Part shown: in pieces, positions 1 to 64,000 of the stretch
How positions within the stretch are numbered: the first letter of the stretch is position 1
Layout: every line of letters begins with the position of its first letter
Assembly: GCF_004208415.1 (NCBI RefSeq)
Contig: NZ_CP035758.1
Location: forward strand, 1 to 64,000
DNA length: 64,000 nt
Source: Ktedonosporobacter rubrisoli
Lineage (GTDB): Bacteria > Chloroflexota > Ktedonobacteria > Ktedonobacterales > Ktedonobacteraceae
Reading direction: 5' to 3'
Translations under genes and position numbers: made by a program
The notes under the pieces: generated by a model
The model's input: the letters and a program-made list of their open reading frames with translations, nothing else
The model's database searches: none
What the model was told of the DNA's origin: nothing

Positions 1-433
1 TCTCTCTTGTCAGCCCCTCTGGCTCCTGCCTGTTGGTGTGGGCATGATCCTGATGCTCTTCATCGTCATCGCGGGATCAGTGGTGCTGGGATGGGTGCAG
101 ACGGCTTCAGACGATCTGCACTATGGCCGTCCTCGCACCTTCCAGATGGATGCCTTTGTGGGGCATGAAACCGGTAGCACCTCCAGCCACTTCATCGCGC
201 TTAATTTGCAAGGAAAGATTGAGATCATTGAATTGCCTGGAGGTGATCCAACGCGAGCGAGAATGTATGTTGGGCCTAAAATCTATGGACCAGGAGCAGA
301 TCTGGTTCCAGTGACGTTGCGCTTCGTGGAAGGAGCCCAGCCTCATCATCCGGAGATGCTTATTCTCTTCCAGAACACGCAAGTGGTCTTTCGCAATGCC
401 AATGGCACCTTTGCGCCTGCAACTCATACGTAG
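1..433 (+). pseudogene. Left-arm partial image of the 13164-13733 membrane-protein gene
   Basis: Open from the window edge to the stop at 431-433, identical in protein sequence to the 3' part of the minus-strand gene at 13164-13733. It is cut by the window start and by the extent of the inverted repeat. Probably not a separate gene, because it lies in the suspected read-through arm. Confidence 0.8.
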
Positions 434-1440
434 TGGGCGTGTCCTGCCAAAACCTCGTCATCCGGTGGCGTGCAGGGCTGCTGGCAGGGTAGCCTCTATG
501 TGGAGAACGTCGCCGTCAAAACCCATCAGGAAGAAGGCTTGATTTTGGGGGAAAATCGGGTATAGTTGATTCTGTTAGCTACAAGAGAACCATTGAATGG
601 TTCTCTTGTTTTTTGTGTTCAAAAGTTTCGTTTTCTCCATTTCTCTCGCCCTCATATGATACCTTCACCCCGTGTCATTGGGGGAACGACAAATTATGTT
701 CCCTCAATTAAGGAACCTCTATCAATTATTGGTACATCAGTCATTGTTCCCCACACATCTACAATTCAGAGTAACAATGGCAATTGTTACTCTATCTGAT
801 CGAGAAACGAGGGAGAATATAGTCTTATAGGAGGGCACATCAGGCTGTAAATCGACAAAATAGATGAGGGTAAAATTGGCGGGATAAGTGAGTGGTAAAA
901 AAGAAGGGAAGAAGCAGAGAGTGAGAAATGAGGAGAAGATGGAAGGAGCCAGGGAAAGCCCTCAAGAAGCTGTTCAAAGAAGCATCAGGGAAGGTGTGAA
1001 ATAGGGGCAAAAAGCAGCGGAGAGGAATGGTGAAAAGGAGTCGTCACAGGTGGTGAAAACGGAGGAGGAGAGGGAGAGAGAGACATAGAGGGTATGGGGA
1101 AAGCGCGTGTGGAGCGTGCCGATAGGGATCTATCAAAGACTGTGCAAAAAAGAGCCTCAAAGAAAAGAAAGAAAAGGATAGCCCCATTTTTTTGCGAAAT
1201 AGATGAGGGGAAATCTGGAGGAGAACATGAAGTGGCTGGGTAAAAAGAGGTGATATATGGGGAAAGATGTAAATAAGATAGGTCTATCTGGTGAGAGAGG
1301 GAGACAAGAGCAGGAAAAGGAGAGGTCTCGGCATCTCTAAGAGAAGCTGGAGACCTCACTTTTATGGAAAATTGATGGAAAAGGGAGAGAATATACTGGC
1401 TCATGGGGTGAGAGGGAGGAGGAAACAACAGGGAGGGAGT
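434..1440. other. Left-arm image of the non-coding region upstream of tniA
   Basis: Reverse-complement copy of 12152-13163, including the TGTAAATC transposon end (846-853 on the plus strand). It holds most of the homopolymer differences between the arms (for example at about 609, 750, 822, 929, 953, 983, 1241, 1362 and 1415), as expected of non-coding read-through sequence nearest the contig end. Confidence 0.8.
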
Positions 1441-3003
1441 ATGAAGCAAGAGAGAAGAGTGCCGAGCCTCACGGAGTTGACGGAAGAGCAACGGACAGAG
1501 GCATATAGGCGCTATGAAGTGGTGAAAGAGTGTGTGGAAGAAGGAGTGCCGCAAACGGAGGTGGCGCGGGAATATGGAGTGCCGCTCTCGACATTGCAGC
1601 GCTGGGTGCATCAGTATCGGGAAGATGGGCTGTGTGGATTGGCCCGGCAACCGCGTGCGGATCGAGGGACGCGGCGCAATCTCTCGGAAGAGGTGGTGAA
1701 AGTGATCGAGGGATTGGCCTTACGCAAACCGCGCAGATCGATGGCAACGATCCATCGGCAGGTGAGTGCGATTGCGCTCACGCAGGATGGGAAGAACCCA
1801 GCTATGCGCAGGTGTATCGAATCGTGAAAGCGTTGTCACCAGCGTTGGTGACGTTGGCGCAGGAGGGGGCCGGGAGCTATCGAGAGGAATATGAGCTGTT
1901 GTATCGGCGAGAAGCGGGAAGGGCCAACGAGATCTGGCAAGCGGATCATTGTCTGTTACCAATTTGGGTCAAAGATGGGCAGGGCAAGAGCGCTCGACCG
2001 TGGTTGACGGTGATCGAGGATGATAAGAGCCGAGCCATAGCTGGCTATCGGTTCTCGTGGTCAGCCCCCAGTGCGATCCAAACGGCACTAACACTCCGGC
2101 AGGCGATCTGGCGCAAAGAAGATCCACAGTGGCAGGTGTGTGGTATCCCCGAGGTGTTCTATACCGATCATGGGAGTGATTTTACGAGCGTGCATTTGGA
2201 GCAGGTGGGAGCGGATCTCAAGATGCAGTTGGTGTTTTCGCAGGTGGGAAGGCCGCGAGGGCGAGGCAAGATTGAGCGATTTTTTCAGAGTGTGGAACAA
2301 CTCTTTTTAGAAAGACAGCCCGGCTATGCGCCATCGGAAGCGTGGCCGAAGTCTGTGGGGCAGGGAGCCGGGAAGGAGAGAGCAGGGGTGCTGACGCTCT
2401 GGGAGTTGGAGCAGTGCTTTCGGGAGTGGTTGCTCTCGGACTATCACCGTCGGGTGCAAAAAGGGCACAGCAGGGGACCGCAGGAGCGCTGGGAAGAAGG
2501 GGATTGTTGCCGAGGATGCCGGAGTCGTTGGAACAGTTAGATCTGTTGTTGGTGCAGGTGGCAAGGAAGCGGCGGGTGCAACAGAGCGGGATTGCTTTTG
2601 AAGGATATACGTATCTGGATCCCACCCTCTCGGCCTATGTGGGGGAGGAGGTCATGATCCGGTATGATCCGATAGATCTCGCAGAGATCAGAGTGTTTTT
2701 TCAAAATCGGTTTGTCTGCCGGGCGATCTGTCCAGAATTGTCGGGACAAACAGTGAGTTTGAAGGAAATTGTGGCAGCCCGGCAGGCAAGGAGAAGGGAT
2801 CTGAGAGGAGAACTAGCAGAGCGAAAAGCGTTAGTGAAGCACTATGTGAAACGCGAAGCCGAAACCAGCCGCAGGGCTACGGCAGAGCAAGCAGTGGGGG
2901 AGAAAGCGGCAGCAGTGAAGCTGGAAGTTCGCCAGCCAAGATGCAGGAGCAAGAGGCCCCTGTGTCAACGAAAACGCGTCTGAAGAGGTATAGGAATGAG
3001 TAA
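1441..3003 (+). pseudogene. tniA: Left-arm image of tniA, broken by three single-base losses
   Basis: Same sequence as the intact gene at 10586-12151 except for one base missing from G-runs at about 1786, 2500 and 2898. These split the reading frame into pieces ending near 1827, 2540 and 2983. All three fall in homopolymers and the right arm is intact, so the frameshifts are probably sequencing error in a read-through copy rather than gene decay. Confidence 0.8.
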
Positions 3004-3911
3004 GGCGAAGACGAAGGAGCTCATGGGGCCGGTTGCGAGAGAAGGAGTGGTGGTCTGGGAAGGGCTGGGTGAGGAGCAAGAGGAAGAAGAGGTGCATCGT
3101 CGGCTGTGGAAGCGGTTTGTGCAGACGAAAGAGTATGGGAGATTTGTAGAGTTCTGTGAGGAGTGCCGAGCCTCGCGCTATATCGGGGTGTGCTATGGAG
3201 CAGCAGGAGTAGGAAAAACCGAGTCGGCGAAGGAATATGCACGCTGGGATGAAATTGAGCCATTGTTGTCCTGGCATGGGTGGTGCAGCCCCGGTTGTCG
3301 CCAGAGAATCCCAGGCCGACAGTCGCGCTCTATACGCCCACGGCGACGGTGACGGCCAGGCAAATAGAGAAAGACATTGCGCTGCTGCGCTGGAGTCTGC
3401 GGGTGATTGGAGAGGCGGCCCGCGCCGTGCCCCAAGAGGTGGAGACGGTGGAAGGGATGGTGCGTCCGGGGCAGGTAGACCTGTTAGTGGTGGATGAGGC
3501 AGATCGACTCAAACCACAAGCCGTGGAGGTGCTGCGAGATGTGTATGATCGAAGTCCCACGGGGCTAGTGTTGATCGGGATGCCTGGGCTGGAGAAACGT
3601 TTGGCCCGCTATCCGCAACTGTATTCGCGGGTGGGTTTTGTCCATCAATATCGGACGTTGGGAAAAGAAGAACAGCAGGAGCTTGTTGAACAACAGGTGC
3701 GCTCTTTGGCGGAGGAAGAGGTGAGGGGAGGAAGATCGAGAAGGAGGCAGTGGCGCAGATTATTCGTATGACGGGCGGGAATTTTCGGCAGATGGAACGG
3801 TTGCTCTTGCAAATGAAACGGATCATCGAGATTAATCCAGAGGTCGAACAGGTGAACCGAGAAGTGGTAGAAGCAGCGCGAGAGCAGTTAGTGTTTGGAA
3901 GAGGTGTCTAA
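2996..3911 (+). pseudogene. tniB: Left-arm image of tniB, broken by two single-base losses
   Basis: Copy of the intact 9676-10593 gene with one base missing from a G-run near 3277 and one from a T-run near 3707. The Walker A motif (GAAGVGKT) lies before the first break and Walker B after it. Probably a technical artefact, as for the adjacent tniA image. Confidence 0.8.
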
Positions 3912-4007
3912 ACCGAGAGCAGGAGGAGGCTCTCTTCTGGTTTGCCTTTTCAAGACAGAGAAAGAAAGCATGTGTTTTTCTCTGTCTGAGCATTGTTCAG
4001 AGATGCG

Positions 4008-4241
4008 TTAATGATGGCCCAGGATGCGCTTGCGAGTAGTGCGTTGCTGGACTTCTGTCGCTTCTCTTTCATCGATTTCATCTTGTACATGGCGTGGTTG
4101 GAGGGATTGTTTCTCGATGTGTAAATATTCAACCTGATCTTTCTCGTGATTGAACACGGCGATCCATGTGTATGTGCGCCCTTGACGTTTCACCACCGCC
4201 GGGGTGATTTCCGAGGGTGATTTTATCCAATAAACTTGCAT
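4008..4241 (-). CDS. Left-arm image of the 77-aa protein gene
   Basis: Identical copy of the gene at 9346-9579, with no base difference, because the segment between about 3707 and 5040 is exact in both arms. Counted as a feature only because it is present in the sequence given; it is probably the same physical gene read on the other strand. Confidence 0.6.
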   Translation of the reverse strand: MQVYWIKSPSEITPAVVKRQGRTYTWIAVFNHEKDQVEYLHIEKQSLQPRHVQDEIDEREATEVQQRTTRKRILGHH

Positions 4242-4550
4242 GAGCATTTCTCCTTTCACTCTGTTCTACAGAAGGTTCCAGTCATTTTCCTGGTATCGCT
4301 TTTGCGTTGCGCACTTCTTATAGTCTTTTGGGAGAGAGAAAATTGGGGATCTGGAACTCACCCACCGATCCATGCGTGGTTTTCGTGCCCGCTCTCCCTG
4401 TGAACGGCTCGGATGACGCGCACATGAGCAATGTCCAAAGGAGTCTAGTATATTTACGAGAGGATGTGAGGTAAAGCCTTGACATGTACCAAAGAATTAT
4501 AGTACAATGATAAGTAATGACGACGGAACAAGAAAGAGGAGGTGTGCTCT

Positions 4551-6389
4551 ATGGGAGAAATGACACGCTGGCAACACGAGTGCTTGTTTGCAGCGGGCGG
4601 ATTGCTGGATCGGTTGCGCCCCTTAGGGGTGACTGAGGAACGGGAGATTGAGCGTCTCTGTCAAGAGGAAATCGCGGCCTGGCGTGCGCGTCCGACGATG
4701 GTCGTCGAAAGTTCCCTCCAGGAGCCGCTGCGGCATGCCCGCAATGCCATTCGGGAGCATCTTCCTCTCACTGGTGCTAATCGGTGGAAGAATCCGAAGA
4801 CGAAGAAGTACGAGCACATTGCGCTCAAGTATCTCAACTTTTCATTGGAGGAGTGGCAGCGCATCAATACCGATAGCGAGGAGCGCTTTGCCCAAAGAAT
4901 ACGCTCGCAGCAACGCATTGACGATCCCGATGCGGTTGTGTGTCTCTCCGAAGACCTCTTGCGCAGGCCTGAGTGGTATAACTTGGCACTCGGGGTGACC
5001 ATCAACACCGGGCGTCGGAGCACCGAAGTGCTCAAAACGGGGTCTTCTCTCCCAAGACCGCCTATACACTCTGGTTTAAGGGGCAATTAAAGACGAAGGA
5101 ATATGATTTAGAGGCGTATGAGATCCCCACGCTGGTGCCCGCGGATCTGGTGCTTGCGGCTATTGCTCGCTTGCGGCAGCTCCTGGATTGCTCTCAGATG
5201 AGCAATGATGCGGTCAGTCAGCGCTTTGGCCCGGTGATGCGTCAAATGGCGGATCAGCACTTACGTGACCTGATCCCCAAGAAAGATGAGGGCAAAACCT
5301 GTATACGCATCTGTCCCGTTCCATTTATGGGCGCTTGTGTGTGCTCTATCACTGCCCCCCTGCCGTGTTCGATTTACAGTATATGGCGCATATTCTCGGC
5401 CACTATTGGTATTTTCGTGAGCAGGACGAGAAGAAACGGGCGAATCTGGATAGCACCTTGCATTATATGGACTATGTGATTGGTGATGGCCATGGCAACT
5501 TGGACGGTCGTCGTGGCATTTGGCTGGGTACGAAACCGGGCGTTGAGGTGCTTGATGCCTTTCGAAAGGAGTGGGAGGAGATGACACAGCCACCCGTGAT
5601 ACGAACAGGTCATTCTGGAAAGAAGAAAGAGCCAATGGAGAGCAGCATCCGGTGAGACCCAAGAAGCGTTCCATCCTCAATTGTTTGCCCCAACAGAAGA
5701 CCCTGTTTGATGCCGAGATGGAGCGGCGAAGCCTGGCCCATCAGCATGAATTGGTTGGCGCGCTCTTGAATGAAGCGGCCTGGTATCGGCAGATGGATGC
5801 GGAACTTTCCCCTCTTTCCGAAGCGCTGCAAGCGTCTACCCCATTGGGGACTCTGAGATCCCTCATTGCAGTGTATCAGGGGGAGAAGCAAGACGTGGCA
5901 GTCAGCACCCATCTCCAGCAACGCTGGGGGTGTCGCTTGACCAGATCGATGCGCTCTTTGAGAAGGCCGTCGAGGATGGCTATAAGGAGCCTCTCAAATA
6001 CTTTGAGGGCACCCTAGAAAAACGGGAGAGCTATAAAGCAGGGCGCAGAAGCGGGCCCAAAAATACCAGCAAACGGATTTTACCCTGCTTCCCTATTCCC
6101 AACTGGAACATATTCGGATGCCTGAAGCGGCGCAGGAGCGGGTTCGTCGCATTGTCCTGACCATCATGCGGCACAATGAACGGGCCAACCCCGTGATCGT
6201 TGGTATATCAATGCTGGACTCATCTACCAACTCAAAACGATCCGCCATGAGCTGATCAATGCCTATCTCAAGGAACATGAAGAAGAGATCAAAAACCATC
6301 ATCGCCAGTTGGGTATTGAACCCCGGTATAATCGCAAAATGGAATCGATTCGGGAAATGATCACCATTCCTGAGGAACCTCTCCCTTAA
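4551..6389 (+). pseudogene. Left-arm image of the protelomerase gene, six frameshifts
   Basis: Copy of 7192-9036. Single bases are lost from homopolymers near 5040, 5290, 5636, 5930, 6043 and 6185, breaking the frame just after the GRR motif block and repeatedly after that. The promoter (TTGACA/TACAAT near 4479-4508) and ribosome site are intact. Every difference is a run-length change, so I read this as the same gene sequenced at lower accuracy, not as a second decayed copy. Confidence 0.8.
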
Positions 6390-6507
6390 ATGGGTCTCTC
6401 CATGCTCTTCCTAAAGAAGTAACATCTCTTGCCTTTTGGTTGTGCTGTCGTCATACAAAAATTGTACAATAGAATTGTTGGTATGTAAAATTATTTGGTA
6501 TAGATTA

Positions 6508-6580
6508 TGATTATACAAAAGAATATCAGGTACAATATGTTACGGAGTATACCTGTACCTGATATTCTTTTGTATAATCA
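6508..6580. repeat. Left-arm image of the 27-bp telomere-proximal dyad
   Basis: Mirror copy of the dyad at 7001-7073, at the same distance from the axis. It carries no independent information if the left arm is a read-through copy. Confidence 0.85.
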
Positions 6581-6752
6581 TTTAAGGGATGGGAAACCTC
6601 AACTTGTTGTACTTTAGAAATTGATGTACAGATTTATGGAGAGAGAACAACCTATTTGCCCCGATTTCTCGTACCATAGATAACATAGTACGCAAAATAT
6701 CTATACAACACAACCTAATGTAAAGAAAACGAACTCCAATACTTGTAATGAT

Positions 6753-6828
6753 GACCGGTCTATTTTCTTCGTCACGTGTATCTATTGTGTACACAATAGA
6801 TACACGTGACGAAGAAAATAGACCGGTC
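6753..6828. other. Candidate hairpin telomere / protelomerase target site
   Basis: This is the centre of the palindrome, core ATTGTGTACACAAT across 6790/6791. Any fold-back is palindromic, so the symmetry alone proves nothing. Each half-site also has its own structure: AATAGA at 6795-6800 and again at 6817-6822 (22 bp apart, about two helical turns), CACGTG at 6803-6808 and GACCGGTC at 6821-6828, all mirrored on the left. Known protelomerase sites (N15 tos, phiKO2, Borrelia) are palindromes with sub-motifs bound by resolvase monomers. The limits given run from the outermost GACCGGTC to its mirror and are my choice. Confidence 0.7.
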
Positions 6829-7000
6829 ATCATTACAAGTATTGGAGTTCGTTTTCTTTACATTAGGTTGTGTTGTATAGATATTTTGCGTACTATGTTA
6901 TCTATGGTACGAGAAATCGGGGCAAATAGGTTGTTCTCTCTCCATAAATCTGTACATCAATTTCTAAAGTACAACAAGTTGAGGTTTCCCATCCCTTAAA

Positions 7001-7073
7001 TGATTATACAAAAGAATATCAGGTACAGGTATACTCCGTAACATATTGTACCTGATATTCTTTTGTATAATCA
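7001..7073. repeat. Perfect 27-bp inverted repeat with 19-nt loop, 210 bp from the telomere
   Basis: Arms 7001-7027 and 7047-7073 are exact reverse complements and the inner edges read GGTACA and TGTACC. The repeat sits in the AT-rich 400 bp between the hairpin axis and the protelomerase stop codon. It is not a typical intrinsic terminator: it is AT-rich, its loop is 19 nt, and no clean T-run follows on either strand. A protein-binding site (protelomerase, replication initiator or partition protein) or a replication-linked dyad fits better, but its function is unknown. Confidence 0.85.
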
Positions 7074-7107
7074 TAATCTATACCAAATAATTTTACATAC
7101 CAACAAT

Positions 7108-7120
7108 TCTATTGTACAAT
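7108..7120. promoter_or_regulatory. Shortened telomere-core-like motif
   Basis: The motif TCTATTGTACAAT resembles the telomere core TCTATTGTGTACACAATAGA with four central bases missing, and contains the 10-bp palindrome ATTGTACAAT (7111-7120). It lies 70 bp downstream of the protelomerase stop. It could be an accessory resolvase-binding site; chance is not excluded because the region is AT-rich. Confidence 0.35.
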
Positions 7121-7191
7121 TTTTGTATGACGACAGCACAACCAAAAGGCAAGAGATGTTACTTCTTTAGGAAGAGCATGGAGAGACCCAT

Positions 7192-9036
7192 TTAAGGGAG
7201 AGGTTCCTCAGGAATGGTGATCATTTCCCGAATCGATTCCATTTTGCGATTATACCGGGGTTCAATACCCAACTGGCGATGATGGTTTTTGATCTCTTCT
7301 TCATGTTCCTTGAGATAGGCATTGATCAGCTCATGGCGGATCGTTTTGAGTTGGTAGATGAGTCCAGCATTGATATACCAACGATCACGGGGTTGGGCCC
7401 GTTCATTGTGCCGCATGATGGTCAGGACAATGCGACGAACCCGCTCCTGCGCCGCTTCAGGCATCCGAATATGTTCCAGTTGGGAATAGGGAAGCAGGGT
7501 AAAATCCGTTTGCTGGTATTTTTGGGCCCGCTTCTGCGCCCCTGCTTTATAGCTCTCCCGTTTTTCTAGGGTGCCCTCAAAGTATTTGAGAGGCTCCTTA
7601 TAGCCATCCTCGACGGCCTTCTCAAAGAGCGCATCGATCTGGTCAAGCGACACCCCCCAGCGTTGCTGGAGATGGGTGCTGACTGCCACGTCTTGCTTCT
7701 CCCCCTGATACACTGCAATGAGGGATCTCAGAGTCCCCAATGGGGTAGACGCTTGCAGCGCTTCGGAAAGAGGGGAAAGTTCCGCATCCATCTGCCGATA
7801 CCAGGCCGCTTCATTCAAGAGCGCGCCAACCAATTCATGCTGATGGGCCAGGCTTCGCCGCTCCATCTCGGCATCAAACAGGGTCTTCTGTTGGGGCAAA
7901 CAATTGAGGATGGAACGCTTCTTGGGTCTCACCGGATGCTGCTCTCCCATTGGCTCTTTCTTCTTTCCAGAATGACCTGTTCGTATCACGGGTGGCTGTG
8001 TCATCTCCTCCCACTCCTTTCGAAAGGCATCAAGCACCTCAACGCCCGGTTTCGTACCCAGCCAAATGCCACGACGACCGTCCAAGTTGCCATGGCCATC
8101 ACCAATCACATAGTCCATATAATGCAAGGTGCTATCCAGATTCGCCCGTTTCTTCTCGTCCTGCTCACGAAAATACCAATAGTGGCCGAGAATATGCGCC
8201 ATATACTGTAAATCGAACACGGCAGGGGGGCAGTGATAGAGCACACACAAGCGCCCATAAATGGAACGGGACAGATGCGTATACAGGTTTTGCCCCTCAT
8301 CTTTCTTGGGGATCAGGTCACGTAAGTGCTGATCCGCCATTTGACGCATCACCGGGCCAAAGCGCTGACTGACCGCATCATTGCTCATCTGAGAGCAATC
8401 CAGGAGCTGCCGCAAGCGAGCAATAGCCGCAAGCACCAGATCCGCGGGCACCAGCGTGGGGATCTCATACGCCTCTAAATCATATTCCTTCGTCTTTAAT
8501 TGCCCCTTAAACCAGAGTGTATAGGCGGTCTTGGGAGAGAAGACCCCCGTTTTGAGCACTTCGGTGCTCCGACGCCCGGTGTTGATGGTCACCCCGAGTG
8601 CCAAGTTATACCACTCAGGCCTGCGCAAGAGGTCTTCGGAGAGACACACAACCGCATCGGGATCGTCAATGCGTTGCTGCGAGCGTATTCTTTGGGCAAA
8701 GCGCTCCTCGCTATCGGTATTGATGCGCTGCCACTCCTCCAATGAAAAGTTGAGATACTTGAGCGCAATGTGCTCGTACTTCTTCGTCTTCGGATTCTTC
8801 CACCGATTAGCACCAGTGAGAGGAAGATGCTCCCGAATGGCATTGCGGGCATGCCGCAGCGGCTCCTGGAGGGAACTTTCGACGACCATCGTCGGACGCG
8901 CACGCCAGGCCGCGATTTCCTCTTGACAGAGACGCTCAATCTCCCGTTCCTCAGTCACCCCTAAGGGGCGCAACCGATCCAGCAATCCGCCCGCTGCAAA
9001 CAAGCACTCGTGTTGCCAGCGTGTCATTTCTCCCAT
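7192..9036 (-). CDS. Protelomerase (telomere resolvase), TelN/TelK/ResT type
   Basis: Predicted 614-aa tyrosine recombinase that would cut a replicated telomere palindrome and seal each end as a hairpin. Numbered from ATG 9036, which has GAGGAGG 8 nt upstream (a GTG 9 nt earlier lies against that site): GRR at 155-156, with R156 the first catalytic Arg; GQLK with K181, 25 residues later; HLSR (H254, R257) followed by IYGR; ILGH (H285); and LHY with Y306 as likely nucleophile. As I recall TelN, it has the same blocks: SGRR, FSGQAK, SRAIYAR, EILGH and LHY. Length matches TelN/TelK (about 630-640 aa). Odd: roughly 12 extra residues between LGH and the Tyr. Residues after about 345 match nothing I recognise and may be a DNA-clamping C-terminal part. 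The gene ends 400 bp from the hairpin axis. Confidence 0.9.
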   Translation of the reverse strand: MGEMTRWQHECLFAAGGLLDRLRPLGVTEEREIERLCQEEIAAWRARPTMVVESSLQEPLRHARNAIREHLPLTGANRWKNPKTKKYEHIALKYLNFSLEEWQRINTDSEERFAQRIRSQQRIDDPDAVVCLSEDLLRRPEWYNLALGVTINTGRRSTEVLKTGVFSPKTAYTLWFKGQLKTKEYDLEAYEIPTLVPADLVLAAIARLRQLLDCSQMSNDAVSQRFGPVMRQMADQHLRDLIPKKDEGQNLYTHLSRSIYGRLCVLYHCPPAVFDLQYMAHILGHYWYFREQDEKKRANLDSTLHYMDYVIGDGHGNLDGRRGIWLGTKPGVEVLDAFRKEWEEMTQPPVIRTGHSGKKKEPMGEQHPVRPKKRSILNCLPQQKTLFDAEMERRSLAHQHELVGALLNEAAWYRQMDAELSPLSEALQASTPLGTLRSLIAVYQGEKQDVAVSTHLQQRWGVSLDQIDALFEKAVEDGYKEPLKYFEGTLEKRESYKAGAQKRAQKYQQTDFTLLPYSQLEHIRMPEAAQERVRRIVLTIMRHNERAQPRDRWYINAGLIYQLKTIRHELINAYLKEHEEEIKNHHRQLGIEPRYNRKMESIREMITIPEEPLP

Positions 9037-9078
9037 AGAGCACACCTCCTCTTTCTTGTTCCGTCGTCATTACTTATC

Positions 9079-9108
9079 ATTGTACTATAATTCTTTGGTA
9101 CATGTCAA
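9079..9108 (-). promoter_or_regulatory. Sigma70-type promoter of the protelomerase gene
   Basis: On the minus strand TTGACA (9108-9103) and TACAAT (9084-9079) are separated by 18 bp and lie about 45 bp upstream of the ATG. The spacer starts TGTACC, a motif also found at the inner edge of the 27-bp dyad, which could allow autoregulation; that link is conjecture. Confidence 0.7.
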
Positions 9109-9345
9109 GGCTTTACCTCACATCCTCTCGTAAATATACTAGACTCCTTTGGACATTGCTCATGTGCGCGTCATCCGAGCCGTTCACAGGGAGAGCGGGC
9201 ACGAAAACCACGCATGGATCGGTGGGTGAGTTCCAGATCCCCAATTTTCTCTCTCCCAAAAGACTATAAGAAGTGCGCAACGCAAAAGCGATACCAGGAA
9301 AATGACTGGAACCTTCTGTAGAACAGAGTGAAAGGAGAAATGCTC

Positions 9346-9579
9346 ATGCAAGTTTATTGGATAAAATCACCCTCGGAAATCACCCCGGCGGTGGTGAAAC
9401 GTCAAGGGCGCACATACACATGGATCGCCGTGTTCAATCACGAGAAAGATCAGGTTGAATATTTACACATCGAGAAACAATCCCTCCAACCACGCCATGT
9501 ACAAGATGAAATCGATGAAAGAGAAGCGACAGAAGTCCAGCAACGCACTACTCGCAAGCGCATCCTGGGCCATCATTAA
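9346..9579 (+). CDS. Small 77-aa protein divergent from the protelomerase
   Basis: Not recognised. The ATG at 9346 has AGGAG 8 nt upstream; a GTG at 9328 is in frame but lies before that site. The N-terminal half (MQVYWIKSPSEITPAVVKRQ, then a TYTWIAVFNHEKDQVEYLHIE segment read in two parts) looks like a small beta-rich fold. The C-terminal third is highly charged and ends in a basic TTRKRILGHH tail. It is intact in both arms. Its position, transcribed divergently from the protelomerase across 309 bp and followed by a bidirectional terminator, makes it a candidate accessory or regulatory partner, but nothing in the sequence shows that directly. Confidence 0.6.
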   Translation: MQVYWIKSPSEITPAVVKRQGRTYTWIAVFNHEKDQVEYLHIEKQSLQPRHVQDEIDEREATEVQQRTTRKRILGHH

Positions 9580-9599
9580 CGCATCTCTGAACAATGCTC

Positions 9600-9634
9600 A
9601 GACAGAGAAAAACACATGCTTTCTTTCTCTGTCT
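9600..9634. terminator. Bidirectional terminator hairpin between convergent genes
   Basis: Stem AGACAGAGAAA (9600-9610) pairs with TTTCTCTGTCT (9624-9634), loop 13 nt. It lies between the stop of the 77-aa gene (plus) and the stop of tniB (minus). A second short hairpin (GAGAGC/GCTCTC) lies next to the tniB stop. Confidence 0.6.
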
Positions 9635-9675
9635 TGAAAAGGCAAACCAGAAGAGAGCCTCCTCCTGCTCTCGGT

Positions 9676-10593
9676 TTAGACACCTCTTCCAAACACTAAC
9701 TGCTCTCGCGCTGCTTCTACCACTTCTCGGTTCACCTGTTCGACCTCTGGATTAATCTCGATGATCCGTTTCATTTGCAAGAGCAACCGTTCCATCTGCC
9801 GAAAATTCCCGCCCGTCATACGAATAATCTGCGCCACTGCCTCCTTCTCGATCTTCCTCCCCTCACCTCTTCCTCCGCCAAAAGAGCGCACCTGTTGTTC
9901 AACAAGCTCCTGCTGTTCTTCTTTTCCCAACGTCCGATATTGATGGACAAAACCCACCCGCGAATACAGTTGCGGATAGCGGGCCAAACGTTTCTCCAGC
10001 CCAGGCATCCCGATCAACACTAGCCCCGTGGGACTTCGATCATACACATCTCGCAGCACCTCCACGGCTTGTGGTTTGAGTCGATCTGCCTCATCCACCA
10101 CTAACAGGTCTACCTGCCCCGGACGCACCATCCCTTCCACCGTCTCCACCTCTTGGGGCACGGCGCGGGCCGCCTCTCCAATCACCCGCAGACTCCAGCG
10201 CAGCAGCGCAATGTCTTTCTCTATTTGCCTGGCCGTCACCGTCGCCGTGGGCGTATAGAGCGCGACTGTCGGCCTGGGATTCTCTGGCGACAACCGGGGC
10301 TGCACCACCCCATGCCAGGACAACAATGGCTCAATTTCATCCCAGCGTGCATATTCCTTCGCCGACTCGGTTTTTCCTACTCCTGCTGCTCCATAGCACA
10401 CCCCGATATAGCGCGAGGCTCGGCACTCCTCACAGAACTCTACAAATCTCCCATACTCTTTCGTCTGCACAAACCGCTTCCACAGCCGACGATGCACCTC
10501 TTCTTCCTCTTGCTCCTCACCCAGCCCTTCCCAGACCACCACTCCTTCTCTCGCAACCGGCCCCATGAGCTCCTTCGTCTTCGCCTTACTCAT
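9676..10593 (-). CDS. tniB: TniB-like AAA+ ATPase (transposition activator)
   Basis: 305-aa ATPase of the TniB/TnsC/MuB group, which loads on target DNA and activates the DDE transposase. Visible motifs are Walker A GAAGVGKT (K74) and Walker B LLVVDEAD (D167, E168), then a sensor-like GLVLIGMPG segment. The first 40 residues are an acidic, low-complexity extension absent from the shorter paralogue at 59702-60472. Its start overlaps the tniA stop by 8 bp (10586-10593), the same overlap as in the second Tni pair in this window, so the two are translationally coupled. No TniQ or TnsD target selector is next to it. Confidence 0.88.
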   Translation of the reverse strand: MSKAKTKELMGPVAREGVVVWEGLGEEQEEEEVHRRLWKRFVQTKEYGRFVEFCEECRASRYIGVCYGAAGVGKTESAKEYARWDEIEPLLSWHGVVQPRLSPENPRPTVALYTPTATVTARQIEKDIALLRWSLRVIGEAARAVPQEVETVEGMVRPGQVDLLVVDEADRLKPQAVEVLRDVYDRSPTGLVLIGMPGLEKRLARYPQLYSRVGFVHQYRTLGKEEQQELVEQQVRSFGGGRGEGRKIEKEAVAQIIRMTGGNFRQMERLLLQMKRIIEINPEVEQVNREVVEAAREQLVFGRGV

Positions 10594-12151
10594 TCCTATA
10601 CCTCTTCAGACGCGTTTTCGTTGACACAGGGGCCTCTTGCTCCTGCATCTTGGCTGGCGAACTTCCAGCTTCACTGCTGCCGCTTTCTCCCCCCACTGCT
10701 TGCTCTGCCGTAGCCCTGCGGCTGGTTTCGGCTTCGCGTTTCACATAGTGCTTCACTAACGCTTTTCGCTCTGCTAGTTCTCCTCTCAGATCCCTTCTCC
10801 TTGCCTGCCGGGCTGCCACAATTTCCTTCAAACTCACTGTTTGTCCCGACAATTCTGGACAGATCGCCCGGCAGACAAACCGATTTTGAAAAAACACTCT
10901 GATCTCTGCGAGATCTATCGGATCATACCGGATCATGACCTCCTCCCCCACATAGGCCGAGAGGGTGGGATCCAGATACGTATATCCTTCAAAAGCAATC
11001 CCGCTCTGTTGCACCCGCCGCTTCCTTGCCACCTGCACCAACAACAGATCTAACTGTTCCAACGACTCCGGCATCCTCGGCAACAATCCCCCTTCTTCCC
11101 AGCGCTCCTGCGGTCCCCTGCTGTGCCCTTTTTGCACCCGACGGTGATAGTCCGAGAGCAACCACTCCCGAAAGCACTGCTCCAACTCCCAGAGCGTCAG
11201 CACCCCTGCTCTCTCCTTCCCGGCTCCCTGCCCCACAGACTTCGGCCACGCTTCCGATGGCGCATAGCCGGGCTGTCTTTCTAAAAAGAGTTGTTCCACA
11301 CTCTGAAAAAATCGCTCAATCTTGCCTCGCCCTCGCGGCCTTCCCACCTGCGAAAACACCAACTGCATCTTGAGATCCGCTCCCACCTGCTCCAAATGCA
11401 CGCTCGTAAAATCACTCCCATGATCGGTATAGAACACCTCGGGGATACCACACACCTGCCACTGTGGATCTTCTTTGCGCCAGATCGCCTGCCGGAGTGT
11501 TAGTGCCGTTTGGATCGCACTGGGGGCTGACCACGAGAACCGATAGCCAGCTATGGCTCGGCTCTTATCATCCTCGATCACCGTCAACCACGGTCGAGCG
11601 CTCTTGCCCTGCCCATCTTTGACCCAAATTGGTAACAGACAATGATCCGCTTGCCAGATCTCGTTGGCCCTTCCCGCTTCTCGCCGATACAACAGCTCAT
11701 ATTCCTCTCGATAGCTCCCGGCCCCCTCCTGCGCCAACGTCACCAACGCTGGTGACAACGCTTTCACGATTCGATACACCTGCGCATAGCTGGGTTCTTC
11801 CCATCCCTGCGTGAGCGCAATCGCACTCACCTGCCGATGGATCGTTGCCATCGATCTGCGCGGTTTGCGTAAGGCCAATCCCTCGATCACTTTCACCACC
11901 TCTTCCGAGAGATTGCGCCGCGTCCCTCGATCCGCACGCGGTTGCCGGGCCAATCCACACAGCCCATCTTCCCGATACTGATGCACCCAGCGCTGCAATG
12001 TCGAGAGCGGCACTCCATATTCCCGCGCCACCTCCGTTTGCGGCACTCCTTCTTCCACACACTCTTTCACCACTTCATAGCGCCTATATGCCTCTGTCCG
12101 TTGCTCTTCCGTCAACTCCGTGAGGCTCGGCACTCTTCTCTCTTGCTTCAT
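10586..12151 (-). CDS. tniA: TniA-like DDE transposase (Mu/rve type)
   Basis: 521-aa transposase. The start ATG 12151 has GGGAGGGAG just upstream; an in-frame start 33 nt earlier lacks a site. An N-terminal helix-turn-helix region (about 25-60, EGVPQTEVAREYGVPLSTLQ) is followed by a second DNA-binding part. The rve core carries D169 (QADH), D243 (YTDHGSDF) and E279 (GKIERFF), a DD35E spacing. A Mu-type C-terminal beta-barrel follows (about 385-440), then a basic, low-complexity tail. It is intact here but broken by homopolymer losses in the left-arm image. With TniB it forms the core of a Tn402/Tn5053-like or Tn7-like element. Its paralogue at 60465-61932 is frameshifted. Confidence 0.9.
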   Translation of the reverse strand: MKQERRVPSLTELTEEQRTEAYRRYEVVKECVEEGVPQTEVAREYGVPLSTLQRWVHQYREDGLCGLARQPRADRGTRRNLSEEVVKVIEGLALRKPRRSMATIHRQVSAIALTQGWEEPSYAQVYRIVKALSPALVTLAQEGAGSYREEYELLYRREAGRANEIWQADHCLLPIWVKDGQGKSARPWLTVIEDDKSRAIAGYRFSWSAPSAIQTALTLRQAIWRKEDPQWQVCGIPEVFYTDHGSDFTSVHLEQVGADLKMQLVFSQVGRPRGRGKIERFFQSVEQLFLERQPGYAPSEAWPKSVGQGAGKERAGVLTLWELEQCFREWLLSDYHRRVQKGHSRGPQERWEEGGLLPRMPESLEQLDLLLVQVARKRRVQQSGIAFEGYTYLDPTLSAYVGEEVMIRYDPIDLAEIRVFFQNRFVCRAICPELSGQTVSLKEIVAARQARRRDLRGELAERKALVKHYVKREAETSRRATAEQAVGGESGSSEAGSSPAKMQEQEAPVSTKTRLKRYRNE

Positions 12152-12374
12152 ACTCCCTCCCTGTTGTTTCCTCCTCCCTCTCACCCCATGAGCCAGTATA
12201 TTCCTCTCCCTTTTCCATCAATTTTCCATAAAAAGTGAGGTCTCCAGCTTCTCTTAGAGATGCCGAGACCTCTCCTTTTCCTGCTCTTGTCTCCCTCTCT
12301 CACCAGATAGACCTATCTTATTTACATCTTTCCCCATATATCACCTCTTTTACCCAGCCACTTCATGTTCTCCT

Positions 12375-12750
12375 CCAGATTTCCCCTCATCTATTTCGCA
12401 AAAAAATGGGGCTATCCTTTTCTTTCTTTTCTTTGAGGCTCTTTTTTGCACAGTCTTTGATAGATCCCTATCGGCACGCTCCACACGCGCTTTCCCCATA
12501 CCCTCTATGTCTCTCTCTCCCTCTCCTCCTCCGTTTTCACCACCTGTGACGACTCCTTTTCACCATTCCTCTCCGCTGCTTTTTGCCCCTATTTCACACC
12601 TTCCCTGATGCTTCTTTGAACAGCTTCTTTGAGGGCTTTCCCCTGGCTCCTTCCATCTTCTCCTCCATTTCTCACTCTCTGCTTCTTCCCTTCTTTTTTA
12701 CCACTCACTTATCCCGCCAATTTTACCCTCATCTATTTTGTCGATTTACA
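12375..12750 (-). repeat. Likely transposon end with two transposase-binding repeats
   Basis: Read on the minus strand from 12750, this begins TGTAAATCGACAAAATAGAT. The first eight bases (TGTAAATC) equal the ends of the second Tni element (56489 and 62044), and TGT...ACA ends are typical of Tn7/Tn402-type elements. A direct repeat sharing the core AAATAGATGAGGG lies at about 12717-12740 and again at 12375-12399, as expected of TnsB/TniA end-binding sites. I found no matching inward-facing TGTAAATC between 6791 and 9676. Confidence 0.55.
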
Positions 12751-12990
12751 GCCTGATGTGCCCTCCTATAAAGACTATATTCTCCCTCGTTTCTCGATCA
12801 GATAGAGTAACAATTGCCATTGTTACTCTGAATTGTAGATGTGTGGGGGAACAATGACTGATGTACCAATAATTGATAGAGGTTCCTTAATTGAGGGAAC
12901 ATAATTTGTCGTTCCCCCAATGACACGGGGTGAAGGTATCATATGAGGGCGAGAGAAATGGAGAAAACGAAACTTTTGAACACAAAAACA

Positions 12991-13013
12991 AGAGAACCAT
13001 TCAATGGTTCTCT
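12991..13013 (-). terminator. Intrinsic terminator of the 13164-13733 gene
   Basis: An 11-bp stem AGAGAACCATT/AATGGTTCTCT with a one-base centre. On the minus strand it is followed by TGTTTTTG, 150 bp beyond the stop codon of the membrane-protein gene. A related hairpin with a longer T-run lies at 14201-14223. Confidence 0.65.
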
Positions 13014-13163
13014 TGTAGCTAACAGAATCAACTATACCCGATTTTCCCCCAAAATCAAGCCTTCTTCCTGATGGGTTTTGACGGCGACGTTCTCCACATA
13101 GAGGCTACCCTGCCAGCAGCCCTGCACGCCACCGGATGACGAGGTTTTGGCAGGACACGCCCA

Positions 13164-13733
13164 CTACGTATGAGTTGCAGGCGCAAAGGTGCCATTGGCA
13201 TTGCGAAAGACCACTTGCGTGTTCTGGAAGAGAATAAGCATCTCCGGATGATGAGGCTGGGCTCCTTCCACGAAGCGCAACGTCACTGGAACCAGATCTG
13301 CTCCTGGTCCATAGATTTTAGGCCCAACATACATTCTCGCTCGCGTTGGATCACCTCCAGGCAATTCAATGATCTCAATCTTTCCTTGCAAATTAAGCGC
13401 GATGAAGTGGCTGGAGGTGCTACCGGTTTCATGCCCCACAAAGGCATCCATCTGGAAGGTGCGAGGACGGCCATAGTGCAGATCGTCTGAAGCCGTCTGC
13501 ACCCATCCCAGCACCACTGATCCCGCGATGACGATGAAGAGCATCAGGATCATGCCCACACCAACAGGCAGGAGCCAGAGGGGCTGACAAGAGAGAGGAC
13601 ACTGCCTTCGCTCTGGCAGCTTGGAGGTTGGCTGGGTGCGTGAGGCACGAGGAATGCGCGGTGGCTCTTCGGTGGCAACATCCGGGTCAACTGGACGATA
13701 CCGAACAGCACTTTTTGGGGCCAGGGCTGGCAT
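13164..13733 (-). CDS. Membrane-anchored protein with VCBS/FG-GAP-like segment
   Basis: 189 aa. The ATG at 13733 has GAGGAGG closely upstream; the longer open frame to 14210 has no such site. A polar, proline-rich cytoplasmic N-terminus (1-50) is followed by one hydrophobic helix (about 52-75, LLPVGVGMILMLFIVIAGSV). An extracytoplasmic domain then carries FVGHETG, IEIIELPGGDP, YVGPKIYG and LVPVTLRF, reminiscent of VCBS-like proteins common in Ktedonobacteria. Function unknown. The hairpin image covers only its 3' two-thirds (1-433). It is flanked by a degenerate direct repeat at 12974-13053 and 14184-14265. Confidence 0.6.
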   Translation of the reverse strand: MPALAPKSAVRYRPVDPDVATEEPPRIPRASRTQPTSKLPERRQCPLSCQPLWLLPVGVGMILMLFIVIAGSVVLGWVQTASDDLHYGRPRTFQMDAFVGHETGSTSSHFIALNLQGKIEIIELPGGDPTRARMYVGPKIYGPGADLVPVTLRFVEGAQPHHPEMLILFQNTQVVFRNANGTFAPATHT

Positions 13734-14286
13734 GATCTTCCTCCTCTTGAAGCCTATGAGATGCAGACAACACACGAAGCGTGACCAGAGAGAACCGTGC
13801 TGAACCTCAAGGCGGATGAAAGCCCGCCTGCCGTATGCGGACACGGCTTCATTCGCGTCCATTGAAGCGCCATGAGGATAAAGGCTTTTCCACCTGGAAA
13901 GGGAGGAAGGGTCCCGTAAAGGCAAACCATACGACTTCTCCTCTCGTTTGTGTGCGAATGAACGATAATCCAGTGATGAAATAGGCACGAGATGAGAGCG
14001 AGAAGTCTCTTGATAAGAACAAGTGTACCTGAAGAAGGGAGAGGGTGGCAATCCCTTTATCCACCAATTTCGCTCTAAAAATGGGGATAAAGGTGTGGAG
14101 AACTCACCTCGACGGTGGATCGACTGTGGACAACCCTCTGACCGCGCTCCTAAAGCGGGGCAAGAGAGAGGAGGAGCATGAAGCCTTTGAGCACAAAAAA
14201 AGAGAACCAATCAATGGCTCTCTTGTAACTAACACAATCAAGTATACACTATTTCCTGCCAAAAATCAAGCCCTCGCATTCCCTCA
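13734..14286. other. Non-coding stretch between the membrane-protein gene and the first IS
   Basis: No supported gene. It lies outside the inverted repeat. The only structure I see is the direct repeat and hairpin at 14184-14265. Confidence 0.5.
14184..14265. repeat. Direct repeat of 12974-13053, with hairpin
   Basis: About 80 bp, roughly 80% identical by eye to 12974-13053 and in the same orientation. Both copies contain an AGAGAACCA.../...TCTCT hairpin followed by T's on the minus strand (seven T's here). The two copies bracket the 13164-13733 gene, so the unit may have moved or been duplicated as a gene plus terminator. Confidence 0.6.
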
Positions 14287-14351
14287 GGTAAAATGTTACT
14301 GAACAAGGTACACTTCCCTCAAATAAGAATGTTACCGAGGGGAGCAAGAGC

Positions 14352-14850
14352 ATGCCGACAGAAGATGAGATGACCGTGACAGAACGCCGCAAATACCTCA
14401 AGAAAATGAAGCCGCTGTACGCGAAGGCGGAGAGAAGCGAACAAAGTCGCATGCTCACCGAGATGGAACAGGTCACCGGTTTGCATCGAAAAAGCCTGCT
14501 CAGGCTGTTGCATGCTCCCACACGCGAACGCAAGAAGCGCGTAAAAGGCCGAGGGCGCACCTATGGCCTGGCGGTCGAACAAGCCATGGAAGCCTGCTTC
14601 CGTCAGATCTTGAACCGCTTGCCTTTCGCGGTCAAAGAATTGCCCCTGATAATGGCTCAGAATTCTTCAATTCCCATCTCGTGCGTTTCTGGGGCGAGGC
14701 CATCACTGGTCTCAAACTGAGCCGGAGCCGTCCCTCCCAGAAAAATGATACCCGCTTTGTTGAACAGAAGAATCAGACGCTGGTTCGACAGTATTTTGGA
14801 GCCATTCATTTGGAAACGCCTGATACCAAATTGCGTTCTGAGGATCAAAT
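14352..14850 (+). pseudogene. rve/DDE transposase, N-terminal and catalytic fragments
   Basis: The N-terminal 95 codons (MTVTERRKYLKKMKPLYAKA, then an HTH with GLHRKSLLRLL) are followed after an internal deletion and frame change by DNGSEFFNSHLVRFW at 14648 and LSRSRPSQKNDTRFVEQKN, the second D and E region of an integrase-type transposase. The first catalytic Asp is missing. The C-terminal part lies at 15366-15638, on the other side of the inserted piece. Inactive. Confidence 0.7.
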
Positions 14851-14898
14851 ATGAGAGAATGAGAGAGCAGGTGATGACAGAGATTTCAGGAGGAACGC

Positions 14899-15350
14899 AT
14901 GGCAAGGATCACGCGAGCTGCTTCTCACCTTTCTGAGGAAGAAATCAAAACGCGCTTGAAACTGGACCCGCGTCCGTGGTGCCGACAACGCTGGCTCATT
15001 ATCTATACTGCCTTGGTTGATCCACGAGAAGCAGCCGATATTGCCAAACACACTGGGACCAGTGTTGCTATGGTTCACCAAGTCATTTCCGCCTACAATC
15101 GGCTGGGGATCGATGCGGTGGAGACGCCAGGGAAAGGAGGTCGGCGCCACCAGTACGTGAGCCTTGAAGAAGAGCAAGCGTTTTTAGCTCCCTTTTTTAG
15201 CCGAGCCGAGCGTGGAGAAATCGCTACTGCTGGCGAAATCAAGCGTGCTTTTGAAGCACACATTGGACATGAGGTTCACAAAAGCACGATCTCTCGCTTA
15301 CTGAGTCGTCATGGATGGCGCAAGCCCATGCCTCGTCCTCTCCATCCGCA
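14899..15350 (+). pseudogene. IS630-type transposase, DNA-binding half only
   Basis: About 150 codons with paired helix-turn-helix domains (LVDPREAADIAKHTGTSVAM and EVHKSTISRLLSRHGWRKP), typical of the IS630 N-terminus. The DDE catalytic domain is absent: the frame runs into the C-terminal fragment of the surrounding transposase near 15360. It looks like a deletion-truncated insertion into the host IS. Confidence 0.65.
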
Positions 15351-15365
15351 AAGCAGTCGAATGGA

Positions 15366-15638
15366 CTGTATGACAAAATATGGGTATCTTCCAATTTCTT
15401 TCAGTCTGTGATGCATTTGCAGGAGGAGATCTGCCAGCAGGAGAAAGTGCTTCGCCATTGGGATCAGGCACAAACGCCCTATCAGCGCTTGAGGGCCACA
15501 GCTACGCTCGATCACGAACAACTGCCTTGTTTGCAAGCACTCTCTGAGCGAACGAATCCTCTGACCCTGCGCAAGGAGATGTATCGGCTGCTGACCTACC
15601 TATGGGAGCTTCCTCAGGCTGCGACCAGGATCGCTTAA
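15366..15638 (+). pseudogene. C-terminal fragment of the rve transposase begun at 14352
   Basis: Reads SSNFFQSVMHLQEEICQQEK, then DQAQTPYQRLRA and TNPLTLRKEMYRLLTYLWEL, the C-terminal signature of the same transposase family as the 14352 fragment. The upstream junction lies in the inserted IS630-like sequence. Confidence 0.6.
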
Positions 15639-15791
15639 ATTGTTCTGCTTGTTTTTGAGAAAGAAAGCTGTCGGTCTTGGTACCATTCTCATTTGAGGAA
15701 GCTGTTCTCTCTCGGTAACATTTTTATTTGACTTGACACGACCTCCAGCCTGCAGATGCCACCTGCAAGCTGTCCAGGATCTAATCAATTT

Positions 15792-16633
15792 TTACTTCGT
15801 GCCATAACCCAATAAGGCTTGACCGGGTAGCTCTACACCATCCGATACCTCAAATTGCCGCAGGGCTTGCTTAATATCAGCTTCTAGCTGCACTCGATCA
15901 GTCTCGTTCATCTGTTGTAAGACAGTGGCAACAACACCCTTATACGAGGCATACACTTCATCTACAGAGGCAAAGCAATTAAGCAAAGGAATAGTTTGCG
16001 CTCCAACATCCCGGAAGCCTGCTGCTCTGAGAACGCCTTCAAATTTGCCAGGTGCGGCGAGGGAAAAGGGGCCGGACTCGCCAGCCCAGGGCAATACCGA
16101 CATATCTACATACTTTTTCAGGATAACAAAGGGTATACCAAAGATCGGATTGCTTTCTGGCGTTGACCAGACAATAGCCGCAAGGTGCCCGGCTGGTTTG
16201 AGTACGCGGTATATCTCCGACAACGCTTGCGATAGATGGGGTATAAGCATAAGGCCATAGCGACAAATCACGGCATCAAACACACTATCGTCCAGTTCAA
16301 GCCGCTCAGCATTCATAACCCGTGTCGTCAAATTTGTTACACCCTCTTCTCGCGCTATTTCTGCCGCTACTTTAAGCATCTCGTTGGCGAGGTCGATTGC
16401 CTGCACTGTCCTGGCCCAACCAGGCGAGCAGCCTGCAAGGCCTGGTCGCCAACGCCCGCCGCAACATCCAGCACGTGACTCCCAGGGCCAATATGCGCTG
16501 CCTCTAACATGCGTTGCGTTGCAACTCCCAGCACCTGTTGTCGACGCTCACGCTCCCCACGCCATCTTTTAACCGTCTCAGGCTTGTTCCAATCAAAAGC
16601 ATTAGAAGGAACGTCATTTTGCTCTGCTGACAT
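15792..16633 (-). pseudogene. SAM-dependent methyltransferase with a frameshift
   Basis: About 280 aa in two frames. The N-terminal part (from ATG 16633) carries the SAM-binding VLDVAAGVGDQAL motif and runs to LVGPG. The remainder continues one frame away from about 16405 with QAIDLANEML, ERLELDDSVFDAVICRYGLM and VLKPAGHLAAIVWS, a UbiE/COQ5-like class I fold. A single missing base near 16400-16410 would restore a normal gene, so this is either recent decay or a residual assembly error. Substrate unknown. IS630 lies just upstream. Confidence 0.75.
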
Positions 16634-16727
16634 GTTGTCTTCTCCTCATTATCTTAACACGTAAGCTACATCTTCTCGGGCTCAAAAGTGGTTCCGCGAG
16701 ATTAAAGCGTGAAAATCGCCTTCACTA

Positions 16728-17904
16728 GTGCATTCCCACGAAAGGTAAGTGATAATGTGGTACAATAAAAGGCATGAAAGCCCCCATTTCATCCGACCTT
16801 TAACAGAAGACGAACGCCGCCAAGTGCAAGCGGGATTACGCTCGTCCGATGCATTTGTGCTCCGTCGCTGCCAAATACTGCTGGCCTCCGCTCGCAGCGA
16901 ACGAGCTGGAACTATCGCCCAACAGTTGGGATGCCACAAACAGACGGTGCTCACGGTTCTCCACTGCTTCAATGCCAGCGGGCTTGCCGTGCTCGAAGAA
17001 GGTTCCTCGCGTCCCCATCGCTTGCGCACGACTTTTTCCCAGGAAGCGTTAGAAGGACTGCAAGACCTGCTGCACCGCAGCCCCAGCGACTTCGACAAAC
17101 CGACGAGCCTGTGGACGCTCGAATTGGCGGCACAGGTCAGTTTCGAGCAAGGCTTCACGCCCAGGCTGATCTCCGACGAGAGCGTACGCCGCGCTCTCAA
17201 GCGGCTGAGGACCAATTGGAAACGGGCCAAACATTGGATCACCAGCCCCAATCCGCACTCCCTGTTAAAAAAAACGCACGAGATCGATTGATCGCCTACG
17301 CCAGTACGCAGCCAGGTTGGGCAACTGGCTTTCTCGATGAAGTTTGGTGGAGCCGCTTTGCTCGACCACGCCTGCATGCCTGGCAAAGCGAGAAGACGCC
17401 TGTGCGCTTGGTTGAGCAATCCTGGGAAAAGGGCGATCCCGATCCCAAAGCCCTGGCGTGCTATGGCGTCTTGTGGCAAAAGGGCAATCCCGACCGCTCG
17501 CAGATCTGGTTGCGCTTCGTCACTGGTCGCCCGGTAAGTGCCATCAGCATCCAGTTTCTGCAAGAGTGTTGTGAGCGATTGGCTGCTCAAGGCAAGCGGA
17601 ACTGGCTTATGATTTGGGATAACGCCTCCTGGCATGTGAGCAAAACGGTTCGGAGTTGGCTTCGGGAGCACAATCAGCAGGTCAAGCAGGCTGAGAAGGG
17701 CGTTCGCATCTTGCCTTTCTTCTTGCCCACTCAAAGCCCCTGGCTTAACCCTATTGAGCCGAAGTGGGTCCATGCCAAAAAGGCGATTGTAGAACCTGAT
17801 AGCCTGCTTTCGGCCAAGCAGTTGGCTCAGCGGATTTGTGCTCATTTTGGTTGCTCCTATGAACCACATCTGGCTCTCGTCGAAAAGGTCTCGTGACTAT
17901 GCAC
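16728..17904 (+). mobile_element. IS630-family insertion sequence
   Basis: 1177 bp starting GTGCAT (16728) and ending ATGCAC (17904), each flanked by TA (16726-16727 and 17905-17906). This is the TA target duplication typical of IS630/Tc1 elements. The inverted ends also share the following TCACGA/CCACGA region imperfectly. It encodes one transposase in two overlapping frames. Confidence 0.75.
16749..17896 (+). CDS. IS630 transposase, two frames joined at an A8 slippery run
   Basis: Frame A (16749-17291, about 180 codons) holds the HTH part (RRCQILLASARSERAGTIAQ, QTVLTVLHCFNASG). Frame B (open to 17896) holds the DDE part: FLDEVWWSRF, LMIWDNASWH and SPWLNPIEPKW. They meet at eight A's (about 17269-17276), where a -1 slip gives one continuous protein of about 380 aa. 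Such runs are known programmed-frameshift sites in IS elements; a homopolymer miscount in the assembly would look the same. Confidence 0.75.
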
Positions 17905-17979
17905 TAGGCAATCAGATCGCTCAATTTACAGTCGCTACAAACTTGTATCTGATCAATAACGGCGCCAAAAGACTCCACA

Positions 17980-18624
17980 TTATTGCGTTGCCGGGTTATC
18001 CACTTTATCGTCATTTACTGCGTTAAGTATATCCTGCCGCAATAGGCAAAGGAGGCGCTCAGCCATTACAGTAGGTTCCGGCTCCCTATGTTCAAACCAC
18101 CAGGAAATTGCTTGCACAAGCATCCCTACAATAAGATGCGCTTGCAGCTCACAATCTTCATCGTTCGCTTGCATATCAATCGTCATCTCCCGCAACATTG
18201 GGACGAAAAGTTCTGTCAATTTTGCTTGTATACTGTGCATGAGCGCATGGGCAAAACTACTTTCAGCACAGCCTAGCATAAAGAGGTCGAGGCGTTGATA
18301 GGCACCTGTCAGAACAGTTCGTACAGCGAGTGAAAAAGCTGGCCCAGGAGGTTGATCTGCAGTTATTGTTTGTAGATGGGTATATGCTCCCTCAAGCTCC
18401 TCTCCGATCAAAGCGATAAAGAGCTCGTCTTTATCACGAAAGTGCAGATAGAAAGTTCCAGTTGCTATGTCAGCAAGTTGCACAATCTCGCTAATCGTTG
18501 CCTCTCGATTGCCCTTCGTTGTCAATATCTGACGTGCTGCTGCAAGGAGAGCAGAGCGCACCCGCGCTCGACGGCGGGCAACTCTCCCCTGTTCCGTAAA
18601 ATGTTGTGCGTCTTTCTGGCTCAT
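17980..18624 (-). CDS. TetR-family transcriptional regulator
   Basis: 214 aa from the ATG at 18624. The upstream in-frame extension to 18705 is hydrophobic and unlike the family. The HTH is at about 35-60 (TISEIVQLADIATGTFYLHF), followed by DKDELFIALIGEE, the usual TetR start of helix 4. The C-terminal ligand-binding part is unremarkable. It is the only regulator near the frameshifted MFS exporter at 18964-20203 on the same strand and may control it; the IS630 element lies directly downstream. Confidence 0.85.
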   Translation of the reverse strand: MSQKDAQHFTEQGRVARRRARVRSALLAAARQILTTKGNREATISEIVQLADIATGTFYLHFRDKDELFIALIGEELEGAYTHLQTITADQPPGPAFSLAVRTVLTGAYQRLDLFMLGCAESSFAHALMHSIQAKLTELFVPMLREMTIDMQANDEDCELQAHLIVGMLVQAISWWFEHREPEPTVMAERLLCLLRQDILNAVNDDKVDNPATQ

Positions 18625-18963
18625 ATAAGCATAGTAGCACAAAAATTGACAAAATTCAATTGTGAATACCTTCAATTTTAAACAGAGCAGGCTACGAAAC
18701 CCCATGTATCTGTTCCTTAGCGGAATGATGTTCGATAAGAACCCAAAAGCTTTCTATGAAAGAGGGTTGCAGGGATAGTCTTGCTCTGCTCTTTCTCTAG
18801 ATTTCTCAATCCATCAAATGGCACTATCCTACGCTCTACAGTTTATCGTCCAACCAGGCTGGCTCCTAGCCGACTCTGCTTACTCACACGCTTTACAGCA
18901 AGGATTTTCCACGCGCTGATGGCCTGCTTGATAATGTCAGACGAAGCTCTCTGCCTTGCTATT

Positions 18964-20203
18964 CTACTGATCTTCTATCTGACTTAGAGAAGGTACATTT
19001 CGTATATAAGGGTTAAGAGTGGCTGCTATTGCCAGGAAAACCTGACCAATAACACATACTAGCAACACAATCTCTACCTGACAACTTTGTAATAAAACTC
19101 CACTAAGAACTTGACCCAGCGGAGCACATCCTAATGCCAGCAGGCGTGCAATGCTATTTACGCGGCTTTGCAATCTGTCAGGGGTAAGCGCTAAGCGATA
19201 GCTCATATGCATAACATTATAGACTGGAGCAACAAAAATTAATTAATCCTGTAGCTAGCATTAGCATCATTGGCTGAGACAAGATGAGCGGTAAAAGCCA
19301 ACCCAGGGCAACAAGCCATAGGCTAGCAATGATTAGTTGGCTGAACTTGTAACGCTGCTGCAACCAGCTGGCAGCAGCAGCGCCTGCAATACTTCCTATG
19401 CCACCTCCACTAAAAATAAGGCCGATAACAGCATTAGAGGCATGCCGCTGTTGAGCTAATATAATCAACAATAGCATGTATCCAGATCCAAAAAAAACAT
19501 TACAGCCTGTGAATACAGCCATATACCGTAATAGTGGCTGTTTCCAGAGATGTAGTATTCCCTCAACAATCTCACTTCCCAGATGGCTTGTATATAGTTG
19601 TTGGCGCTCCTGCTGAAAATTGGCCCGAATAAAGAACAGAGAGCAGCAGGAAAGCACATATGAGCCTGTATCTAGTAGAAAAGGCGCTATATGGCTATAA
19701 GAAAATAAGGCCCCTCCTAGTATTGGCCCAATTAATTGCGCTATCCCGAAAGTAACTTGCATACGCCCCATTGCTTCCGGCAGATGCTCACGCGCAACAA
19801 CCTGCGGCACACTTGCAATTTCGGCCATTTCAAAGAAGGCCTCTAAGACACTGATAAGCCCGCCAACTATGTAAAGCTGTACAATCGTTATATGGTTGAT
19901 TATTACAGCAATGGGAATGCTCAAAAGACACAGCGCACGCCCTATATCACAATAAAGCATAGCTTGCTTACGTGGCCACCTGTCCAACCATGCCCCTGCT
20001 GGCAGTAACAGCGCTACGTATGCCACTGAGCTTACAGCCGCCAATAAGCCTGCCTGAATGGGTGAGTGCGTGATAAACAGTACCAACAACGGGAATGCTA
20101 TGCGTGAGGCGCTACTTCCAATATTTGAAATTGTTTGTCCACCCCAGAGCAAGAGGTAATCGCGATTTTTCCACAATGAAACTTTTTCACTAGCTGCACT
20201 CAT
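18964..20203 (-). pseudogene. MFS exporter (12-TM type) with a T-run frameshift
   Basis: Start ATG 20203 has AGGAGA upstream. The first 320 residues are a typical EntS-like MFS half (NRDYLLLWGGQTISNIGSSA, GAWLDRWPRKQ). The frame stops at 19217, after INF, at a run of five T's. With one T fewer it continues VAPVYNVMHMSYRLALTPDR and ends at 18964, giving about 410 aa, the family norm. Either a one-base insertion has inactivated it or the run is miscounted. Predicted multidrug/siderophore-type efflux in the inner membrane. Confidence 0.8.
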
Positions 20204-20406
20204 ATATTTTCTCCTATTTTATTAATCAATAGCGGCGTTTATTGAGTTTCGCTAATGTAGCATAAAAACCGGAAAAGCACACCAGCCAATCGATCGATGT
20301 GCTCTACTAGACAATTATGCTATAATTATACTGTAGGACAATGAGAAGCTTTAAGGGTGATATATCATTATTTCCACAAATAATATATTCTCGCACAGAA
20401 TAATAC

Positions 20407-21923
20407 TATGACTCATCCCGAATTTTCGGGAAGCCCTTTTAGCCCGAGACAGCCAACAACTGTCGCAAGACCTCATTGGGAGGGAAATACAGCCGTTCAA
20501 GGGCGGGATGATTTTCCTCCCAGAGACGGCTTCGATGGCATTTGAGATGCAAAGCAGCCTGAACAAGGTCTCTGTAGACAGGATCAAGAAGATGAAGAAG
20601 AAAGGCATAGACCAGTGTCACGATCCCAAGGAGTTTGAGGCGATTTTCAAAGCTCCAGATCCGGGGACTCTCCAGGGCCAATTCGCTTTTCTCATAGCGA
20701 AATGAAGTTTCTATCTGCCAACAACTGCGATAAAGAAAAATGATCTCACATGCTTGTTCTTCTGTTGCAATACGTTCATTAGCGATCAGATACCATATCT
20801 TCTTTCGTACGCGAACTTTGATCAGATACACCTGATAGGCATAGCTCGGACGCCACACCGGTGCCCACCAAATATCGCAAGAAAGCTTGATAGCCTTCTG
20901 CGGATCAAAAAGTAGCTTGTGCCCAAGATAGCGTTTCCCTTGTACGATCTGCCACAATTTCTTCTGTACTCCCTTGACATCGCGAAAATATGCCCTTTCC
21001 TCTAATGAATCACGAATTTCACCCGCAGCGCTTGCAGAAGCTGAAGCCACGGACCAGAAGCATACCCCCAATCAAACACGTGAAAGGGGAGATTCCCCCA
21101 TTTCCTCACACACGTCCTCAGCAACGTTTCTTCCTTTTCTCTTAGCTTTGTGGCACAAGCCCCTTGTGTGGTCCACCAATGCATCAAGGCGACTTTGATC
21201 GTTCCTTCCATCCCTGCAATCAATGCTCCAGTCCACTGCATTCCTGACATCATCACCGGTCGTGCCGTTGGCATAGTGAAAACAAGTCCTTTTCTTGTTC
21301 GATTGAGACGTTTTGCTTTGCTTGAGGTGACTGGGCATAATCCCTCTGTCACCCGACTCTCAGGCTTTCCAGCACACTTCCATCCCAAATGCATATAATC
21401 CTTTTTCCTTGTGCTTTGAGCTTCTTCACTTCTGTATCTGCTTCATCTAGTAAAAACTGGTCAATGGAGGCCACCATCCATTTGATCGACCGAATCAGGT
21501 TTCCCGGCCTTTTTGTCCCTGCTGGAGCCTGTGTCGAAAGTCCACGAACTCCATCAAGATAGGAGCCCAACTCACTTAAAAGAAGAGCCTGCTTTGCATT
21601 CCTGAAACGCAGGATAGCGATGCAACCCTGAAGAAATGTTCGTACAAGCCGCTTATCTAGCAGGATGTCGAGCACAGAAAGAAGAGGGAAAAGGAAGATT
21701 TCGAGCTGCTGCGCGATTTCCTGTGAGACGTGCTCAGAAGCTTGTTCCTTTTCTGGAAGTATGTCATACTTGGATGGCATCGATGTGAAAGACCTCCTTG
21801 CGCTGTCTGTTGAAGATGAAGCAAACAGCGCAAGGAGGTCTCTTTTGCCTCGTCTTGCCCTCTTTTGGGTTTCCATCATCCCTTACGGCTCGACGGGTTC
21901 CCCAAAAATTCGGGATGAGTCAT
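20407..21923 (-). mobile_element. IS4/IS701-like insertion sequence
   Basis: About 1.5 kb with near-perfect terminal inverted repeats: TATGACTCATCCCGAATTTT at 20407 and its complement ending at 21923. One transposase gene on the minus strand fills the interior, broken into three frames. Confidence 0.75.
20439..21879 (-). pseudogene. DDE transposase of the IS4/IS701-like element, two frameshifts
   Basis: Three overlapping pieces: 21879-21349, 21394-21002 and 21071-20439. The first break follows IWDGSVLE at an A3 run where four A's would restore KPESRVTEGLCPV. The second is near 21020 after LRVKFVI. The DDE-type signatures are IIWDGSV, FDWGYASGPWL and the C-terminal YRSCWQIETSFRYEKSELAL (Y-x2-R-x-x-E-like YREK region). 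As given it cannot make an intact transposase. Confidence 0.75.
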
Positions 21924-22028
21924 ATATTACAAATTGGGGGATTTTACTCCGCCTTCCATTCCTTTGCTTCTTGCATTAACAACTGATAGTCTCGATAATG
22001 TCCTTAATGCGCAACCTGGACCTCTACT

Positions 22029-22445
22029 TTATTCGGCAATTACTCCCAACTGCTGAAGAAGGCTCAAATTATCGGCAAGGAAATCTGCTTCCACAATCTT
22101 ACCATGGGCAAAACGATACATGGCAATCAAACTATAAGTGACTGGCTTGTGGGTTGCCGGAACGTTACGCAGCATACCTTCGTGTGTTCCCCAGATGGTA
22201 TAGCTTACCCAGACCCTCTCTCCCTCTGCTACCATATCCTCAAAAGTATGATGAACATCAGGAAGCGCCTCCAGAAAAGCAGTCATAAAACTGTGATAGT
22301 TTGCATAGGTCGGGTCGATGCCAAATCTTTTTAAGACGGGAAAATTGCCTTGTGGATCAATACCACGCCAGAAGGTTTCTAGATCGTGCCGCTCATAAGC
22401 TGTTATCAAATGGCGAATCAGCTCCTTATTTTCTTCTGCTGACAT
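22029..22445 (-). CDS. SnoaL-like polyketide-cyclase-fold protein
   Basis: 138 aa from the ATG at 22445, with AAAGGA upstream; the longer frame to 22496 has no site. It has the SnoaL/NTF2-like pattern: an N-terminal helix ELIRHLITAYERHDLETFW, a conserved YHSFMTAFLEALPDVHHTFED, VWVSYTIWGTHEG, and a terminal KIVEADFLADNLSLLQQLG. Family members are small ester cyclases or isomerases, and many have unknown substrates. It stands alone, so no pathway is indicated. Confidence 0.85.
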   Translation of the reverse strand: MSAEENKELIRHLITAYERHDLETFWRGIDPQGNFPVLKRFGIDPTYANYHSFMTAFLEALPDVHHTFEDMVAEGERVWVSYTIWGTHEGMLRNVPATHKPVTYSLIAMYRFAHGKIVEADFLADNLSLLQQLGVIAE

Positions 22446-22785
22446 TGTTAATCCTTTCTCGCTTCGCTTGCATCTACGCTCAAAAGCGATCTTCAATTTA
22501 CTTAGACTTATCTTATATTAGACTTATCTTATAGAACAAATACTAACTATTAGAATGAGTATTGTCAAGGGGAAATAGCGGCCAGCTGTCTATTTTGCCC
22601 GTTATAATCTATCTTAAATTTATTTCTCTCTTGCTCTAAATAAAAATAGTGGGCTATATTCCTTTACAGCAGGAAAGCCACTAACGAAAAAGCCAGAAAT
22701 ACAAAGCTGGATCTTGCGCTCAGCCCTCCTTCCGGTTTATCCTATGCAAAACTGATATGTGTTCGCTGCTAGAGAGGAAGAGAAG
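22446..22785. other. Divergent intergenic region between SnoaL-like and PadR genes
   Basis: 340 bp, AT-rich. A direct repeat TTAGACTTATCTTATA occurs twice at about 22499-22533, just upstream of the SnoaL-like gene, and could be an operator. Nothing else is recognised. Confidence 0.4.
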
Positions 22786-23340
22786 ATGTCATTGGCCCAT
22801 GCGATTCTTGGTTGGCTGCATAAAGAGCCTATGAGTGGCTATGATCTAAAAAAACATTTTGATCAGGGTATTGGTTATTTCTGGCCCGTAGATCAAATGC
22901 AAATCTATCGCACGCTGGATCGGCTGGTTGAGCAAGGAAATCTTGTGCTTCATGAGGAAATTCAGCATGGTCGGCCCAATCGAAAGGTCTATTCAGTCAC
23001 TGAGGCAGGGCAAGAAGAACTACGTCGTTGGCTCACTTCTCCTCAAGCTTTGCCTGCCCTCCGCGATCCGCTTCTTATCCAGCTTTTCTTTGCGGCACCC
23101 TTATCTAATGCCGAGATTATCGAGCTGCTTGAACAACAGCAGGCTGAGCATCGTAAATTGCTGGCCTACTATCAGCAGAAAGTCACCATTTCACTTGATG
23201 CAGCACCCGATATCCCGCATGATGTAAGCCGAGAGAAGATGCTCCAGCAACAAGTATTGGAGTACAGCATAAGGCGCGAGCAAACCTATCTTGATTGGCT
23301 AAAACAGGCTATTGGGAACATTCAAATGCTTCAAGAATAA
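22786..23340 (+). CDS. PadR-family transcriptional regulator (long form)
   Basis: 184 aa, starting at the ATG at 22786 (GAGGAAG upstream). The winged helix is at 1-75: LAHAILGWLHKEPMSGYDLK, the YRTLDRL recognition helix, and the wing VLHEEIQHGRPNRKVYSVTE. The C-terminal VirR-like dimerisation domain (about 95-180) makes it a subfamily-2 PadR. Divergent from the SnoaL-like gene, which it may regulate across the 22499-22533 repeats (inference). Confidence 0.88.
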   Translation: MSLAHAILGWLHKEPMSGYDLKKHFDQGIGYFWPVDQMQIYRTLDRLVEQGNLVLHEEIQHGRPNRKVYSVTEAGQEELRRWLTSPQALPALRDPLLIQLFFAAPLSNAEIIELLEQQQAEHRKLLAYYQQKVTISLDAAPDIPHDVSREKMLQQQVLEYSIRREQTYLDWLKQAIGNIQMLQE

Positions 23341-23460
23341 ATTGGCCTTCTCTTCTTAGTCTGCTCGCATATCCAAATCGGTTAGCCAGGTGGCGGAGCT
23401 TCCATCACGATTGCCTTGATGGCCATATTAGCCTTTGCGCATAGCTTTTTGCACGAAGGC

Positions 23461-24096
23461 TTACTCTGACCATCTATCAAGAGCAAGAGGCGCTGCCCCT
23501 TCAGTTATCACGCTCAATATGTGGTTAGTCATTTCTTGTATCGAAAGCATTTTCTCCCCTTGACTCCATTCGACCACCACTCCCAGGATCGCCCAACTTA
23601 TCATTGAAGCCCTGATTTCTACAGGAACATTTCTTTCCCCTCTTGCGACAGGAATCTTTTTGAACCAGCCCAATAATAGCCTTGTCAATTGTTCCTGGGT
23701 AGCTTTTCGCATAAGCGGATCGGTCATCTCAGTCGGCGGACAGCGGCCATACGCCTCGGCAAAGACTTCAAGTATTGTCTGAATCAAGACACGTAGATGC
23801 TCCTTTCCCCAGCTAACTGCTTGGGGAAGCTTGCTCGCTAATATATGGCTTAATTGCTCATGCATGATTGCTTCCAGAAGCTCATATTTATCTGCAAAGT
23901 GCGTATAAAAGGTGCCGCGATTGACTTCAGCTCGATCAGCAATATCCTGAACAGTGATCGCCGCAAATCTCTTTTCCCTCATAAGTTCCATAAGAGCCTG
24001 CTGCAATAAACGGCGCGATCGCCTGGCACGCCGGTCTACGTTTTGACTTCGTTCTCCTATCAATTCGTGCGGTCCTTTCGCTGTTCCTAAATTCAC
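23461..24096 (-). CDS. TetR-family transcriptional regulator
   Basis: 211 aa if the GTG at 24096 is used; no ribosome site is obvious, so the start is uncertain. HTH at about 45-75: FAAITVQDIADRAEVNRGTF then YTHFADKYELLEAIM, a standard TetR DNA-binding domain. It is on the same strand as the drug exporter at 24988-26574, with the SDR gene between on the other strand; control of the exporter is plausible but not shown. Confidence 0.85.
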   Translation of the reverse strand: MNLGTAKGPHELIGERSQNVDRRARRSRRLLQQALMELMREKRFAAITVQDIADRAEVNRGTFYTHFADKYELLEAIMHEQLSHILASKLPQAVSWGKEHLRVLIQTILEVFAEAYGRCPPTEMTDPLMRKATQEQLTRLLLGWFKKIPVARGERNVPVEIRASMISWAILGVVVEWSQGEKMLSIQEMTNHILSVITEGAAPLALDRWSE

Positions 24097-24315
24097 ATTC
24101 TAGAGGCTAGCGTGCAACTTGCAACTCTATTTTTCAACATTCTCTTCACGTTGTTGAATACCCATACATATGCAGCTGATTGACTATTGCCTGTGTCCTT
24201 ATTTCGCCATACCATTATAACCGGTTCATGTTTAAACTGCCTACTATGAACTACAACAAATTGGAAAGGTAGTAAATCTGACCGACAAAATATCATCATT
24301 TAGAAAGGTCATACG

Positions 24316-24987
24316 ATGCAAACTATTGTTATTGTTGGCGCCGGGCCAGGGTTAGGCTTCTCAGTAGCCAGACAATTCGGCCATCGCGGCTTTCGCATTG
24401 CGCTTATCGCACGAACGCAAGCCACTCTTGAAGCGTTAGTACAGCGCTTGGAAGCAAAACACGATATTGAGGCTACCAGCTTCCCAGCAGACATAAAAGA
24501 TCTCGCACAGCTTCATGCTGCTTTCACTCAAATTCGACGCACGTACGGTCATATTGACGTCATGTACTTCAATCGTGGCCCAAGCGAGCCGAAGGAAATA
24601 GCTTCTGTTCTCGATCTCACCCACGAGAATGTTTATGAACAGCTTCAGAACCATGTCTATGGTGCCATGAGCAGCGTACAAGAAGTCCTACCTGCCATGC
24701 TTGACAAGGGTCATGGAACTCTACTTTTTACTACAGGCGTTTCCTCAATAGTTCCTATACCAACTTTAGCTAATGTTGGAATTGCTATGGCTGGTTTACG
24801 CAACTATGCGCATTGCCTCCATACTGCGCTCGCCAGCAAAGGGATCTATGTAGGTCATCTTATCATCGCAACCGGCCTTCGGCCTCGAATTGCCAGCGGA
24901 GAAGATCCCGATATTCCTGCTTCACTTCTCTATGATATGTGGCAGAAAAGAGATCGTCAGGAAGAGAAGTTTGCAGGATACGATTGA
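24316..24987 (+). CDS. Short-chain dehydrogenase/reductase, atypical active site
   Basis: 223 aa; ATG 24316 follows AAAGG. Rossmann fold with GAGPGLG (8-14) and an NxxG-like FNRGPSEP. After TTGVSS the usual Tyr-x3-Lys is missing: the segment reads PTLANVGIAMAGLRNYAHCL, with no YxxxK. So it may bind NAD(P) but lack normal SDR catalysis, or use another residue. The stop (TGA, 24985-24987) directly abuts the stop of the convergent exporter gene at 24988. Confidence 0.8.
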   Translation: MQTIVIVGAGPGLGFSVARQFGHRGFRIALIARTQATLEALVQRLEAKHDIEATSFPADIKDLAQLHAAFTQIRRTYGHIDVMYFNRGPSEPKEIASVLDLTHENVYEQLQNHVYGAMSSVQEVLPAMLDKGHGTLLFTTGVSSIVPIPTLANVGIAMAGLRNYAHCLHTALASKGIYVGHLIIATGLRPRIASGEDPDIPASLLYDMWQKRDRQEEKFAGYD

Positions 24988-26574
24988 CTACGATTTTTTT
25001 GGCTCAATAGTCAGCCAAGCGCATACTGAGCTAGCTAGTGCAAGCACAGCACAAACGGCGCTACAAATACGGAAGCCATCTATAAAAGATGCTGAAATAG
25101 CTTGCCTGAGCATTTTCTGCGTAGCATAATCTACTTGCCCTGGAATCTGGATACCCGCGAGACGTTCGCGCTGCATCTCAATAAGCTGACGCATCCCTGG
25201 AGCAATATGAAGCATAGCCATATGTTGCTCCAGGCTTCTGCTAAAGACAAAGAAGACGACGAGGCCAAAAATAGCCACAGCCAGCAGGCCCGCTGTGCGC
25301 GATACAGCATTATTGATGCCTGAAGCTACCCCTGCATCGCGCTCTCGCACTGCACCCATCACAGTTGTCGTTAGAGGAGCAACAGTAATCACCATGCCTA
25401 TCCCTAAAACGACAATAGCCGGGAAAAAGGTAATCCAATACGATCCTCCTTGTGCCGGGACCGCAAAGAGGACAAAACTAATTGCAGTGACCAAAGGACC
25501 TACCACCAGGGGTAACTTCGCTCCATAGCGTGTTACCAGTCCCCCAGCCCAGCGCGACAGTAGAAACATAATCAGTGTGAAAGGTAGCATTGCAGCACCT
25601 GCCGCGGTAGCTGAGTATCCTTGCACCTGAATAAGATTAAATGGCAAAAAATACATTATTCCCGTGAGCGCCATATAGAGCAACATTGTCAGCACATTAG
25701 CGCCACTAAATGTACGCGAACGAAACAGTGTAAGTGGTATCAATGGAGCCAATGACCGTTTCTCAACTAGAACCCACCCACATAGCCCTACTACTCCAAG
25801 CATAAACATCGCCAGCACCAGGGGATGACCTATTCCCAATGGCCCTGCCTCAATTAAAGCATATACAATCGCCCCTAATCCCAGTACTACTAGGAAGGTA
25901 CCTCTCCAATCAAGCCTTCCACTAACGCTTTCGTTGCGGCTCTCAGGTACATGCCAGATGGTCACTAGCAGTACTAGCACAGCAAGAGGAACATTGATAA
26001 AAAATATCCAGCGCCAGGAAACATATTGTACTAACCCTCCTCCCAATACAGGACCTATAGCCGACGTGATGGAAGTCATACCTGACCAGGTGCCAATCGC
26101 CCGCCCTCGCCTCTCTTCAGGAAAAGATGCACTGAGAATAGCCAGGCTGCCAGGAACCAGCAGCGCCCCTCCAATCCCCTGAATTGCGCGTGCTAGAATC
26201 AGGATCAGAATATGAGGTGCCAAACCACAGAGAACCGATGCCAGTGTAAAAATAGTTATCCCAAACATAAAAATTCTCTTACGTCCAAAACGATCTCCCA
26301 GAGCTCCGCCAACTAGAATCAGGGCAGCTAACAATAATGAATATGCGGCAACTATCCACTGTGCATCCGCTGCAGATGCATGTAGCTCTTCTTGCAATAC
26401 AGGCAAAGCAACGGTCACTACGGAACCATCAATAAAAGCCATACTTGATCCAAAGATAGTTGCCACCAGTACCCAGGGACCACGGTGCGGGGCACACTGG
26501 GGCATACCACTAAGCGGAGCCGGCGCAGCTCGTATTACTCCCTCGTCACAGGGGGTCTTAAGAAAATTAGGCAT
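24988..26574 (-). CDS. DHA2 (14-TM) multidrug efflux transporter, EmrB/QacA type
   Basis: 528 aa; ATG 26574 preceded by GGAGAT. Typical DHA2 motifs: IDGSVVTVALPVLQEEL in TM1, GGALGDRFGRKRIFM (motif A) in the loop between TM2 and TM3, ARAIQGIGGALLVPGSLAIL (motif C region) and WRWIFFINVPLAVL. About 14 hydrophobic segments are visible. It is a proton-driven drug exporter in the cytoplasmic membrane; substrate unknown. The nearby TetR at 23461-24096 is the likely regulator. Confidence 0.9.
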   Translation of the reverse strand: MPNFLKTPCDEGVIRAAPAPLSGMPQCAPHRGPWVLVATIFGSSMAFIDGSVVTVALPVLQEELHASAADAQWIVAAYSLLLAALILVGGALGDRFGRKRIFMFGITIFTLASVLCGLAPHILILILARAIQGIGGALLVPGSLAILSASFPEERRGRAIGTWSGMTSITSAIGPVLGGGLVQYVSWRWIFFINVPLAVLVLLVTIWHVPESRNESVSGRLDWRGTFLVVLGLGAIVYALIEAGPLGIGHPLVLAMFMLGVVGLCGWVLVEKRSLAPLIPLTLFRSRTFSGANVLTMLLYMALTGIMYFLPFNLIQVQGYSATAAGAAMLPFTLIMFLLSRWAGGLVTRYGAKLPLVVGPLVTAISFVLFAVPAQGGSYWITFFPAIVVLGIGMVITVAPLTTTVMGAVRERDAGVASGINNAVSRTAGLLAVAIFGLVVFFVFSRSLEQHMAMLHIAPGMRQLIEMQRERLAGIQIPGQVDYATQKMLRQAISASFIDGFRICSAVCAVLALASSVCAWLTIEPKKS

Positions 26575-26944
26575 TTTAGGTGATCTCCTCTTCCTTCTGA
26601 TTATTCATCCATTCTACTCTCTGTTTCGTATACATAATATTGATGTTTAAGATAATTAACACATGCTAGATTAGCTGACATTCCTTTCAATAAAAGGCAT
26701 TAATGGCCTTTTGCTGGCAATTAGTCCTGCTGAGCTTAACAGCTCCCTCTTGCATTGTTATAAATACGTGTGATAATAGTGTACATAGAAAGAAAGCAGT
26801 AAGAAAGCTCTTCTTGTTTCAGTTTGCTGTAACCAGTTGCATTTAAACATACTTATAAATAAATGGTTGCCGAGGATATATATAGGGGTGCACCTTGGCG
26901 TTAACCAGCTATTTTTATAGCAGAAAGGATCTATTTATTTCTTA
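26575..26944. other. Intergenic region between the divergent exporter and kinase genes
   Basis: 370 bp, AT-rich, holding the promoters of both divergent genes. No repeat or hairpin stood out. Confidence 0.4.
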
Positions 26945-28924
26945 ATGAACCCTGATCGATTTGTCAGCAAGACTGTTTATAGAAGTTGTATTATGCCCAC
27001 ACAATCAACAGATGATCAGAATACATATATTCCTCCTGATGCCTCTAGCAATGGCACAACTACTTCAGGAGAGAATGCTACCCTGGCCGCGTTCCCCCAG
27101 GAAGGCTTATTAGAACTCGCCATCCAGGCAGCTGGGGCTGGTTTGTGGGACTGGGACTTACTTAATAACCATCTTACCTGGTCAGACCAGTGCAAGAAGT
27201 TGTTTGGCCTTCCGCCCGATAGAGAGATGAGCTTTGAAGTCTTCGTCAATACTTTGCATCCCGACGATCTTCCAGTGATGGATCAAGCCCTTATTGAGAG
27301 CCTCGTCCAACGCGCAGAATACAATGTTGAATATCGTGTTATCTGGCCCGATAAGAGCGTCCATTGGATAGATGCACGCGGACGAGCTATATATAATCCA
27401 CAGGGCGATCCCATACGTATGGTTGGAATAGCTCTCGATATTACCTCTCAAAAATATGCAGAGGAGCTTGAGCAGGAAAATACGAAGAAGATACAGGCCA
27501 TTTTTGAAAGTGTTACCGATGCTGTCGTGCTCGTAGACTCCGAGTGGCGCATCACATATATGAACTCGCAGGCTGAGCAACTCTTCAGAGCCAATTTTAC
27601 TCAGGCCGCGGGCCAAACTCTCTGGCATGTCTTCCCCGCTCTCTACGATACTATTTTTGGTGAGCGCTATCGAGAGGCTATGCGCAAGCGGCAACCCGAT
27701 CGAATAGAGGCCATGTATGAGCCACGAGGCCTCTGGTACGAAGTGCGCGTCTACCCACTCAAGGATGGCTCTCTCGCCCTTTATACCAATAATATTAGCG
27801 AGCAAAAGCGTGTGGAAGCCGAGTTGCGCGCTAGTGAGCTTCAGTTCCACCGCCTTGTCGACTCTAATATCATTGGCGTATTTATCGGTGATATACATGG
27901 GCAAATATTCGAAGCCAATGAGGCTTTTCTCTCGCTTCTCGGCTTTAAGAAGGAAGATCTGGCTCAGGGCTTGCGCTGGGATACCTTGACCCCCGCCGAA
28001 TATGAGGCCGGCGATCAACATGCTATTGGGGAAATGTTAGAGAAAGGCTTCTGCACTCCTTTTGAAAAAGAGCATATTACTAAAAATGGTAAACGCGTCC
28101 CCGTTCTGGCCGGCGCTGCCATGCTCCAGCATCCTCCAGATCGCTTTATCGGCTTTGTGCTTGATATTAGCTCCCAAAAGACCTTAGAGCGTCAAAAGGA
28201 TGTCTTCATTAGTATGGCCGGGCACGAGCTTCGCACTCCTCTCACAGCAATAAAAACTAGCTTACAACTCATGAATCGCCGCCTCTTGCGTATAAAAGAG
28301 GAACTTCTCAAGAGCACGCCTACCACAAGCAATACTCTGGAGGCAGTTTTTACCCTGCTGGCACGTTCTCTACGCCAGATTGAGGTACAAAATCGCCTGA
28401 TTAATGATCTCGTTGATGTCTCTCGTATCGCGGCCGATAAACTTGTCCTTACTCCCAAGCTATGCAATCTCTCGGAAATTGTTTCCACGGCCATCGAAGA
28501 TCTTCAGGCTACTGATCCTGACCGCAAATTTATTCTTTCGCTTCCACAGGATCAAGCTATTCTGGTTGTAGCCGATGCCGATCGTATTGGACAGGTTGTG
28601 AACAATTATGTCACAAATGCTCTTAAGTACTCTCCAGACGATCGACCAATTACCGTTGGCTTACAGGCAGAAGGGGCAGATGCGCGTGTCTGGGTTAAAG
28701 ATGCCGGGCCTGGTCTCTCTAAGGAGGCCCAGAAACACATCTGGGAGCGCTTTTATCAGGTGAAAGGGGTGCATACTCAGAATGGCGGAGGCATCGGTCT
28801 GGGACTAGGACTCTACATTTGTAAGACCCTTATTATGCTACAGCATGGCACTGTAGGCGTCGATAGTACACCAGGCGAGGGCTCTTCCTTCTGGTTTACC
28901 CTGCCTCTAGCTAAGGTAGAATAA
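26945..28924 (+). CDS. Multi-PAS sensor histidine kinase
   Basis: 659 aa without a transmembrane helix, so probably cytoplasmic. PAS/PAC 1 is at about 55-170 (GLWDWDLLNNHLTWS, HPDDLP), PAS 2 at 180-290 (IFESVTDAVVLVDSEWRITY), PAS 3 at 297-412 (GVFIGDIHGQIFEANEAFLS). HisKA carries H427 in AGHELRTPLTAIK. The ATPase domain has N558 (NYVTNALKYS), DAGPGL (D586) and GGIGLGLGLYICK. No response regulator is adjacent, so the partner is elsewhere. The start is uncertain: ATG 26945 has a distant AAAGGA, and ATG 26993 is possible. Confidence 0.9.
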   Translation: MNPDRFVSKTVYRSCIMPTQSTDDQNTYIPPDASSNGTTTSGENATLAAFPQEGLLELAIQAAGAGLWDWDLLNNHLTWSDQCKKLFGLPPDREMSFEVFVNTLHPDDLPVMDQALIESLVQRAEYNVEYRVIWPDKSVHWIDARGRAIYNPQGDPIRMVGIALDITSQKYAEELEQENTKKIQAIFESVTDAVVLVDSEWRITYMNSQAEQLFRANFTQAAGQTLWHVFPALYDTIFGERYREAMRKRQPDRIEAMYEPRGLWYEVRVYPLKDGSLALYTNNISEQKRVEAELRASELQFHRLVDSNIIGVFIGDIHGQIFEANEAFLSLLGFKKEDLAQGLRWDTLTPAEYEAGDQHAIGEMLEKGFCTPFEKEHITKNGKRVPVLAGAAMLQHPPDRFIGFVLDISSQKTLERQKDVFISMAGHELRTPLTAIKTSLQLMNRRLLRIKEELLKSTPTTSNTLEAVFTLLARSLRQIEVQNRLINDLVDVSRIAADKLVLTPKLCNLSEIVSTAIEDLQATDPDRKFILSLPQDQAILVVADADRIGQVVNNYVTNALKYSPDDRPITVGLQAEGADARVWVKDAGPGLSKEAQKHIWERFYQVKGVHTQNGGGIGLGLGLYICKTLIMLQHGTVGVDSTPGEGSSFWFTLPLAKVE

Positions 28925-29017
28925 ATTATTCTAAGCAATTACATATTTCTGCAGGCAAGCATATATTAAATTTGAACGCTTGCCTGCCTGGCAAAGTCCG
29001 AGCCTGCGTTCCCTCCC

Positions 29018-29512
29018 CTATCGATCCTCTATTTGCTCTTCAGGCTGAGGCTTGATTGGACGCTTAAAATAGTGGAAAGGTGTCCAGTTTCCGCAAGGTT
29101 CCCAGTTCTCGGCAATCATTTCGGCAATGATCACATTGCGATTCAGCCCGATTCGGCGGGCATATTCCCATTGCTGAATCTTCTTACGATCCCAGGGTCG
29201 CTGGCAGTATAAAGCTAGTGCTGCAACATCTGAGAGTTCCCAGCCTGCTTTACCCGCTTCTTGCAAGATTGCCATCTCATCAAAGGCTGTTGCTCTAAAT
29301 GTGCGCCTCTGCCACTCCCCTCCTGCACTCTGCTCATAGGCTGCTACTCTCTCCTCAGCGTAAACTTCCGCAGGTCCGAAGGCTGCAAGAGGCTCTTCTC
29401 CGCTCTCTCTGAGATGACTTTCTACTTCTGCAACAATATCTCCTATCCGCGAACTCTCCACTCCATAGCGCTGAAGACAGGCGGAAAGCTGCTCAAGATA
29501 TGTGTCGATCAT
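29018..29512 (-). CDS. HAAS-domain (DUF1700-like) protein, PadR partner
   Basis: 164 aa from the ATG at 29512, with GAGGAG upstream. The N-terminus, MIDTYLEQLSACLQRYG then IVAEVESHLRES, is the HAAS helical domain usually encoded beside PadR regulators. Residues 75-164 (ILQEAGKAGWELSDVAALAL, IAEMIAENWEPCGNWTPFHY) are unlike the usual membrane part and seem to be a separate soluble domain. It starts 5 bp after the PadR stop, so the two are co-transcribed. Confidence 0.75.
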   Translation of the reverse strand: MIDTYLEQLSACLQRYGVESSRIGDIVAEVESHLRESGEEPLAAFGPAEVYAEERVAAYEQSAGGEWQRRTFRATAFDEMAILQEAGKAGWELSDVAALALYCQRPWDRKKIQQWEYARRIGLNRNVIIAEMIAENWEPCGNWTPFHYFKRPIKPQPEEQIEDR

Positions 29513-29517
29513 TATGT

Positions 29518-29853
29518 TTATTCTCCTCTTCGATAAATCAAGGTCGCAACGTGCTCGGCAAACATTGTCCAATCAGATGCCTGCTCCTCAAAGACGCGTC
29601 GCCCTTGCTCAGTGAGCACATAATATTTACGCCCTGGCCCTTGCTGGCGTACTGTCCAACGGCTCGTGACCAGACTCATCTCCTCTAGACGGGCCAGGAG
29701 AGGATACAATGTGCCGCCCTTGATATGTCCTAGCCCTGCTTGTTCCAGACGCTGGCTAATTGCATACCCATAATATTCTCCATCGTACAAGACGCCAAGA
29801 ATACACAGATCCAGCACGCCGCGTAGCCATTGTGTCCGTCTTTCTGCTTTCAT
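29518..29853 (-). CDS. PadR-family regulator (short form)
   Basis: 111 aa from the ATG at 29853. Winged helix with LDLCILGVLYDGEYYGYAIS, KGGTLYPLLARLEEMSLVTS and the wing GPGRKYYVLTEQG; subfamily-1 PadR. Directly upstream is a 42-bp near-perfect palindrome (29871-29912) that fits an autoregulatory operator. The first 40 codons and the operator are duplicated at 32562-32740 as part of the precursor-peptide duplication, which ties this regulator to the FxLD locus. Confidence 0.88.
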   Translation of the reverse strand: MKAERRTQWLRGVLDLCILGVLYDGEYYGYAISQRLEQAGLGHIKGGTLYPLLARLEEMSLVTSRWTVRQQGPGRKYYVLTEQGRRVFEEQASDWTMFAEHVATLIYRRGE

Positions 29854-29870
29854 ATCTATATAGTAACACA

Positions 29871-29912
29871 ACCTATATCGCTATGCAATCTAGATTGTAT
29901 AGCGATATAGGT
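29871..29912. promoter_or_regulatory. 42-bp palindromic operator upstream of padR
   Basis: Arms ACCTATATCGCTATGCAATC and its complement meet at TCTAGA with one mismatched pair. It begins 18 bp upstream of the PadR start codon. A diverged version with 22-bp arms survives at 32686-32740, which suggests selection or recent duplication. Confidence 0.7.
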
Positions 29913-30467
29913 CGACAAGCCATTCAGGCATATTAGCCTTTACTCCGATCTCTTGCTTCTCGTGACTTTTGCCTCTCGCGTTTACAAGAGGCAAGGCCGC
30001 ATGCCTTTCTTCTATCCTTGTTTTCACTCGCTACAACATTGCTAATAAAGTTAAATAATTATGCAATTCTAATATATGTTTTCTAAATACATTAGAGATT
30101 ATCTAAACTTGTTATCCCTGCGATAAACATAAATATTGCTCTTTATTTCAACACAGCTTGCTTTTTCCTAGTATTTTATGTATACTGTTGTTATGGTTAA
30201 TATTTACTCTTCTTCCTGCTTACCTTTACTATTAAGGAGATTAATTCTTCTTTTACAGAATAGTCTCTCTCTATTCCACCTAAAGTAGCTACATGCTAAT
30301 GCTCACTAAGATGCACTTGAGGAATTTTGCTCCACATAATAGAGACTCAAAGACATAGGTCGTCTTCGGCCGAAAAATGCAAGAGGGTAGAATAGTTTAT
30401 CGCTAACCATTTCGCTTGTGGATACGAGTTAAAAAGTATGTAACATCTATTGCAAGGAGGTAATTAG
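29913..30467. other. AT-rich leader upstream of FxLD precursor 1
   Basis: 555 bp with no gene. The last 110 bp (GTCTTCGGCCGAAAAATGCA at 30362, then TTTCGCTTGTGGATA at 30411) recur upstream of precursor 4 (about 33165-33235), so they probably carry the promoter and leader. Confidence 0.55.
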
Positions 30468-30689
30468 ATGCCACACACAGCTGTCTTAGAAACGCCTGTC
30501 ATTGAGCAGCCAAATAGTCTTGACGAGTTCGAACTCGATGTACGCATTAGCATTCCTACTCGTGTCCCACACATTGTAGCAAGCGGCAGCGACTGTGATG
30601 CCTGCACTTCTGCATACAATTCTTGTAGAAGTTGCGATCCTGCTACTGGCTGCCCCAGCTGTTTTGTCCCCATTAAGGACATACACTAG
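30468..30689 (+). CDS. FxLD-family lanthipeptide precursor 1
   Basis: 73 aa with AAGGAGG 9 nt before the ATG. The leader MPHTAVLETPVIEQPNSLDE ends with FELD (21-24), the motif naming the FxLD lanthipeptide family, then VRIS. The core after about residue 42 (SDCDACTSAYNSC, RSCDPATGCPSCFVPIKDIH) has six Cys and many Ser/Thr for lanthionine rings. It differs from the other three in its longer, Cys-free end. A strong hairpin follows at 30844-30888. No lanthionine synthetase lies in the window. Confidence 0.85.
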   Translation: MPHTAVLETPVIEQPNSLDEFELDVRISIPTRVPHIVASGSDCDACTSAYNSCRSCDPATGCPSCFVPIKDIH

Positions 30690-30843
30690 CTTGAATTTGT
30701 GCTTGCTAGATGTGGACGGCAGCCAGATCCACACATTGTAAGCAGGCGAAGGTGATCGCGCTGCCTTCTTCATACAGGCTTCTCATGGTAGTTATAGCTG
30801 CTTCTATTAAGATAGCAGTATCCTTCTCTTAAAAAGTGCTTTT

Positions 30844-30888
30844 AGAGAGCAGGTTCCCTTCTATGGCTTTGCTGGGAACCTGCTCTCT
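30844..30888 (+). terminator. Hairpin downstream of precursor 1
   Basis: Perfect 15-bp stem AGAGAGCAGGTTCCC/GGGAACCTGCTCTCT with a 15-nt loop. No long T-run follows. The right half and downstream sequence recur at 33655-33752. Confidence 0.6.
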
Positions 30889-30931
30889 TCGCTTCTCCTG
30901 CCAGAGTATCAGCCCTTCCGCTGCTAAATTT

Positions 30932-31010
30932 CCTTGCGCGTCATTACTATAGCTATGCTTAGCATGCTCAACTTGAAGATGCTCAGCGCCAACAGGTTGA
31001 ATGATACGAG
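30932..31010 (-). pseudogene. 3' fragment of the ABC permease gene (copy of 33711-34514)
   Basis: The segment 30868-30965 is nearly identical to 33655-33752, which includes the stop and last codons of the permease gene. Beyond 30965 similarity fades, with CAACAGGTTGAATGA still matching. It marks the 3' edge of a duplicated PadR-precursor-permease unit. Confidence 0.7.
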
Positions 31011-31562
31011 AGAAATCCTTCCATCAGCCTCCCAGCCCTCTTTCATTCTGGAGCTAGAGTAGCAGAAACGCTTGTATAATAACACATAAAATGCATTAAT
31101 ATTTATTTCTTTTCAACAAGCAATCAGTGTTTTGGCTGGATTTCAGGAGGGTCATCTTCCTATGAACAAACAGGGGCTGATTACCAGAACCTACTCTTGT
31201 TTAAGAAAAATGCTCTTAAAATAGTTCAAGCGTAGTATGAAAAGTGACAGATAAATGACTGGTTCCTGTCCTGGCCGATTGCACTTCTTTTCATGTAATC
31301 TTCTTATATAAGCGCAAGTGATAGGGAAAAATATCACAGACTTCTTGCATCGCCTGCAAGCAGCATCAAACCCGGCCGAGGCCTCCTGGCTCTGGCTGGG
31401 TCACCTGTATAGCCCCTGCTAAGGGCCTCTAGCAGGCTGAATCTAGCATGCAAGGTACGGACAGTCACTACTCGCGCAGGGATGAGTAGTTTCATTTTCC
31501 TGTTTCGCTTGCAGGTAAGGGTAAAATAGGATGTAATCCATCTACTACATGGAGGTTATTGG

Positions 31563-31796
31563 ATGTCACATGCAACTGTCTTAGATTTGCCAGCCCTTGA
31601 CCAGCCGATCAGTTCCGACGAGTTCGAGCTCGATGTTCGTATTAGCCTCACAACTCACGTCCAGCAAATCGCAGCCACTTCCGCTGGCAACGATTTGCGC
31701 ATTTCTGTACGTGATACTTGCGATTCTTGCACTTCTTGTTCTAACACATGCTACGACAGTTGTATCAACTGCTGGACCACTGCTGTCTGTGCCTAG
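31563..31796 (+). CDS. FxLD-family lanthipeptide precursor 2
   Basis: 77 aa; GGAGG lies about 10 nt before the ATG. Leader MSHATVLDLPALDQPISSDE then FELDVRISLTTHV; the core holds seven Cys (DTCDSCTSCSNTCYDSC, INCWTTAVCA). The leader after FELD diverges (QQIAATSAGNDLRIS) and is longer than in precursors 1, 3 and 4. The upstream 140 bp are shared with precursor 3, pointing to a local duplication separate from the precursor 1/4 pair. Confidence 0.85.
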   Translation: MSHATVLDLPALDQPISSDEFELDVRISLTTHVQQIAATSAGNDLRISVRDTCDSCTSCSNTCYDSCINCWTTAVCA

Positions 31797-32057
31797 AAGG
31801 CCCACGCGCCAAGCCTGGTCAAGGGAAAAACATCAAAGGCTGCTTGTCTTGTCAGCAACCTTTATCAAACTTGACGGAGATCTCATGGTTCTGGATGCGT
31901 CCCATACATAACTCCTGCTAAGGGCCTCTAGCAGGCTGAATCTAGCTCCCAGAACACGGACTACTTCCGCAGGAAGGAGCAGTTTGCATTTTCCCGCTTC
32001 GCTTGCAGATGAGAGTTAAGAAGATAAGTAATCTTACTACTACGAGGAGGTAATCGG

Positions 32058-32279
32058 ATGCCACACACAGCCGTCTTAGATATGCCAATCATTGAACAGT
32101 CGACCAGTTCCGACGAGTTCGAGCTCGATGTTCGTATTAGCCTCACAACTCACGTCCCGCAAATCGTTGCCAGCGGAAGTGATTGTGGTGTATGCACTTC
32201 TGCATACAACTCTTGTGATTCTTGTAATTCTTGTTATGACACCTGTAACGCTTGCTATACCACTTGGGTCTGCCAATGA
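32058..32279 (+). CDS. FxLD-family lanthipeptide precursor 3
   Basis: 73 aa; GAGGAGG lies upstream of the ATG at 32058. Leader MPHTAVLDMPIIEQSTSSDE, FELDVRISLTTHV, then PQIVASGSD before a core with eight Cys (CGVCTSAYNSCDSCNSCYDT, CNACYTTWVCQ). The near-identical leader and the varying core are what one expects of a peptide family processed by one shared enzyme. Confidence 0.85.
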   Translation: MPHTAVLDMPIIEQSTSSDEFELDVRISLTTHVPQIVASGSDCGVCTSAYNSCDSCNSCYDTCNACYTTWVCQ

Positions 32280-32438
32280 GCAGGGCTGAACCAAGCTCGC
32301 CAAGTCCGGTCAGTAACCATACCCACACATTGTAGCAGATAGAGTATTCACTACGTCTGCCTCTTTCTATGCTTCTCATGTTAGTTGTAGGTGTTTCGAT
32401 TCAGCTAGAAATATCTGCCTCTTAAGCTCTGCTAGAAA

Positions 32439-32468
32439 GCAGGCTCCCAAATAATCGAGGGAGCCTGC
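32439..32468 (+). terminator. Hairpin downstream of precursor 3
   Basis: Perfect 10-bp stem GCAGGCTCCC/GGGAGCCTGC around a 10-nt loop, the counterpart of the hairpins after precursors 1 and 4. Confidence 0.55.
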
Positions 32469-32507
32469 CCTCACCTGGTCTTCTAGCAGAATCTCAGCTC
32501 TCGCTTT

Positions 32508-32557
32508 TAAATTTCCTTGAGCATGATTAGCATGAAAATGAGCAGCACCAACAGGTT
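32508..32557 (-). pseudogene. Second 3' fragment of the ABC permease gene
   Basis: AAATTTCCTTGAGCATGATT, then CATGAAAATGAGCAGCACCA, then ACAGGTTAAA match the 3' end of the permease gene at 33712-33790 with an internal deletion. It abuts the PadR fragment that begins at 32562, so this is a tandem-duplication junction. Confidence 0.7.
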
Positions 32558-32561
32558 AAAT

Positions 32562-32683
32562 AGCCCTGCTTGTTCCAGGCGCTGGCTGATTGCATACCCA
32601 TAATATTCTCCATCGTACAAGACGCCAAGAATTCACAGATCCAGCACGTCGCGTAGCCATTGTGTCCGTCTTTCTGCTTTCAT
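32562..32683 (-). pseudogene. 5' fragment of padR (copy of 29730-29853)
   Basis: The first 40 codons of the PadR gene, almost unchanged, with the start codon at 32683. Truncated where the permease fragment begins. Remnant of a duplicated padR-precursor-permease unit. Confidence 0.85.
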
Positions 32684-32685
32684 AT

Positions 32686-32740
32686 CTATATCGCTGTACA
32701 AGCTAGATTGCATATCTATCTAGCTTGTACAGCGATATAG
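32686..32740. promoter_or_regulatory. Duplicated PadR operator
   Basis: Arms 32686-32707 and 32719-32740 are exact complements (CTATATCGCTGTACAAGCTAGA) with an 11-nt loop. Compared with the 29871 site, the arms have changed in a matched way and the centre is longer, so the dyad symmetry was retained although the gene beside it is truncated. Confidence 0.65.
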
Positions 32741-33270
32741 GTTGGCAGACAATCTAAGTAAAATGGTTTTCACGCTGGTCACTTGTTTATCCACAATGGC
32801 TATAGGATTGAATCTACAGCCTCTCCTATACATCGTCTTATCTGCTCTGATATAGCTAATAATGTTAAACAATAAACGATTCTGATATGTATTTCCTTAA
32901 ATACATTAGAAATTAGCTATATTTTTTATATTTGTTCTTAGCATCAAAATTGCTCTTAATTTCAAGCATATCTTGCTTTTTCTCAATATTTTGTGTATAC
33001 TTCTGTTATGATAATATATACTCTTATTTCTTCTTGTCATTATTAAGAAGATTAATCTTCTTCTTTTACTCTCTATTCCATTACAATTAGTTGTAAGCAA
33101 ATGCTTGCTAAGATGCAATAGAGAGAGGATGATCTACATATGGGATTCAAAGGCATGGATCGTCTTCAGTCGAAAAATGCAAGAGGGTAAGAGTAGTTTA
33201 TCAGTACCCATTTCGCTTGCTGATAAGGATAACAAGATATGTAATCCATCTACTTCAAGGAGGTAATTGG
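32741..33270. other. AT-rich leader upstream of precursor 4
   Basis: Diverged copy of 29913-30467, best conserved at the last 110 bp (GTCTTCAGTCGAAAAATGCA, then CATTTCGCTTGCTGATAAGG). No gene. Confidence 0.55.
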
Positions 33271-33486
33271 ATGCCACACACTACCATTTTAGATATGCCG
33301 GTCATTGACGAGCCGGCCTGTGCCGACGAGTTCGAGCTCGATGTTCGTATTAGCCTCACAACTCACGTCCCGCAAATTGTTGCTAGCGGTAGCGATTGTT
33401 CCATCTGCACTTCGTGCTATAATTCTTGCGATGGATCTTGTCATAGCGACTGCAACACCTGTTGGACTACCGCCGTCTGTGCATAG
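33271..33486 (+). CDS. FxLD-family lanthipeptide precursor 4
   Basis: 71 aa from the ATG at 33271 with AAGGAGG upstream; the frame is open further 5' but that part is leader DNA. MPHTTILDMPVIDEPACADE, FELDVRISLTTHV, PQIVASGSD, then a core with eight Cys (CSICTSCYNSCDGSCHSDCN, TCWTTAVCA). Unlike the others it has a Cys in the leader. It is followed by a hairpin and then by the MarR-ABC operon on the opposite strand. Confidence 0.85.
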   Translation: MPHTTILDMPVIDEPACADEFELDVRISLTTHVPQIVASGSDCSICTSCYNSCDGSCHSDCNTCWTTAVCA

Positions 33487-33629
33487 GAGGCCGGTATCGT
33501 CAGTGGTCAGGCCTCACGCCTTATAGCGAGTGGAGATATTTGTGGTGCCATCTCCACTTATGCTTCTAATGGTATTTGTAGCCTCACTTGGTCAAGATAG
33601 AAGCATTCTCCTCTTAATAAATCACTCTC

Positions 33630-33675
33630 AGAGAGCAGGCTCCACTCTCTGGCTTTTGCTGGGAACCTGCTCTCT
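33630..33675. terminator. Hairpin between precursor 4 and the permease gene
   Basis: AGAGAGCAGGCTCC pairs with GGGAACCTGCTCTCT with one mismatch. It lies between convergent genes, so it may serve both. Confidence 0.55.
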
Positions 33676-33710
33676 TCGCTTCTCCTGCCAGAGTATCAGC
33701 CCTTTCGCTG

Positions 33711-34514
33711 CTAAATTTCCTTGCGCGTCATTACTATAGCTATGCTTAGCATAATTACCATGAAAATGAGCAGCACCAACAGATTGAAGGGCACACTGCT
33801 CAGATCATAATTTAGCAACATGGCTCGAATTGCGTTTACTCCATAGGTTAAGGGATTGATCAGTAAGATAGTATGCAGCCAGGCAGGCACCTGCTTGGTC
33901 GGAAAGATTGCCCCGGAGAACATATAGAGCGGCAGGGTAATAAAGTTCTGAATCGTGCCAAAGTTCTCAAAATCAGTTATCCACATGGCAATCACTACTC
34001 CTAGTGCCGAGATAGCGAGAGCTGTGACAAACATGGCAACAAGCGCGCCCAGGACATTCAGTGGTGTTAAAGTCACTGAGGCAAAAGGTGCAAAGAGCAG
34101 GATAATTGCTGACTGAGCTGTGGCGCTGGATGCACCGCCCAGGCATTTTCCGATCACTAATGTGGAGCGCGGCGTAGGCGCAACCTGCACTTCCTTGAGA
34201 AAGCCAAACTCTCGGTCATACACGATGGAGATTGCAGATTGCAAGCTGCTAAAGATAATGGTCATGCCAATGACGCCGGGAAACACAAATTGTGCATAGC
34301 TAAATCCAGAAATTGAGCCGAGCGAGCCGCGTAGCCCAAAGCCCAGGGCAAAGAGCCAGACCAATGCCCGCGCAACTGAGCCCAGCAGTCTGCTGCGTTG
34401 CCGCCAGAAGCGCACCATATCTCGCCGCCAAATCATGGCGACTCCTTCTAGGTCGATGGGAATCCAGCCGGGAGCCGCTCTTCCTTCAGATAAAGATGTT
34501 GGATTCTTGAGCAT
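33711..34514 (-). CDS. ABC-2 type permease (DrrB-like)
   Basis: 267 aa; GAGGA precedes the ATG at 34514. Six hydrophobic segments are visible and the conserved ABC-2 core includes FVFPGVIGMTIIFSSLQSAI, YDREFGFLKEVQVAPTPRST and FGTIQNFITLPLYMFSGAIF, then the LHTILLINPLTYGVNAIR tail typical of DrrB/NodJ. Partner of the ATPase at 34628-35614, 113 bp upstream. Its 3' end was duplicated twice within the FxLD array, so this transporter has an evolutionary link to the precursors and may export them; that role is inference. Confidence 0.85.
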   Translation of the reverse strand: MLKNPTSLSEGRAAPGWIPIDLEGVAMIWRRDMVRFWRQRSRLLGSVARALVWLFALGFGLRGSLGSISGFSYAQFVFPGVIGMTIIFSSLQSAISIVYDREFGFLKEVQVAPTPRSTLVIGKCLGGASSATAQSAIILLFAPFASVTLTPLNVLGALVAMFVTALAISALGVVIAMWITDFENFGTIQNFITLPLYMFSGAIFPTKQVPAWLHTILLINPLTYGVNAIRAMLLNYDLSSVPFNLLVLLIFMVIMLSIAIVMTRKEI

Positions 34515-34627
34515 AGTGATGTCCTCTTTCTCATAAAAATTCCTACGTCCTGTTCCTCAGATCTCTTTTATACGCATTCGGATGTTTCTCTTTTCCTTAC
34601 TTCGCTTTCCGTTAATGCTGCTATTCG

Positions 34628-35614
34628 TTAGCGACGTAAGCGGCCTCGGCTACGCAAACGAGCCCCCAGGCGCTCTTTGGCTCCAGCTACTTCGTCACGG
34701 ATCGCTCGGCCGGTCAGGTGTACAAAGACATCCTCAAGAGTTGGCGCTTGCACGCTGACGTTATTGACCTCTATATCCGCCAACGTGAGTTTACGAATTA
34801 AGGCGGCTGCTAGCGCCTGCCCATCTTCGCCTTCGACACAAATACTCTCTTCTTCTCTGCGCACAGGACGATTCAGCCAGCTGCTAATCTCTGCCACAGC
34901 TCGCTCGGTTTCGTTTGTAGTAAGCCGTACAACATCTTGACCAACCATACGCTTGAGCGCTTCTGGCGTGTCAAGCGCTACTATTCTGCCATGATCCATA
35001 ATCGCAATACGATCACAATATTCGGCTTCATCCATATAGTGGGTGGTCATAAAAATGGTCAATCCGGTGCTCTGGCGCAAGCGCAGCACATGGGCCCAAA
35101 CGCTACGCCGTGTCTGCGGATCAAGTCCAACGGTTGGCTCATCGAGAAAGAGGGTTTGCGGCTCGTGCAAGAGGCCGCGCGCAACTTCAAGACGGCGCTT
35201 CATGCCTCCGGAGAATGTCTTGACCGGATCTTTACGCCGGTCTTCAAGACCTACCAGCTTGAGCAGATCATTAATACGTTGCTGACGCGTGTTTCTTGGC
35301 GTATGGTAGATCATACAGTGATAATATAAGTTCTGCTCGGCTGAGAGATATTCGTCAAGCGTGGGATCTTGAAACACAATGCCTATACTACGACGTACGT
35401 TTGCCGCTTCGCGCTCGATATCAAAGCCATTTATCACTGCTCGTCCGCTGCTGGGCCGCAACAGGGTGCAGAGCATCTTAATTGTTGTGCTCTTACCTGC
35501 TCCATTAGGACCCAAAAAGCCAAAGGTCTCACCTCGCTCAACATGGAGATCAATGCCTTTAACAGCCTGGATTTCCCCAAAGGAGCGCGATAGCTTCTCA
35601 GTATCAATAGTCAT
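34628..35614 (-). CDS. ABC transporter ATP-binding protein (DrrA-like)
   Basis: 328 aa. Walker A GPNGAGKST (about 35-43), Q-loop FQDP, signature SGGMKRRLEVARG, Walker B TLFLDEPTVGLD, H-loop MTTHYMDEAEYCDR, then a 90-residue C-terminal DrrA-type extension ending in a basic LRSRGRLRR tail. DrrA/CcmA families energise export of hydrophobic compounds. The ATG overlaps the MarR stop (ATGA, 35611-35614), so it is translationally coupled to the regulator. Confidence 0.9.
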   Translation of the reverse strand: MTIDTEKLSRSFGEIQAVKGIDLHVERGETFGFLGPNGAGKSTTIKMLCTLLRPSSGRAVINGFDIEREAANVRRSIGIVFQDPTLDEYLSAEQNLYYHCMIYHTPRNTRQQRINDLLKLVGLEDRRKDPVKTFSGGMKRRLEVARGLLHEPQTLFLDEPTVGLDPQTRRSVWAHVLRLRQSTGLTIFMTTHYMDEAEYCDRIAIMDHGRIVALDTPEALKRMVGQDVVRLTTNETERAVAEISSWLNRPVRREEESICVEGEDGQALAAALIRKLTLADIEVNNVSVQAPTLEDVFVHLTGRAIRDEVAGAKERLGARLRSRGRLRR

Positions 35615-36102
35615 AGCCTCACCTCGCTCAAGTGCTTCAGAACTGGCAAAACGGCACGCAGACGTTCTAATTCTTCATCGTTCAGCTGGCCCAAGCGTTT
35701 CTGCAAAGCTGCCCGCCTGACTTGATTGTATAGGGTAATAGCCTTTTTTCCTCGTTCCGTTGGCCGCACCCAGACCACACGCCAATCTTGCTCATCTCTC
35801 AGGCGCTCAATATATCCCTGAGCAAACAGGCGCTTGACCATCGCCGTAGCTGTAGGCGGCGTTACGGCCAGTTGCTCGGCTAGATCCTGCATGGTACAGC
35901 GTTCCTGCCTCACCAGAATTCCTAGCAGCCTGAACTGCCCACGTGTAGCTCGCAGTTCGGCAATATCGCGCCACTCAGGCTCTAAGCTCTGAGGGTCTGC
36001 ATCAAGTGGTACATCCGCCCGCAAGCGCTGGAGCAGATTTGGCAATACCTCTAATAGCTCATCTGCGAGATCTAGCTGTTGCGCTGCGTCTTGCTCAGCC
36101 AT
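35611..36102 (-). CDS. MarR-family regulator
   Basis: 163 aa from ATG 36102 (AAGGA 7 nt upstream; an ATG 6 nt earlier is too close to that site). Winged helix at about 65-125: LLGILVRQERCTMQDLAEQL, AVTPPTATAMVKRLFAQGYI, then the wing DEQDWRVVWVRPTERGKKAI. First gene of a three-gene operon with the DrrAB-like ABC transporter, which it probably represses until a ligand binds. Confidence 0.9.
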   Translation of the reverse strand: MAEQDAAQQLDLADELLEVLPNLLQRLRADVPLDADPQSLEPEWRDIAELRATRGQFRLLGILVRQERCTMQDLAEQLAVTPPTATAMVKRLFAQGYIERLRDEQDWRVVWVRPTERGKKAITLYNQVRRAALQKRLGQLNDEELERLRAVLPVLKHLSEVRL

Positions 36103-36332
36103 ATTCATTTCCTTTTACTTCATCAATCAATTACTTTGAGTCTCTAAATAAATGATAGGCTAAAGAAAAGCGTATGTCAAGGTCTGCTTCGCTCTGTTCA
36201 TCACAAAATAAGCGAGGCGCTTGACTGTGCCTCGCTCATCTCGATCTGGCGTTAGTCAGCGCCTGGCGCTCTAAAGGCTGAAAATAACCAGTGATTTATC
36301 TATCTGTCCCTGATGCTACCATTACCACAAGC

Positions 36333-37250
36333 TTACTCGCCTTCGGGCAATTCAACTTCTCCCCGGCCTACGAAGCGGCATTGCCCACCCACAAAAACGC
36401 CTGTAATCTTCCCATTTTCTTGCTCAATCTTAATCTGAATTATGCTTGGGCGCCCCATTTCAAAACCTTGTTCGCTCGTAATCTCAGTGCTGGCAGCGGT
36501 GGGAAGCATTTTATGCCGTACGAGATAACAGCCTAAGGGACCGTTGGCGGCTCCGGTGGCTGGATCTTCAGCTAATCCTAGCGTGGGAGCGAACATACGA
36601 CCGTGAACCGTCGAGCCCGGCCGCTCGGCCTGTAGGGTAAAAGCATAGACATTTGGCGCGGCAAAGTTGCGCAAAATCCCTTCCCAAACATCCAGGCGAA
36701 AACGAATGCTTTGTATGGCTGCCAGTGTCTTCACTGGGACAAAAAGGAAGGGTACACCACAGGAGATTACTTGACAGGGAAGATCATCCATGAGATCTGC
36801 TAATTCCAGCGAAAGCAGTTTCGCCAGCGCCGCCCGCTCCATGAATTGCTCTCCAAAGTTGGGTAAAGGCTGCTGCATCTGAATCGTTTGTACATTCCCT
36901 GCTTGCACCAGTTTGATCGGGATAAGCCCTACTTTCTCTTCAAAAGTAATGGAGGTTTCAGTTCCACTTAGCTGAATCAGGCCTTCGTGAGCCAGGGTAA
37001 AAGCGGTTCCCACTGTTGGATGACCGGCCATTGGCATTTCAGCCGCGGGAGTAAAAATTCGTACCTGATAGGTATGCTCAGGCTGCTGAGCAGGTAGCAC
37101 GAAGGTCGTTTCTGAAAGGTTCATCTCGCGCGCCAGCTTTTGCATCGTCTCGCCAGAAAGCCCTTGCGCATCAAGAAATACGGCCAGTTGATTGCCTCCA
37201 AAGAGACGATCGGTAAAGACGTCAACCCAACAATAGTGCAGCTTTCTCAT
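36333..37250 (-). CDS. PhzF-family isomerase/epimerase
   Basis: 305 aa; ATG 37250 preceded by AAGGAGA. PhzF signatures: WVDVFTDRLFGGNQLAVFLD at the N-terminus, MNLSETTFVLPA with the conserved Glu (about E47), RIFTPAAEMPMAGHPTVGTA, and EDPATGAANGPLGCYL in the second half. The two similar halves form the diaminopimelate-epimerase-like fold. Substrate unknown in most members; no phenazine genes are nearby. Single-gene unit. Confidence 0.9.
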   Translation of the reverse strand: MRKLHYCWVDVFTDRLFGGNQLAVFLDAQGLSGETMQKLAREMNLSETTFVLPAQQPEHTYQVRIFTPAAEMPMAGHPTVGTAFTLAHEGLIQLSGTETSITFEEKVGLIPIKLVQAGNVQTIQMQQPLPNFGEQFMERAALAKLLSLELADLMDDLPCQVISCGVPFLFVPVKTLAAIQSIRFRLDVWEGILRNFAAPNVYAFTLQAERPGSTVHGRMFAPTLGLAEDPATGAANGPLGCYLVRHKMLPTAASTEITSEQGFEMGRPSIIQIKIEQENGKITGVFVGGQCRFVGRGEVELPEGE

Positions 37251-37539
37251 ACTCTTCTCCTTACTGAGGCTTCTACTTTTATTGAGGTTATAGTCACGCA
37301 GCAATGCCCTGACCAACGGGAAGAAGTCACGCCACAAGCCAATAATAACAAGGGCATCATAGAAGAGTTTACTTACCCAGGCTTCATAAGTCAAATTATA
37401 CTTCTGACTCGCGTCATCAACTGCTCATGGGACAAAGCAGATCATTCTTGTAGCATCAGTCCCACATCCACAAAAAATGACGCGACCCAAAGGCCACGTC
37501 ACTATTTCCTGTAAAGCTTAGTTAAAGCTGTTCAGCACT

Positions 37540-38013
37540 CTAGAAGATGCTATTGTTACCGCCGCCTCCGCCCAGAAATTGCTTAGCTGCTAGTGCGGCA
37601 ATCCCTGCTACGGCCAGCTTAGCGCCCGTGCTTCCCAGTGGTCCACCAGGGCCTAGTATTTGATGCAATATATCCGGCTGCTGCTGTTGCGCATATCCAG
37701 TAAGACGGGCAGCATCCTGAGGTGACATTCGATAGGGATCAGTCTCTTGAATCCCGGCCTGGCGAGGATCATAGCCTCGTTGCGTTAGTGCATTCATTAT
37801 CCCTTGCAGAAGTCCCCCTCGCTGCTGCGGTGGCATTTGTTCGTAGTATTGCTGGTGTACATCCTGCACCATTTGAGGTGGCGCATTCTGCACAAAGCTC
37901 TGATAATGTTGCCGGGCCTCCTCTTCAGGAATCTGATGATAGGTACCCTGGTCCCAGGCCTGTGCATAATTCTGATACATTGGGGCATTGTTTGGGTTAT
38001 ATGGCCACATCAT
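37540..38013 (-). CDS. Unknown Gln/Pro-rich protein with Gly-rich C-terminus
   Basis: 157 aa; ATG 38013 has GGAGAAGGAG upstream. Not recognised. The N-terminal 70 residues are rich in Asn, Gln, Tyr and Pro (MMWPYNPNNAPMYQNYAQAW; QQYYEQMPPQQRGG). A middle segment (MNALTQRGYDPRQAG, YRMSPQDAARLTGYAQQQQ) is followed by a hydrophobic stretch AKLAVAGIAALAAKQFL and a terminal GGGGGNNSIF. The composition recalls coat or surface proteins, but no function can be assigned. Confidence 0.6.
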   Translation of the reverse strand: MMWPYNPNNAPMYQNYAQAWDQGTYHQIPEEEARQHYQSFVQNAPPQMVQDVHQQYYEQMPPQQRGGLLQGIMNALTQRGYDPRQAGIQETDPYRMSPQDAARLTGYAQQQQPDILHQILGPGGPLGSTGAKLAVAGIAALAAKQFLGGGGGNNSIF

Positions 38014-38190
38014 TCCGCTCCTTCTCCTATTTCAAAAGAACATATCCAGCATGCAGAAACACAGCTCATGAACAGCCTTCCGCTTTACCCACGATCTGTG
38101 CTATCCTTTCGTTACACGCAAGAACACGACAAAAAGGATACATTGCTGACTATAAAGTCCAGGCCGCAAAGCATGTGCGTCTTCACACCT

Positions 38191-39417
38191 CTACTCAAGA
38201 GTGCGAAATGCAGGCACAAGCAAGCCCCAGAGAGCCCCTAGCAGCATAATCCCGCTGGCAAGTAGAAAAAGGGTATAGAGACCTACTTGCTGGGCAATAA
38301 TGCCTGTTGCTGTCTGTGAAAGTGGCACAATGCCATAACTTGCCAAAAACGAGAAGCTCATAATGCGCCCAAGCATGTTGGAAGCGACTTTTGCCTGTAT
38401 TAGCGAGAGAAACAGGATTGAGATCATTCCATTGGTCAGGGCGTGGGTAAAAACCAGAACCAGGGCCAGCGGAAAAGGGGCAAAGACGATTCCTATCAAT
38501 AGGAGAAACTGCACCGCCTGCAGCCCAATCATCAACAGGCCACGCCGCCGCGTCGGATGTATAATAGATGGCAGGAACATACCAACGACTGTGCCACAGC
38601 CAAAACTCCAGACTAGTAGCCCATATCCCTGTGCACCTGTATGAAATATTTGTTGGGACAATAGAGGCAACCCTACAGTCAGTGGTCCTATCGCCGCTAA
38701 TCCTGCCAGCATATCCATTATTATTAATGCCACTAGCCAGGGCATGCCGCCCAAATAGCTAAAGCCTTGCAACGCTTGCTGCAAAAGCGTAAGCTTTTTT
38801 GTGTCTGTTTGAGGACTCAAGGGTAAGGGCTTCATCTGTAACGTTGTCCATACGGCAACTGCAAACGAGAGCGCATTGAGTAGAAAGGCCAGACCTGCTT
38901 GCCCCGCAGCTACCAGAAAGCCCGCTGGCACTGCACCCAGCAAGGTCCCAAATTGGGCTACGCTACTTGCCAGCGAATTAGCCCCATCCAGGACCTCTAC
39001 CGGCACAACCCGGGGAGCAATGCTATTGGCGGCGGGGTTAAAAATACCATTAGCAGTTCCGTGCACAAGCAGGATTGCACAAAGTAGCCAGAGTGGCATC
39101 CAACCGGTAAAAGCTAACACGGCAATCGCACCAGAGGTTACCACGCGGATGGCATCTGACCAGAGCATGACTACTCGCGCATCAAAACGATCAGTCAAAA
39201 CACCTCCAACCAGAGTAGAGGCTGCCATTGGAATGCTTAAGAATAATAGGCAGATTGCCAGGTCTACAGCCGAGCCGGTGACTTGCAATATTAGCCAGGA
39301 GAGCGCAACAGTCTGAAAGGGATTGCCAAATGCGGAGATCGCTTGCCCTATCCAGAGCAAACGAAAATCACGATACTTTAAAGGGCTTAAGAGTTGCTTA
39401 TACGCTGGCAGCTTCAT
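38191..39417 (-). CDS. MFS transporter (MFS_3/enterobactin-exporter-like)
   Basis: 408 aa; ATG 39417 follows GGAGG. Starts with YRDFRLLWIGQAISAFGNPF, then GGVLTDRFDARVVMLWSD (motif A) and about 12 hydrophobic segments: the EntS/MFS_3 group of drug or siderophore exporters. The upstream 90-aa gene overlaps its start by 20 bp (39398-39417), so they are co-transcribed. Confidence 0.88.
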   Translation of the reverse strand: MKLPAYKQLLSPLKYRDFRLLWIGQAISAFGNPFQTVALSWLILQVTGSAVDLAICLLFLSIPMAASTLVGGVLTDRFDARVVMLWSDAIRVVTSGAIAVLAFTGWMPLWLLCAILLVHGTANGIFNPAANSIAPRVVPVEVLDGANSLASSVAQFGTLLGAVPAGFLVAAGQAGLAFLLNALSFAVAVWTTLQMKPLPLSPQTDTKKLTLLQQALQGFSYLGGMPWLVALIIMDMLAGLAAIGPLTVGLPLLSQQIFHTGAQGYGLLVWSFGCGTVVGMFLPSIIHPTRRRGLLMIGLQAVQFLLLIGIVFAPFPLALVLVFTHALTNGMISILFLSLIQAKVASNMLGRIMSFSFLASYGIVPLSQTATGIIAQQVGLYTLFLLASGIMLLGALWGLLVPAFRTLE

Positions 39418-39670
39418 TCCTTGCCTCCTGACTTCTCTCCAGGAGCAGGAGGTAGTCTTGCAGCAAATAGGTAAGCACTACATAATTTCTGGCGTTTTGG
39501 CTCTGCACAGCGGCCACTGCCAGGTACATATCACGATGCACGGCATCCAGACGCTCATCATTGGGCCATTTTGACCCATCGATAAATCTCGACGCAAGAA
39601 TACGTCCCCATAGTGAACGGTCCAGTGCATATTCGAGCACTGGACCGTTCGCGTTAAATTCATCGCGCAT
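39398..39670 (-). CDS. Small unknown protein co-transcribed with the MFS gene
   Basis: 90 aa; GGAAGG lies about 8 nt before ATG 39670. Not recognised. Helical and soluble, with WGRILASRFIDGSKWPNDER, a central helix DAVHRDMYLAVAAVQSQNAR and LTYLLQDYLLLLERSQEARN at the C-terminus. The overlap with the transporter gene suggests a linked role, perhaps regulatory. Confidence 0.55.
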   Translation of the reverse strand: MRDEFNANGPVLEYALDRSLWGRILASRFIDGSKWPNDERLDAVHRDMYLAVAAVQSQNARNYVVLTYLLQDYLLLLERSQEARNEAASV

Positions 39671-39786
39671 GTTACGACCTTCCGATAATATAGGTTATCT
39701 TCTAGTCATAAATATAAACTTTTAATACTCTCAATGTCAAGCAGAGAGGATATAGCTCATTTCACAAGTTTCACGCTCTATCTCAA

Positions 39787-40077
39787 CTACGAACTTTCTC
39801 GCTGATAAAGTAGAATACTATACTCCAGGCCTTTGACGCAGACCTGCACAACGATCCAGCCATCGGGCAGGCTTAAAATAAAGCGATCATCTAAGGTTTT
39901 AGGAAGTTGTTTCCGCCTGCTCGTACCTGCGGGGAAGGTTATTTCTAAATAATCGGTATCGGCCTGAATCTGGCAACCATGCCGCATAAAAATCTGCCTG
40001 ATCGGCCGCTCCATATCAAATTGAGCGCGAATGACAATAGGTTGGTCTTTGCATGTTGGGGCTACTTCCTCTTCCAT
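39787..40077 (-). CDS. Small unknown protein
   Basis: 96 aa from ATG 40077 (GGAGGAAGT directly upstream; the frame opens further 5' but without a site). Begins MEEEVAPTCKDQPIVIRAQF; the rest alternates polar and hydrophobic residues (IRQIFMRHGCQIQADTDYLE, RFILSLPDGWIVVQVCVKGL), suggesting a compact beta-rich domain. No family recognised. Confidence 0.5.
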   Translation of the reverse strand: MEEEVAPTCKDQPIVIRAQFDMERPIRQIFMRHGCQIQADTDYLEITFPAGTSRRKQLPKTLDDRFILSLPDGWIVVQVCVKGLEYSILLYQRESS

Positions 40078-40545
40078 ACTTCCTCCTGAAATATTCGCTA
40101 TGCAACGCGTAACTATGCCATGAGTCAACCTTGTCTAAATAATGGATGGTGAACAACTATCCGCCAGCACGGAATAGTAGTTCCTAATCTGCAGTTAAGG
40201 AATCGCTAGCTCTTCTTCTCCTCACTGCCGCTTTGGGCAACCTTTAAAGGCGTAAGGAAAACCCTGGCCTTCTGCCTTACATGGCATACTCCTTTTCTTT
40301 CCTTGATAGTTTTCCAGTCACTAATGTTTATTATGACCGTTCAATGATAAATCATAACATAATTGCACAAATATTACTAGATTTTCATCTCTATTTGCTG
40401 GGAATATAACTGATGAGGCATATGTAGAGGGCGAGGTCAGATCTGGCCCTCTACATGCTGGGGTTTTTCACGTCACATCGGTGGGGGATCTAGCTAAAAC
40501 GCTTGACTCTCATTGGTGCTAAAAATATTATGCTCCATGGCCGCT
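40078..40545. other. Intergenic region with one hairpin
   Basis: About 470 bp with no gene. An imperfect stem AGAGGGC...GCCCTCT at about 40425-40453 could end transcription from either side. Confidence 0.4.
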
Positions 40546-40758
40546 CTATTCTTCTTTGTCTGGCACATCTTCAAAAAGTTCTCCTATCTGCACATCCAGA
40601 GCTTTAGCAATTTGTTCCAATGTGGTCTTCTTCACTTCAACATATGGGTCACGAAAAATTCGTTTAACTGTAATAAAATTGAGCTTTGCTTCTCGGGAGA
40701 GCGAGGTCATATTAAAGCCCTTTTCCTCAGCCAGCTCTTTTACGCGCAATCTCGTCAT
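40546..40758 (-). CDS. XRE/Cro-type DNA-binding regulator
   Basis: 70 aa, little more than the HTH: VKELAEEKGFNMTSLSREAK, LNFITVKRIFRDPY, TTLEQIAKALDVQIGELFED. Typical of small Cro/C1-type repressors. It is divergent from the two-gene unit at 40970-41525 and separated from it by the repeated motifs at 40807-40950, which are its probable operators. Confidence 0.85.
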   Translation of the reverse strand: MTRLRVKELAEEKGFNMTSLSREAKLNFITVKRIFRDPYVEVKKTTLEQIAKALDVQIGELFEDVPDKEE

Positions 40759-40806
40759 AAGCTTTCTTCAACCGACCTTTCGCTACTGCTAATGTGCTAT
40801 TACCTC

Positions 40807-40950
40807 TGTGTTAGTAGTAGTGTGTTATTACCAATGCATTACCAGTCAGATTGTAACAGAGTTTCCTTGTTGACAAAATTGTTAGCGTAATAGTAGTATT
40901 GTGTTATTAGTAGTGAGTTAGTAGTAGCGCACTAACAGTCCCGACTAGAG
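40807..40950. promoter_or_regulatory. Repeated operator-like motifs and promoter
   Basis: Variants of TAGTAGTGTGTTATTA recur at about 40812-40830, 40891-40909 and 40910-40930; a GTTAGT...ACTAAC inverted pair lies near 40917-40940. A promoter TTGACA (40870-40875), 18 bp, TAGTAT (40894-40899) for the plus-strand operon is embedded in the array. This fits cooperative repressor binding. Confidence 0.55.
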
Positions 40951-40969
40951 AAAGGTAGCATTGAGGTAT

Positions 40970-41305
40970 ATGCAACAGGATACTCAGCGCTCATCAGGGC
41001 AAAGCAAAGCCCCGGGAGCTAAACGCCGTGTGGTTAGAGCAGGAAAGCAGGTTATATATGAGGGCTATGATCAGGACGAAGCTATCAAGGTTTTTCTACA
41101 GGCGGGCAAAGATTATCCCTTTGTGCGCATCACCTATAAAGCGGGGAGAAAGATAGAGGCATCCATTGATGTCAACGCGTATACAGAACGGCAGGTTGCG
41201 GCGCTCAAAAAACGGGCAGCACGCGAGAAAAGGGAGCGGACCAGCTATCGCCAACAGGCCATAATATTAACCACCGGGCAGCAGGCGCTAAAGGAGCAAC
41301 GCTAA
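40970..41305 (+). CDS. Unknown basic protein
   Basis: 111 aa from ATG 40970. Not recognised. Ser/Gln-rich start (MQQDTQRSSGQSKAPGAKRR), a central segment resembling a small alpha-beta domain (VIYEGYDQDEAIKVFLQAGK, YPFVRITYKAGRKIEASIDV) and a strongly basic helix QVAALKKRAAREKRERTSYR. Nucleic-acid binding is possible from charge alone. The next gene starts 1 bp after its stop. Confidence 0.55.
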   Translation: MQQDTQRSSGQSKAPGAKRRVVRAGKQVIYEGYDQDEAIKVFLQAGKDYPFVRITYKAGRKIEASIDVNAYTERQVAALKKRAAREKRERTSYRQQAIILTTGQQALKEQR

Positions 41306-41306
41306 C

Positions 41307-41525
41307 ATGCCAGATATGCAGGATGAACCGCCCCTGGCCATGCTCAATCTTCTAACCAGGTTGAATAACATTCTGGAACGGTTGATAGTTCTCTACGGCT
41401 ATCAAAATGCTGTACGCGAGCTCATCAGTATGCAGGTCAGGCTGCGTTCGCAGGATGAGGGCTTACATGATGCTGCCAGCCATAAAGAGACAGCTCCTGA
41501 TGTTGTTGAGGACAATCTTCTATAG
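41307..41525 (+). CDS. Unknown small helical protein
   Basis: 72 aa, starting 1 bp after the preceding stop, so co-translated. An N-terminal helix (LAMLNLLTRLNNILERLIVL, YGYQNAVRELISMQVRLRSQ) is followed by an acidic tail (KETAPDVVEDNLL). No family recognised. Complementary charge to the upstream basic protein hints at a complex, as in small two-protein units beside XRE regulators; this is only a suggestion. Confidence 0.5.
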   Translation: MPDMQDEPPLAMLNLLTRLNNILERLIVLYGYQNAVRELISMQVRLRSQDEGLHDAASHKETAPDVVEDNLL

Positions 41526-41605
41526 GATAGGCAAAGCTAATCAATAATGTGAGAGGAAGATCATGTTATGTGCTCTTCCTCTCATCGGTACGAATAGCTT
41601 ACTCT

Positions 41606-42070
41606 CTATTTCTGCTCGCTAGGATACTTGCTTTCCAGGTAGGAACGCAACGATTCGAGCCCTTTTGCATAGACGTTATGCGCGAAGTAATGCGTCCAGT
41701 GTTCATACTCAGCGGGCTCGCAATCGAAGGTTACCCACCATTCGACAAAGGCCCGCTTGCCGTCGATGATCGGTGTTACGCACAAGGTCATCTGACAATT
41801 ACGCGTCGGATAGGGAAAGGGCTCACAGAATTCATAGGTATACGCTCGCTCGATATCTGAGTGCGCAAGCAGGCGCTGAATATGGTGGACGTCAGTCTCG
41901 CCGAGACGAACATCGCGAATCGCCCCCACGGCATCTCCAGCTTTTCCATCCTTAATATGGCTCTCGCTCACGCCTTCAAACCAGACTGGATAGCTATTGA
42001 AATCCCGAATAACGGCCCAGACCTGCTCTGCGCTCTGCTCAAACACAGTACTATAATAGGATTTCGCCAT
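41606..42070 (-). CDS. SRPBCC (polyketide cyclase/START-like) protein
   Basis: 154 aa; AGGAGG 7 nt before ATG 42070. Follows the SRPBCC pattern: YYSTVFEQSAEQVWAVIRDF, SYPVWFEGVSESHIKDGKAG, VGAIRDVRLGETDVHHIQRL, ERAYTYEFCEPFPYPTRNCQ, then a C-terminal helix HNVYAKGLESLRSYLESKY. The fold holds a hydrophobic ligand; no substrate can be read from the sequence. Confidence 0.88.
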   Translation of the reverse strand: MAKSYYSTVFEQSAEQVWAVIRDFNSYPVWFEGVSESHIKDGKAGDAVGAIRDVRLGETDVHHIQRLLAHSDIERAYTYEFCEPFPYPTRNCQMTLCVTPIIDGKRAFVEWWVTFDCEPAEYEHWTHYFAHNVYAKGLESLRSYLESKYPSEQK

Positions 42071-42340
42071 AGTTTAGCCTCCTTATATATTGTTCCCAAC
42101 ATATATTTACTTCTCAGGAGGTAGTATACAAATTAGAGCGCGCTCGAAGTCAAGGTAGCCCACAGGTCTGAAGCATGGAAAGATGCAAATCTCATCCGCC
42201 TGGCCGGCAGGAGCAACGAAATTGCCAAGACAAATCAAGCTTTGCGCCAGCTCTTGCCTTAATTTATGCACAAGAGCTCAACAAGAGCGTTTGAGCGCTA
42301 ACTCACATCGCCACTTGCTGAGCTCATATCGTTTCTCTTC

Positions 42341-43684
42341 TCAGCGATTATGCGCGATCAGTTGCGCATAGAAATAGCCGCTGTCCTTGATAATACGCTG
42401 CTGCGTAGGATAATCGACATAGATAATGCCAAAGCGCTTATCGCGTCCTACGGCCCACTCGAAGTTATCCATCAGGCTCCAGACAAAATAGCCAGCCACC
42501 GGAACGCCCTCGCTCATCGCGCGCTGCACATAGCTCAGATATTCGCGCAAATAAGCGACGCGGCGCTCGTCATGGATACGGCCATCAGCACTCACTTCAT
42601 CGATGAAGGCGGCTCCGTTCTCGGTAATATACAATTTGGCTGGCTTATAGCCTTTATGCACATACTTCAATATATCGTAGATCCCTTTAGGATAGACCTC
42701 CCAACCAATATGCGTATATTCTCCTGGAGGCTGTACGCGCCGATAATTCACCGGAGCCAGTTCGTTTCCCTGCGCGATAACTGAGCGGCGATAGGTATTA
42801 ATGCCAAGATAATCCAGCGGCACGCACATCTGTTGCATATCGCCAGCCCGAATCTCGGGCAGCTCGCTGGCAAAGAGCTCAAGCATATCGGAGGGATATT
42901 CTCCTCGCAATAGGGCATCAAGAAACCAGCGATTTTGATAGCCGTCAAAGCGATAGGCAGCCGCAATATCTTCGGAGGCAGCGCTGGCTGGCTCGGCTAC
43001 ATTGATATCCAGTACAATTCCCACCTGGCTATCTGCGACATTGGTTCGTATAACCTGTGCGGCGGCGCCATGGGCCAGAAAGACGTGATGCAGAGCTGTC
43101 AGGGCAGCGCGGGGCGATTTTCGCCAGCCTGGCGCATCCTCTCCAAAGACATACCCGCCCCAGGTAAAAACACATGGCTCATTGAAGGTAGTCCATTGCT
43201 TCACGCGATCCCCAAGCCGGCGTGTGACGATATCGGTATATTGCACAAAGTCCTCTATAATCCCACGCCGCTGCCAGCCATCTCCTTCATCCTGCAAAGC
43301 CTGGGGCAAATCCCAGTGGTAGAGGGTAACAAAGGGCGTAATTCCTGCTTCCAGCAGGCCATCGACCAGGCGGCTATAAAAATCCAGCCCTGCCTGATTG
43401 ACGGCTCCCCGTCCCCTGGGCAGAATGCGCGGCCAGGCAATCGAGAAGCGATACGCGTCGAGATGTAGTTGCCGCATTAAAGCAATGTCTTCTTGCCAGC
43501 GATGATAGTGATCGCAGGCTATATCGCCAGTATCGCCATGCTCAATTTTACCCGGCGTATGTGAAAAGATATCCCAGATGCTTTTTCCTTTTCCATCTTC
43601 ATCGATGGCCCCTTCAATCTGATAGGCTGCCGTGGCCGCTCCCCATATAAAATTCCCTGGAAACCTGCCAACCTCGCTCGTCAT
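42341..43684 (-). CDS. bglA: GH1 beta-glucosidase
   Basis: 447 aa from ATG 43684. Family 1 glycosidase: FPGNFIWGAATAAYQIEGAI at the N-terminus, acid/base Glu169 in TFNEP, nucleophile Glu355 in YITENG, and a C-terminal FVWSLMDNFEWAVGRDKRFG. No signal peptide, so it would hydrolyse imported beta-glucosides in the cytoplasm. Last gene of the minus-strand sugar locus, 98 bp after the GH63/37-like gene. Confidence 0.93.
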   Translation of the reverse strand: MTSEVGRFPGNFIWGAATAAYQIEGAIDEDGKGKSIWDIFSHTPGKIEHGDTGDIACDHYHRWQEDIALMRQLHLDAYRFSIAWPRILPRGRGAVNQAGLDFYSRLVDGLLEAGITPFVTLYHWDLPQALQDEGDGWQRRGIIEDFVQYTDIVTRRLGDRVKQWTTFNEPCVFTWGGYVFGEDAPGWRKSPRAALTALHHVFLAHGAAAQVIRTNVADSQVGIVLDINVAEPASAASEDIAAAYRFDGYQNRWFLDALLRGEYPSDMLELFASELPEIRAGDMQQMCVPLDYLGINTYRRSVIAQGNELAPVNYRRVQPPGEYTHIGWEVYPKGIYDILKYVHKGYKPAKLYITENGAAFIDEVSADGRIHDERRVAYLREYLSYVQRAMSEGVPVAGYFVWSLMDNFEWAVGRDKRFGIIYVDYPTQQRIIKDSGYFYAQLIAHNR

Positions 43685-43782
43685 AACCCACAAATCCTTT
43701 CGTTACGTTGCATTGGTAAAGCTCTAAAGTCGGGCATAGCCCTGGAACGCAGCTCTGTGCCAGGTCCCTGGCCTGGCCACAG

Positions 43783-45528
43783 TTACTCTTGTTCGGCCGA
43801 GGCGGCGATCACCAGATCGATGAAAAGCGCCGCCGACCAGCCAAAGGCATGCGTGGCCCGCGGTGGCTTCTGCCCGGTTAGCGGATGATAATATTCGTAG
43901 AAATCCTCAGCAGCCAGAGCCAGTTCTAGCGTACGCCAGCGCAGCTCGCGGGCCTGCTCAGGATAGCCAGCGCGCAATAAGCCATCGATGAGCAGATAGT
44001 TAACATTGAGCCAGACTGGACCACGCCACATTGAGAGCGGATTAAAGCTGGGATCATCAAAGGCGACGGTCGGCACTGGATGATGCCCCCAGAACTTTTT
44101 TTCGTTGGTGAGTGTCGCCACCAGGCGCGCAGCAATGTTTTCGGGCATCCGTCCTGTAATTAACGGAAAGAGATGAAAAGGCGTGCATACGGGAATACGT
44201 TGCCCATGCCTGCTTGCCCAGAATATGCCAGCCTGCTCATCCCAGCGCAGAGCAATCATGCGCTCTGCCAGCTCTTTTGCGCGCTGTGTCCAGTCTAGCG
44301 CCTCCTCTGGATAGCCGATCTCTTGCGCGATGCGGGCCAGATAGTCGTACTGCAGGCATAGATATGCGCTCAAGTCGGGCGTCTCAACTGGTAGCCCCTG
44401 ATCCCACAGTGGATTATTATCAAGGCCGGAAGACCAAGGGTGTAAGTAGGCGCATAGCCCGGTTACATCAGGATCGCTCTCGCTAAACCACCAGTTCTGA
44501 AAACGCACAATCGGCTCATAGAGCTCCTTGAGAAACTCGCGGTCGCCATCGATTTCATAGACCTTCCAGGCCGCCCAGGCGGTCAGCGGAGGCTTGGTGA
44601 TATCTGCTTCGACGATCTCGGTCGTGTGGGCAAGAATCCCTTCATCATGCACGATGTCGGGAATCAAGCCGTTCGGCAGCTGATAATCAAGCATTATGCG
44701 AAACTGCTCCTGAGCCATCTGCGTATCGCGATGACGCAAGGCCAGAGCATGAAAATAGGAATCCCAATGCCAGATCCCTACATAGCCCTGTTTGGAAGGA
44801 ACCATGCCCTCGCGCTTTGGATGGGCATAAGGGTAGATCAGGTTGGCTCCCATGACCCACCAGGCGTAGTAATACTGGCGACGATAGTGCTCAGCAACTT
44901 CTGGCACAGTGGCAAACCAGTCGTGCCAGCGCTGTGCTGCGGCCTCAATAGCTTGTTCAGCTTTGACGATACGCCGATTAAAGTCAGCCGTACGCGTAAT
45001 ATTGAGCAGGAGAACCGCGCCTTCCTCCGCCTCAAAGATGAGCTCAATCTCGCGCTGCTCATTGTCCAGCTCTACAATACAATTCTGTATTAGCGTGGTG
45101 TTGGTCGTATACACCAGGTGCAAGGGCGAGTAGCTGGAACGGCCCAGTACGCCACCGAGCCTATCGGTTTGCCCCTTCTCCATACGCGTAAGCAGCTTGA
45201 TACCACTGCGCCCGGCAGGTAGGGCCACTAGTAGCGTCTCGGCATCTACAAAGGTGATGCGAAACGTGCCGCAAGGCGTTTGGTTGCGAATCTCGTGCGG
45301 ATAAGTTGTGTATTCACAGCGACAAGCCTGTCCTTCTCCATCGGTAAAGGACCAGCGCGTAATCGCCGGATACTGCTCGGGATCGATCTCATACTCAGCC
45401 AGTCCTACCCACAGGCTTTGCTCGTCGCTACGAAAGAGTATGAGCCGTGAATCGCGATCCGTAAAAGGGATCTGTGTGAGCGTGATGCGATCCTTCAAGA
45501 GCTGAAGATATGGAGATGCGATAGCCAT
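43783..45528 (-). CDS. GH63/GH37-like (MGH1-type) glycosidase
   Basis: 581 aa. An N-terminal beta-domain of about 200 residues is followed by an (alpha/alpha)6 barrel: YAWWVMGANLIYPYAHPKRE, YVGIWHWDSYFHALALRHRD (the WDSYF Asp is the usual general acid), LPNGLIPDIVHDEG, MWRGPVWLNVNYLLIDGLLR, EYYHPLTGQKPPRATHAFGW. Similar proteins are mannosylglycerate hydrolase-like, trehalase-like or GH63 enzymes; the exact glycoside is unknown. No signal peptide. Follows the SDR gene after 168 bp. Confidence 0.82.
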   Translation of the reverse strand: MAIASPYLQLLKDRITLTQIPFTDRDSRLILFRSDEQSLWVGLAEYEIDPEQYPAITRWSFTDGEGQACRCEYTTYPHEIRNQTPCGTFRITFVDAETLLVALPAGRSGIKLLTRMEKGQTDRLGGVLGRSSYSPLHLVYTTNTTLIQNCIVELDNEQREIELIFEAEEGAVLLLNITRTADFNRRIVKAEQAIEAAAQRWHDWFATVPEVAEHYRRQYYYAWWVMGANLIYPYAHPKREGMVPSKQGYVGIWHWDSYFHALALRHRDTQMAQEQFRIMLDYQLPNGLIPDIVHDEGILAHTTEIVEADITKPPLTAWAAWKVYEIDGDREFLKELYEPIVRFQNWWFSESDPDVTGLCAYLHPWSSGLDNNPLWDQGLPVETPDLSAYLCLQYDYLARIAQEIGYPEEALDWTQRAKELAERMIALRWDEQAGIFWASRHGQRIPVCTPFHLFPLITGRMPENIAARLVATLTNEKKFWGHHPVPTVAFDDPSFNPLSMWRGPVWLNVNYLLIDGLLRAGYPEQARELRWRTLELALAAEDFYEYYHPLTGQKPPRATHAFGWSAALFIDLVIAASAEQE

Positions 45529-45696
45529 TGCTTATCTAATTTCTGCTAAATATTCTAGTAAACATACGGGTTACCTGCTCCCGGACTAACATTAGAACAT
45601 CCAGGAGCATAAAGAGAGGCAGCCTGGCCCAAAGCGATCGAAGCTTTGACAATCAGCCCCAGGACCATAGCTATGGTCCTACCATTCGCGCATGCT

Positions 45697-46488
45697 TTAG
45701 CCAGCCAGCCCGCCGCCATCTACGACCAGGGCCGTGCCGGTTACAAATGCTGCGGCATCGCTGGCCAGATAGAGTGCGGCCTGGGCAATATCCTCTGGCC
45801 TTCCAATACGGCGCAATGGCCGGTCTGCCGCCTCCTGTAGGAATGCAGCGTTTGTTGCGCCAAGCTGTTGAGCCTCGTGTGCCAGCATTGGTGTATTGGT
45901 ATCGCCGGGACAAATGCAGTTGACGCGAATATTCTGTTCTCCATGATCGAGAGCCATGGCTCTGGTTAATTGCACAACGGCGCCCTTTGAGGTGCAGTAA
46001 GAGACCGCGCGCCGACCTCCTACCAGGCCCCAACCCGAAGCCGTATTGATGATCGCTCCGCCTCCTGCCCTAATCATATGTGGGAGCGCGAAGCGAGAAA
46101 GCAGGTACATGGACTTCACGTTGACGGCCATCACCAGATCCCATTCCTCCTCGTCGATCTCAAGAACTGTTGTGCGCCGAATAATGCCAGCATTGTTGAA
46201 GAGAATATCCAGACCGCCGAACTCGTCAACTGTACGCTCAATCGCGTGTTGACAATCGGCGGATTTGGCGATATTGGTCTGAATGAAGAGGGCGCGCCCG
46301 CCAGCGTCTCTGATCGCCTGGGCCGCACGCTGACCACCCTGCTCGTCTAGATCGACGATGGCCACGGCTGCACCTTCCTGGGCAAAGAGCAGCGCCGTAG
46401 CGCGACCAATACCCGAGGCCGCGCCGGTTATCAGGGCCACGCGATCCTGTAAGCGCCCTGCGCGAGTTAGTGTTTCAGTTTGTGCCAT
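45697..46488 (-). CDS. Classical SDR oxidoreductase
   Basis: 263 aa. TGAASGIG cofactor motif (about 21-28), NNAG, catalytic Ser in NTASGWG, YCTSK (Tyr and Lys present), and the VNCICPGDTNTPM and VVDGGGLAG ends typical of FabG-like dehydrogenases. The Asp-containing VDLDEQ favours NAD. Its start overlaps the stop of the aminomutase-like gene by 14 bp, so the two are coupled. Probably oxidises a sugar-derived alcohol (inference from the locus). Confidence 0.9.
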   Translation of the reverse strand: MAQTETLTRAGRLQDRVALITGAASGIGRATALLFAQEGAAVAIVDLDEQGGQRAAQAIRDAGGRALFIQTNIAKSADCQHAIERTVDEFGGLDILFNNAGIIRRTTVLEIDEEEWDLVMAVNVKSMYLLSRFALPHMIRAGGGAIINTASGWGLVGGRRAVSYCTSKGAVVQLTRAMALDHGEQNIRVNCICPGDTNTPMLAHEAQQLGATNAAFLQEAADRPLRRIGRPEDIAQAALYLASDAAAFVTGTALVVDGGGLAG

Positions 46489-47803
46489 GGGCCAGAACCT
46501 TTCGTGCCGCCGCTAGCGTTATCTCTACATCCTGTTCGCTATGGGCTAGCGAGACAATCGAGTGTAATGTAGCCGAGGGCGTCGTATAGACACCATGCTT
46601 GAAGAGTTCCCAGATAAAGCGCTGATACCTGGGCCGATCCACATACTGACAGTATTCGCGATAATCGCTGATTGCCGGACGTTCGGTGAACAGGATTTGC
46701 AACATTGGACCAACGTTTTGCACAATTGCCGCCACGCCTAATTCTTTAAAGAGCTCACGCAAGCCGTTACACAGCAGATCGGCGATACGCCATATCTGGT
46801 GGAAAGCTGCGCCGTCATCCTCGGTCAGGACTTGCAGGCTGGCCCGCGCGGCGTGCAAGCCAATACGTGAGGCGTTCTGCGTCCCATAATGCAGTACACC
46901 GCCCCAGGAAAGCGCCTCCATCACCTCTGCGCGCCCCACAATTCCAGCCACCGGCAAGCCAGCTCCCAGGGCCTTGCCAAAGGTTGTAATATCTGGTTGC
47001 AATTGATAGTATTGCTGGCACCCCCCGGCGGCGATGCGAAAGCCGGTCACTGTTTCGTCAAGAATAAAGAGAATATTATGCTTGCGTGCAAGTTCCTGCA
47101 GGCCTTGCAAATAGCCTTCGGCCGGTGGGATGATGCCCATATTGGCCATGATGCCTTCGCTGAGAATTGCGGCTATCTGTCCGCGATAGGTATCAATAGC
47201 GCGTTCCAGGGCGCCCAGATCGTTCCAGGGCACTACAATTGTATCGTCAAGAGCATGGCGATTGAGGCCCGAGCTATCGGGAATCTTTATCGGATCGTTG
47301 CGATGGCCCAGCGTGGTGAGCGGCTGGGGATTGGAGCTGACCAGGTAATCGTCATACCAGCCGTGGTAATGCCCCTCGAATTTGATAAATTTCGGCTTAC
47401 CAGTGTAGCCACGAGCCAGGCGTACCGCTGCCATAGTGGCCTCTGTCCCCGTATTGGCAAAACGCACGCGTTCGGCGCTTGGCACAATGCGCTGAATCAT
47501 TTCGGCAACTTCGATCTCGATATCGGTTGCTGTAGCAAAATGTGAGCCGCTGGCCGCCGCTTGACACAGGGCCTCGACGACTCGTGGATGGGCATGCCCA
47601 AGCGGGAGCGCACCATACGACATTAGCCAATCGATATAGCTATTGCCGTCAACATCATAGATACGTGAACCCTGGCCGCGCTGCATAAATAGCGGATAGG
47701 CTCCATAGTTCACTGGGCCTCGCGAAGACGAGCTTCCGCCCTCGATCATGAGCCCACGTGAACGCTCAAATAATTCTTTAGATTTTTGCGTATTCAATGA
47801 CAT
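46475..47803 (-). CDS. Class III aminotransferase, glutamate-1-semialdehyde aminomutase-like
   Basis: 442 aa from ATG 47803 (GGAGG 11 nt upstream; the open frame continues 129 codons further but that part reads over the next gene and is unlike the family). PLP enzyme with GSSSSRGPVNYGAYPLFMQR, ANTGTEATMAAVRLARGYTG, ILDETVTGFRIAAGG and the Lys-containing TFGKALGAGLPVAGI. It resembles HemL but sits in a sugar locus, so a role in transaminating an amino sugar or keto-sugar derivative is more likely than haem synthesis. Confidence 0.85.
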   Translation of the reverse strand: MSLNTQKSKELFERSRGLMIEGGSSSSRGPVNYGAYPLFMQRGQGSRIYDVDGNSYIDWLMSYGALPLGHAHPRVVEALCQAAASGSHFATATDIEIEVAEMIQRIVPSAERVRFANTGTEATMAAVRLARGYTGKPKFIKFEGHYHGWYDDYLVSSNPQPLTTLGHRNDPIKIPDSSGLNRHALDDTIVVPWNDLGALERAIDTYRGQIAAILSEGIMANMGIIPPAEGYLQGLQELARKHNILFILDETVTGFRIAAGGCQQYYQLQPDITTFGKALGAGLPVAGIVGRAEVMEALSWGGVLHYGTQNASRIGLHAARASLQVLTEDDGAAFHQIWRIADLLCNGLRELFKELGVAAIVQNVGPMLQILFTERPAISDYREYCQYVDRPRYQRFIWELFKHGVYTTPSATLHSIVSLAHSEQDVEITLAAARKVLAHGTN

Positions 47804-47840
47804 AATGAGAAAAGCCTCCAACAGAGAACAACCTGACGTA

Positions 47841-48971
47841 TCAGGAGGTTGTGGGCAGAGTAACTCCATGCGCCACCGCATAATCACGGAAGCGCTGTAT
47901 GAGCTCAGCAGCGCGCTCCTCAGCCTCAGACGGCCGCAAACGCGAACAATCATAGCCAAGCTGAGTGCGGAACGCTTCGCTGGCTGCCTCACAGAAGACC
48001 ACAGTGCCATCTTCTTCAATGCGCTCGATGCCATCAAAGCGATGCGAGCGCTCATTGATTTCAATAGCTTCTTCCAGCGCCAGGCCGGCCATAGGAGCCA
48101 CGCGCACGCCTGCCCGGCTGGCCAAAACCGGATAGCCACCCGGCAAGCCGTTGGGGGCCGGCGCATGCAGCAGTTCTTCGCGCTCAGCAAGCATAGCTGT
48201 AACCAAAGGAATAGCCGTCCCAGCGGTCAGAAAATGCGTGGCCGGACCTGACGTAATCGGATGAGGTGCCAGCAGCAACTCGCCTGCCTTGAGCTGCTCG
48301 GTAACATCCTGTCCGTCACATATGACGCGCAAAAAATAGGACGGCAGTTCGGCGGCATGCTCACCAAAGGCCACATCACCTAGCGCATGGTGCCCTACCA
48401 TTAAGACCTGTATGGCTTCCATGGACACATTCAGTTTCTGGCATGCCAGAAGCTGCACTTTGGCCACCACCTCAGGCAGATTGCCAATTCCACAGGTTGG
48501 CGCTAGATCCAGGCCTGCAAGCACGTGGTTGACAACATCAGGAAATGGCGCGGTCAGTACCGGACCCCGATAGCCGGCAATCCGTACGGCCTGCATCAAT
48601 TTCATGCTTAGCACCAGGTGTACGGGCAGCCACATGCCAAAGTGATTGAGCGCAGCGCTTTGCTCAACGGGCAGCAAGCTGGGTAGCCACCAGGTAAGTA
48701 GCGTCGCCGTACTCAGCACCAGGTCGGGAGCTTCGCGCGTAAGAATTTCAGCTACCATTTCGGGCCGCTGGAGATCCAGTTCCACAAAGCGCACCTCAGG
48801 GGCATATCCCTGCGCCAGCGCTCCCAATCTGGCCAGGTTGCAACGCGCCTGCCCCTGCTCAATCCTGCGTCCAGCTACGAGAAGACGTCCTATGCCCTTT
48901 TCGCGTACCAGCAACTCCAGCAGCACGCTCCCCAGGCCGCCAAGACCAATCAACATAACAGTTGGTTTCAC
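47841..48971 (-). CDS. NAD(P)-binding saccharopine-dehydrogenase-like protein
   Basis: 376 aa if GTG 48971 is used (GAGG 5 nt upstream); a TTG at 48998 is the alternative. Rossmann start VMLIGLGGLGSVLLELLVRE, then RLLVAGRRIEQGQARCN and VELDLQRPEMVAEIL, as in saccharopine dehydrogenase-like proteins. The C-terminal half (ITSGPATHFLTAGTAIPLVT, GGYPVLASRAGVRVAPMAGL) is characteristic of uncharacterised relatives. Lies between MalG-type permease and aminotransferase genes, 9-37 bp apart, so it is part of the operon; reaction unknown. Confidence 0.75.
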   Translation of the reverse strand: MKPTVMLIGLGGLGSVLLELLVREKGIGRLLVAGRRIEQGQARCNLARLGALAQGYAPEVRFVELDLQRPEMVAEILTREAPDLVLSTATLLTWWLPSLLPVEQSAALNHFGMWLPVHLVLSMKLMQAVRIAGYRGPVLTAPFPDVVNHVLAGLDLAPTCGIGNLPEVVAKVQLLACQKLNVSMEAIQVLMVGHHALGDVAFGEHAAELPSYFLRVICDGQDVTEQLKAGELLLAPHPITSGPATHFLTAGTAIPLVTAMLAEREELLHAPAPNGLPGGYPVLASRAGVRVAPMAGLALEEAIEINERSHRFDGIERIEEDGTVVFCEAASEAFRTQLGYDCSRLRPSEAEERAAELIQRFRDYAVAHGVTLPTTS

Positions 48972-49007
48972 AAGTACCTCAACTTCAGATAATCTCAATG
49001 TACCTAA

Positions 49008-49916
49008 TTATGACTTCAATCCCGTCAGCGCAATACCCTGAATAATCTGGCGCTGCCCCAGAATATAGATCAATAACACTGGTAGAACGGCAATCATGGA
49101 GCCGGCCATCATCAAGCCCCACTGTGAAGTATACTGTTCGCGGAACTGATTGAGCAGCAAGGGTACTGTATAGAGATCGGAACTATTGAGCATAATCAGC
49201 GGCATAAAGAAGCTATTCCATTGCCCCAGGAAGGTAAAGATCCCCAGTGCGGCCATCGGCGGTTTGAGCAAGGGCAGGATGATCCGCCAGTAGAGCGTCC
49301 AGCGATTGGCTCCATCTACAATAGCCGCCTCTTCCAATTCCTTGGGAATCCCCATTATAAATTGGCGCATCAAGAAGACCCCAAAGGCATCAAAGAGGGC
49401 TGCTGGTACAATCAGGGCCAGGTGCGTATCAAGCCAGTTCAGCTTCTGCATGATGATGAACATCGGAATGATCGTCAGTTGAAAAGGGATCATTAAGGTA
49501 GCCAGGAAGAGCACAAAGACAATGTTGCGTCCTGGGAAACGAATGCGTGCAAAGGCATAGCCGGCCATCGAGGTCGTAACAAGCTCGCAGACTACGACGA
49601 TCACGGCAATATAGAAGCTATTAAAATAAGCCTGACCAAAGGACATGGCCTGCAGTGAGTTTGGATAGTTCTGCCACATAATGGGATTGGGCAAAAACGA
49701 TAACGGATCGCTAAAAGCCTGTGTATTATCTTTGAGCGAGGTTGCCATCATCCACAAGAATGGCCCAGCCATACAGATGGCACCGATAATCAGCAAGGCA
49801 TGGATCAGGATAGAAAACATTACGCTCAGCGGATTGCGACGCTTGTGAGGCTGCGTTGGTCCGTCAGCCTGGGATCTCAATTCCGGCTGCACGCTTTTTA
49901 TGGTCTCCTGTAGCAT
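49008..49916 (-). CDS. Carbohydrate ABC transporter permease, MalG type
   Basis: 302 aa, six hydrophobic segments after a polar 30-residue N-terminus. The EAA loop EEAAIVDGANRWTLYWRIIL contacts the ATPase. FAIRIRFPGRNIVFVLFLAT-like and MIPFQLTIIPMFIIM segments are typical of MalG/UgpE. Inner-membrane half of a sugar importer with the MalF-type gene 39 bp upstream. The cognate ATPase is not in the window; such systems often share MsmK/UgpC. Confidence 0.92.
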   Translation of the reverse strand: MLQETIKSVQPELRSQADGPTQPHKRRNPLSVMFSILIHALLIIGAICMAGPFLWMMATSLKDNTQAFSDPLSFLPNPIMWQNYPNSLQAMSFGQAYFNSFYIAVIVVVCELVTTSMAGYAFARIRFPGRNIVFVLFLATLMIPFQLTIIPMFIIMQKLNWLDTHLALIVPAALFDAFGVFLMRQFIMGIPKELEEAAIVDGANRWTLYWRIILPLLKPPMAALGIFTFLGQWNSFFMPLIMLNSSDLYTVPLLLNQFREQYTSQWGLMMAGSMIAVLPVLLIYILGQRQIIQGIALTGLKS

Positions 49917-49955
49917 TTCTCTCTATTTCCTTTCCTCTGTCATCTTGTGCGACTG

Positions 49956-50894
49956 CTATAGCTCATAGTGGACCCAGCGTTTTTGCAAGTTGAACTGTAT
50001 AAGCGTCAATACCAGCAACACCGCAAAAAGGATGACCGCCGCTGCGCTTGCCGGTCCAAAGGTAAACTGACGGAAACTGAGATTATAAATGTGGTAAACA
50101 ATCGTATAGCTGGCCTTATCCGGGCCGCCCTGGGTCATCACAAAGGTTTGATCAAAGACCTGGAACGAGCTAATAATCGAGAGCACAGTGATAAAGAAAA
50201 GCGTGGGACTCAGGAGGGGCAAAGTCACTTTCCAGAAAAGCTGAAAACGATTGGCCCCATCGATGCGCGCAGCTTCGGAGTAAACAGCCGGAATGTTCTG
50301 CAAGCCGGCCAGGAAGATTACCATATTTGAGCCCATGCTGCTCCAGATGCTCACCAGGGCAATCGAGGGGATTACCCAGTGCTCATCAATGAGCCAGTTT
50401 GGCCCCTGGACATGAAACCAACTGCGCAACATTACATTGATAAAACCGGCATCGCTGTTCAGCAGCCAGAGCCAGATGACTCCAGTTGCGACAGAACTGG
50501 TCACTACAGGCATAAAATAAATCACGCGGTAAATATCTTTCCCCCGCACTTTATTCAACCCTAAAGCAACCAGCAGGGCGAGAATGATTCCTCCTGGCAC
50601 TGTAATTACGGTGTAGTAGAGCGTATTAGCGAAGGCTATGCGAAAATTGGGATCTGCGAGCTGATCAGTAAAGTTTTTCAGGCCGACAAAACGAATCGCG
50701 CCAAGGCCATCCCAATTAACCACGCTCAAGGCAAATACTGTCACCAGCGGAATTATCGCAAACGCAATCAGGCCAATCATCTGGGGAAGGATAAAGAAAC
50801 CGCCCCAGAGCGCCTCTGTAATTGCGCGACGGCGCATATTCTTCCTGATGTCTACCTGCGCTTTGTTCTCCAGCGCTTGTACTTGAAGCTCCAT
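49956..50894 (-). CDS. Carbohydrate ABC transporter permease, MalF type
   Basis: 312 aa; AGGAG before ATG 50894. Six to seven hydrophobic segments and EAA loop YSEAARIDGANRFQLFWKVT. Also FILPQMIGLIAFAIIPLVTV in TM1 and the periplasmic FVGLKNFTDQLADPNFRIAF typical of UgpA/MalF-like subunits. Works with the permease and binding protein on either side. Confidence 0.92.
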   Translation of the reverse strand: MELQVQALENKAQVDIRKNMRRRAITEALWGGFFILPQMIGLIAFAIIPLVTVFALSVVNWDGLGAIRFVGLKNFTDQLADPNFRIAFANTLYYTVITVPGGIILALLVALGLNKVRGKDIYRVIYFMPVVTSSVATGVIWLWLLNSDAGFINVMLRSWFHVQGPNWLIDEHWVIPSIALVSIWSSMGSNMVIFLAGLQNIPAVYSEAARIDGANRFQLFWKVTLPLLSPTLFFITVLSIISSFQVFDQTFVMTQGGPDKASYTIVYHIYNLSFRQFTFGPASAAAVILFAVLLVLTLIQFNLQKRWVHYEL

Positions 50895-50945
50895 AGATTA
50901 CTCCTGCTCATCAGACAATCCTTTGTGATTACCCTATGTTCTTGC

Positions 50946-52316
50946 TTATTGAAGCAGCGACTGCGCCTGTTTGATGCGCGTATTGACCATGGTAGCAACT
51001 TTACCCAATGTGGTCTTGACGTCGGCTCCCTTCAAAAAGACGGGATCGAAGGCCGAGACGATATCGGCGCTGAGGCCCGGGGTACCCATTTCGGAAGCAT
51101 AGGTCGCGAAGCCGTTATTGCGCGCATCAATCAAATATTGGGCATGTGCGGGATCATTGCCGCCTAGCACAACCTGGTCCGCGCCTTTCACCGAGGGTAC
51201 TGCATTACCATCATCTTTCAGGCGCTCTTCTTCGCCATCTTTGGAGACATAGGTAGAAAGAAACTCATAGGCTGCATCAGGGTTTTTGGAGCGCTTATTG
51301 AGTACTATATAGGCCAGGAACATGCCAGTTGGCTTGCTCTTTCCGTCTGTTGCTGGCATTGGTACAATATCGTAGTCGAGGCCCTTGGCGCGCGCTTCCT
51401 TGAACTCGGAAAGATAATATCGCCCAATCGAAAGGAAGCCAACCTGATTGGCGATGAACATCAGGTCTTCACCCTGATTGCTGGGCAACGCAGCCGCGTA
51501 GGCAAACTTCTTTGCCCGCACATTATCGGCAAGCCATTGAAAGGCTTCCACAGCTTTGGTATCCTGATCTGCGACAAAGTTACCGTAGCCATCGTTATCG
51601 TAGACTGTGCCGCCATTATTGACCACCCAGCTATAGTGATAGAGCATCGAGTCGTTATCGAGAATATAGCCCCGCTTCTTGGTTGCGGCAATCTTGTCCA
51701 CCATTTGTTGGAAAATATCCCGGTTCCATTTGCCTTGCGCATAGAGCTCGCTTGGCATCTCGGTAATGCCCGCTTGTTGCAGAACCTTTTTGTTGTACCA
51801 CATGACAATCGGGTTGCAGTCAACTGGCAGGCCATAAATCTTGCCGCTATGGGTTTTGGCTGCGCCCCACATGCCCGGAAAATAATCATCAGGTTTTACT
51901 ATACTGCCGCTTTTCGTCATGAGCGGTGTGAGCTCCTCAATCGTCTGATTCTGGATCAGTTTAATGATGTGCTCATCAGCGGCATAAAATACATCCGGGG
52001 CTATGTTGGCGTTCAATTCGGAGAGGATTTTAGGCAAATAATCATCATATGAGGGGATCGGCACAAACTTTACGTTAGCTTTATGCCCGGTATTGTACTG
52101 ATTGGTAAAGGTCTGGAAACGTTTGGCGGAGGTTGCTCCGGCCCAAGTAGACCATTTCAGGGCTGCTGGTCCGGCCGCGCTGCTACTACCACAGGCCTGT
52201 AGCGCTGTTCCTAGCCCGGCCAGCGAGGCTCCTAACACGAGTGAACGAGAGAGGAATTTACGGCGATTCGTTCTTGCCGAAAATAGGTATGGGAATGCGG
52301 AAAAGGTATCACTCAT
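50946..52316 (-). CDS. Sugar-binding lipoprotein of the ABC importer
   Basis: 456 aa; AGGAGGAGC upstream of ATG 52316. The N-terminus has twin arginines (NRRKFLSRSLVLGASLAGLG) followed by a lipobox LQAC, so a Tat-exported lipoprotein is likely. The mature part is a family-1 solute-binding fold (LKWSTWAGATSAKRFQTFTN, YYAADEHIIKLIQNQTIEEL-like region, MWYNKKVLQQAGITEMPSEL). First gene of the minus-strand operon facing the LacI-type regulator. Confidence 0.92.
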   Translation of the reverse strand: MSDTFSAFPYLFSARTNRRKFLSRSLVLGASLAGLGTALQACGSSSAAGPAALKWSTWAGATSAKRFQTFTNQYNTGHKANVKFVPIPSYDDYLPKILSELNANIAPDVFYAADEHIIKLIQNQTIEELTPLMTKSGSIVKPDDYFPGMWGAAKTHSGKIYGLPVDCNPIVMWYNKKVLQQAGITEMPSELYAQGKWNRDIFQQMVDKIAATKKRGYILDNDSMLYHYSWVVNNGGTVYDNDGYGNFVADQDTKAVEAFQWLADNVRAKKFAYAAALPSNQGEDLMFIANQVGFLSIGRYYLSEFKEARAKGLDYDIVPMPATDGKSKPTGMFLAYIVLNKRSKNPDAAYEFLSTYVSKDGEEERLKDDGNAVPSVKGADQVVLGGNDPAHAQYLIDARNNGFATYASEMGTPGLSADIVSAFDPVFLKGADVKTTLGKVATMVNTRIKQAQSLLQ

Positions 52317-52898
52317 CTTTGCGCTCCTCCTTTGGAGACTATTTGACGATTCCGAAAATAACAGGTAAATCCTGCTTAGCTACATAAGCTCATCCTGTCA
52401 ACAAGACAAGCAGATGAGCGTGTGGCGCATCTGAAATGTAATGCTAGAAAAATATAGGTTCTTTCAAAGCAGAATGCTCTTTCTCTCCAGTTGTCATCAC
52501 ACCCTTGTGATAATCTTATGTCTGCTGTAGATTCTTATTTATTAACTATAGACCGCCATTGATCTATATAAAATTGAATTTCTGCTCACAATCCCTATGC
52601 TTCCCATCTACAGTATCTCTCGTCGAATAGGACTATGTTAGATGTAGATAGCCATAATAGCGGTTATTATAGCTCCTCTTCTCTCGTTAAGTGCCTTAAC
52701 TTAACCGATTAATTTAACTTGTTACAAGTATATACATGTGTATGGATGGTGTCAATACTTTCGCCGACTATTTTGCAAATCGCCAGCTGAGTACGTCAAG
52801 CACTATATTGACAGTCCAGCTTATATATGCATATACTATATACAGATTGCGCTCATGAAATCAGGCGATCGACTTTACTCCCCATCCAGGAGACAAAC
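52317..52898. promoter_or_regulatory. Divergent control region of the sugar locus
   Basis: 582 bp between the binding-protein and LacI-type genes. It contains TTAACCGATTAA (52701-52712), a CG-centred near-palindrome like LacI-family operators, and the 13-bp palindrome ACTTGTTACAAGT (52717-52729). Both lie nearer the regulator, so autoregulation is likely. No gene. Confidence 0.5.
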
Positions 52899-53918
52899 TT
52901 GGCCACAATTTATGACATAGCTAAAGCAGCTGGTGTCACTGCAGCGACTGTCTCGTACGTCCTTTCCGGTAAGGGCTCTATTAGCCAGGCTACACGTGAG
53001 AAGGTTATGAGGTATGCCAGCGAGCTAGGCTACCGGCCCAATCTGATTGCCCGCAGCTTGATCAAGCAAGAGACCCATACGATCGGCCTGGTAATTCCAC
53101 ACATTATCAATCCTTTCTATGCTGGCATCGCGGAGACGGTCGAGCGTAGCGCCTATGCGCGCGGCTTCCGTACGATGATCACCAATACGTACGAGGATGA
53201 GCGCCTTGGCGCAGAGCTCTTAGAGGATCTGGCGGCTCGGCGTGTCGATGGCATTATCGCATTACCCGGTGGCTTATCGTTCTCGGCCATACAGTCTATG
53301 ATCGCTTCAGGCTTGCCAGTTATCTGCTGCTTGTGGGAAGAAGAAGAGGGACAGGAGGTTTCACTGGCTGTCGGACTAGACTTTAAGCGAGGCGGTCAAC
53401 TCGTAGCCGAACATCTCCTGGGGTTAGGGCATAGACGCATCAGTGTTATTGTCGATGTCAAAGCCAATGGTCGCATCGATCATCATTTACGCTTTACCGG
53501 CTGCCAGGAAGCTCTTGCCAACGCAGCTTGCCCGCTGGATGCAGCCCTGGTGAGCAATGGCGATTCGTCGCTGGAAAGCGGTGAGGCAGCCGCTCATCAG
53601 CTTTTGCACCTTCCAAACCCGCCTACAGCCATCTTTGCCACAAACGATTTAATGGCTATCGGGGCCATGGTTGCAGCCTGGAAGTTAGGCATGCGCGTAC
53701 CGGCAGATCTCTCGATCATTGGCTTTGACAACATTGCTCTGGCTCCTTTCACATCTCCTCCGCTGACAACAATTAATGTGGATCGAGATCGCCTGGTCAA
53801 GCTGGCGCTGGATCTTTTGCTAAGTATAATCGAGGGAAAACAGCTTGAACCTCCTCCGTTGCTCGCGCCTGAACTGATCGCACGCGCCTCTACAGCTATA
53901 TGTCCAGCTTCTCGCTAG
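52899..53918 (+). CDS. LacI-family transcriptional regulator (TTG start)
   Basis: 339 aa. The TTG at 52899 has AGGAGA 5 nt upstream and places the HTH at residues 2-22 (ATIYDIAKAAGVTAATVSYV), as usual in LacI; an ATG 72 nt further upstream would add an atypical tail. Hinge helix YRPNLIARSL, then a periplasmic-binding-protein-like effector domain (IGLVIPHIINPFYAGIAETV; FATNDLMAIGAMVAAWKLGM; ADLSIIGFDNIALAPF). Divergent from the sugar importer operon, which it probably represses. Confidence 0.92.
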   Translation: MATIYDIAKAAGVTAATVSYVLSGKGSISQATREKVMRYASELGYRPNLIARSLIKQETHTIGLVIPHIINPFYAGIAETVERSAYARGFRTMITNTYEDERLGAELLEDLAARRVDGIIALPGGLSFSAIQSMIASGLPVICCLWEEEEGQEVSLAVGLDFKRGGQLVAEHLLGLGHRRISVIVDVKANGRIDHHLRFTGCQEALANAACPLDAALVSNGDSSLESGEAAAHQLLHLPNPPTAIFATNDLMAIGAMVAAWKLGMRVPADLSIIGFDNIALAPFTSPPLTTINVDRDRLVKLALDLLLSIIEGKQLEPPPLLAPELIARASTAICPASR

Positions 53919-54281
53919 CTAGCTGAACGCCCTTCTAACGGGCTATTCTCCAAATAAACGTCAACTGTCAGCCAGGCGCATTTCTCTGAGATACTTTTAA
54001 ATAAAACGAAAGACGCAATAGAAGCAAAATCTATTCTCAGTGATTTCTCAGTTTTATCACAGGTTTATAGAGTATACTTACTCAGGATGTAGCGCCGCTT
54101 CGGTTATTATTTGTAAGTAGCTATCTAACTTATAGCTTCATAACTATAGTAAGAAAAAACAATAAACTCAATACTTTCTTTTTATTCCATAAAACATCCA
54201 AAAAACTTTAATGTACCTAGCAGGTAAAAAGGAGATGATACTTTAGCCTGTGCCTTGCTTCATGAAGGAGAAGACACATAT
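53919..54281. other. Intergenic region before the antiporter gene
   Basis: 363 bp, AT-rich, no gene. AGGAGATGAT lies near 54231, and the GAAGGAG before ATG 54282 is the likely ribosome site. No other structure noted. Confidence 0.4.
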
Positions 54282-56108
54282 ATGCATGAATACCCTATAT
54301 TGATCAATATTACTTTGTCTGTTGCGGCTGCCCTTGTTGGTGGGTATCTGGCTCGCTTACTGAAATTGCCCACCATGGTTGGTTATCTGCTTGCTGGCAT
54401 CGTAATTAGTCCTTTCACTCCCGGCTTCATCGGCGACCTTACCACGATTCAACAACTTGCGGAACTTGGAGTTATTTTCCTCCTCTTTGGGGTAGGTCTC
54501 CATTTCTCCCTTCGTGATTTATGGGCGGTCCGCGCAATTGCTATTCCAGGCACTCTAATCCAATTGGGAATCATTACAGCCTTTGGCGTATTGCTCACCC
54601 GCTTCTGGGGCTGGTCGTTGCCTGCCGGTATCTTGCTGGGTGTCGCCGTGGCAATTGCCAGTACAGTAGTAATGATTCGCAACCTCATGGATCAGGGCTT
54701 GCTCAATACAACCGCAGGCCAGATTGCTATGGGTTGGCTGGTATTAGAAGACTTAATTACTGTTCTCATTCTGGTGCTGCTCCCGACGCTTACAGCCAAT
54801 GCAGGCGAGCCTGTCTGGCAAAGCGCTGGCCTGGCCTTGCTGAAAACTGGCGCCTTTGCCGCCCTGATGCTGATAGCCGGTACGCGCATCGTTCCCTGGT
54901 TCCTGACGCGCATGGCTTATCTGCGCTCACGCGAGCTCTTTATTGTTGCCATAGTAGTGATCACGGTTGGCATAGCTCTGGCTGCCTCCGCTTTATTCGG
55001 CGTTTCTCTAGCTCTGGGAGCTTTTATGGCTGGGGTAGTGGTCAGCGAATCGGCGCTCTCCCACCAGGTGGAAGTAGAGGTCCTACCGTTTCGCGAGACG
55101 TTTGGCGTGCTGTTCTTCGTCTCGGTAGGTATGCTGGTGAATCCGCTCTATCTCCTCTCTCACGCCGGTGAGGTCCTGGCGCTCGTCGCACTAATCATTG
55201 GCGGTAAGTTTCTGATTACGTTGTTACTTGGCCTGATCTTTCCACAGTCAGCGGGCACAATGCTCATCGTAGCAGCCGGCCGAGCCCAGATAGGTGAGTT
55301 CTCTTTTATCCTTGGCCAGACAGGAGTTGCGCTGGGGCTATTAACCCAGGAGCAATATTCGCTTATTCTAGCGGGTGCGATCATTTCGATTACGATCAAT
55401 CCTTTCGTCTTTCGCGCATTGCCCTGGATCGAAACTCGTTTGCGTGCTTTCCCTGCCCTCTGGTCCCTCTTAGATCGTCAACAGCCTCTCTCCCTCCAAA
55501 CCCAGCTAGCCGAAACATTGCATGAGCATGTTGTGGTGGTTGGCTATGGACGCGTGGGGCACCATATTGTACAGGTGCTCTCCCATCTTGAAGTACCACG
55601 CCTGGTTATTGATCTCGATGTCTCACGTATCATAGAATTGGACGGGCAGGGTGTACCCACCCTCTACGGAGACGCCGCCGAATCGGAGATCCTTACTCAC
55701 GCACATGTGGAGCGCGCTCAGGCCGTAGTAGTAACAGTTCCCGACGAGGCATCCGCCTTCATCATCGTCGCTAAAGTGCGTAAACTCGCGCCTCAGGTTA
55801 CTATAATTGTGCGAGCAGCTACTCAGGATGGTGTACACCGCCTCTTCGAGCTCGGAGCCAACGAAGTTATCCATCCAGAATTGGAGGGCGGCCTGAATAT
55901 TGTTCGTCAAACCCTAACTCATCTTGGCTACGCTGAAAATGAGACCCAGCAGTACATCTCTGCCGTGCGCCATGATCACTATGATCTCACAGCCTCCACG
56001 CTTGCTGAACAATATACGCTGGCCCAGTTGCATAAAAAATCATGCACATTAGTCGCCGAAGCCAGGGACGAGGGTGTTCCAGAAGCAAAAACTGAGGATC
56101 TTGTTTAA
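54282..56108 (+). CDS. KefB-like cation:proton antiporter with TrkA-N domain
   Basis: 608 aa from ATG 54282. Residues 1-385 form a CPA2-type membrane domain of about 12 helices (LPTMVGYLLAGIVISPFTPG, ELGVIFLLFGVGLHFSLRDL, GAFMAGVVVSESALSHQVEV, AGRAQIGEFSFILGQTGVAL). Residues about 415-530 are a TrkA-N/RCK domain with HVVVVGYGRVGHHIVQVLSH and the NAD-binding VIDLDVSR, which gates transport. Likely potassium or sodium efflux; glutathione gating as in KefB/C is not evident. Monocistronic. Confidence 0.9.
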   Translation: MHEYPILINITLSVAAALVGGYLARLLKLPTMVGYLLAGIVISPFTPGFIGDLTTIQQLAELGVIFLLFGVGLHFSLRDLWAVRAIAIPGTLIQLGIITAFGVLLTRFWGWSLPAGILLGVAVAIASTVVMIRNLMDQGLLNTTAGQIAMGWLVLEDLITVLILVLLPTLTANAGEPVWQSAGLALLKTGAFAALMLIAGTRIVPWFLTRMAYLRSRELFIVAIVVITVGIALAASALFGVSLALGAFMAGVVVSESALSHQVEVEVLPFRETFGVLFFVSVGMLVNPLYLLSHAGEVLALVALIIGGKFLITLLLGLIFPQSAGTMLIVAAGRAQIGEFSFILGQTGVALGLLTQEQYSLILAGAIISITINPFVFRALPWIETRLRAFPALWSLLDRQQPLSLQTQLAETLHEHVVVVGYGRVGHHIVQVLSHLEVPRLVIDLDVSRIIELDGQGVPTLYGDAAESEILTHAHVERAQAVVVTVPDEASAFIIVAKVRKLAPQVTIIVRAATQDGVHRLFELGANEVIHPELEGGLNIVRQTLTHLGYAENETQQYISAVRHDHYDLTASTLAEQYTLAQLHKKSCTLVAEARDEGVPEAKTEDLV

Positions 56109-56488
56109 ACAAGGTCTCCATTAGTCGACTTACTCGCCGCCAGCTTACGGGCAGCAGATCCCAATAAATTGGTGGGGAAACTTTTTCACAGTTTTCTGCA
56201 GTCTTGCCCTCTTAGCGCTGGCTCGTATCCTGCAAAAAGATTATCTAATCGTCTCACAAGAATGTGAAGCCGGGTTTGAGCTGTGCCAACGTCAAGCAGT
56301 GTTTTTTTGCTCTGTGCGCCTACAGTGTGCCTCGTATCGGCAGCGGAGAGGCCCCAGGCTGAGCTTTGTAAGCAGTACACATTAACAAGGGATTCTCCGG
56401 ATTCTCCTCGGCAAGTTTCTCCGGCATGATCGATACTTTCTTGCTGGCTACAAATGCTCCACATAAAAGTTGGGATGAGGCATATAAC
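56109..56488. other. Spacer between the antiporter gene and the second Tni transposon
   Basis: 380 bp with no supported gene, ending at the transposon's left end. CATATAA just before the end recurs just after the right end at 62044. Confidence 0.45.
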
Positions 56489-56526
56489 TGTAAATCCAAA
56501 TTTTAAACCAGCCAGTTTTCCAACAA

Positions 56527-57093
56527 TTATGCTGGTGGATTCGCCTCTTTGACGTAGCGATAGAGGGTTGCACGGGAGATTCCAAGAGCTGAGCACAGTT
56601 CTGGAATCGAATGCTCTTTGGAGGCAAAGAGCTGACGAGCCAGCGCCACTTTGGCATTCGATTGGAGCTTGCGGGGACGTCCCCCAACGTTGCCCCTGGC
56701 TCTGGCCGCAGCTAGCCCTGCATTGGTCCGCTCCCGAATCAGATCCCGTTCAAACTCAGCTAGGGCCCCCAGGAGATGGAAGATCAGCTTACCAGAAGGT
56801 GTCGAGGTATCAATCTGCTCGGTGAGGCTGGTGAATGAGATATCACGATTTTGCAGATCGGAGAGCAGTTCCATCAGATGGTTTAACGAGCGCCCTGCCC
56901 GATCCAACTTCCAGACGACCAATGTATCTCCCGGGCGCAGATACGCGAGCGCTTCCTCCAGACCCTTGCGGGAAGCTGTCGCCCCAGAAATCTTGTCAGC
57001 AAACACTTTCTCGCATTTGGCTGCTGCTAGCGCATCTCGTTGCAGATCTTCATGTTGCTCATGCTTGGAAACTCGAATATATCCGACATTCAT
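56527..57093 (-). CDS. tniR: Serine resolvase/invertase (TnpR/TniR-like)
   Basis: 188 aa from ATG 57093 (GAGGAG 6 nt upstream). Small serine recombinase: YIRVS with nucleophile Ser9, DKISGATASRKGLEEALAYL, LVVWKLDRAGRSLNHLMELL (Arg65, Arg68), and EFERDLIRERTNAGLAAARA. The C-terminal HTH (ELCSALGISRATLYRYVKEA) binds the resolution site. It would separate cointegrates made by TniA/TniB. A candidate res region with repeats lies just upstream (57130-57270). Confidence 0.92.
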   Translation of the reverse strand: MNVGYIRVSKHEQHEDLQRDALAAAKCEKVFADKISGATASRKGLEEALAYLRPGDTLVVWKLDRAGRSLNHLMELLSDLQNRDISFTSLTEQIDTSTPSGKLIFHLLGALAEFERDLIRERTNAGLAAARARGNVGGRPRKLQSNAKVALARQLFASKEHSIPELCSALGISRATLYRYVKEANPPA

Positions 57094-57129
57094 GACGTGC
57101 TCCTCTCTGTGTCTCACCTTTCCCGTCAG

Positions 57130-57270
57130 AGAGGGGAGGTTTTGAGATTCTCCATTATGAGACAGGTTTTGAGATTCGTCAACCAGGAAGACACGCTCGC
57201 AGAGCTGGTGTGCTGTGACCCTGAAACAGCCGAGTTAATCGTCGCAAGAAACGGTCGATAATGAGACTCC
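57130..57270. promoter_or_regulatory. Candidate res site of the resolvase
   Basis: The 12-bp direct repeat GTTTTGAGATTC occurs at 57139-57150 and 57166-57177. Related ATTATGAGAC (57154) and ATAATGAGAC (57258) blocks flank it. Resolution sites of this family usually sit directly upstream of the resolvase gene. Confidence 0.4.
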
Positions 57271-57414
57271 TCTCTTCAGAGAGCGCTTTGGCCGTCGTTG
57301 CCGCTTTTTTCTCATCTGGAAGGAATGAGAGAGCAGAAGAGATGTGCGCAGTTGCACACTTCATCTGAAACTGCCACGACGCCTGTTTGCGGGAAACGAG
57401 GAGGAAAACACACC

Positions 57415-58170
57415 ATGAAGCTTGTCGGACCTTCTGCCAATCCTTCGTTGGCGTTTACGAACAGTTTGCGTGGGCGGGACAATGGCGTTCCCTTCAGCAT
57501 TCAGAAAGAGCAAGTTGGTGAGTTGCTGGTGACCTCTGGCTCGATTATCGCTTGCGACCCCTATTTTCTGCCCCTCAGTAGGCCCAAGCCCTATACAACG
57601 AAGATCCCACCAGGACGCTACCCCGTTTTCGTAAGCGGCATCCAATCGGAGGGTATTTGTGGAGGGAGGGTGGCATTCGCGCAGGTACAACTGAGCAAAC
57701 AGGAAGGAGTGCGATGGGAAATGGCTCTCCGTCCCGGTGAAGATGTGAGCACCCTGGCACCTGACCATTTCTTCGGATATGGGGTGGACTCTGGAACAAG
57801 CTGCTTTCTGGATCAGGATGTACAGGCATGGTTGCTTGAGCAATTCAAAGCTCGTGGATACGCTGACTGGTCGCCGCCACAGACCCAAGAAGAGGCAGAA
57901 GCATGGCAAAAGCGTTGGGAGGCAATGACGGCTTTCTTTTACGACCAGGTGGGCGATCCATTGCTGAGAATCCTTGAATCGTCGAGGCTTGGTGCTGGAT
58001 CGATGACTCTCAAATCTCCTACAGGCGGCAATATAGTGGCATTCCATAGTGGCTATGGCGATGGCAGCTATCCATCCTACTTTTTGTACACGGCAGAAGG
58101 TAGCCTGTCAAGCCTCATCACTGATTTTGGTATCTTTCAGGATGTCGAGTGGGACTCGCCACTGAGCTGA
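57415..58170 (+). CDS. DUF4241 protein (transposon cargo)
   Basis: 251 aa from ATG 57415 with GAGGAGG upstream. Matches the DUF4241 pattern: GELLVTSGSIIACDPYF, IPPGRYPVFVSG, RVAFAQVQLS, VDSGTSCFLDQDV, and the C-terminal VAFHSGYGDGSYPSYFLYTA then LITDFGIF. The function of the family is unknown; members are often found beside polymorphic-toxin immunity genes. Cargo of the Tni transposon. Confidence 0.8.
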   Translation: MKLVGPSANPSLAFTNSLRGRDNGVPFSIQKEQVGELLVTSGSIIACDPYFLPLSRPKPYTTKIPPGRYPVFVSGIQSEGICGGRVAFAQVQLSKQEGVRWEMALRPGEDVSTLAPDHFFGYGVDSGTSCFLDQDVQAWLLEQFKARGYADWSPPQTQEEAEAWQKRWEAMTAFFYDQVGDPLLRILESSRLGAGSMTLKSPTGGNIVAFHSGYGDGSYPSYFLYTAEGSLSSLITDFGIFQDVEWDSPLS

Positions 58171-58458
58171 GCTTTATCTCGGCCCTTCATTTCCTCACGG
58201 TGAGCAAGAGGCTCTCTTGAACATGCCACAGCCACAAGTCTACGCGTTCGGCAGAGATGGAAAAGTGCGCTCGCATTTCTCCAGATTCTCAGCATACGGA
58301 CGATTTCGAGATGAGATTGAGGCCCCTCTTCGCGCGAAACGAGGGGGTTATGCCAATAGGCATGACGGAATGCAGCAAGCTATCTTTGCCGATGCTTCTG
58401 GGAGAGCAGGGAAAGCCGATACAAATTGGGACTCGCGAAGTGGCTCCTGCGACCTGCT
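58171..58458. other. Gap between DUF4241 and BNR-repeat genes
   Basis: About 290 bp. An open frame here has no recognisable protein features, and I found no repeat. Confidence 0.4.
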
Positions 58459-59603
58459 TCAGCAGAGCCAGCCAGTCATCTCAGAGAAGCGTCGCGGGAA
58501 GAAGTGTCCATGTTGTGCCCCATCACTCGTTTTGTAGAGTGATGAGGTCATTTCATCCTCACTCTTGGTGATGATCCAGCCAAGCTTGCTAGAGAGAAAA
58601 AGGAGTTGGCTCCCGTCTTTGAAGGGAGAGGGTGACACAAGAGTCTGCCAGCTCATACCTCCATCAGTGGTCGTGAACAGGGCAAGATCGGGGCGGCCCA
58701 CCCAGCCAAAACCCATATCGGTAAACCGAGGGGCGGGGGTGTTTCTGTAGGCCATCTGATGAATCGCTCCCGGTTTCACCGTCCTGGTGTAGAGAACATT
58801 ATAATCCACAGCCACAAATGGCCTGCTTTGCCAGCTCAGACCCCCGTCATGAGTGACGAAGCTCAGAAACCCATTTGGGGTGCCATCCTGGGAGTGATTG
58901 ATGGAAGCCGGAATCACTCCCTCTTGTGCGGAGAAAAAGCGCGGCTGCTCAAGCCAAAGCTCGCAGGTAGGCTTGATCCCAGGCGGGAGAAGAAGGGGTT
59001 GAGGAGTCCAGGTGTATCCCCCATCACGAGTGAGATAGAGCAAGGGCTTCTGTGTAGTTGCCTTGGTAACCGTAGGCATGGCCGTAATCCAGCCCGTCTG
59101 CCGATCAAGAAACTGCAGAGCACTTCCCCCGCCAATGCCAGGGACGGGAGGAATCTCGTTGGTGAAGCGCAATACTTGCTTCCAGTGGAGCCCCCATCGG
59201 CGGTCGAGAGAAGGAGCACAGAGGACGTGTACCCGATTTGAAGGAGCACCCAGCCTAAGTTCGCGTCAGGAAACGTGAGGCTCCGGACCCAGATACGCTC
59301 GTCGGATGTCAGTGGAAGACTCCCCTCTTCCCAAGTAGTGCCCGCGTTGGTCGTGCGATAGACCTGCTGGCTCGTAAAGGCGAGAGCCATCTGCTCTGAA
59401 AGTGGGAAGAACTCCAGATGATCGCTCCTATCCAGTTTCCAGGTCTTGACTCCCTGAAAGGTTACGCCACCATCGTTGGTATGGATGACACGATACTCAC
59501 CATTGAGCGTGACAACCCCATTCGCCCACTTGTCCAAGCCCAAGATCAATCCCCAGCCAGTGGTTTGGCTGCTCATCTGGAGAGAGTAGAGATCAACTTG
59601 CAT
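58459..59603 (-). pseudogene. BNR/Ycf48-like repeat protein with a frameshift
   Basis: About 380 aa over two frames. The start ATG 59603 follows AAGGAG. Repeated Asp-box/BNR units are visible (HTNDGGVTFQG, RTTNAGTTWEEG, LTRDGGYTWTPQ, VTHDGGLSWQSR, FTTTDGGMSWQT), as in Ycf48-like beta-propellers. Near 59170 the frame changes after STADGGST, where one extra T would give STW followed by KQVLRFTNEIPP. The gene is transposon cargo with no evident partner. It may be decayed or misread at this base. Confidence 0.75.
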
Positions 59604-59701
59604 GGTAATGCTCCTTACAGAACGCGCCAGTGGTCACAAAGAAGAGAGCCTGCTGACTCTCTCATCAAACCAACGCTTTTGAGACACCTCATCCACACAG
59701 C

Positions 59702-60472
59702 TTATCCCAAAACGTGTCGTTCGCGCGCTTTTTCTACCACCTCTTTGGTGACGGTATGGAGGTGATTGATTTCCAAAATGCGCTCAATCTGCATCAACAG
59801 ACGATGAATAACGCGAAAGTTGCTACCAGTAATGCGCACGATGGCGGCCAGAGCCTCGGCATCAGTAAAATCATCCACGCGGATATGCATGCCCAGGTGG
59901 CTCCAACGCTCTTGGAGTAACCACACGAGCCCGAAGTGACCTCGATCATAGAGATCACGCAGCTGCTCCAGCGCGGCTGGCTTTAATCGTTGAGCCTCAT
60001 CGACGATCACCAACTCTGTCCGTTTGGGAAGCCGATAGGCCAGCAAAAAATCATCTTTGCCTCGGCTGGCCTGCTCTGCTGCTTCAACCACGTAGGAGAG
60101 GGTGGCAGAGAGAGCCATCACCTCCCGCTCGATGCGCAAGGGCGTCGCGGCCACTGGAGCGGTATAGTACACGGTCCGACACGCGAGCACGTCGGCAAAA
60201 GCAGGAGAACCGGGGGTGGCGAATGGTCTGTGCGGAAACTGGTCGTCAAGATAGCGTCGTCCAACTAGAGTAAACAGTTCTTCAGGAAATAACGGTGAGA
60301 GCAGATCCCAACGAGCATATTCTCGTGCCGAACGTGTTTTTCCTGCCCCAGCAACCCCATGACAAATTCCAATATAGCGATACTTTCGACACGCGTCGCA
60401 GAATTCTCCAAATCGGAGATACTCCTTGGTGGCGGCAAAGATGAGTTCTTTTGTCTCAGGCTCTTCACTCAT
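59702..60472 (-). CDS. tniB: TniB-like AAA+ ATPase, second copy
   Basis: 256 aa. Walker A GVAGAGKT (K45), Walker B LVIVDEAQ (D158, E159). Shorter than the telomere-proximal TniB: it lacks the acidic N-terminal extension, and the sensor segment reads GLVWLLQERWSHLGMHIRVD where the paralogue has GLVLIGMPGLEKRLARYPQL, so about 15 residues are missing or replaced. Overlaps tniA by 8 bp (60465-60472), like the other pair. Confidence 0.85.
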   Translation of the reverse strand: MSEEPETKELIFAATKEYLRFGEFCDACRKYRYIGICHGVAGAGKTRSAREYARWDLLSPLFPEELFTLVGRRYLDDQFPHRPFATPGSPAFADVLACRTVYYTAPVAATPLRIEREVMALSATLSYVVEAAEQASRGKDDFLLAYRLPKRTELVIVDEAQRLKPAALEQLRDLYDRGHFGLVWLLQERWSHLGMHIRVDDFTDAEALAAIVRITGSNFRVIHRLLMQIERILEINHLHTVTKEVVEKARERHVLG

Positions 60473-61932
60473 TGATATATCCTTTGAGCTGAGAAGGTCC
60501 CACCACTTCAGGTTGCTTCTGCACTCCTAAGGGCGGCTCAGGCTCTTCCTGATGGATGGCAAGAAAGTGCTCCACCACCGCTTGACGGCTGGAGAGCCCC
60601 ACCTGGACCTGCTTGCGCCGCTGCGCTCTCGCCTTTTTAATCTCCTTCAAGCTCACCGTCTGACCCGAGAGTTCCGCGCTGACCGCATCACAGAGAAAGC
60701 GATCCTGATAAAAGATCCGTATCTGGGCGAGATCTGCCGGGTCGTAACGAACCACCACTTCTTCCTTCACATAGGCTGCCAGGGTCACGTCCATATAGCG
60801 ATATCCCTCGGATGCCGTCCTGCTGGACCCGTCGTGTCTTCCTCACGGTTAAGAGCAGCAGATCAAGTTGCTCAAGGGAGGTGGGCATGCGAGGCACGAA
60901 CTCACCCCTCTGCCAGCGCTCCGCTGGCCTGCATTTGGTTTCGCTATGGACCCGCTGGTGATAGGAAGTCAATAGCCAGGCCCGAAATTTTTCCTCAAAC
61001 GCGGCCAGAGTGAGGGTGGCCTGTGCTCCCTTGTATCCGGCAGGACAATACCCAGGAAGATCTTGCAAGAACAGCTCGTTGACACTACGAAAAAAACGTT
61101 CAATCTTCCCGCGCCCACGAGGAACCCCCTTTTCGGAAAAGATCAGTTCGATGCCTACATCGATGGCAACCTGCTCCATATGCTTGCTGGTGAAATCTGA
61201 TCCATGATCGCTGTAGAAAACGCTGGGAATACCAGAGATCTGCCAGCGGGGATCTTCTTTGCGCCAGATCGCCTGGCGCAGGGCTAATGCTGTGGTCAGT
61301 GCGGTTGGCTCCTGGAAGGTGAGCCGGAAACTCGCGATAGCGCGGCTGTAATCATCCTCGATCACCGTCAACCACGGCTTGGCAGGCTTCCCGTTCTCAT
61401 CGAGAAGCCAGATGTCAAGCGGAGAATGATCCGCCTGCCACATCGCATTCGAGTGGGTGGCCTCCCGCCGATAGAGCAGATCAAATTCCTCGCGATAGGC
61501 AGCAGCTCCCTGGTGGGCCAGAGTGAGGAGGGCGGGATCAAGCTGCTTGATGATTTGGCGCACGCGCTCATAACTGAGAGGTTTCCACCCTTGAACTTCC
61601 GCAATCGCGGTCACTTGGCGATGAATGGCGGCGGCTGAACGGGGAGGAGTTTGTAAGGCTAGTCCTTCAATCAATCTGATTGCCTGCTCTGGGAGGCGGC
61701 GAGACTGCCCTTTATCCGGGCGGGCAGTGTGATTTGCGAGCCCTGCTAACCCCTTCTCGCGGTACCGTTTGATCCAGAGTTGTATCGTCGAAGGTGCAAG
61801 CTGATGGGTACGGGCTACTTGCGCTTGGGAGACCTCTTTTTCCAAAGCGGGACGGATGATCGTGTATCTTTCCTGAGCCTGTGCTCTTTGAGCCTCTGAA
61901 AGAGCTGTGAGGGACAATGGTGCTTCGTTCAT
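60465..61932 (-). pseudogene. tniA: TniA-like transposase, second copy, one frameshift
   Basis: From ATG 61932 the frame carries the HTH region, WQADHSPLDIW, YSDHGSDF and GKIERFF, so the DDE triad is intact. It runs out of frame near 60805, just before the C-terminal beta-barrel: RRVQQDGIR should continue EGYRYMDVTL, which is present one frame away and ends at 60465. The protein is clearly related to 10586-12151. Loss of the C-terminal part would uncouple it from TniB; a single sequencing error is the alternative. Confidence 0.85.
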
Positions 61933-62067
61933 TTCTCTGCCCGTAGAGCATATCAAAAGGAGCTTCCACTCGTCTTTCCCATAGTATACCTGATCACCAG
62001 CACAATTGTACAGAATCTCACCAGTTTAAAATTTGGATTTACACATATAATGCTATTACTAGCAAAC

Positions 62068-62886
62068 TTAGTCTGCAAATCGTACAACAACTGTCATCGG
62101 CAATTTATTCATAATAATTGGCAAACGAAGCAAAAGTGGATAGAGGATGCCATAGAAGAATCCTCGCCCCTGTGGCTGAGGCAATATCTGCATGTCCTTG
62201 ATGGACGCGTGCATATCTGTGATTTCATCAAGCTGATCCCTATCGATACCCCAGGGTTGCGCTGGCATTCGGTAGAAACGACTCTGGCGATGTCCTCGCT
62301 GCGTACGCGCCCAGCGTGGAATCGTGTCAAAGAGCATCTCACCGCCTGGAAATCTCTCGGCAATGGCATCCAGAAGCTTATGGGCCTCCGCTGGCTCAAA
62401 ATACATTAGCAGACCTTGAGCAACTATCAGAATGTCTTGCGTGAAATCTACATGTTGCGCCCAGCTCAGATCTAGCGCGGAGCAGGCTAACATCTGCAGG
62501 CGATTGTTTTGGGGCAAAAGACGTCTTCGTAAATCGATGACCTCCGGTAGATCAACTGTTAGCCAATGAACCTGACCATTGTCAATCCGCCAGAACTGTG
62601 TCTCCAACCCTTCACCTAGCGCAACCACCATCCCACTCGGGTGTAACGCTAGAAACTTGCGGATCTGTGCATCAAACTGTATGGCCCGAAGCACATGGCT
62701 GAGGTCCGGCTTACCAAATCGTTGGACAAAAGGATATTTGATGCTCTTAAGAAGATCGACGGAGAGGGGATCGCGAAGCATACCCGTAGGTTGCTTCGCT
62801 TCCATTGCGCGGTTATATAACGTCATGAGCAGGGTCTCAGGAACTCCTGTCAAATCCACTATCACTTGACCTTGCATGGCTCCCAT
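62068..62886 (-). CDS. LCMT/TcmP-like O-methyltransferase
   Basis: 272 aa from ATG 62886 (GGGAG 8 nt upstream; an ATG 30 nt earlier lacks a site). Matches the leucine-carboxyl-methyltransferase-like family that includes polyketide O-methyltransferases: LMTLYNRAMEAKQPTGMLRD, LSHVLRAIQFDAQIRKFLAL, GMVVALGEGLETQFWRIDNG, WLTVDLPEVIDLRRRLLPQ, LIVAQGLLMYFEPAEAHKLL. The SAM-binding Gly motif reads ALGEGLETQF. The transposon's right end lies 24 bp beyond its stop codon. Confidence 0.85.
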   Translation of the reverse strand: MGAMQGQVIVDLTGVPETLLMTLYNRAMEAKQPTGMLRDPLSVDLLKSIKYPFVQRFGKPDLSHVLRAIQFDAQIRKFLALHPSGMVVALGEGLETQFWRIDNGQVHWLTVDLPEVIDLRRRLLPQNNRLQMLACSALDLSWAQHVDFTQDILIVAQGLLMYFEPAEAHKLLDAIAERFPGGEMLFDTIPRWARTQRGHRQSRFYRMPAQPWGIDRDQLDEITDMHASIKDMQILPQPQGRGFFYGILYPLLLRLPIIMNKLPMTVVVRFAD

Positions 62887-62947
62887 ATATAGCTCTCCCA
62901 AAGATAGTTTGGCCAATTGCTCGTGAGCTCAAAGCTGCTTTTCCGCT

Positions 62948-64000
62948 TCACCCTTCACGCCCTTTATTCGGTAGAATAAAGACTGGCGTTGAGGTGATTT
63001 CTAGCTGCAAGTGACCATCGGTCAGCCTGGTTGCTACTTTCTCTCCAAACGCATCAAAGGCCTGGGCCTGTTGCGATCTCCAGGGTAAGTCAAAGGCTAC
63101 GGGCGCCTCATCCTCACCTGAGAAAGTATCTCGCCGTTCCCAGACCACGAAGAGCGAACCACTTTTGCCACGTTGCACCTCAAAGAGATAGGTGCCAGGA
63201 CGTTCGGGCAGTTCGATGCGCTCGACGCTTTCAACACCCGCCATCGTATGTGCCATTCGGCTGTATGTCTCTGCGGCCGGATAGCGCTTCTTGACTACAC
63301 CATCCTCATAGTCCATGAGCTTGAACTTGTCAAACAACAGATCCATCAAACGATACGGGTCTGATGTTTCTGTAGCGAGATTCCAGCAAAATGTCTTTTC
63401 AGCTCCGGCGGCAAGGGCCAGCAGATTGCGCATTACTATCTGCCGACAGTTAATGCGATGGCGCCTCTCTTGCCATTGAGCAGGGCAACCGGCCATAAAC
63501 ATCTGCGTCTGCGCTGGTAGCTGCTCCATCCGCGCATAGAACTCTTTCATGGCTTTTTGCTCGGCATCGCTCTGCGCGGTTTGCACCTTCTCATCGTCGC
63601 TAAGGACTGCGCTTGTAAAGTTAGTCCACACTTGCATTCCATAGATGGCCTGCATGTTCTCAGTGAACTCGAAGAAGCCGGGACCGTTGTACTCACCAAC
63701 AAAGATCGGTTTCTGATAACCATGAGCTGCCATTTTCTTGCGCACATCCTCAAGCACATCCGGGATAAGGTATGGCTCATCGTAGAGATGTACATCAAAG
63801 ATATCGAAGTAATCAGCTCCATCGCGCAAAAGCTGGTTGAAGAAGTCCTGCTCGGCTTGCTCCTCAGGCCTGATGGTTTCGCTAGGCTGATGATACAGAC
63901 CAACCGCACCAGCCAAAATTATTCTGGCTTCTGGATCAGCAGCTCTGACAGCTCGTGAGAAAACTTTCAGCTGCTCAACGTACTCTTGGGCGCTACCTTT
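62948..64000 (-). CDS. Glycoside-hydrolase-like protein, 5' end outside the window
   Basis: The last 350 residues of a larger protein; the frame is open through the window edge (KGSAQEYVEQLKVFSRAVRA, then DPEARIILAGAVG). A TIM-barrel-like part contains YFDIFDVHLYDEPYLIPDVL and PIFVGEYNGPGFFEF, where the Glu is placed like a glycosidase catalytic residue (clan GH-A, GH39/GH5-like). The end is a beta-rich C-terminal domain (GTYLFEVQRGKSGSLFVVWE). Family assignment is tentative. Confidence 0.65.
   Translation of the reverse strand, partial: KGSAQEYVEQLKVFSRAVRAADPEARIILAGAVGLYHQPSETIRPEEQAEQDFFNQLLRDGADYFDIFDVHLYDEPYLIPDVLEDVRKKMAAHGYQKPIFVGEYNGPGFFEFTENMQAIYGMQVWTNFTSAVLSDDEKVQTAQSDAEQKAMKEFYARMEQLPAQTQMFMAGCPAQWQERRHRINCRQIVMRNLLALAAGAEKTFCWNLATETSDPYRLMDLLFDKFKLMDYEDGVVKKRYPAAETYSRMAHTMAGVESVERIELPERPGTYLFEVQRGKSGSLFVVWERRDTFSGEDEAPVAFDLPWRSQQAQAFDAFGEKVATRLTDGHLQLEITSTPVFILPNKGREG

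What the first reader, a model, noticed from the sequence alone, without database searches (positions are those of the whole stretch)
6753..6828. Probable hairpin telomere of a linear bacterial replicon
A zero-spacer inverted repeat of at least 6.79 kb per arm, with no substitutions between arms, has its axis 400 bp from an intact protelomerase gene. Long reads through a covalently closed hairpin give exactly this structure. Characterised protelomerase systems that I know of are phage-plasmids (N15, phiKO2, PY54, VP882 types), Borrelia and Agrobacterium; I do not recall one from Chloroflexota. If right, this replicon is linear and base 6791 is its end.
Basis: partly seen in the sequence, partly recalled or inferred. 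Interest (0 to 1): 0.95.

Follow-up and report, generated by a model that had tools for sequence, protein, structure and literature searches.

The report
Transposon-borne hairpin telomere in Ktedonobacteria
The DNA folds back on itself exactly at base 6790/6791, the likely sealed hairpin tip of a linear 3.5-Mb replicon in a bacterium of the class Ktedonobacteria, and the outermost 6 kb look like a transposon that carries its own predicted end-sealing enzyme and probably takes over existing chromosome ends by jumping onto them.

Summary
Observation confirmed. A zero-spacer palindrome has its axis at 6790/6791 (606 perfect bp per arm; 0 substitutions, 20 one-base indels over 6.79 kb), 401 bp from an intact telomere-resolvase gene (PF16684, 2.7e-33; best fold match TelA). 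The 11.34-Mb contig repeats the tip at 3475995/6, where the assembly probably joined two linear replicons through identical ends: a 3.47-Mb one without 16S or tRNA genes and a ~7.87-Mb chromosome holding 4 of 4 16S and 54 of 54 tRNA genes. GC skew switches once inside each and reverses across the junction. A relative, brp13, shows the same palindrome, gene placement and tip boxes. The telomere is the outer end of a 5.96-kb module, resolvase-TnsC-TnsB, whose inner end reads TGTAAATCGA.... A Dictyobacter locus carries a related element 2 bp past the axis of an older telomere. Best reading: a telomeric transposon that supplies hairpin telomeres to Mb-scale replicons. Covalent closure, enzyme activity and present-day mobility are inferred; no reads were available, and no second transposon end was found beside the tip.

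The parts
1..6790 (.). Fold-back copy of 6791-13596: most likely read-through of the hairpin, not separate DNA
   Evidence: 0 substitutions, 20 one-base indels against 6791-13596
6790..6791 (.). Palindrome axis, predicted hairpin tip
   Evidence: 606 perfect bp per arm; same tip at 3475995/6
6796..6840 (+). Conserved tip boxes: ATAG 6796-6799, ACGTGA 6804-6809, CGGT 6824-6827, ACAAGT 6835-6840; predicted resolvase-binding region (mirror copy 6741-6785)
   Evidence: Same distances from the axis in brp13; exact pattern 6 times in 47 genomes, all at these tips, reversed control once
7000..7074 (.). Imperfect ~75-bp palindrome between resolvase gene and tip; role unknown
   Evidence: a similar one in brp13 L017 2450-2522
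7192..9045 (-). TelR, telomere resolvase (TelA-type protelomerase), 617 aa
   Evidence: PF16684 2.7e-33; TelA 7.1e-8; Foldseek TelA 8.1e-12; six catalytic positions invariant in 26 homologues (TelA residues)
9676..10593 (-). TnsC-like AAA ATPase
   Evidence: AAA_22 2.2e-17; PHROG 'DNA transposition protein' 8e-39; PADLOC TnsC 7.3e-7; in PDB RecA scores best, ShTnsC 6.6e-5
10586..12184 (-). TnsB-like DDE transposase
   Evidence: Solved TnsB 3.1e-46; PADLOC TnsB_0_V-K 2e-54; Mu-transpos_C and rve
12699..12750 (-). Inner transposon end, reads TGTAAATCGACAAAATAGATGAGGGT... into the element
   Evidence: Replicon B's left end leaves the shared sequence here; with up to 3 mismatches the motif has 5 places in the contig, all at telomeres; reversed control 0
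6791..12750 (.). Proposed telomeric transposon, 5.96 kb
   Evidence: Same element, 0 substitutions, in two different inner flanks
6791..14351 (.). Terminal inverted repeat shared with the other end of replicon A; 14002-16417 is also at the contig's far end
59696..61917 (-). Older, broken tnsC-tnsB pair in the same orientation, about 53 kb inside the tip
   Evidence: tblastn 37% and 55-58% identity, 8e-44 and 4e-141

Best explanation
Base 6790/6791 is the likely covalently closed hairpin tip of a linear 3.47-Mb secondary replicon, and the outermost 5.96 kb (6791-12750) is probably a telomeric transposon whose outer end is this telomere and whose inner end is a TnsB-type TGTA end. How it would work: replication from an internal origin runs round the hairpins and leaves sister molecules joined through a palindrome; the element's own resolvase (TelR) is predicted to bind the boxes next to the axis, cut both strands and reseal each as a hairpin. 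TnsB and TnsC are predicted to insert new copies at or near the apex of existing telomeres; the newcomer's telomere and TelR then replace the old ones, which stay behind further in as fossils. Shown by sequence: the palindrome and its second copy, the same element in two flanks, the inner end, the shared gene order and tip boxes, a fossil insertion at an old tip in a relative, and the two-replicon pattern of skew and RNA genes. Inferred: covalent closure, TelR activity, targeting, and mobility today.
For: Hairpin: zero-spacer palindrome whose left arm differs by indels only; identical tip at 3475995/6 with different unique sequence beyond; intact TelA-type enzyme. Two linear replicons: 16S 4 of 4 and tRNA 54 of 54 in B; one skew switch inside each, reversal across the junction, 0 of 2000 permutations as good for A and for B. 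Independent case: brp13 begins with a perfect palindrome of 2,799-bp arms and has TelR at both ends reading outwards, and shares the tip boxes at equal distances. Transposon: TnsB/TnsC relatives; TelR-TnsC-TnsB in the same order in D. aurantiacus, K. formicarum, K. robiniae, G035, D. arantiisoli and inside brp13; inner end at telomeres only and exactly at the A/B divergence. Apex insertion: in D. arantiisoli old TelR, old tip boxes to the axis, AA, then a TGT end and tnsB; two further cases abut an older TelR or its remnant.
Against: No reads: closure and the join at 3475995 are not seen directly. Only this genome and brp13 show the fold-back; 0 of 20 other contig starts examined do. The tip of B's right end is missing from the assembly. 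No second transposon end was found beside the tip (best telomere-side match reached by 6 of 300 and 98 of 300 shuffles). This strain's own inner flanks, and those in D. aurantiacus and K. formicarum contig 11, show no old telomere. The exact box pattern is absent from 6 of the 9 genomes with PF16684. TnsB without PF16684 in 4 of 11 genomes, PF16684 without close TnsB in 2 of 9. brp13's outermost TelR has no TnsB or TnsC next to it. No TGTAAA end was found 5' of tnsB in K. robiniae.
Confidence: 0.83

Rival explanations
1. A hairpin telomere that belongs to the host: TelR and telomere are inherited vertically, and the TnsB/TnsC genes are ordinary transposons that pile up in subtelomeric DNA.
For: brp13's outermost TelR has no TnsB or TnsC beside it; 4 of 11 genomes with close TnsB lack PF16684 and 2 of 9 the reverse; no second transposon end was found beside the tip.
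Against: The same 5.96 kb, tip included, sits in two different inner flanks and ends exactly at the TGTA end; gene order TelR-TnsC-TnsB is kept in several genera; a related element lies at the apex of an older telomere.
Confidence: 0.12
2. Assembly or library artefact: a chimeric fold-back read or an inverted duplication at an internal site, with no telomere.
For: The left arm is of raw-read quality and the contig demonstrably contains a questionable join.
Against: The same base is the turning point twice in the contig; brp13, deposited separately, shows the same structure beside the same gene; the tip boxes are found at these tips only.
Confidence: 0.03
3. The join at 3475995 is real: in the cell the two replicons are fused through an unresolved telomere junction into one 11.3-Mb linear molecule.
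For: The contig is continuous there, and unresolved junctions are the normal replication intermediate of hairpin telomeres (established knowledge).
Against: Indels concentrate within about 4 kb of the joined tips, as if few reads supported the join; D. aurantiacus is assembled as two contigs whose four ends share one repeat (PMC13289182).
Confidence: 0.05
4. End of a phage-plasmid of the N15 or VP882 type.
For: Those phages carry related resolvases, 27-37% identical over part of the protein.
Against: Replicon sizes of 3.47 and about 7.87 Mb; among 10 ORFs of the outer 25 kb scanned against PHROGs, none matched a structural or packaging family.
Confidence: 0.02

Closest known systems
Telomeric transposons (Hsieh et al., Science 2025, doi 10.1126/science.adp1973)
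   Same: As I recall, Tn7-like elements at the ends of linear bacterial chromosomes that carry telomere-maintenance genes. A passage in PMC12669027 confirms only that telomeric transposons are a described class, one with a CAST lacking TniQ-TnsD.
   Different: Recalled hosts are cyanobacteria and Streptomyces; here Chloroflexota. The paper is not held, so I could not check whether Ktedonobacteria are in it.
Agrobacterium linear chromid with TelA hairpin telomeres (PMC3558466 and PMC13293297, passages seen)
   Same: Resolvase of the same fold with matching catalytic residues; reads running round the end onto the other strand (passage).
   Different: NCBIfam TelA equivalog scores 36.6 bits against a cut-off of 800; the model has a long C-terminal part outside the TelA match; here TnsB/TnsC and a transposon end belong to the telomere unit; the replicons include the primary chromosome.
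N15/VP882-type phage-plasmids
   Same: Resolvase-made hairpin ends (recalled); partial sequence relatives in Vibrio, Aeromonas and Halomonas phages.
   Different: Phage-sized replicons with structural genes (recalled), against Mb-scale replicons and no structural-gene match here.
Ktedonobacteria secondary replicons with terminal inverted repeats (PMC13289182: abstract, passages, sections 17 and 21 part 1; PMC6497799: passages)
   Same: D. aurantiacus is listed with 10.9-kb terminal repeats on both contigs, as I find in G024; the secondary replicons there lack parB, as here by TIGR00180.
   Different: Those papers contain no word beginning with 'telomer' and PMC13289182 none with 'hairpin' or 'resolvase'; many topologies are given as unclear. 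Here the end structure, enzyme and transposon are identified.

Membership tests
Resolvase-made hairpin telomere of a linear replicon | Protelomerase with intact catalytic residues | tested here: met
   PF16684 2.7e-33; R159, K184, H257, R260, H288, Y309 invariant in 26 sequences against TelA Arg255, Lys286, Tyr363, Arg366, His394, Tyr405; H257/Tyr363 placed by the HxxR register, not by the printed alignment
Resolvase-made hairpin telomere of a linear replicon | Palindrome centred on the replicon end, shared by the ends | tested here: met
   Axis 6790/1 and 3475995/6; the tip of B's right end is missing from the assembly
Resolvase-made hairpin telomere of a linear replicon | Linear replicon | tested here: met
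   Terminal inverted repeats, one skew switch per replicon and reversal across the junction; indirect
Resolvase-made hairpin telomere of a linear replicon | Covalently closed ends | not testable with these tools
   Needs reads, snap-back or nuclease tests
Telomeric transposon (definition recalled, paper not held) | Tn7-like transposition genes together with a telomere-maintenance gene | tested here: met
   TnsB 3.1e-46, TnsC, TelR
Telomeric transposon (definition recalled, paper not held) | Unit at replicon ends | tested here: met
   PF16684: 22 of 25 matches over the cut-off within 45 kb of a contig end outside G000 and G023; TnsB: 14 of 14 long-contig copies outside G000 read towards the nearest contig end
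Telomeric transposon (definition recalled, paper not held) | Two transposon ends | tested here: inconclusive
   Inner end found; no convincing second end beside the tip
Telomeric transposon (definition recalled, paper not held) | Insertion at telomeres | tested here: inconclusive
   One clear apex fossil and three looser cases; K. formicarum contig 11, D. aurantiacus and this strain's flanks show none
Agrobacterium TelA (NCBIfam NF052462 equivalog) | Score over the curated cut-off | tested here: not met
   36.6 bits against 800
N15/VP882-type phage-plasmid | Phage structural genes on a phage-sized replicon | tested here: not met
   10 ORFs of the outer 25 kb, no structural PHROG; replicon sizes
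Streptomyces-type protein-capped telomere | Tpg/Tap genes and open, protein-capped ends | not tested
   No search for these genes was made; a fold-back at one base twice argues against open ends

The most novel reading that the evidence does not exclude
Chromosome ends in this bacterial lineage are run by a selfish element: a Tn7-like transposon whose outer terminus is itself the hairpin telomere jumps onto the apex of existing telomeres, brings its own resolvase, and serially replaces the telomeres of an ~8-Mb chromosome and its partner replicon, leaving a stratified record of earlier telomeres.
Probability: 0.6. Interest if true: 0.88.

Novelty: new variant of a known kind. Interest (0 to 1): 0.8.

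Why it matters
It would place resolvase-made hairpin telomeres, and transposons that own them, on primary chromosomes of about 8-9 Mb in Chloroflexota, in a lineage studied for its biosynthetic gene clusters and whose replicon topologies are often listed as 'Unclear' (PMC13289182, Table 1). It explains why chromosome and secondary replicon share ends, warns that assemblies may fuse replicons at their tips, and offers a layered natural record of telomere replacement that can be tested with existing reads and strains. That such a chromosome exceeds the known hairpin-ended ones in size (Borrelia about 0.9 Mb, Agrobacterium about 2 Mb) is recalled, not looked up.

Tried and rejected
Artefact, phage-plasmid end, host-owned telomere and a real replicon fusion were considered and are ranked as rivals.

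ORF 13164-14210 was suspected to be a targeting subunit because relatives lie beside TelR in Ktedonobacter contigs. It has 438 homologues, looks like a membrane protein, and one homologue has a weak FG-GAP match; I dropped it.

A transposon end beside the tip was sought and not found. The looser end pattern also gave hits that I take for chance because they do not lie 5' of tnsB (two in G032C11L, two in G034C3L, one each in L019 and L018). Of 8 regions 5' of tnsB searched for TGTAAA, 6 had it and L019 and G034C3L did not; the L019 end (TGTGAGC...) was then found by eye.

The register test of the tip, 29 of 60 identities between window and brp13, is reached by 1 of 100,000 shuffles but also by 79 of 115,260 off-register pairs, so I rely on the box pattern instead. 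The viral-contig scan gave 5 weak relatives, at most 35% identical. In plasmids 31 records and in phages 25 records matched, all under 60% identity. In cyanobacteria a TnsB or TnsC relative was found in the held stretch around the resolvase in only 3 of 30 loci; many of those contigs are short.

Papers: 9 of 10 searches used. No paper in the held library pairs protelomerase with Chloroflexota, Ktedonobacteria or Chloroflexi, and none of the 20 listed of 35 held 'telomere resolvase' or 'hairpin end'.

Full report
Check of the observation. The window is bases 1-64000 of the only contig (11,340,617 bp) of its genome. Its first 6,790 bases are the reverse complement of what follows: axis 6790/6791, 606 perfect bp per arm, then 0 substitutions and 20 one-base indels out to the contig start. 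In 18 of the 20 the left arm lacks a base, so the left arm looks like uncorrected read and the right arm like polished sequence.

A second copy, and what the contig is. The 801 bp around the axis occur once more, at 3475588-3476400, axis 3475995/6. I call A_L the window end read inwards from 6791, A_R the sequence left of 3475995, B_L the sequence right of it and B_R the contig's far end. A_L shares 7,561 bp with A_R and 5,961 bp with B_L, both without substitutions, and B_R repeats window 14002-16417 at 100%. I infer two linear replicons: A, 6791-3475995 (3.47 Mb), and B, 3475996 to the end plus about 7.2 kb that are missing (about 7.87 Mb). All 4 16S genes, all 54 tRNA genes, both dnaA matches over the cut-off (one of the two weaker DnaA matches is in A) and parB lie in B. 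GC skew from 64 samples (61 of 20 kb, three of 12-17 kb) switches from negative to positive once inside A (between the samples at 1.29 and 1.46 Mb) and once inside B (7.2 and 7.4 Mb), and turns from positive to negative across the junction; 0 of 2000 permutations fit a change point as well, for A and for B. Single samples depart from the trend (for example at 5.6 and 6.2 Mb). The indels of A_R and B_L against A_L lie within 3.2 and 3.9 kb of the tip, as expected if few reads carried the assembler round the hairpin from A into B.

The enzyme. ORF 7192-9045(-), 617 aa, matches ResT-TelK_cat (PF16684) at 2.7e-33 and solved TelA at 7.1e-8. TelA residues Arg255, Lys286, Tyr363, Arg366, His394 and Tyr405 (figure legend in PMC3558466) correspond to R159, K184, H257, R260, H288 and Y309. 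I placed H257 against Tyr363 by the ungapped HxxR register, where the printed alignment has gaps. All six are invariant in 26 homologues, 26 chosen from the query and the 64 found, all 64 of which carry PF16684. A model (mean pLDDT 82.6, pTM 0.49) finds TelA (six entries), TelK and ResT as its 8 matches with E <= 0.001; the aligned part covers about half of the model, and the helical C-terminal half has no match.

Relatives. The genome scan gave 35 loci: 3 in Ktedonobacteria bacterium brp13 (one contig of 8.88 Mb), 1 in Dictyobacter arantiisoli, 1 in Ktedonospora formicarum, 30 in cyanobacteria. The brp13 record begins with a perfect palindrome with arms of 2,799 bp. TelR lies at both of its ends reading outwards; the match stops 357 bp from the axis on the left and 345 bp from the record end on the right. 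Of 47 genomes of the class 9 have PF16684; of 400 drawn from the phylum 9, all in the window's own family. Leaving out the window's genome and short-contig G023, 22 of 25 matches over the cut-off lie within 45 kb of a contig end (my count; one of them is brp13's fold-back copy; the three others are 98, 127 and 267 kb in). G024 has exactly the contig lengths that PMC13289182 gives for D. aurantiacus, which is how I place the window in Ktedonobacteria (same family). Its four contig ends share 10,897 identical bp, each with TelR about 7.7 kb in. Long terminal repeats (over 2 kb at 99% or more) were also found in G034 and G035, which have PF16684, and not in G018, G027, G036 and G038, which lack it; G036 has the lengths of circular Tengunoibacter. 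Against a simple rule: 0 of 20 contig starts of relatives fold back, and G032, G033 and G043 have PF16684 without long repeats at the ends I fetched.

Conserved tip. Counted from the axis, window and brp13 share ATAG 6-9, ACGTGA 14-19, CGGT 34-37 and ACAAGT 45-50. The D. arantiisoli locus has the same boxes. The exact pattern ACTTGT-N7-ACCG-N14-TCACGT occurs 6 times in the 47 genomes, in 3 of them, each time at one of these tips; the reversed control occurs once. It is absent from the other 6 genomes with PF16684. brp13's right record end starts at the CGGT box, so it lacks about 33 bases of tip if the spacing holds.

The module. Behind TelR lie a TnsC-like ATPase and a TnsB-like transposase. 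TnsB matches solved type V-K CAST TnsB at 3.1e-46 (the V-K label from PADLOC); for TnsC the best PDB hits are RecA, with ShTnsC at 6.6e-5. A_L and B_L part right after TACA, the complement of TGTAAATCGACAAAATAGATGAGGGT, give or take one shared base. With up to 3 mismatches this motif has 5 places in the contig, all at telomeres, one being the fold-back copy; the reversed control has none. A second, older copy of the end lies 2.6 kb further in on A_R. Related ends lie 5' of tnsB in K. formicarum (two contigs), brp13, G035 and D. aurantiacus, none was seen in K. robiniae. tblastn shows TelR, TnsC and TnsB in this order, all read towards the tip, in D. aurantiacus (TnsB at two of four ends), K. 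formicarum, K. robiniae, G035, D. arantiisoli and inside brp13; several copies are broken. Close TnsB relatives (E <= 1e-50) occur in 11 of 47 genomes. On long contigs outside this genome 14 of 14 copies read towards the nearest contig end (my count, taking the two brp13 pieces near 44-45 kb as one; left out: G032:C5 of unknown length and the short or unmeasured contigs of G019, G023, G028 and G046). Two of the 14 are identical copies in D. aurantiacus, and one lies 558 kb from the end.

Fossil insertions. In D. arantiisoli (L019) a full TelR is followed by its telomere up to where the axis is in brp13 (...TATGAATT), then AA, then TGTGAGCAGC...ATGAGGG and tnsB: an element sits 2 bp past the apex of an older telomere. 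In brp13 (L044) an element's end lies 380 bp beyond an older TelR, with ACAAGT at 44-49 from it; no other box is recognisable. In G035 an end lies about 100 bp beyond the TelR match, whose frame runs on to a stop about 56 bp away, and in G032:C8 an end cuts a TelR C-terminal remnant. K. formicarum contig 11, D. aurantiacus and this strain's own flanks show no old telomere. brp13 has several TelR copies behind one another at both ends, and this window keeps a broken older tnsC-tnsB pair at 59696-61917.

Mechanism. The steps of replication, resolution and capture in the best explanation follow from what is established for TelA, ResT and TelN and for Tn7-like transposons; none was tested here. 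No TnsA or TniQ gene was found among the ORFs of the 5.96-kb unit that I examined. How an element with one ordinary end and one telomere moves is open; insertion into the replicated, still joined telomere followed by resolution at the element's own site is my guess.

What is in print. In the held library no paper joins protelomerase with Chloroflexota, Ktedonobacteria or Chloroflexi. PMC13289182 (abstract, passages, sections 17 and 21 part 1) describes ktedonobacterial secondary replicons, some with terminal repeats, without the words telomere, hairpin or resolvase. PMC6497799 (passages) speaks of linear contigs and a putative linear chromosome, not of telomeres. PMC13293297 (passages) shows that Nanopore reads run round hairpin ends onto the other strand. 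Telomeric transposons as a kind are known (Hsieh et al. 2025); I could not read that paper.

Verdict. Hairpin telomere: about 0.93. Telomeric transposon as its carrier, the combined statement: 0.83. The kind is known; the phylum, the size of the replicons and the apex fossil are new as far as these searches reach.

Noticed in passing
window 7000-7074; L017 2450-2522: Imperfect palindromes of about 75 bp lie between the resolvase gene and the tip in both this genome and brp13; terminator or protein-binding site are possible, untested.
   Followed up: no
window 13164-14210 (-): Membrane-protein family with 438 homologues, without Pfam match in this copy; relatives lie beside TelR in Ktedonobacter contigs.
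   Followed up: partly
window 7192-9045, residues about 330-617: Helical C-terminal part of TelR outside the TelA match; the D. aurantiacus TelR aligns only over query residues 21-352.
   Followed up: partly
window, between 9046 and 9675, + strand: Small open frame of about 80 codons between TelR and TnsC; no relatives sought.
   Followed up: no
G000:C1:5790390-5791946 and 6868438-6869910: Two DnaA genes over the cut-off on the chromosome.
   Followed up: no
window 29731-33788: Several diverged direct repeats of about 170-350 bp, 78-91% identical.
   Followed up: no
G025 (contig lengths of D. kobayashii), C2:97287-113916: TnsB relatives about 100 kb from a contig end in a genome without PF16684; perhaps a relic of lost linearity.
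   Followed up: no
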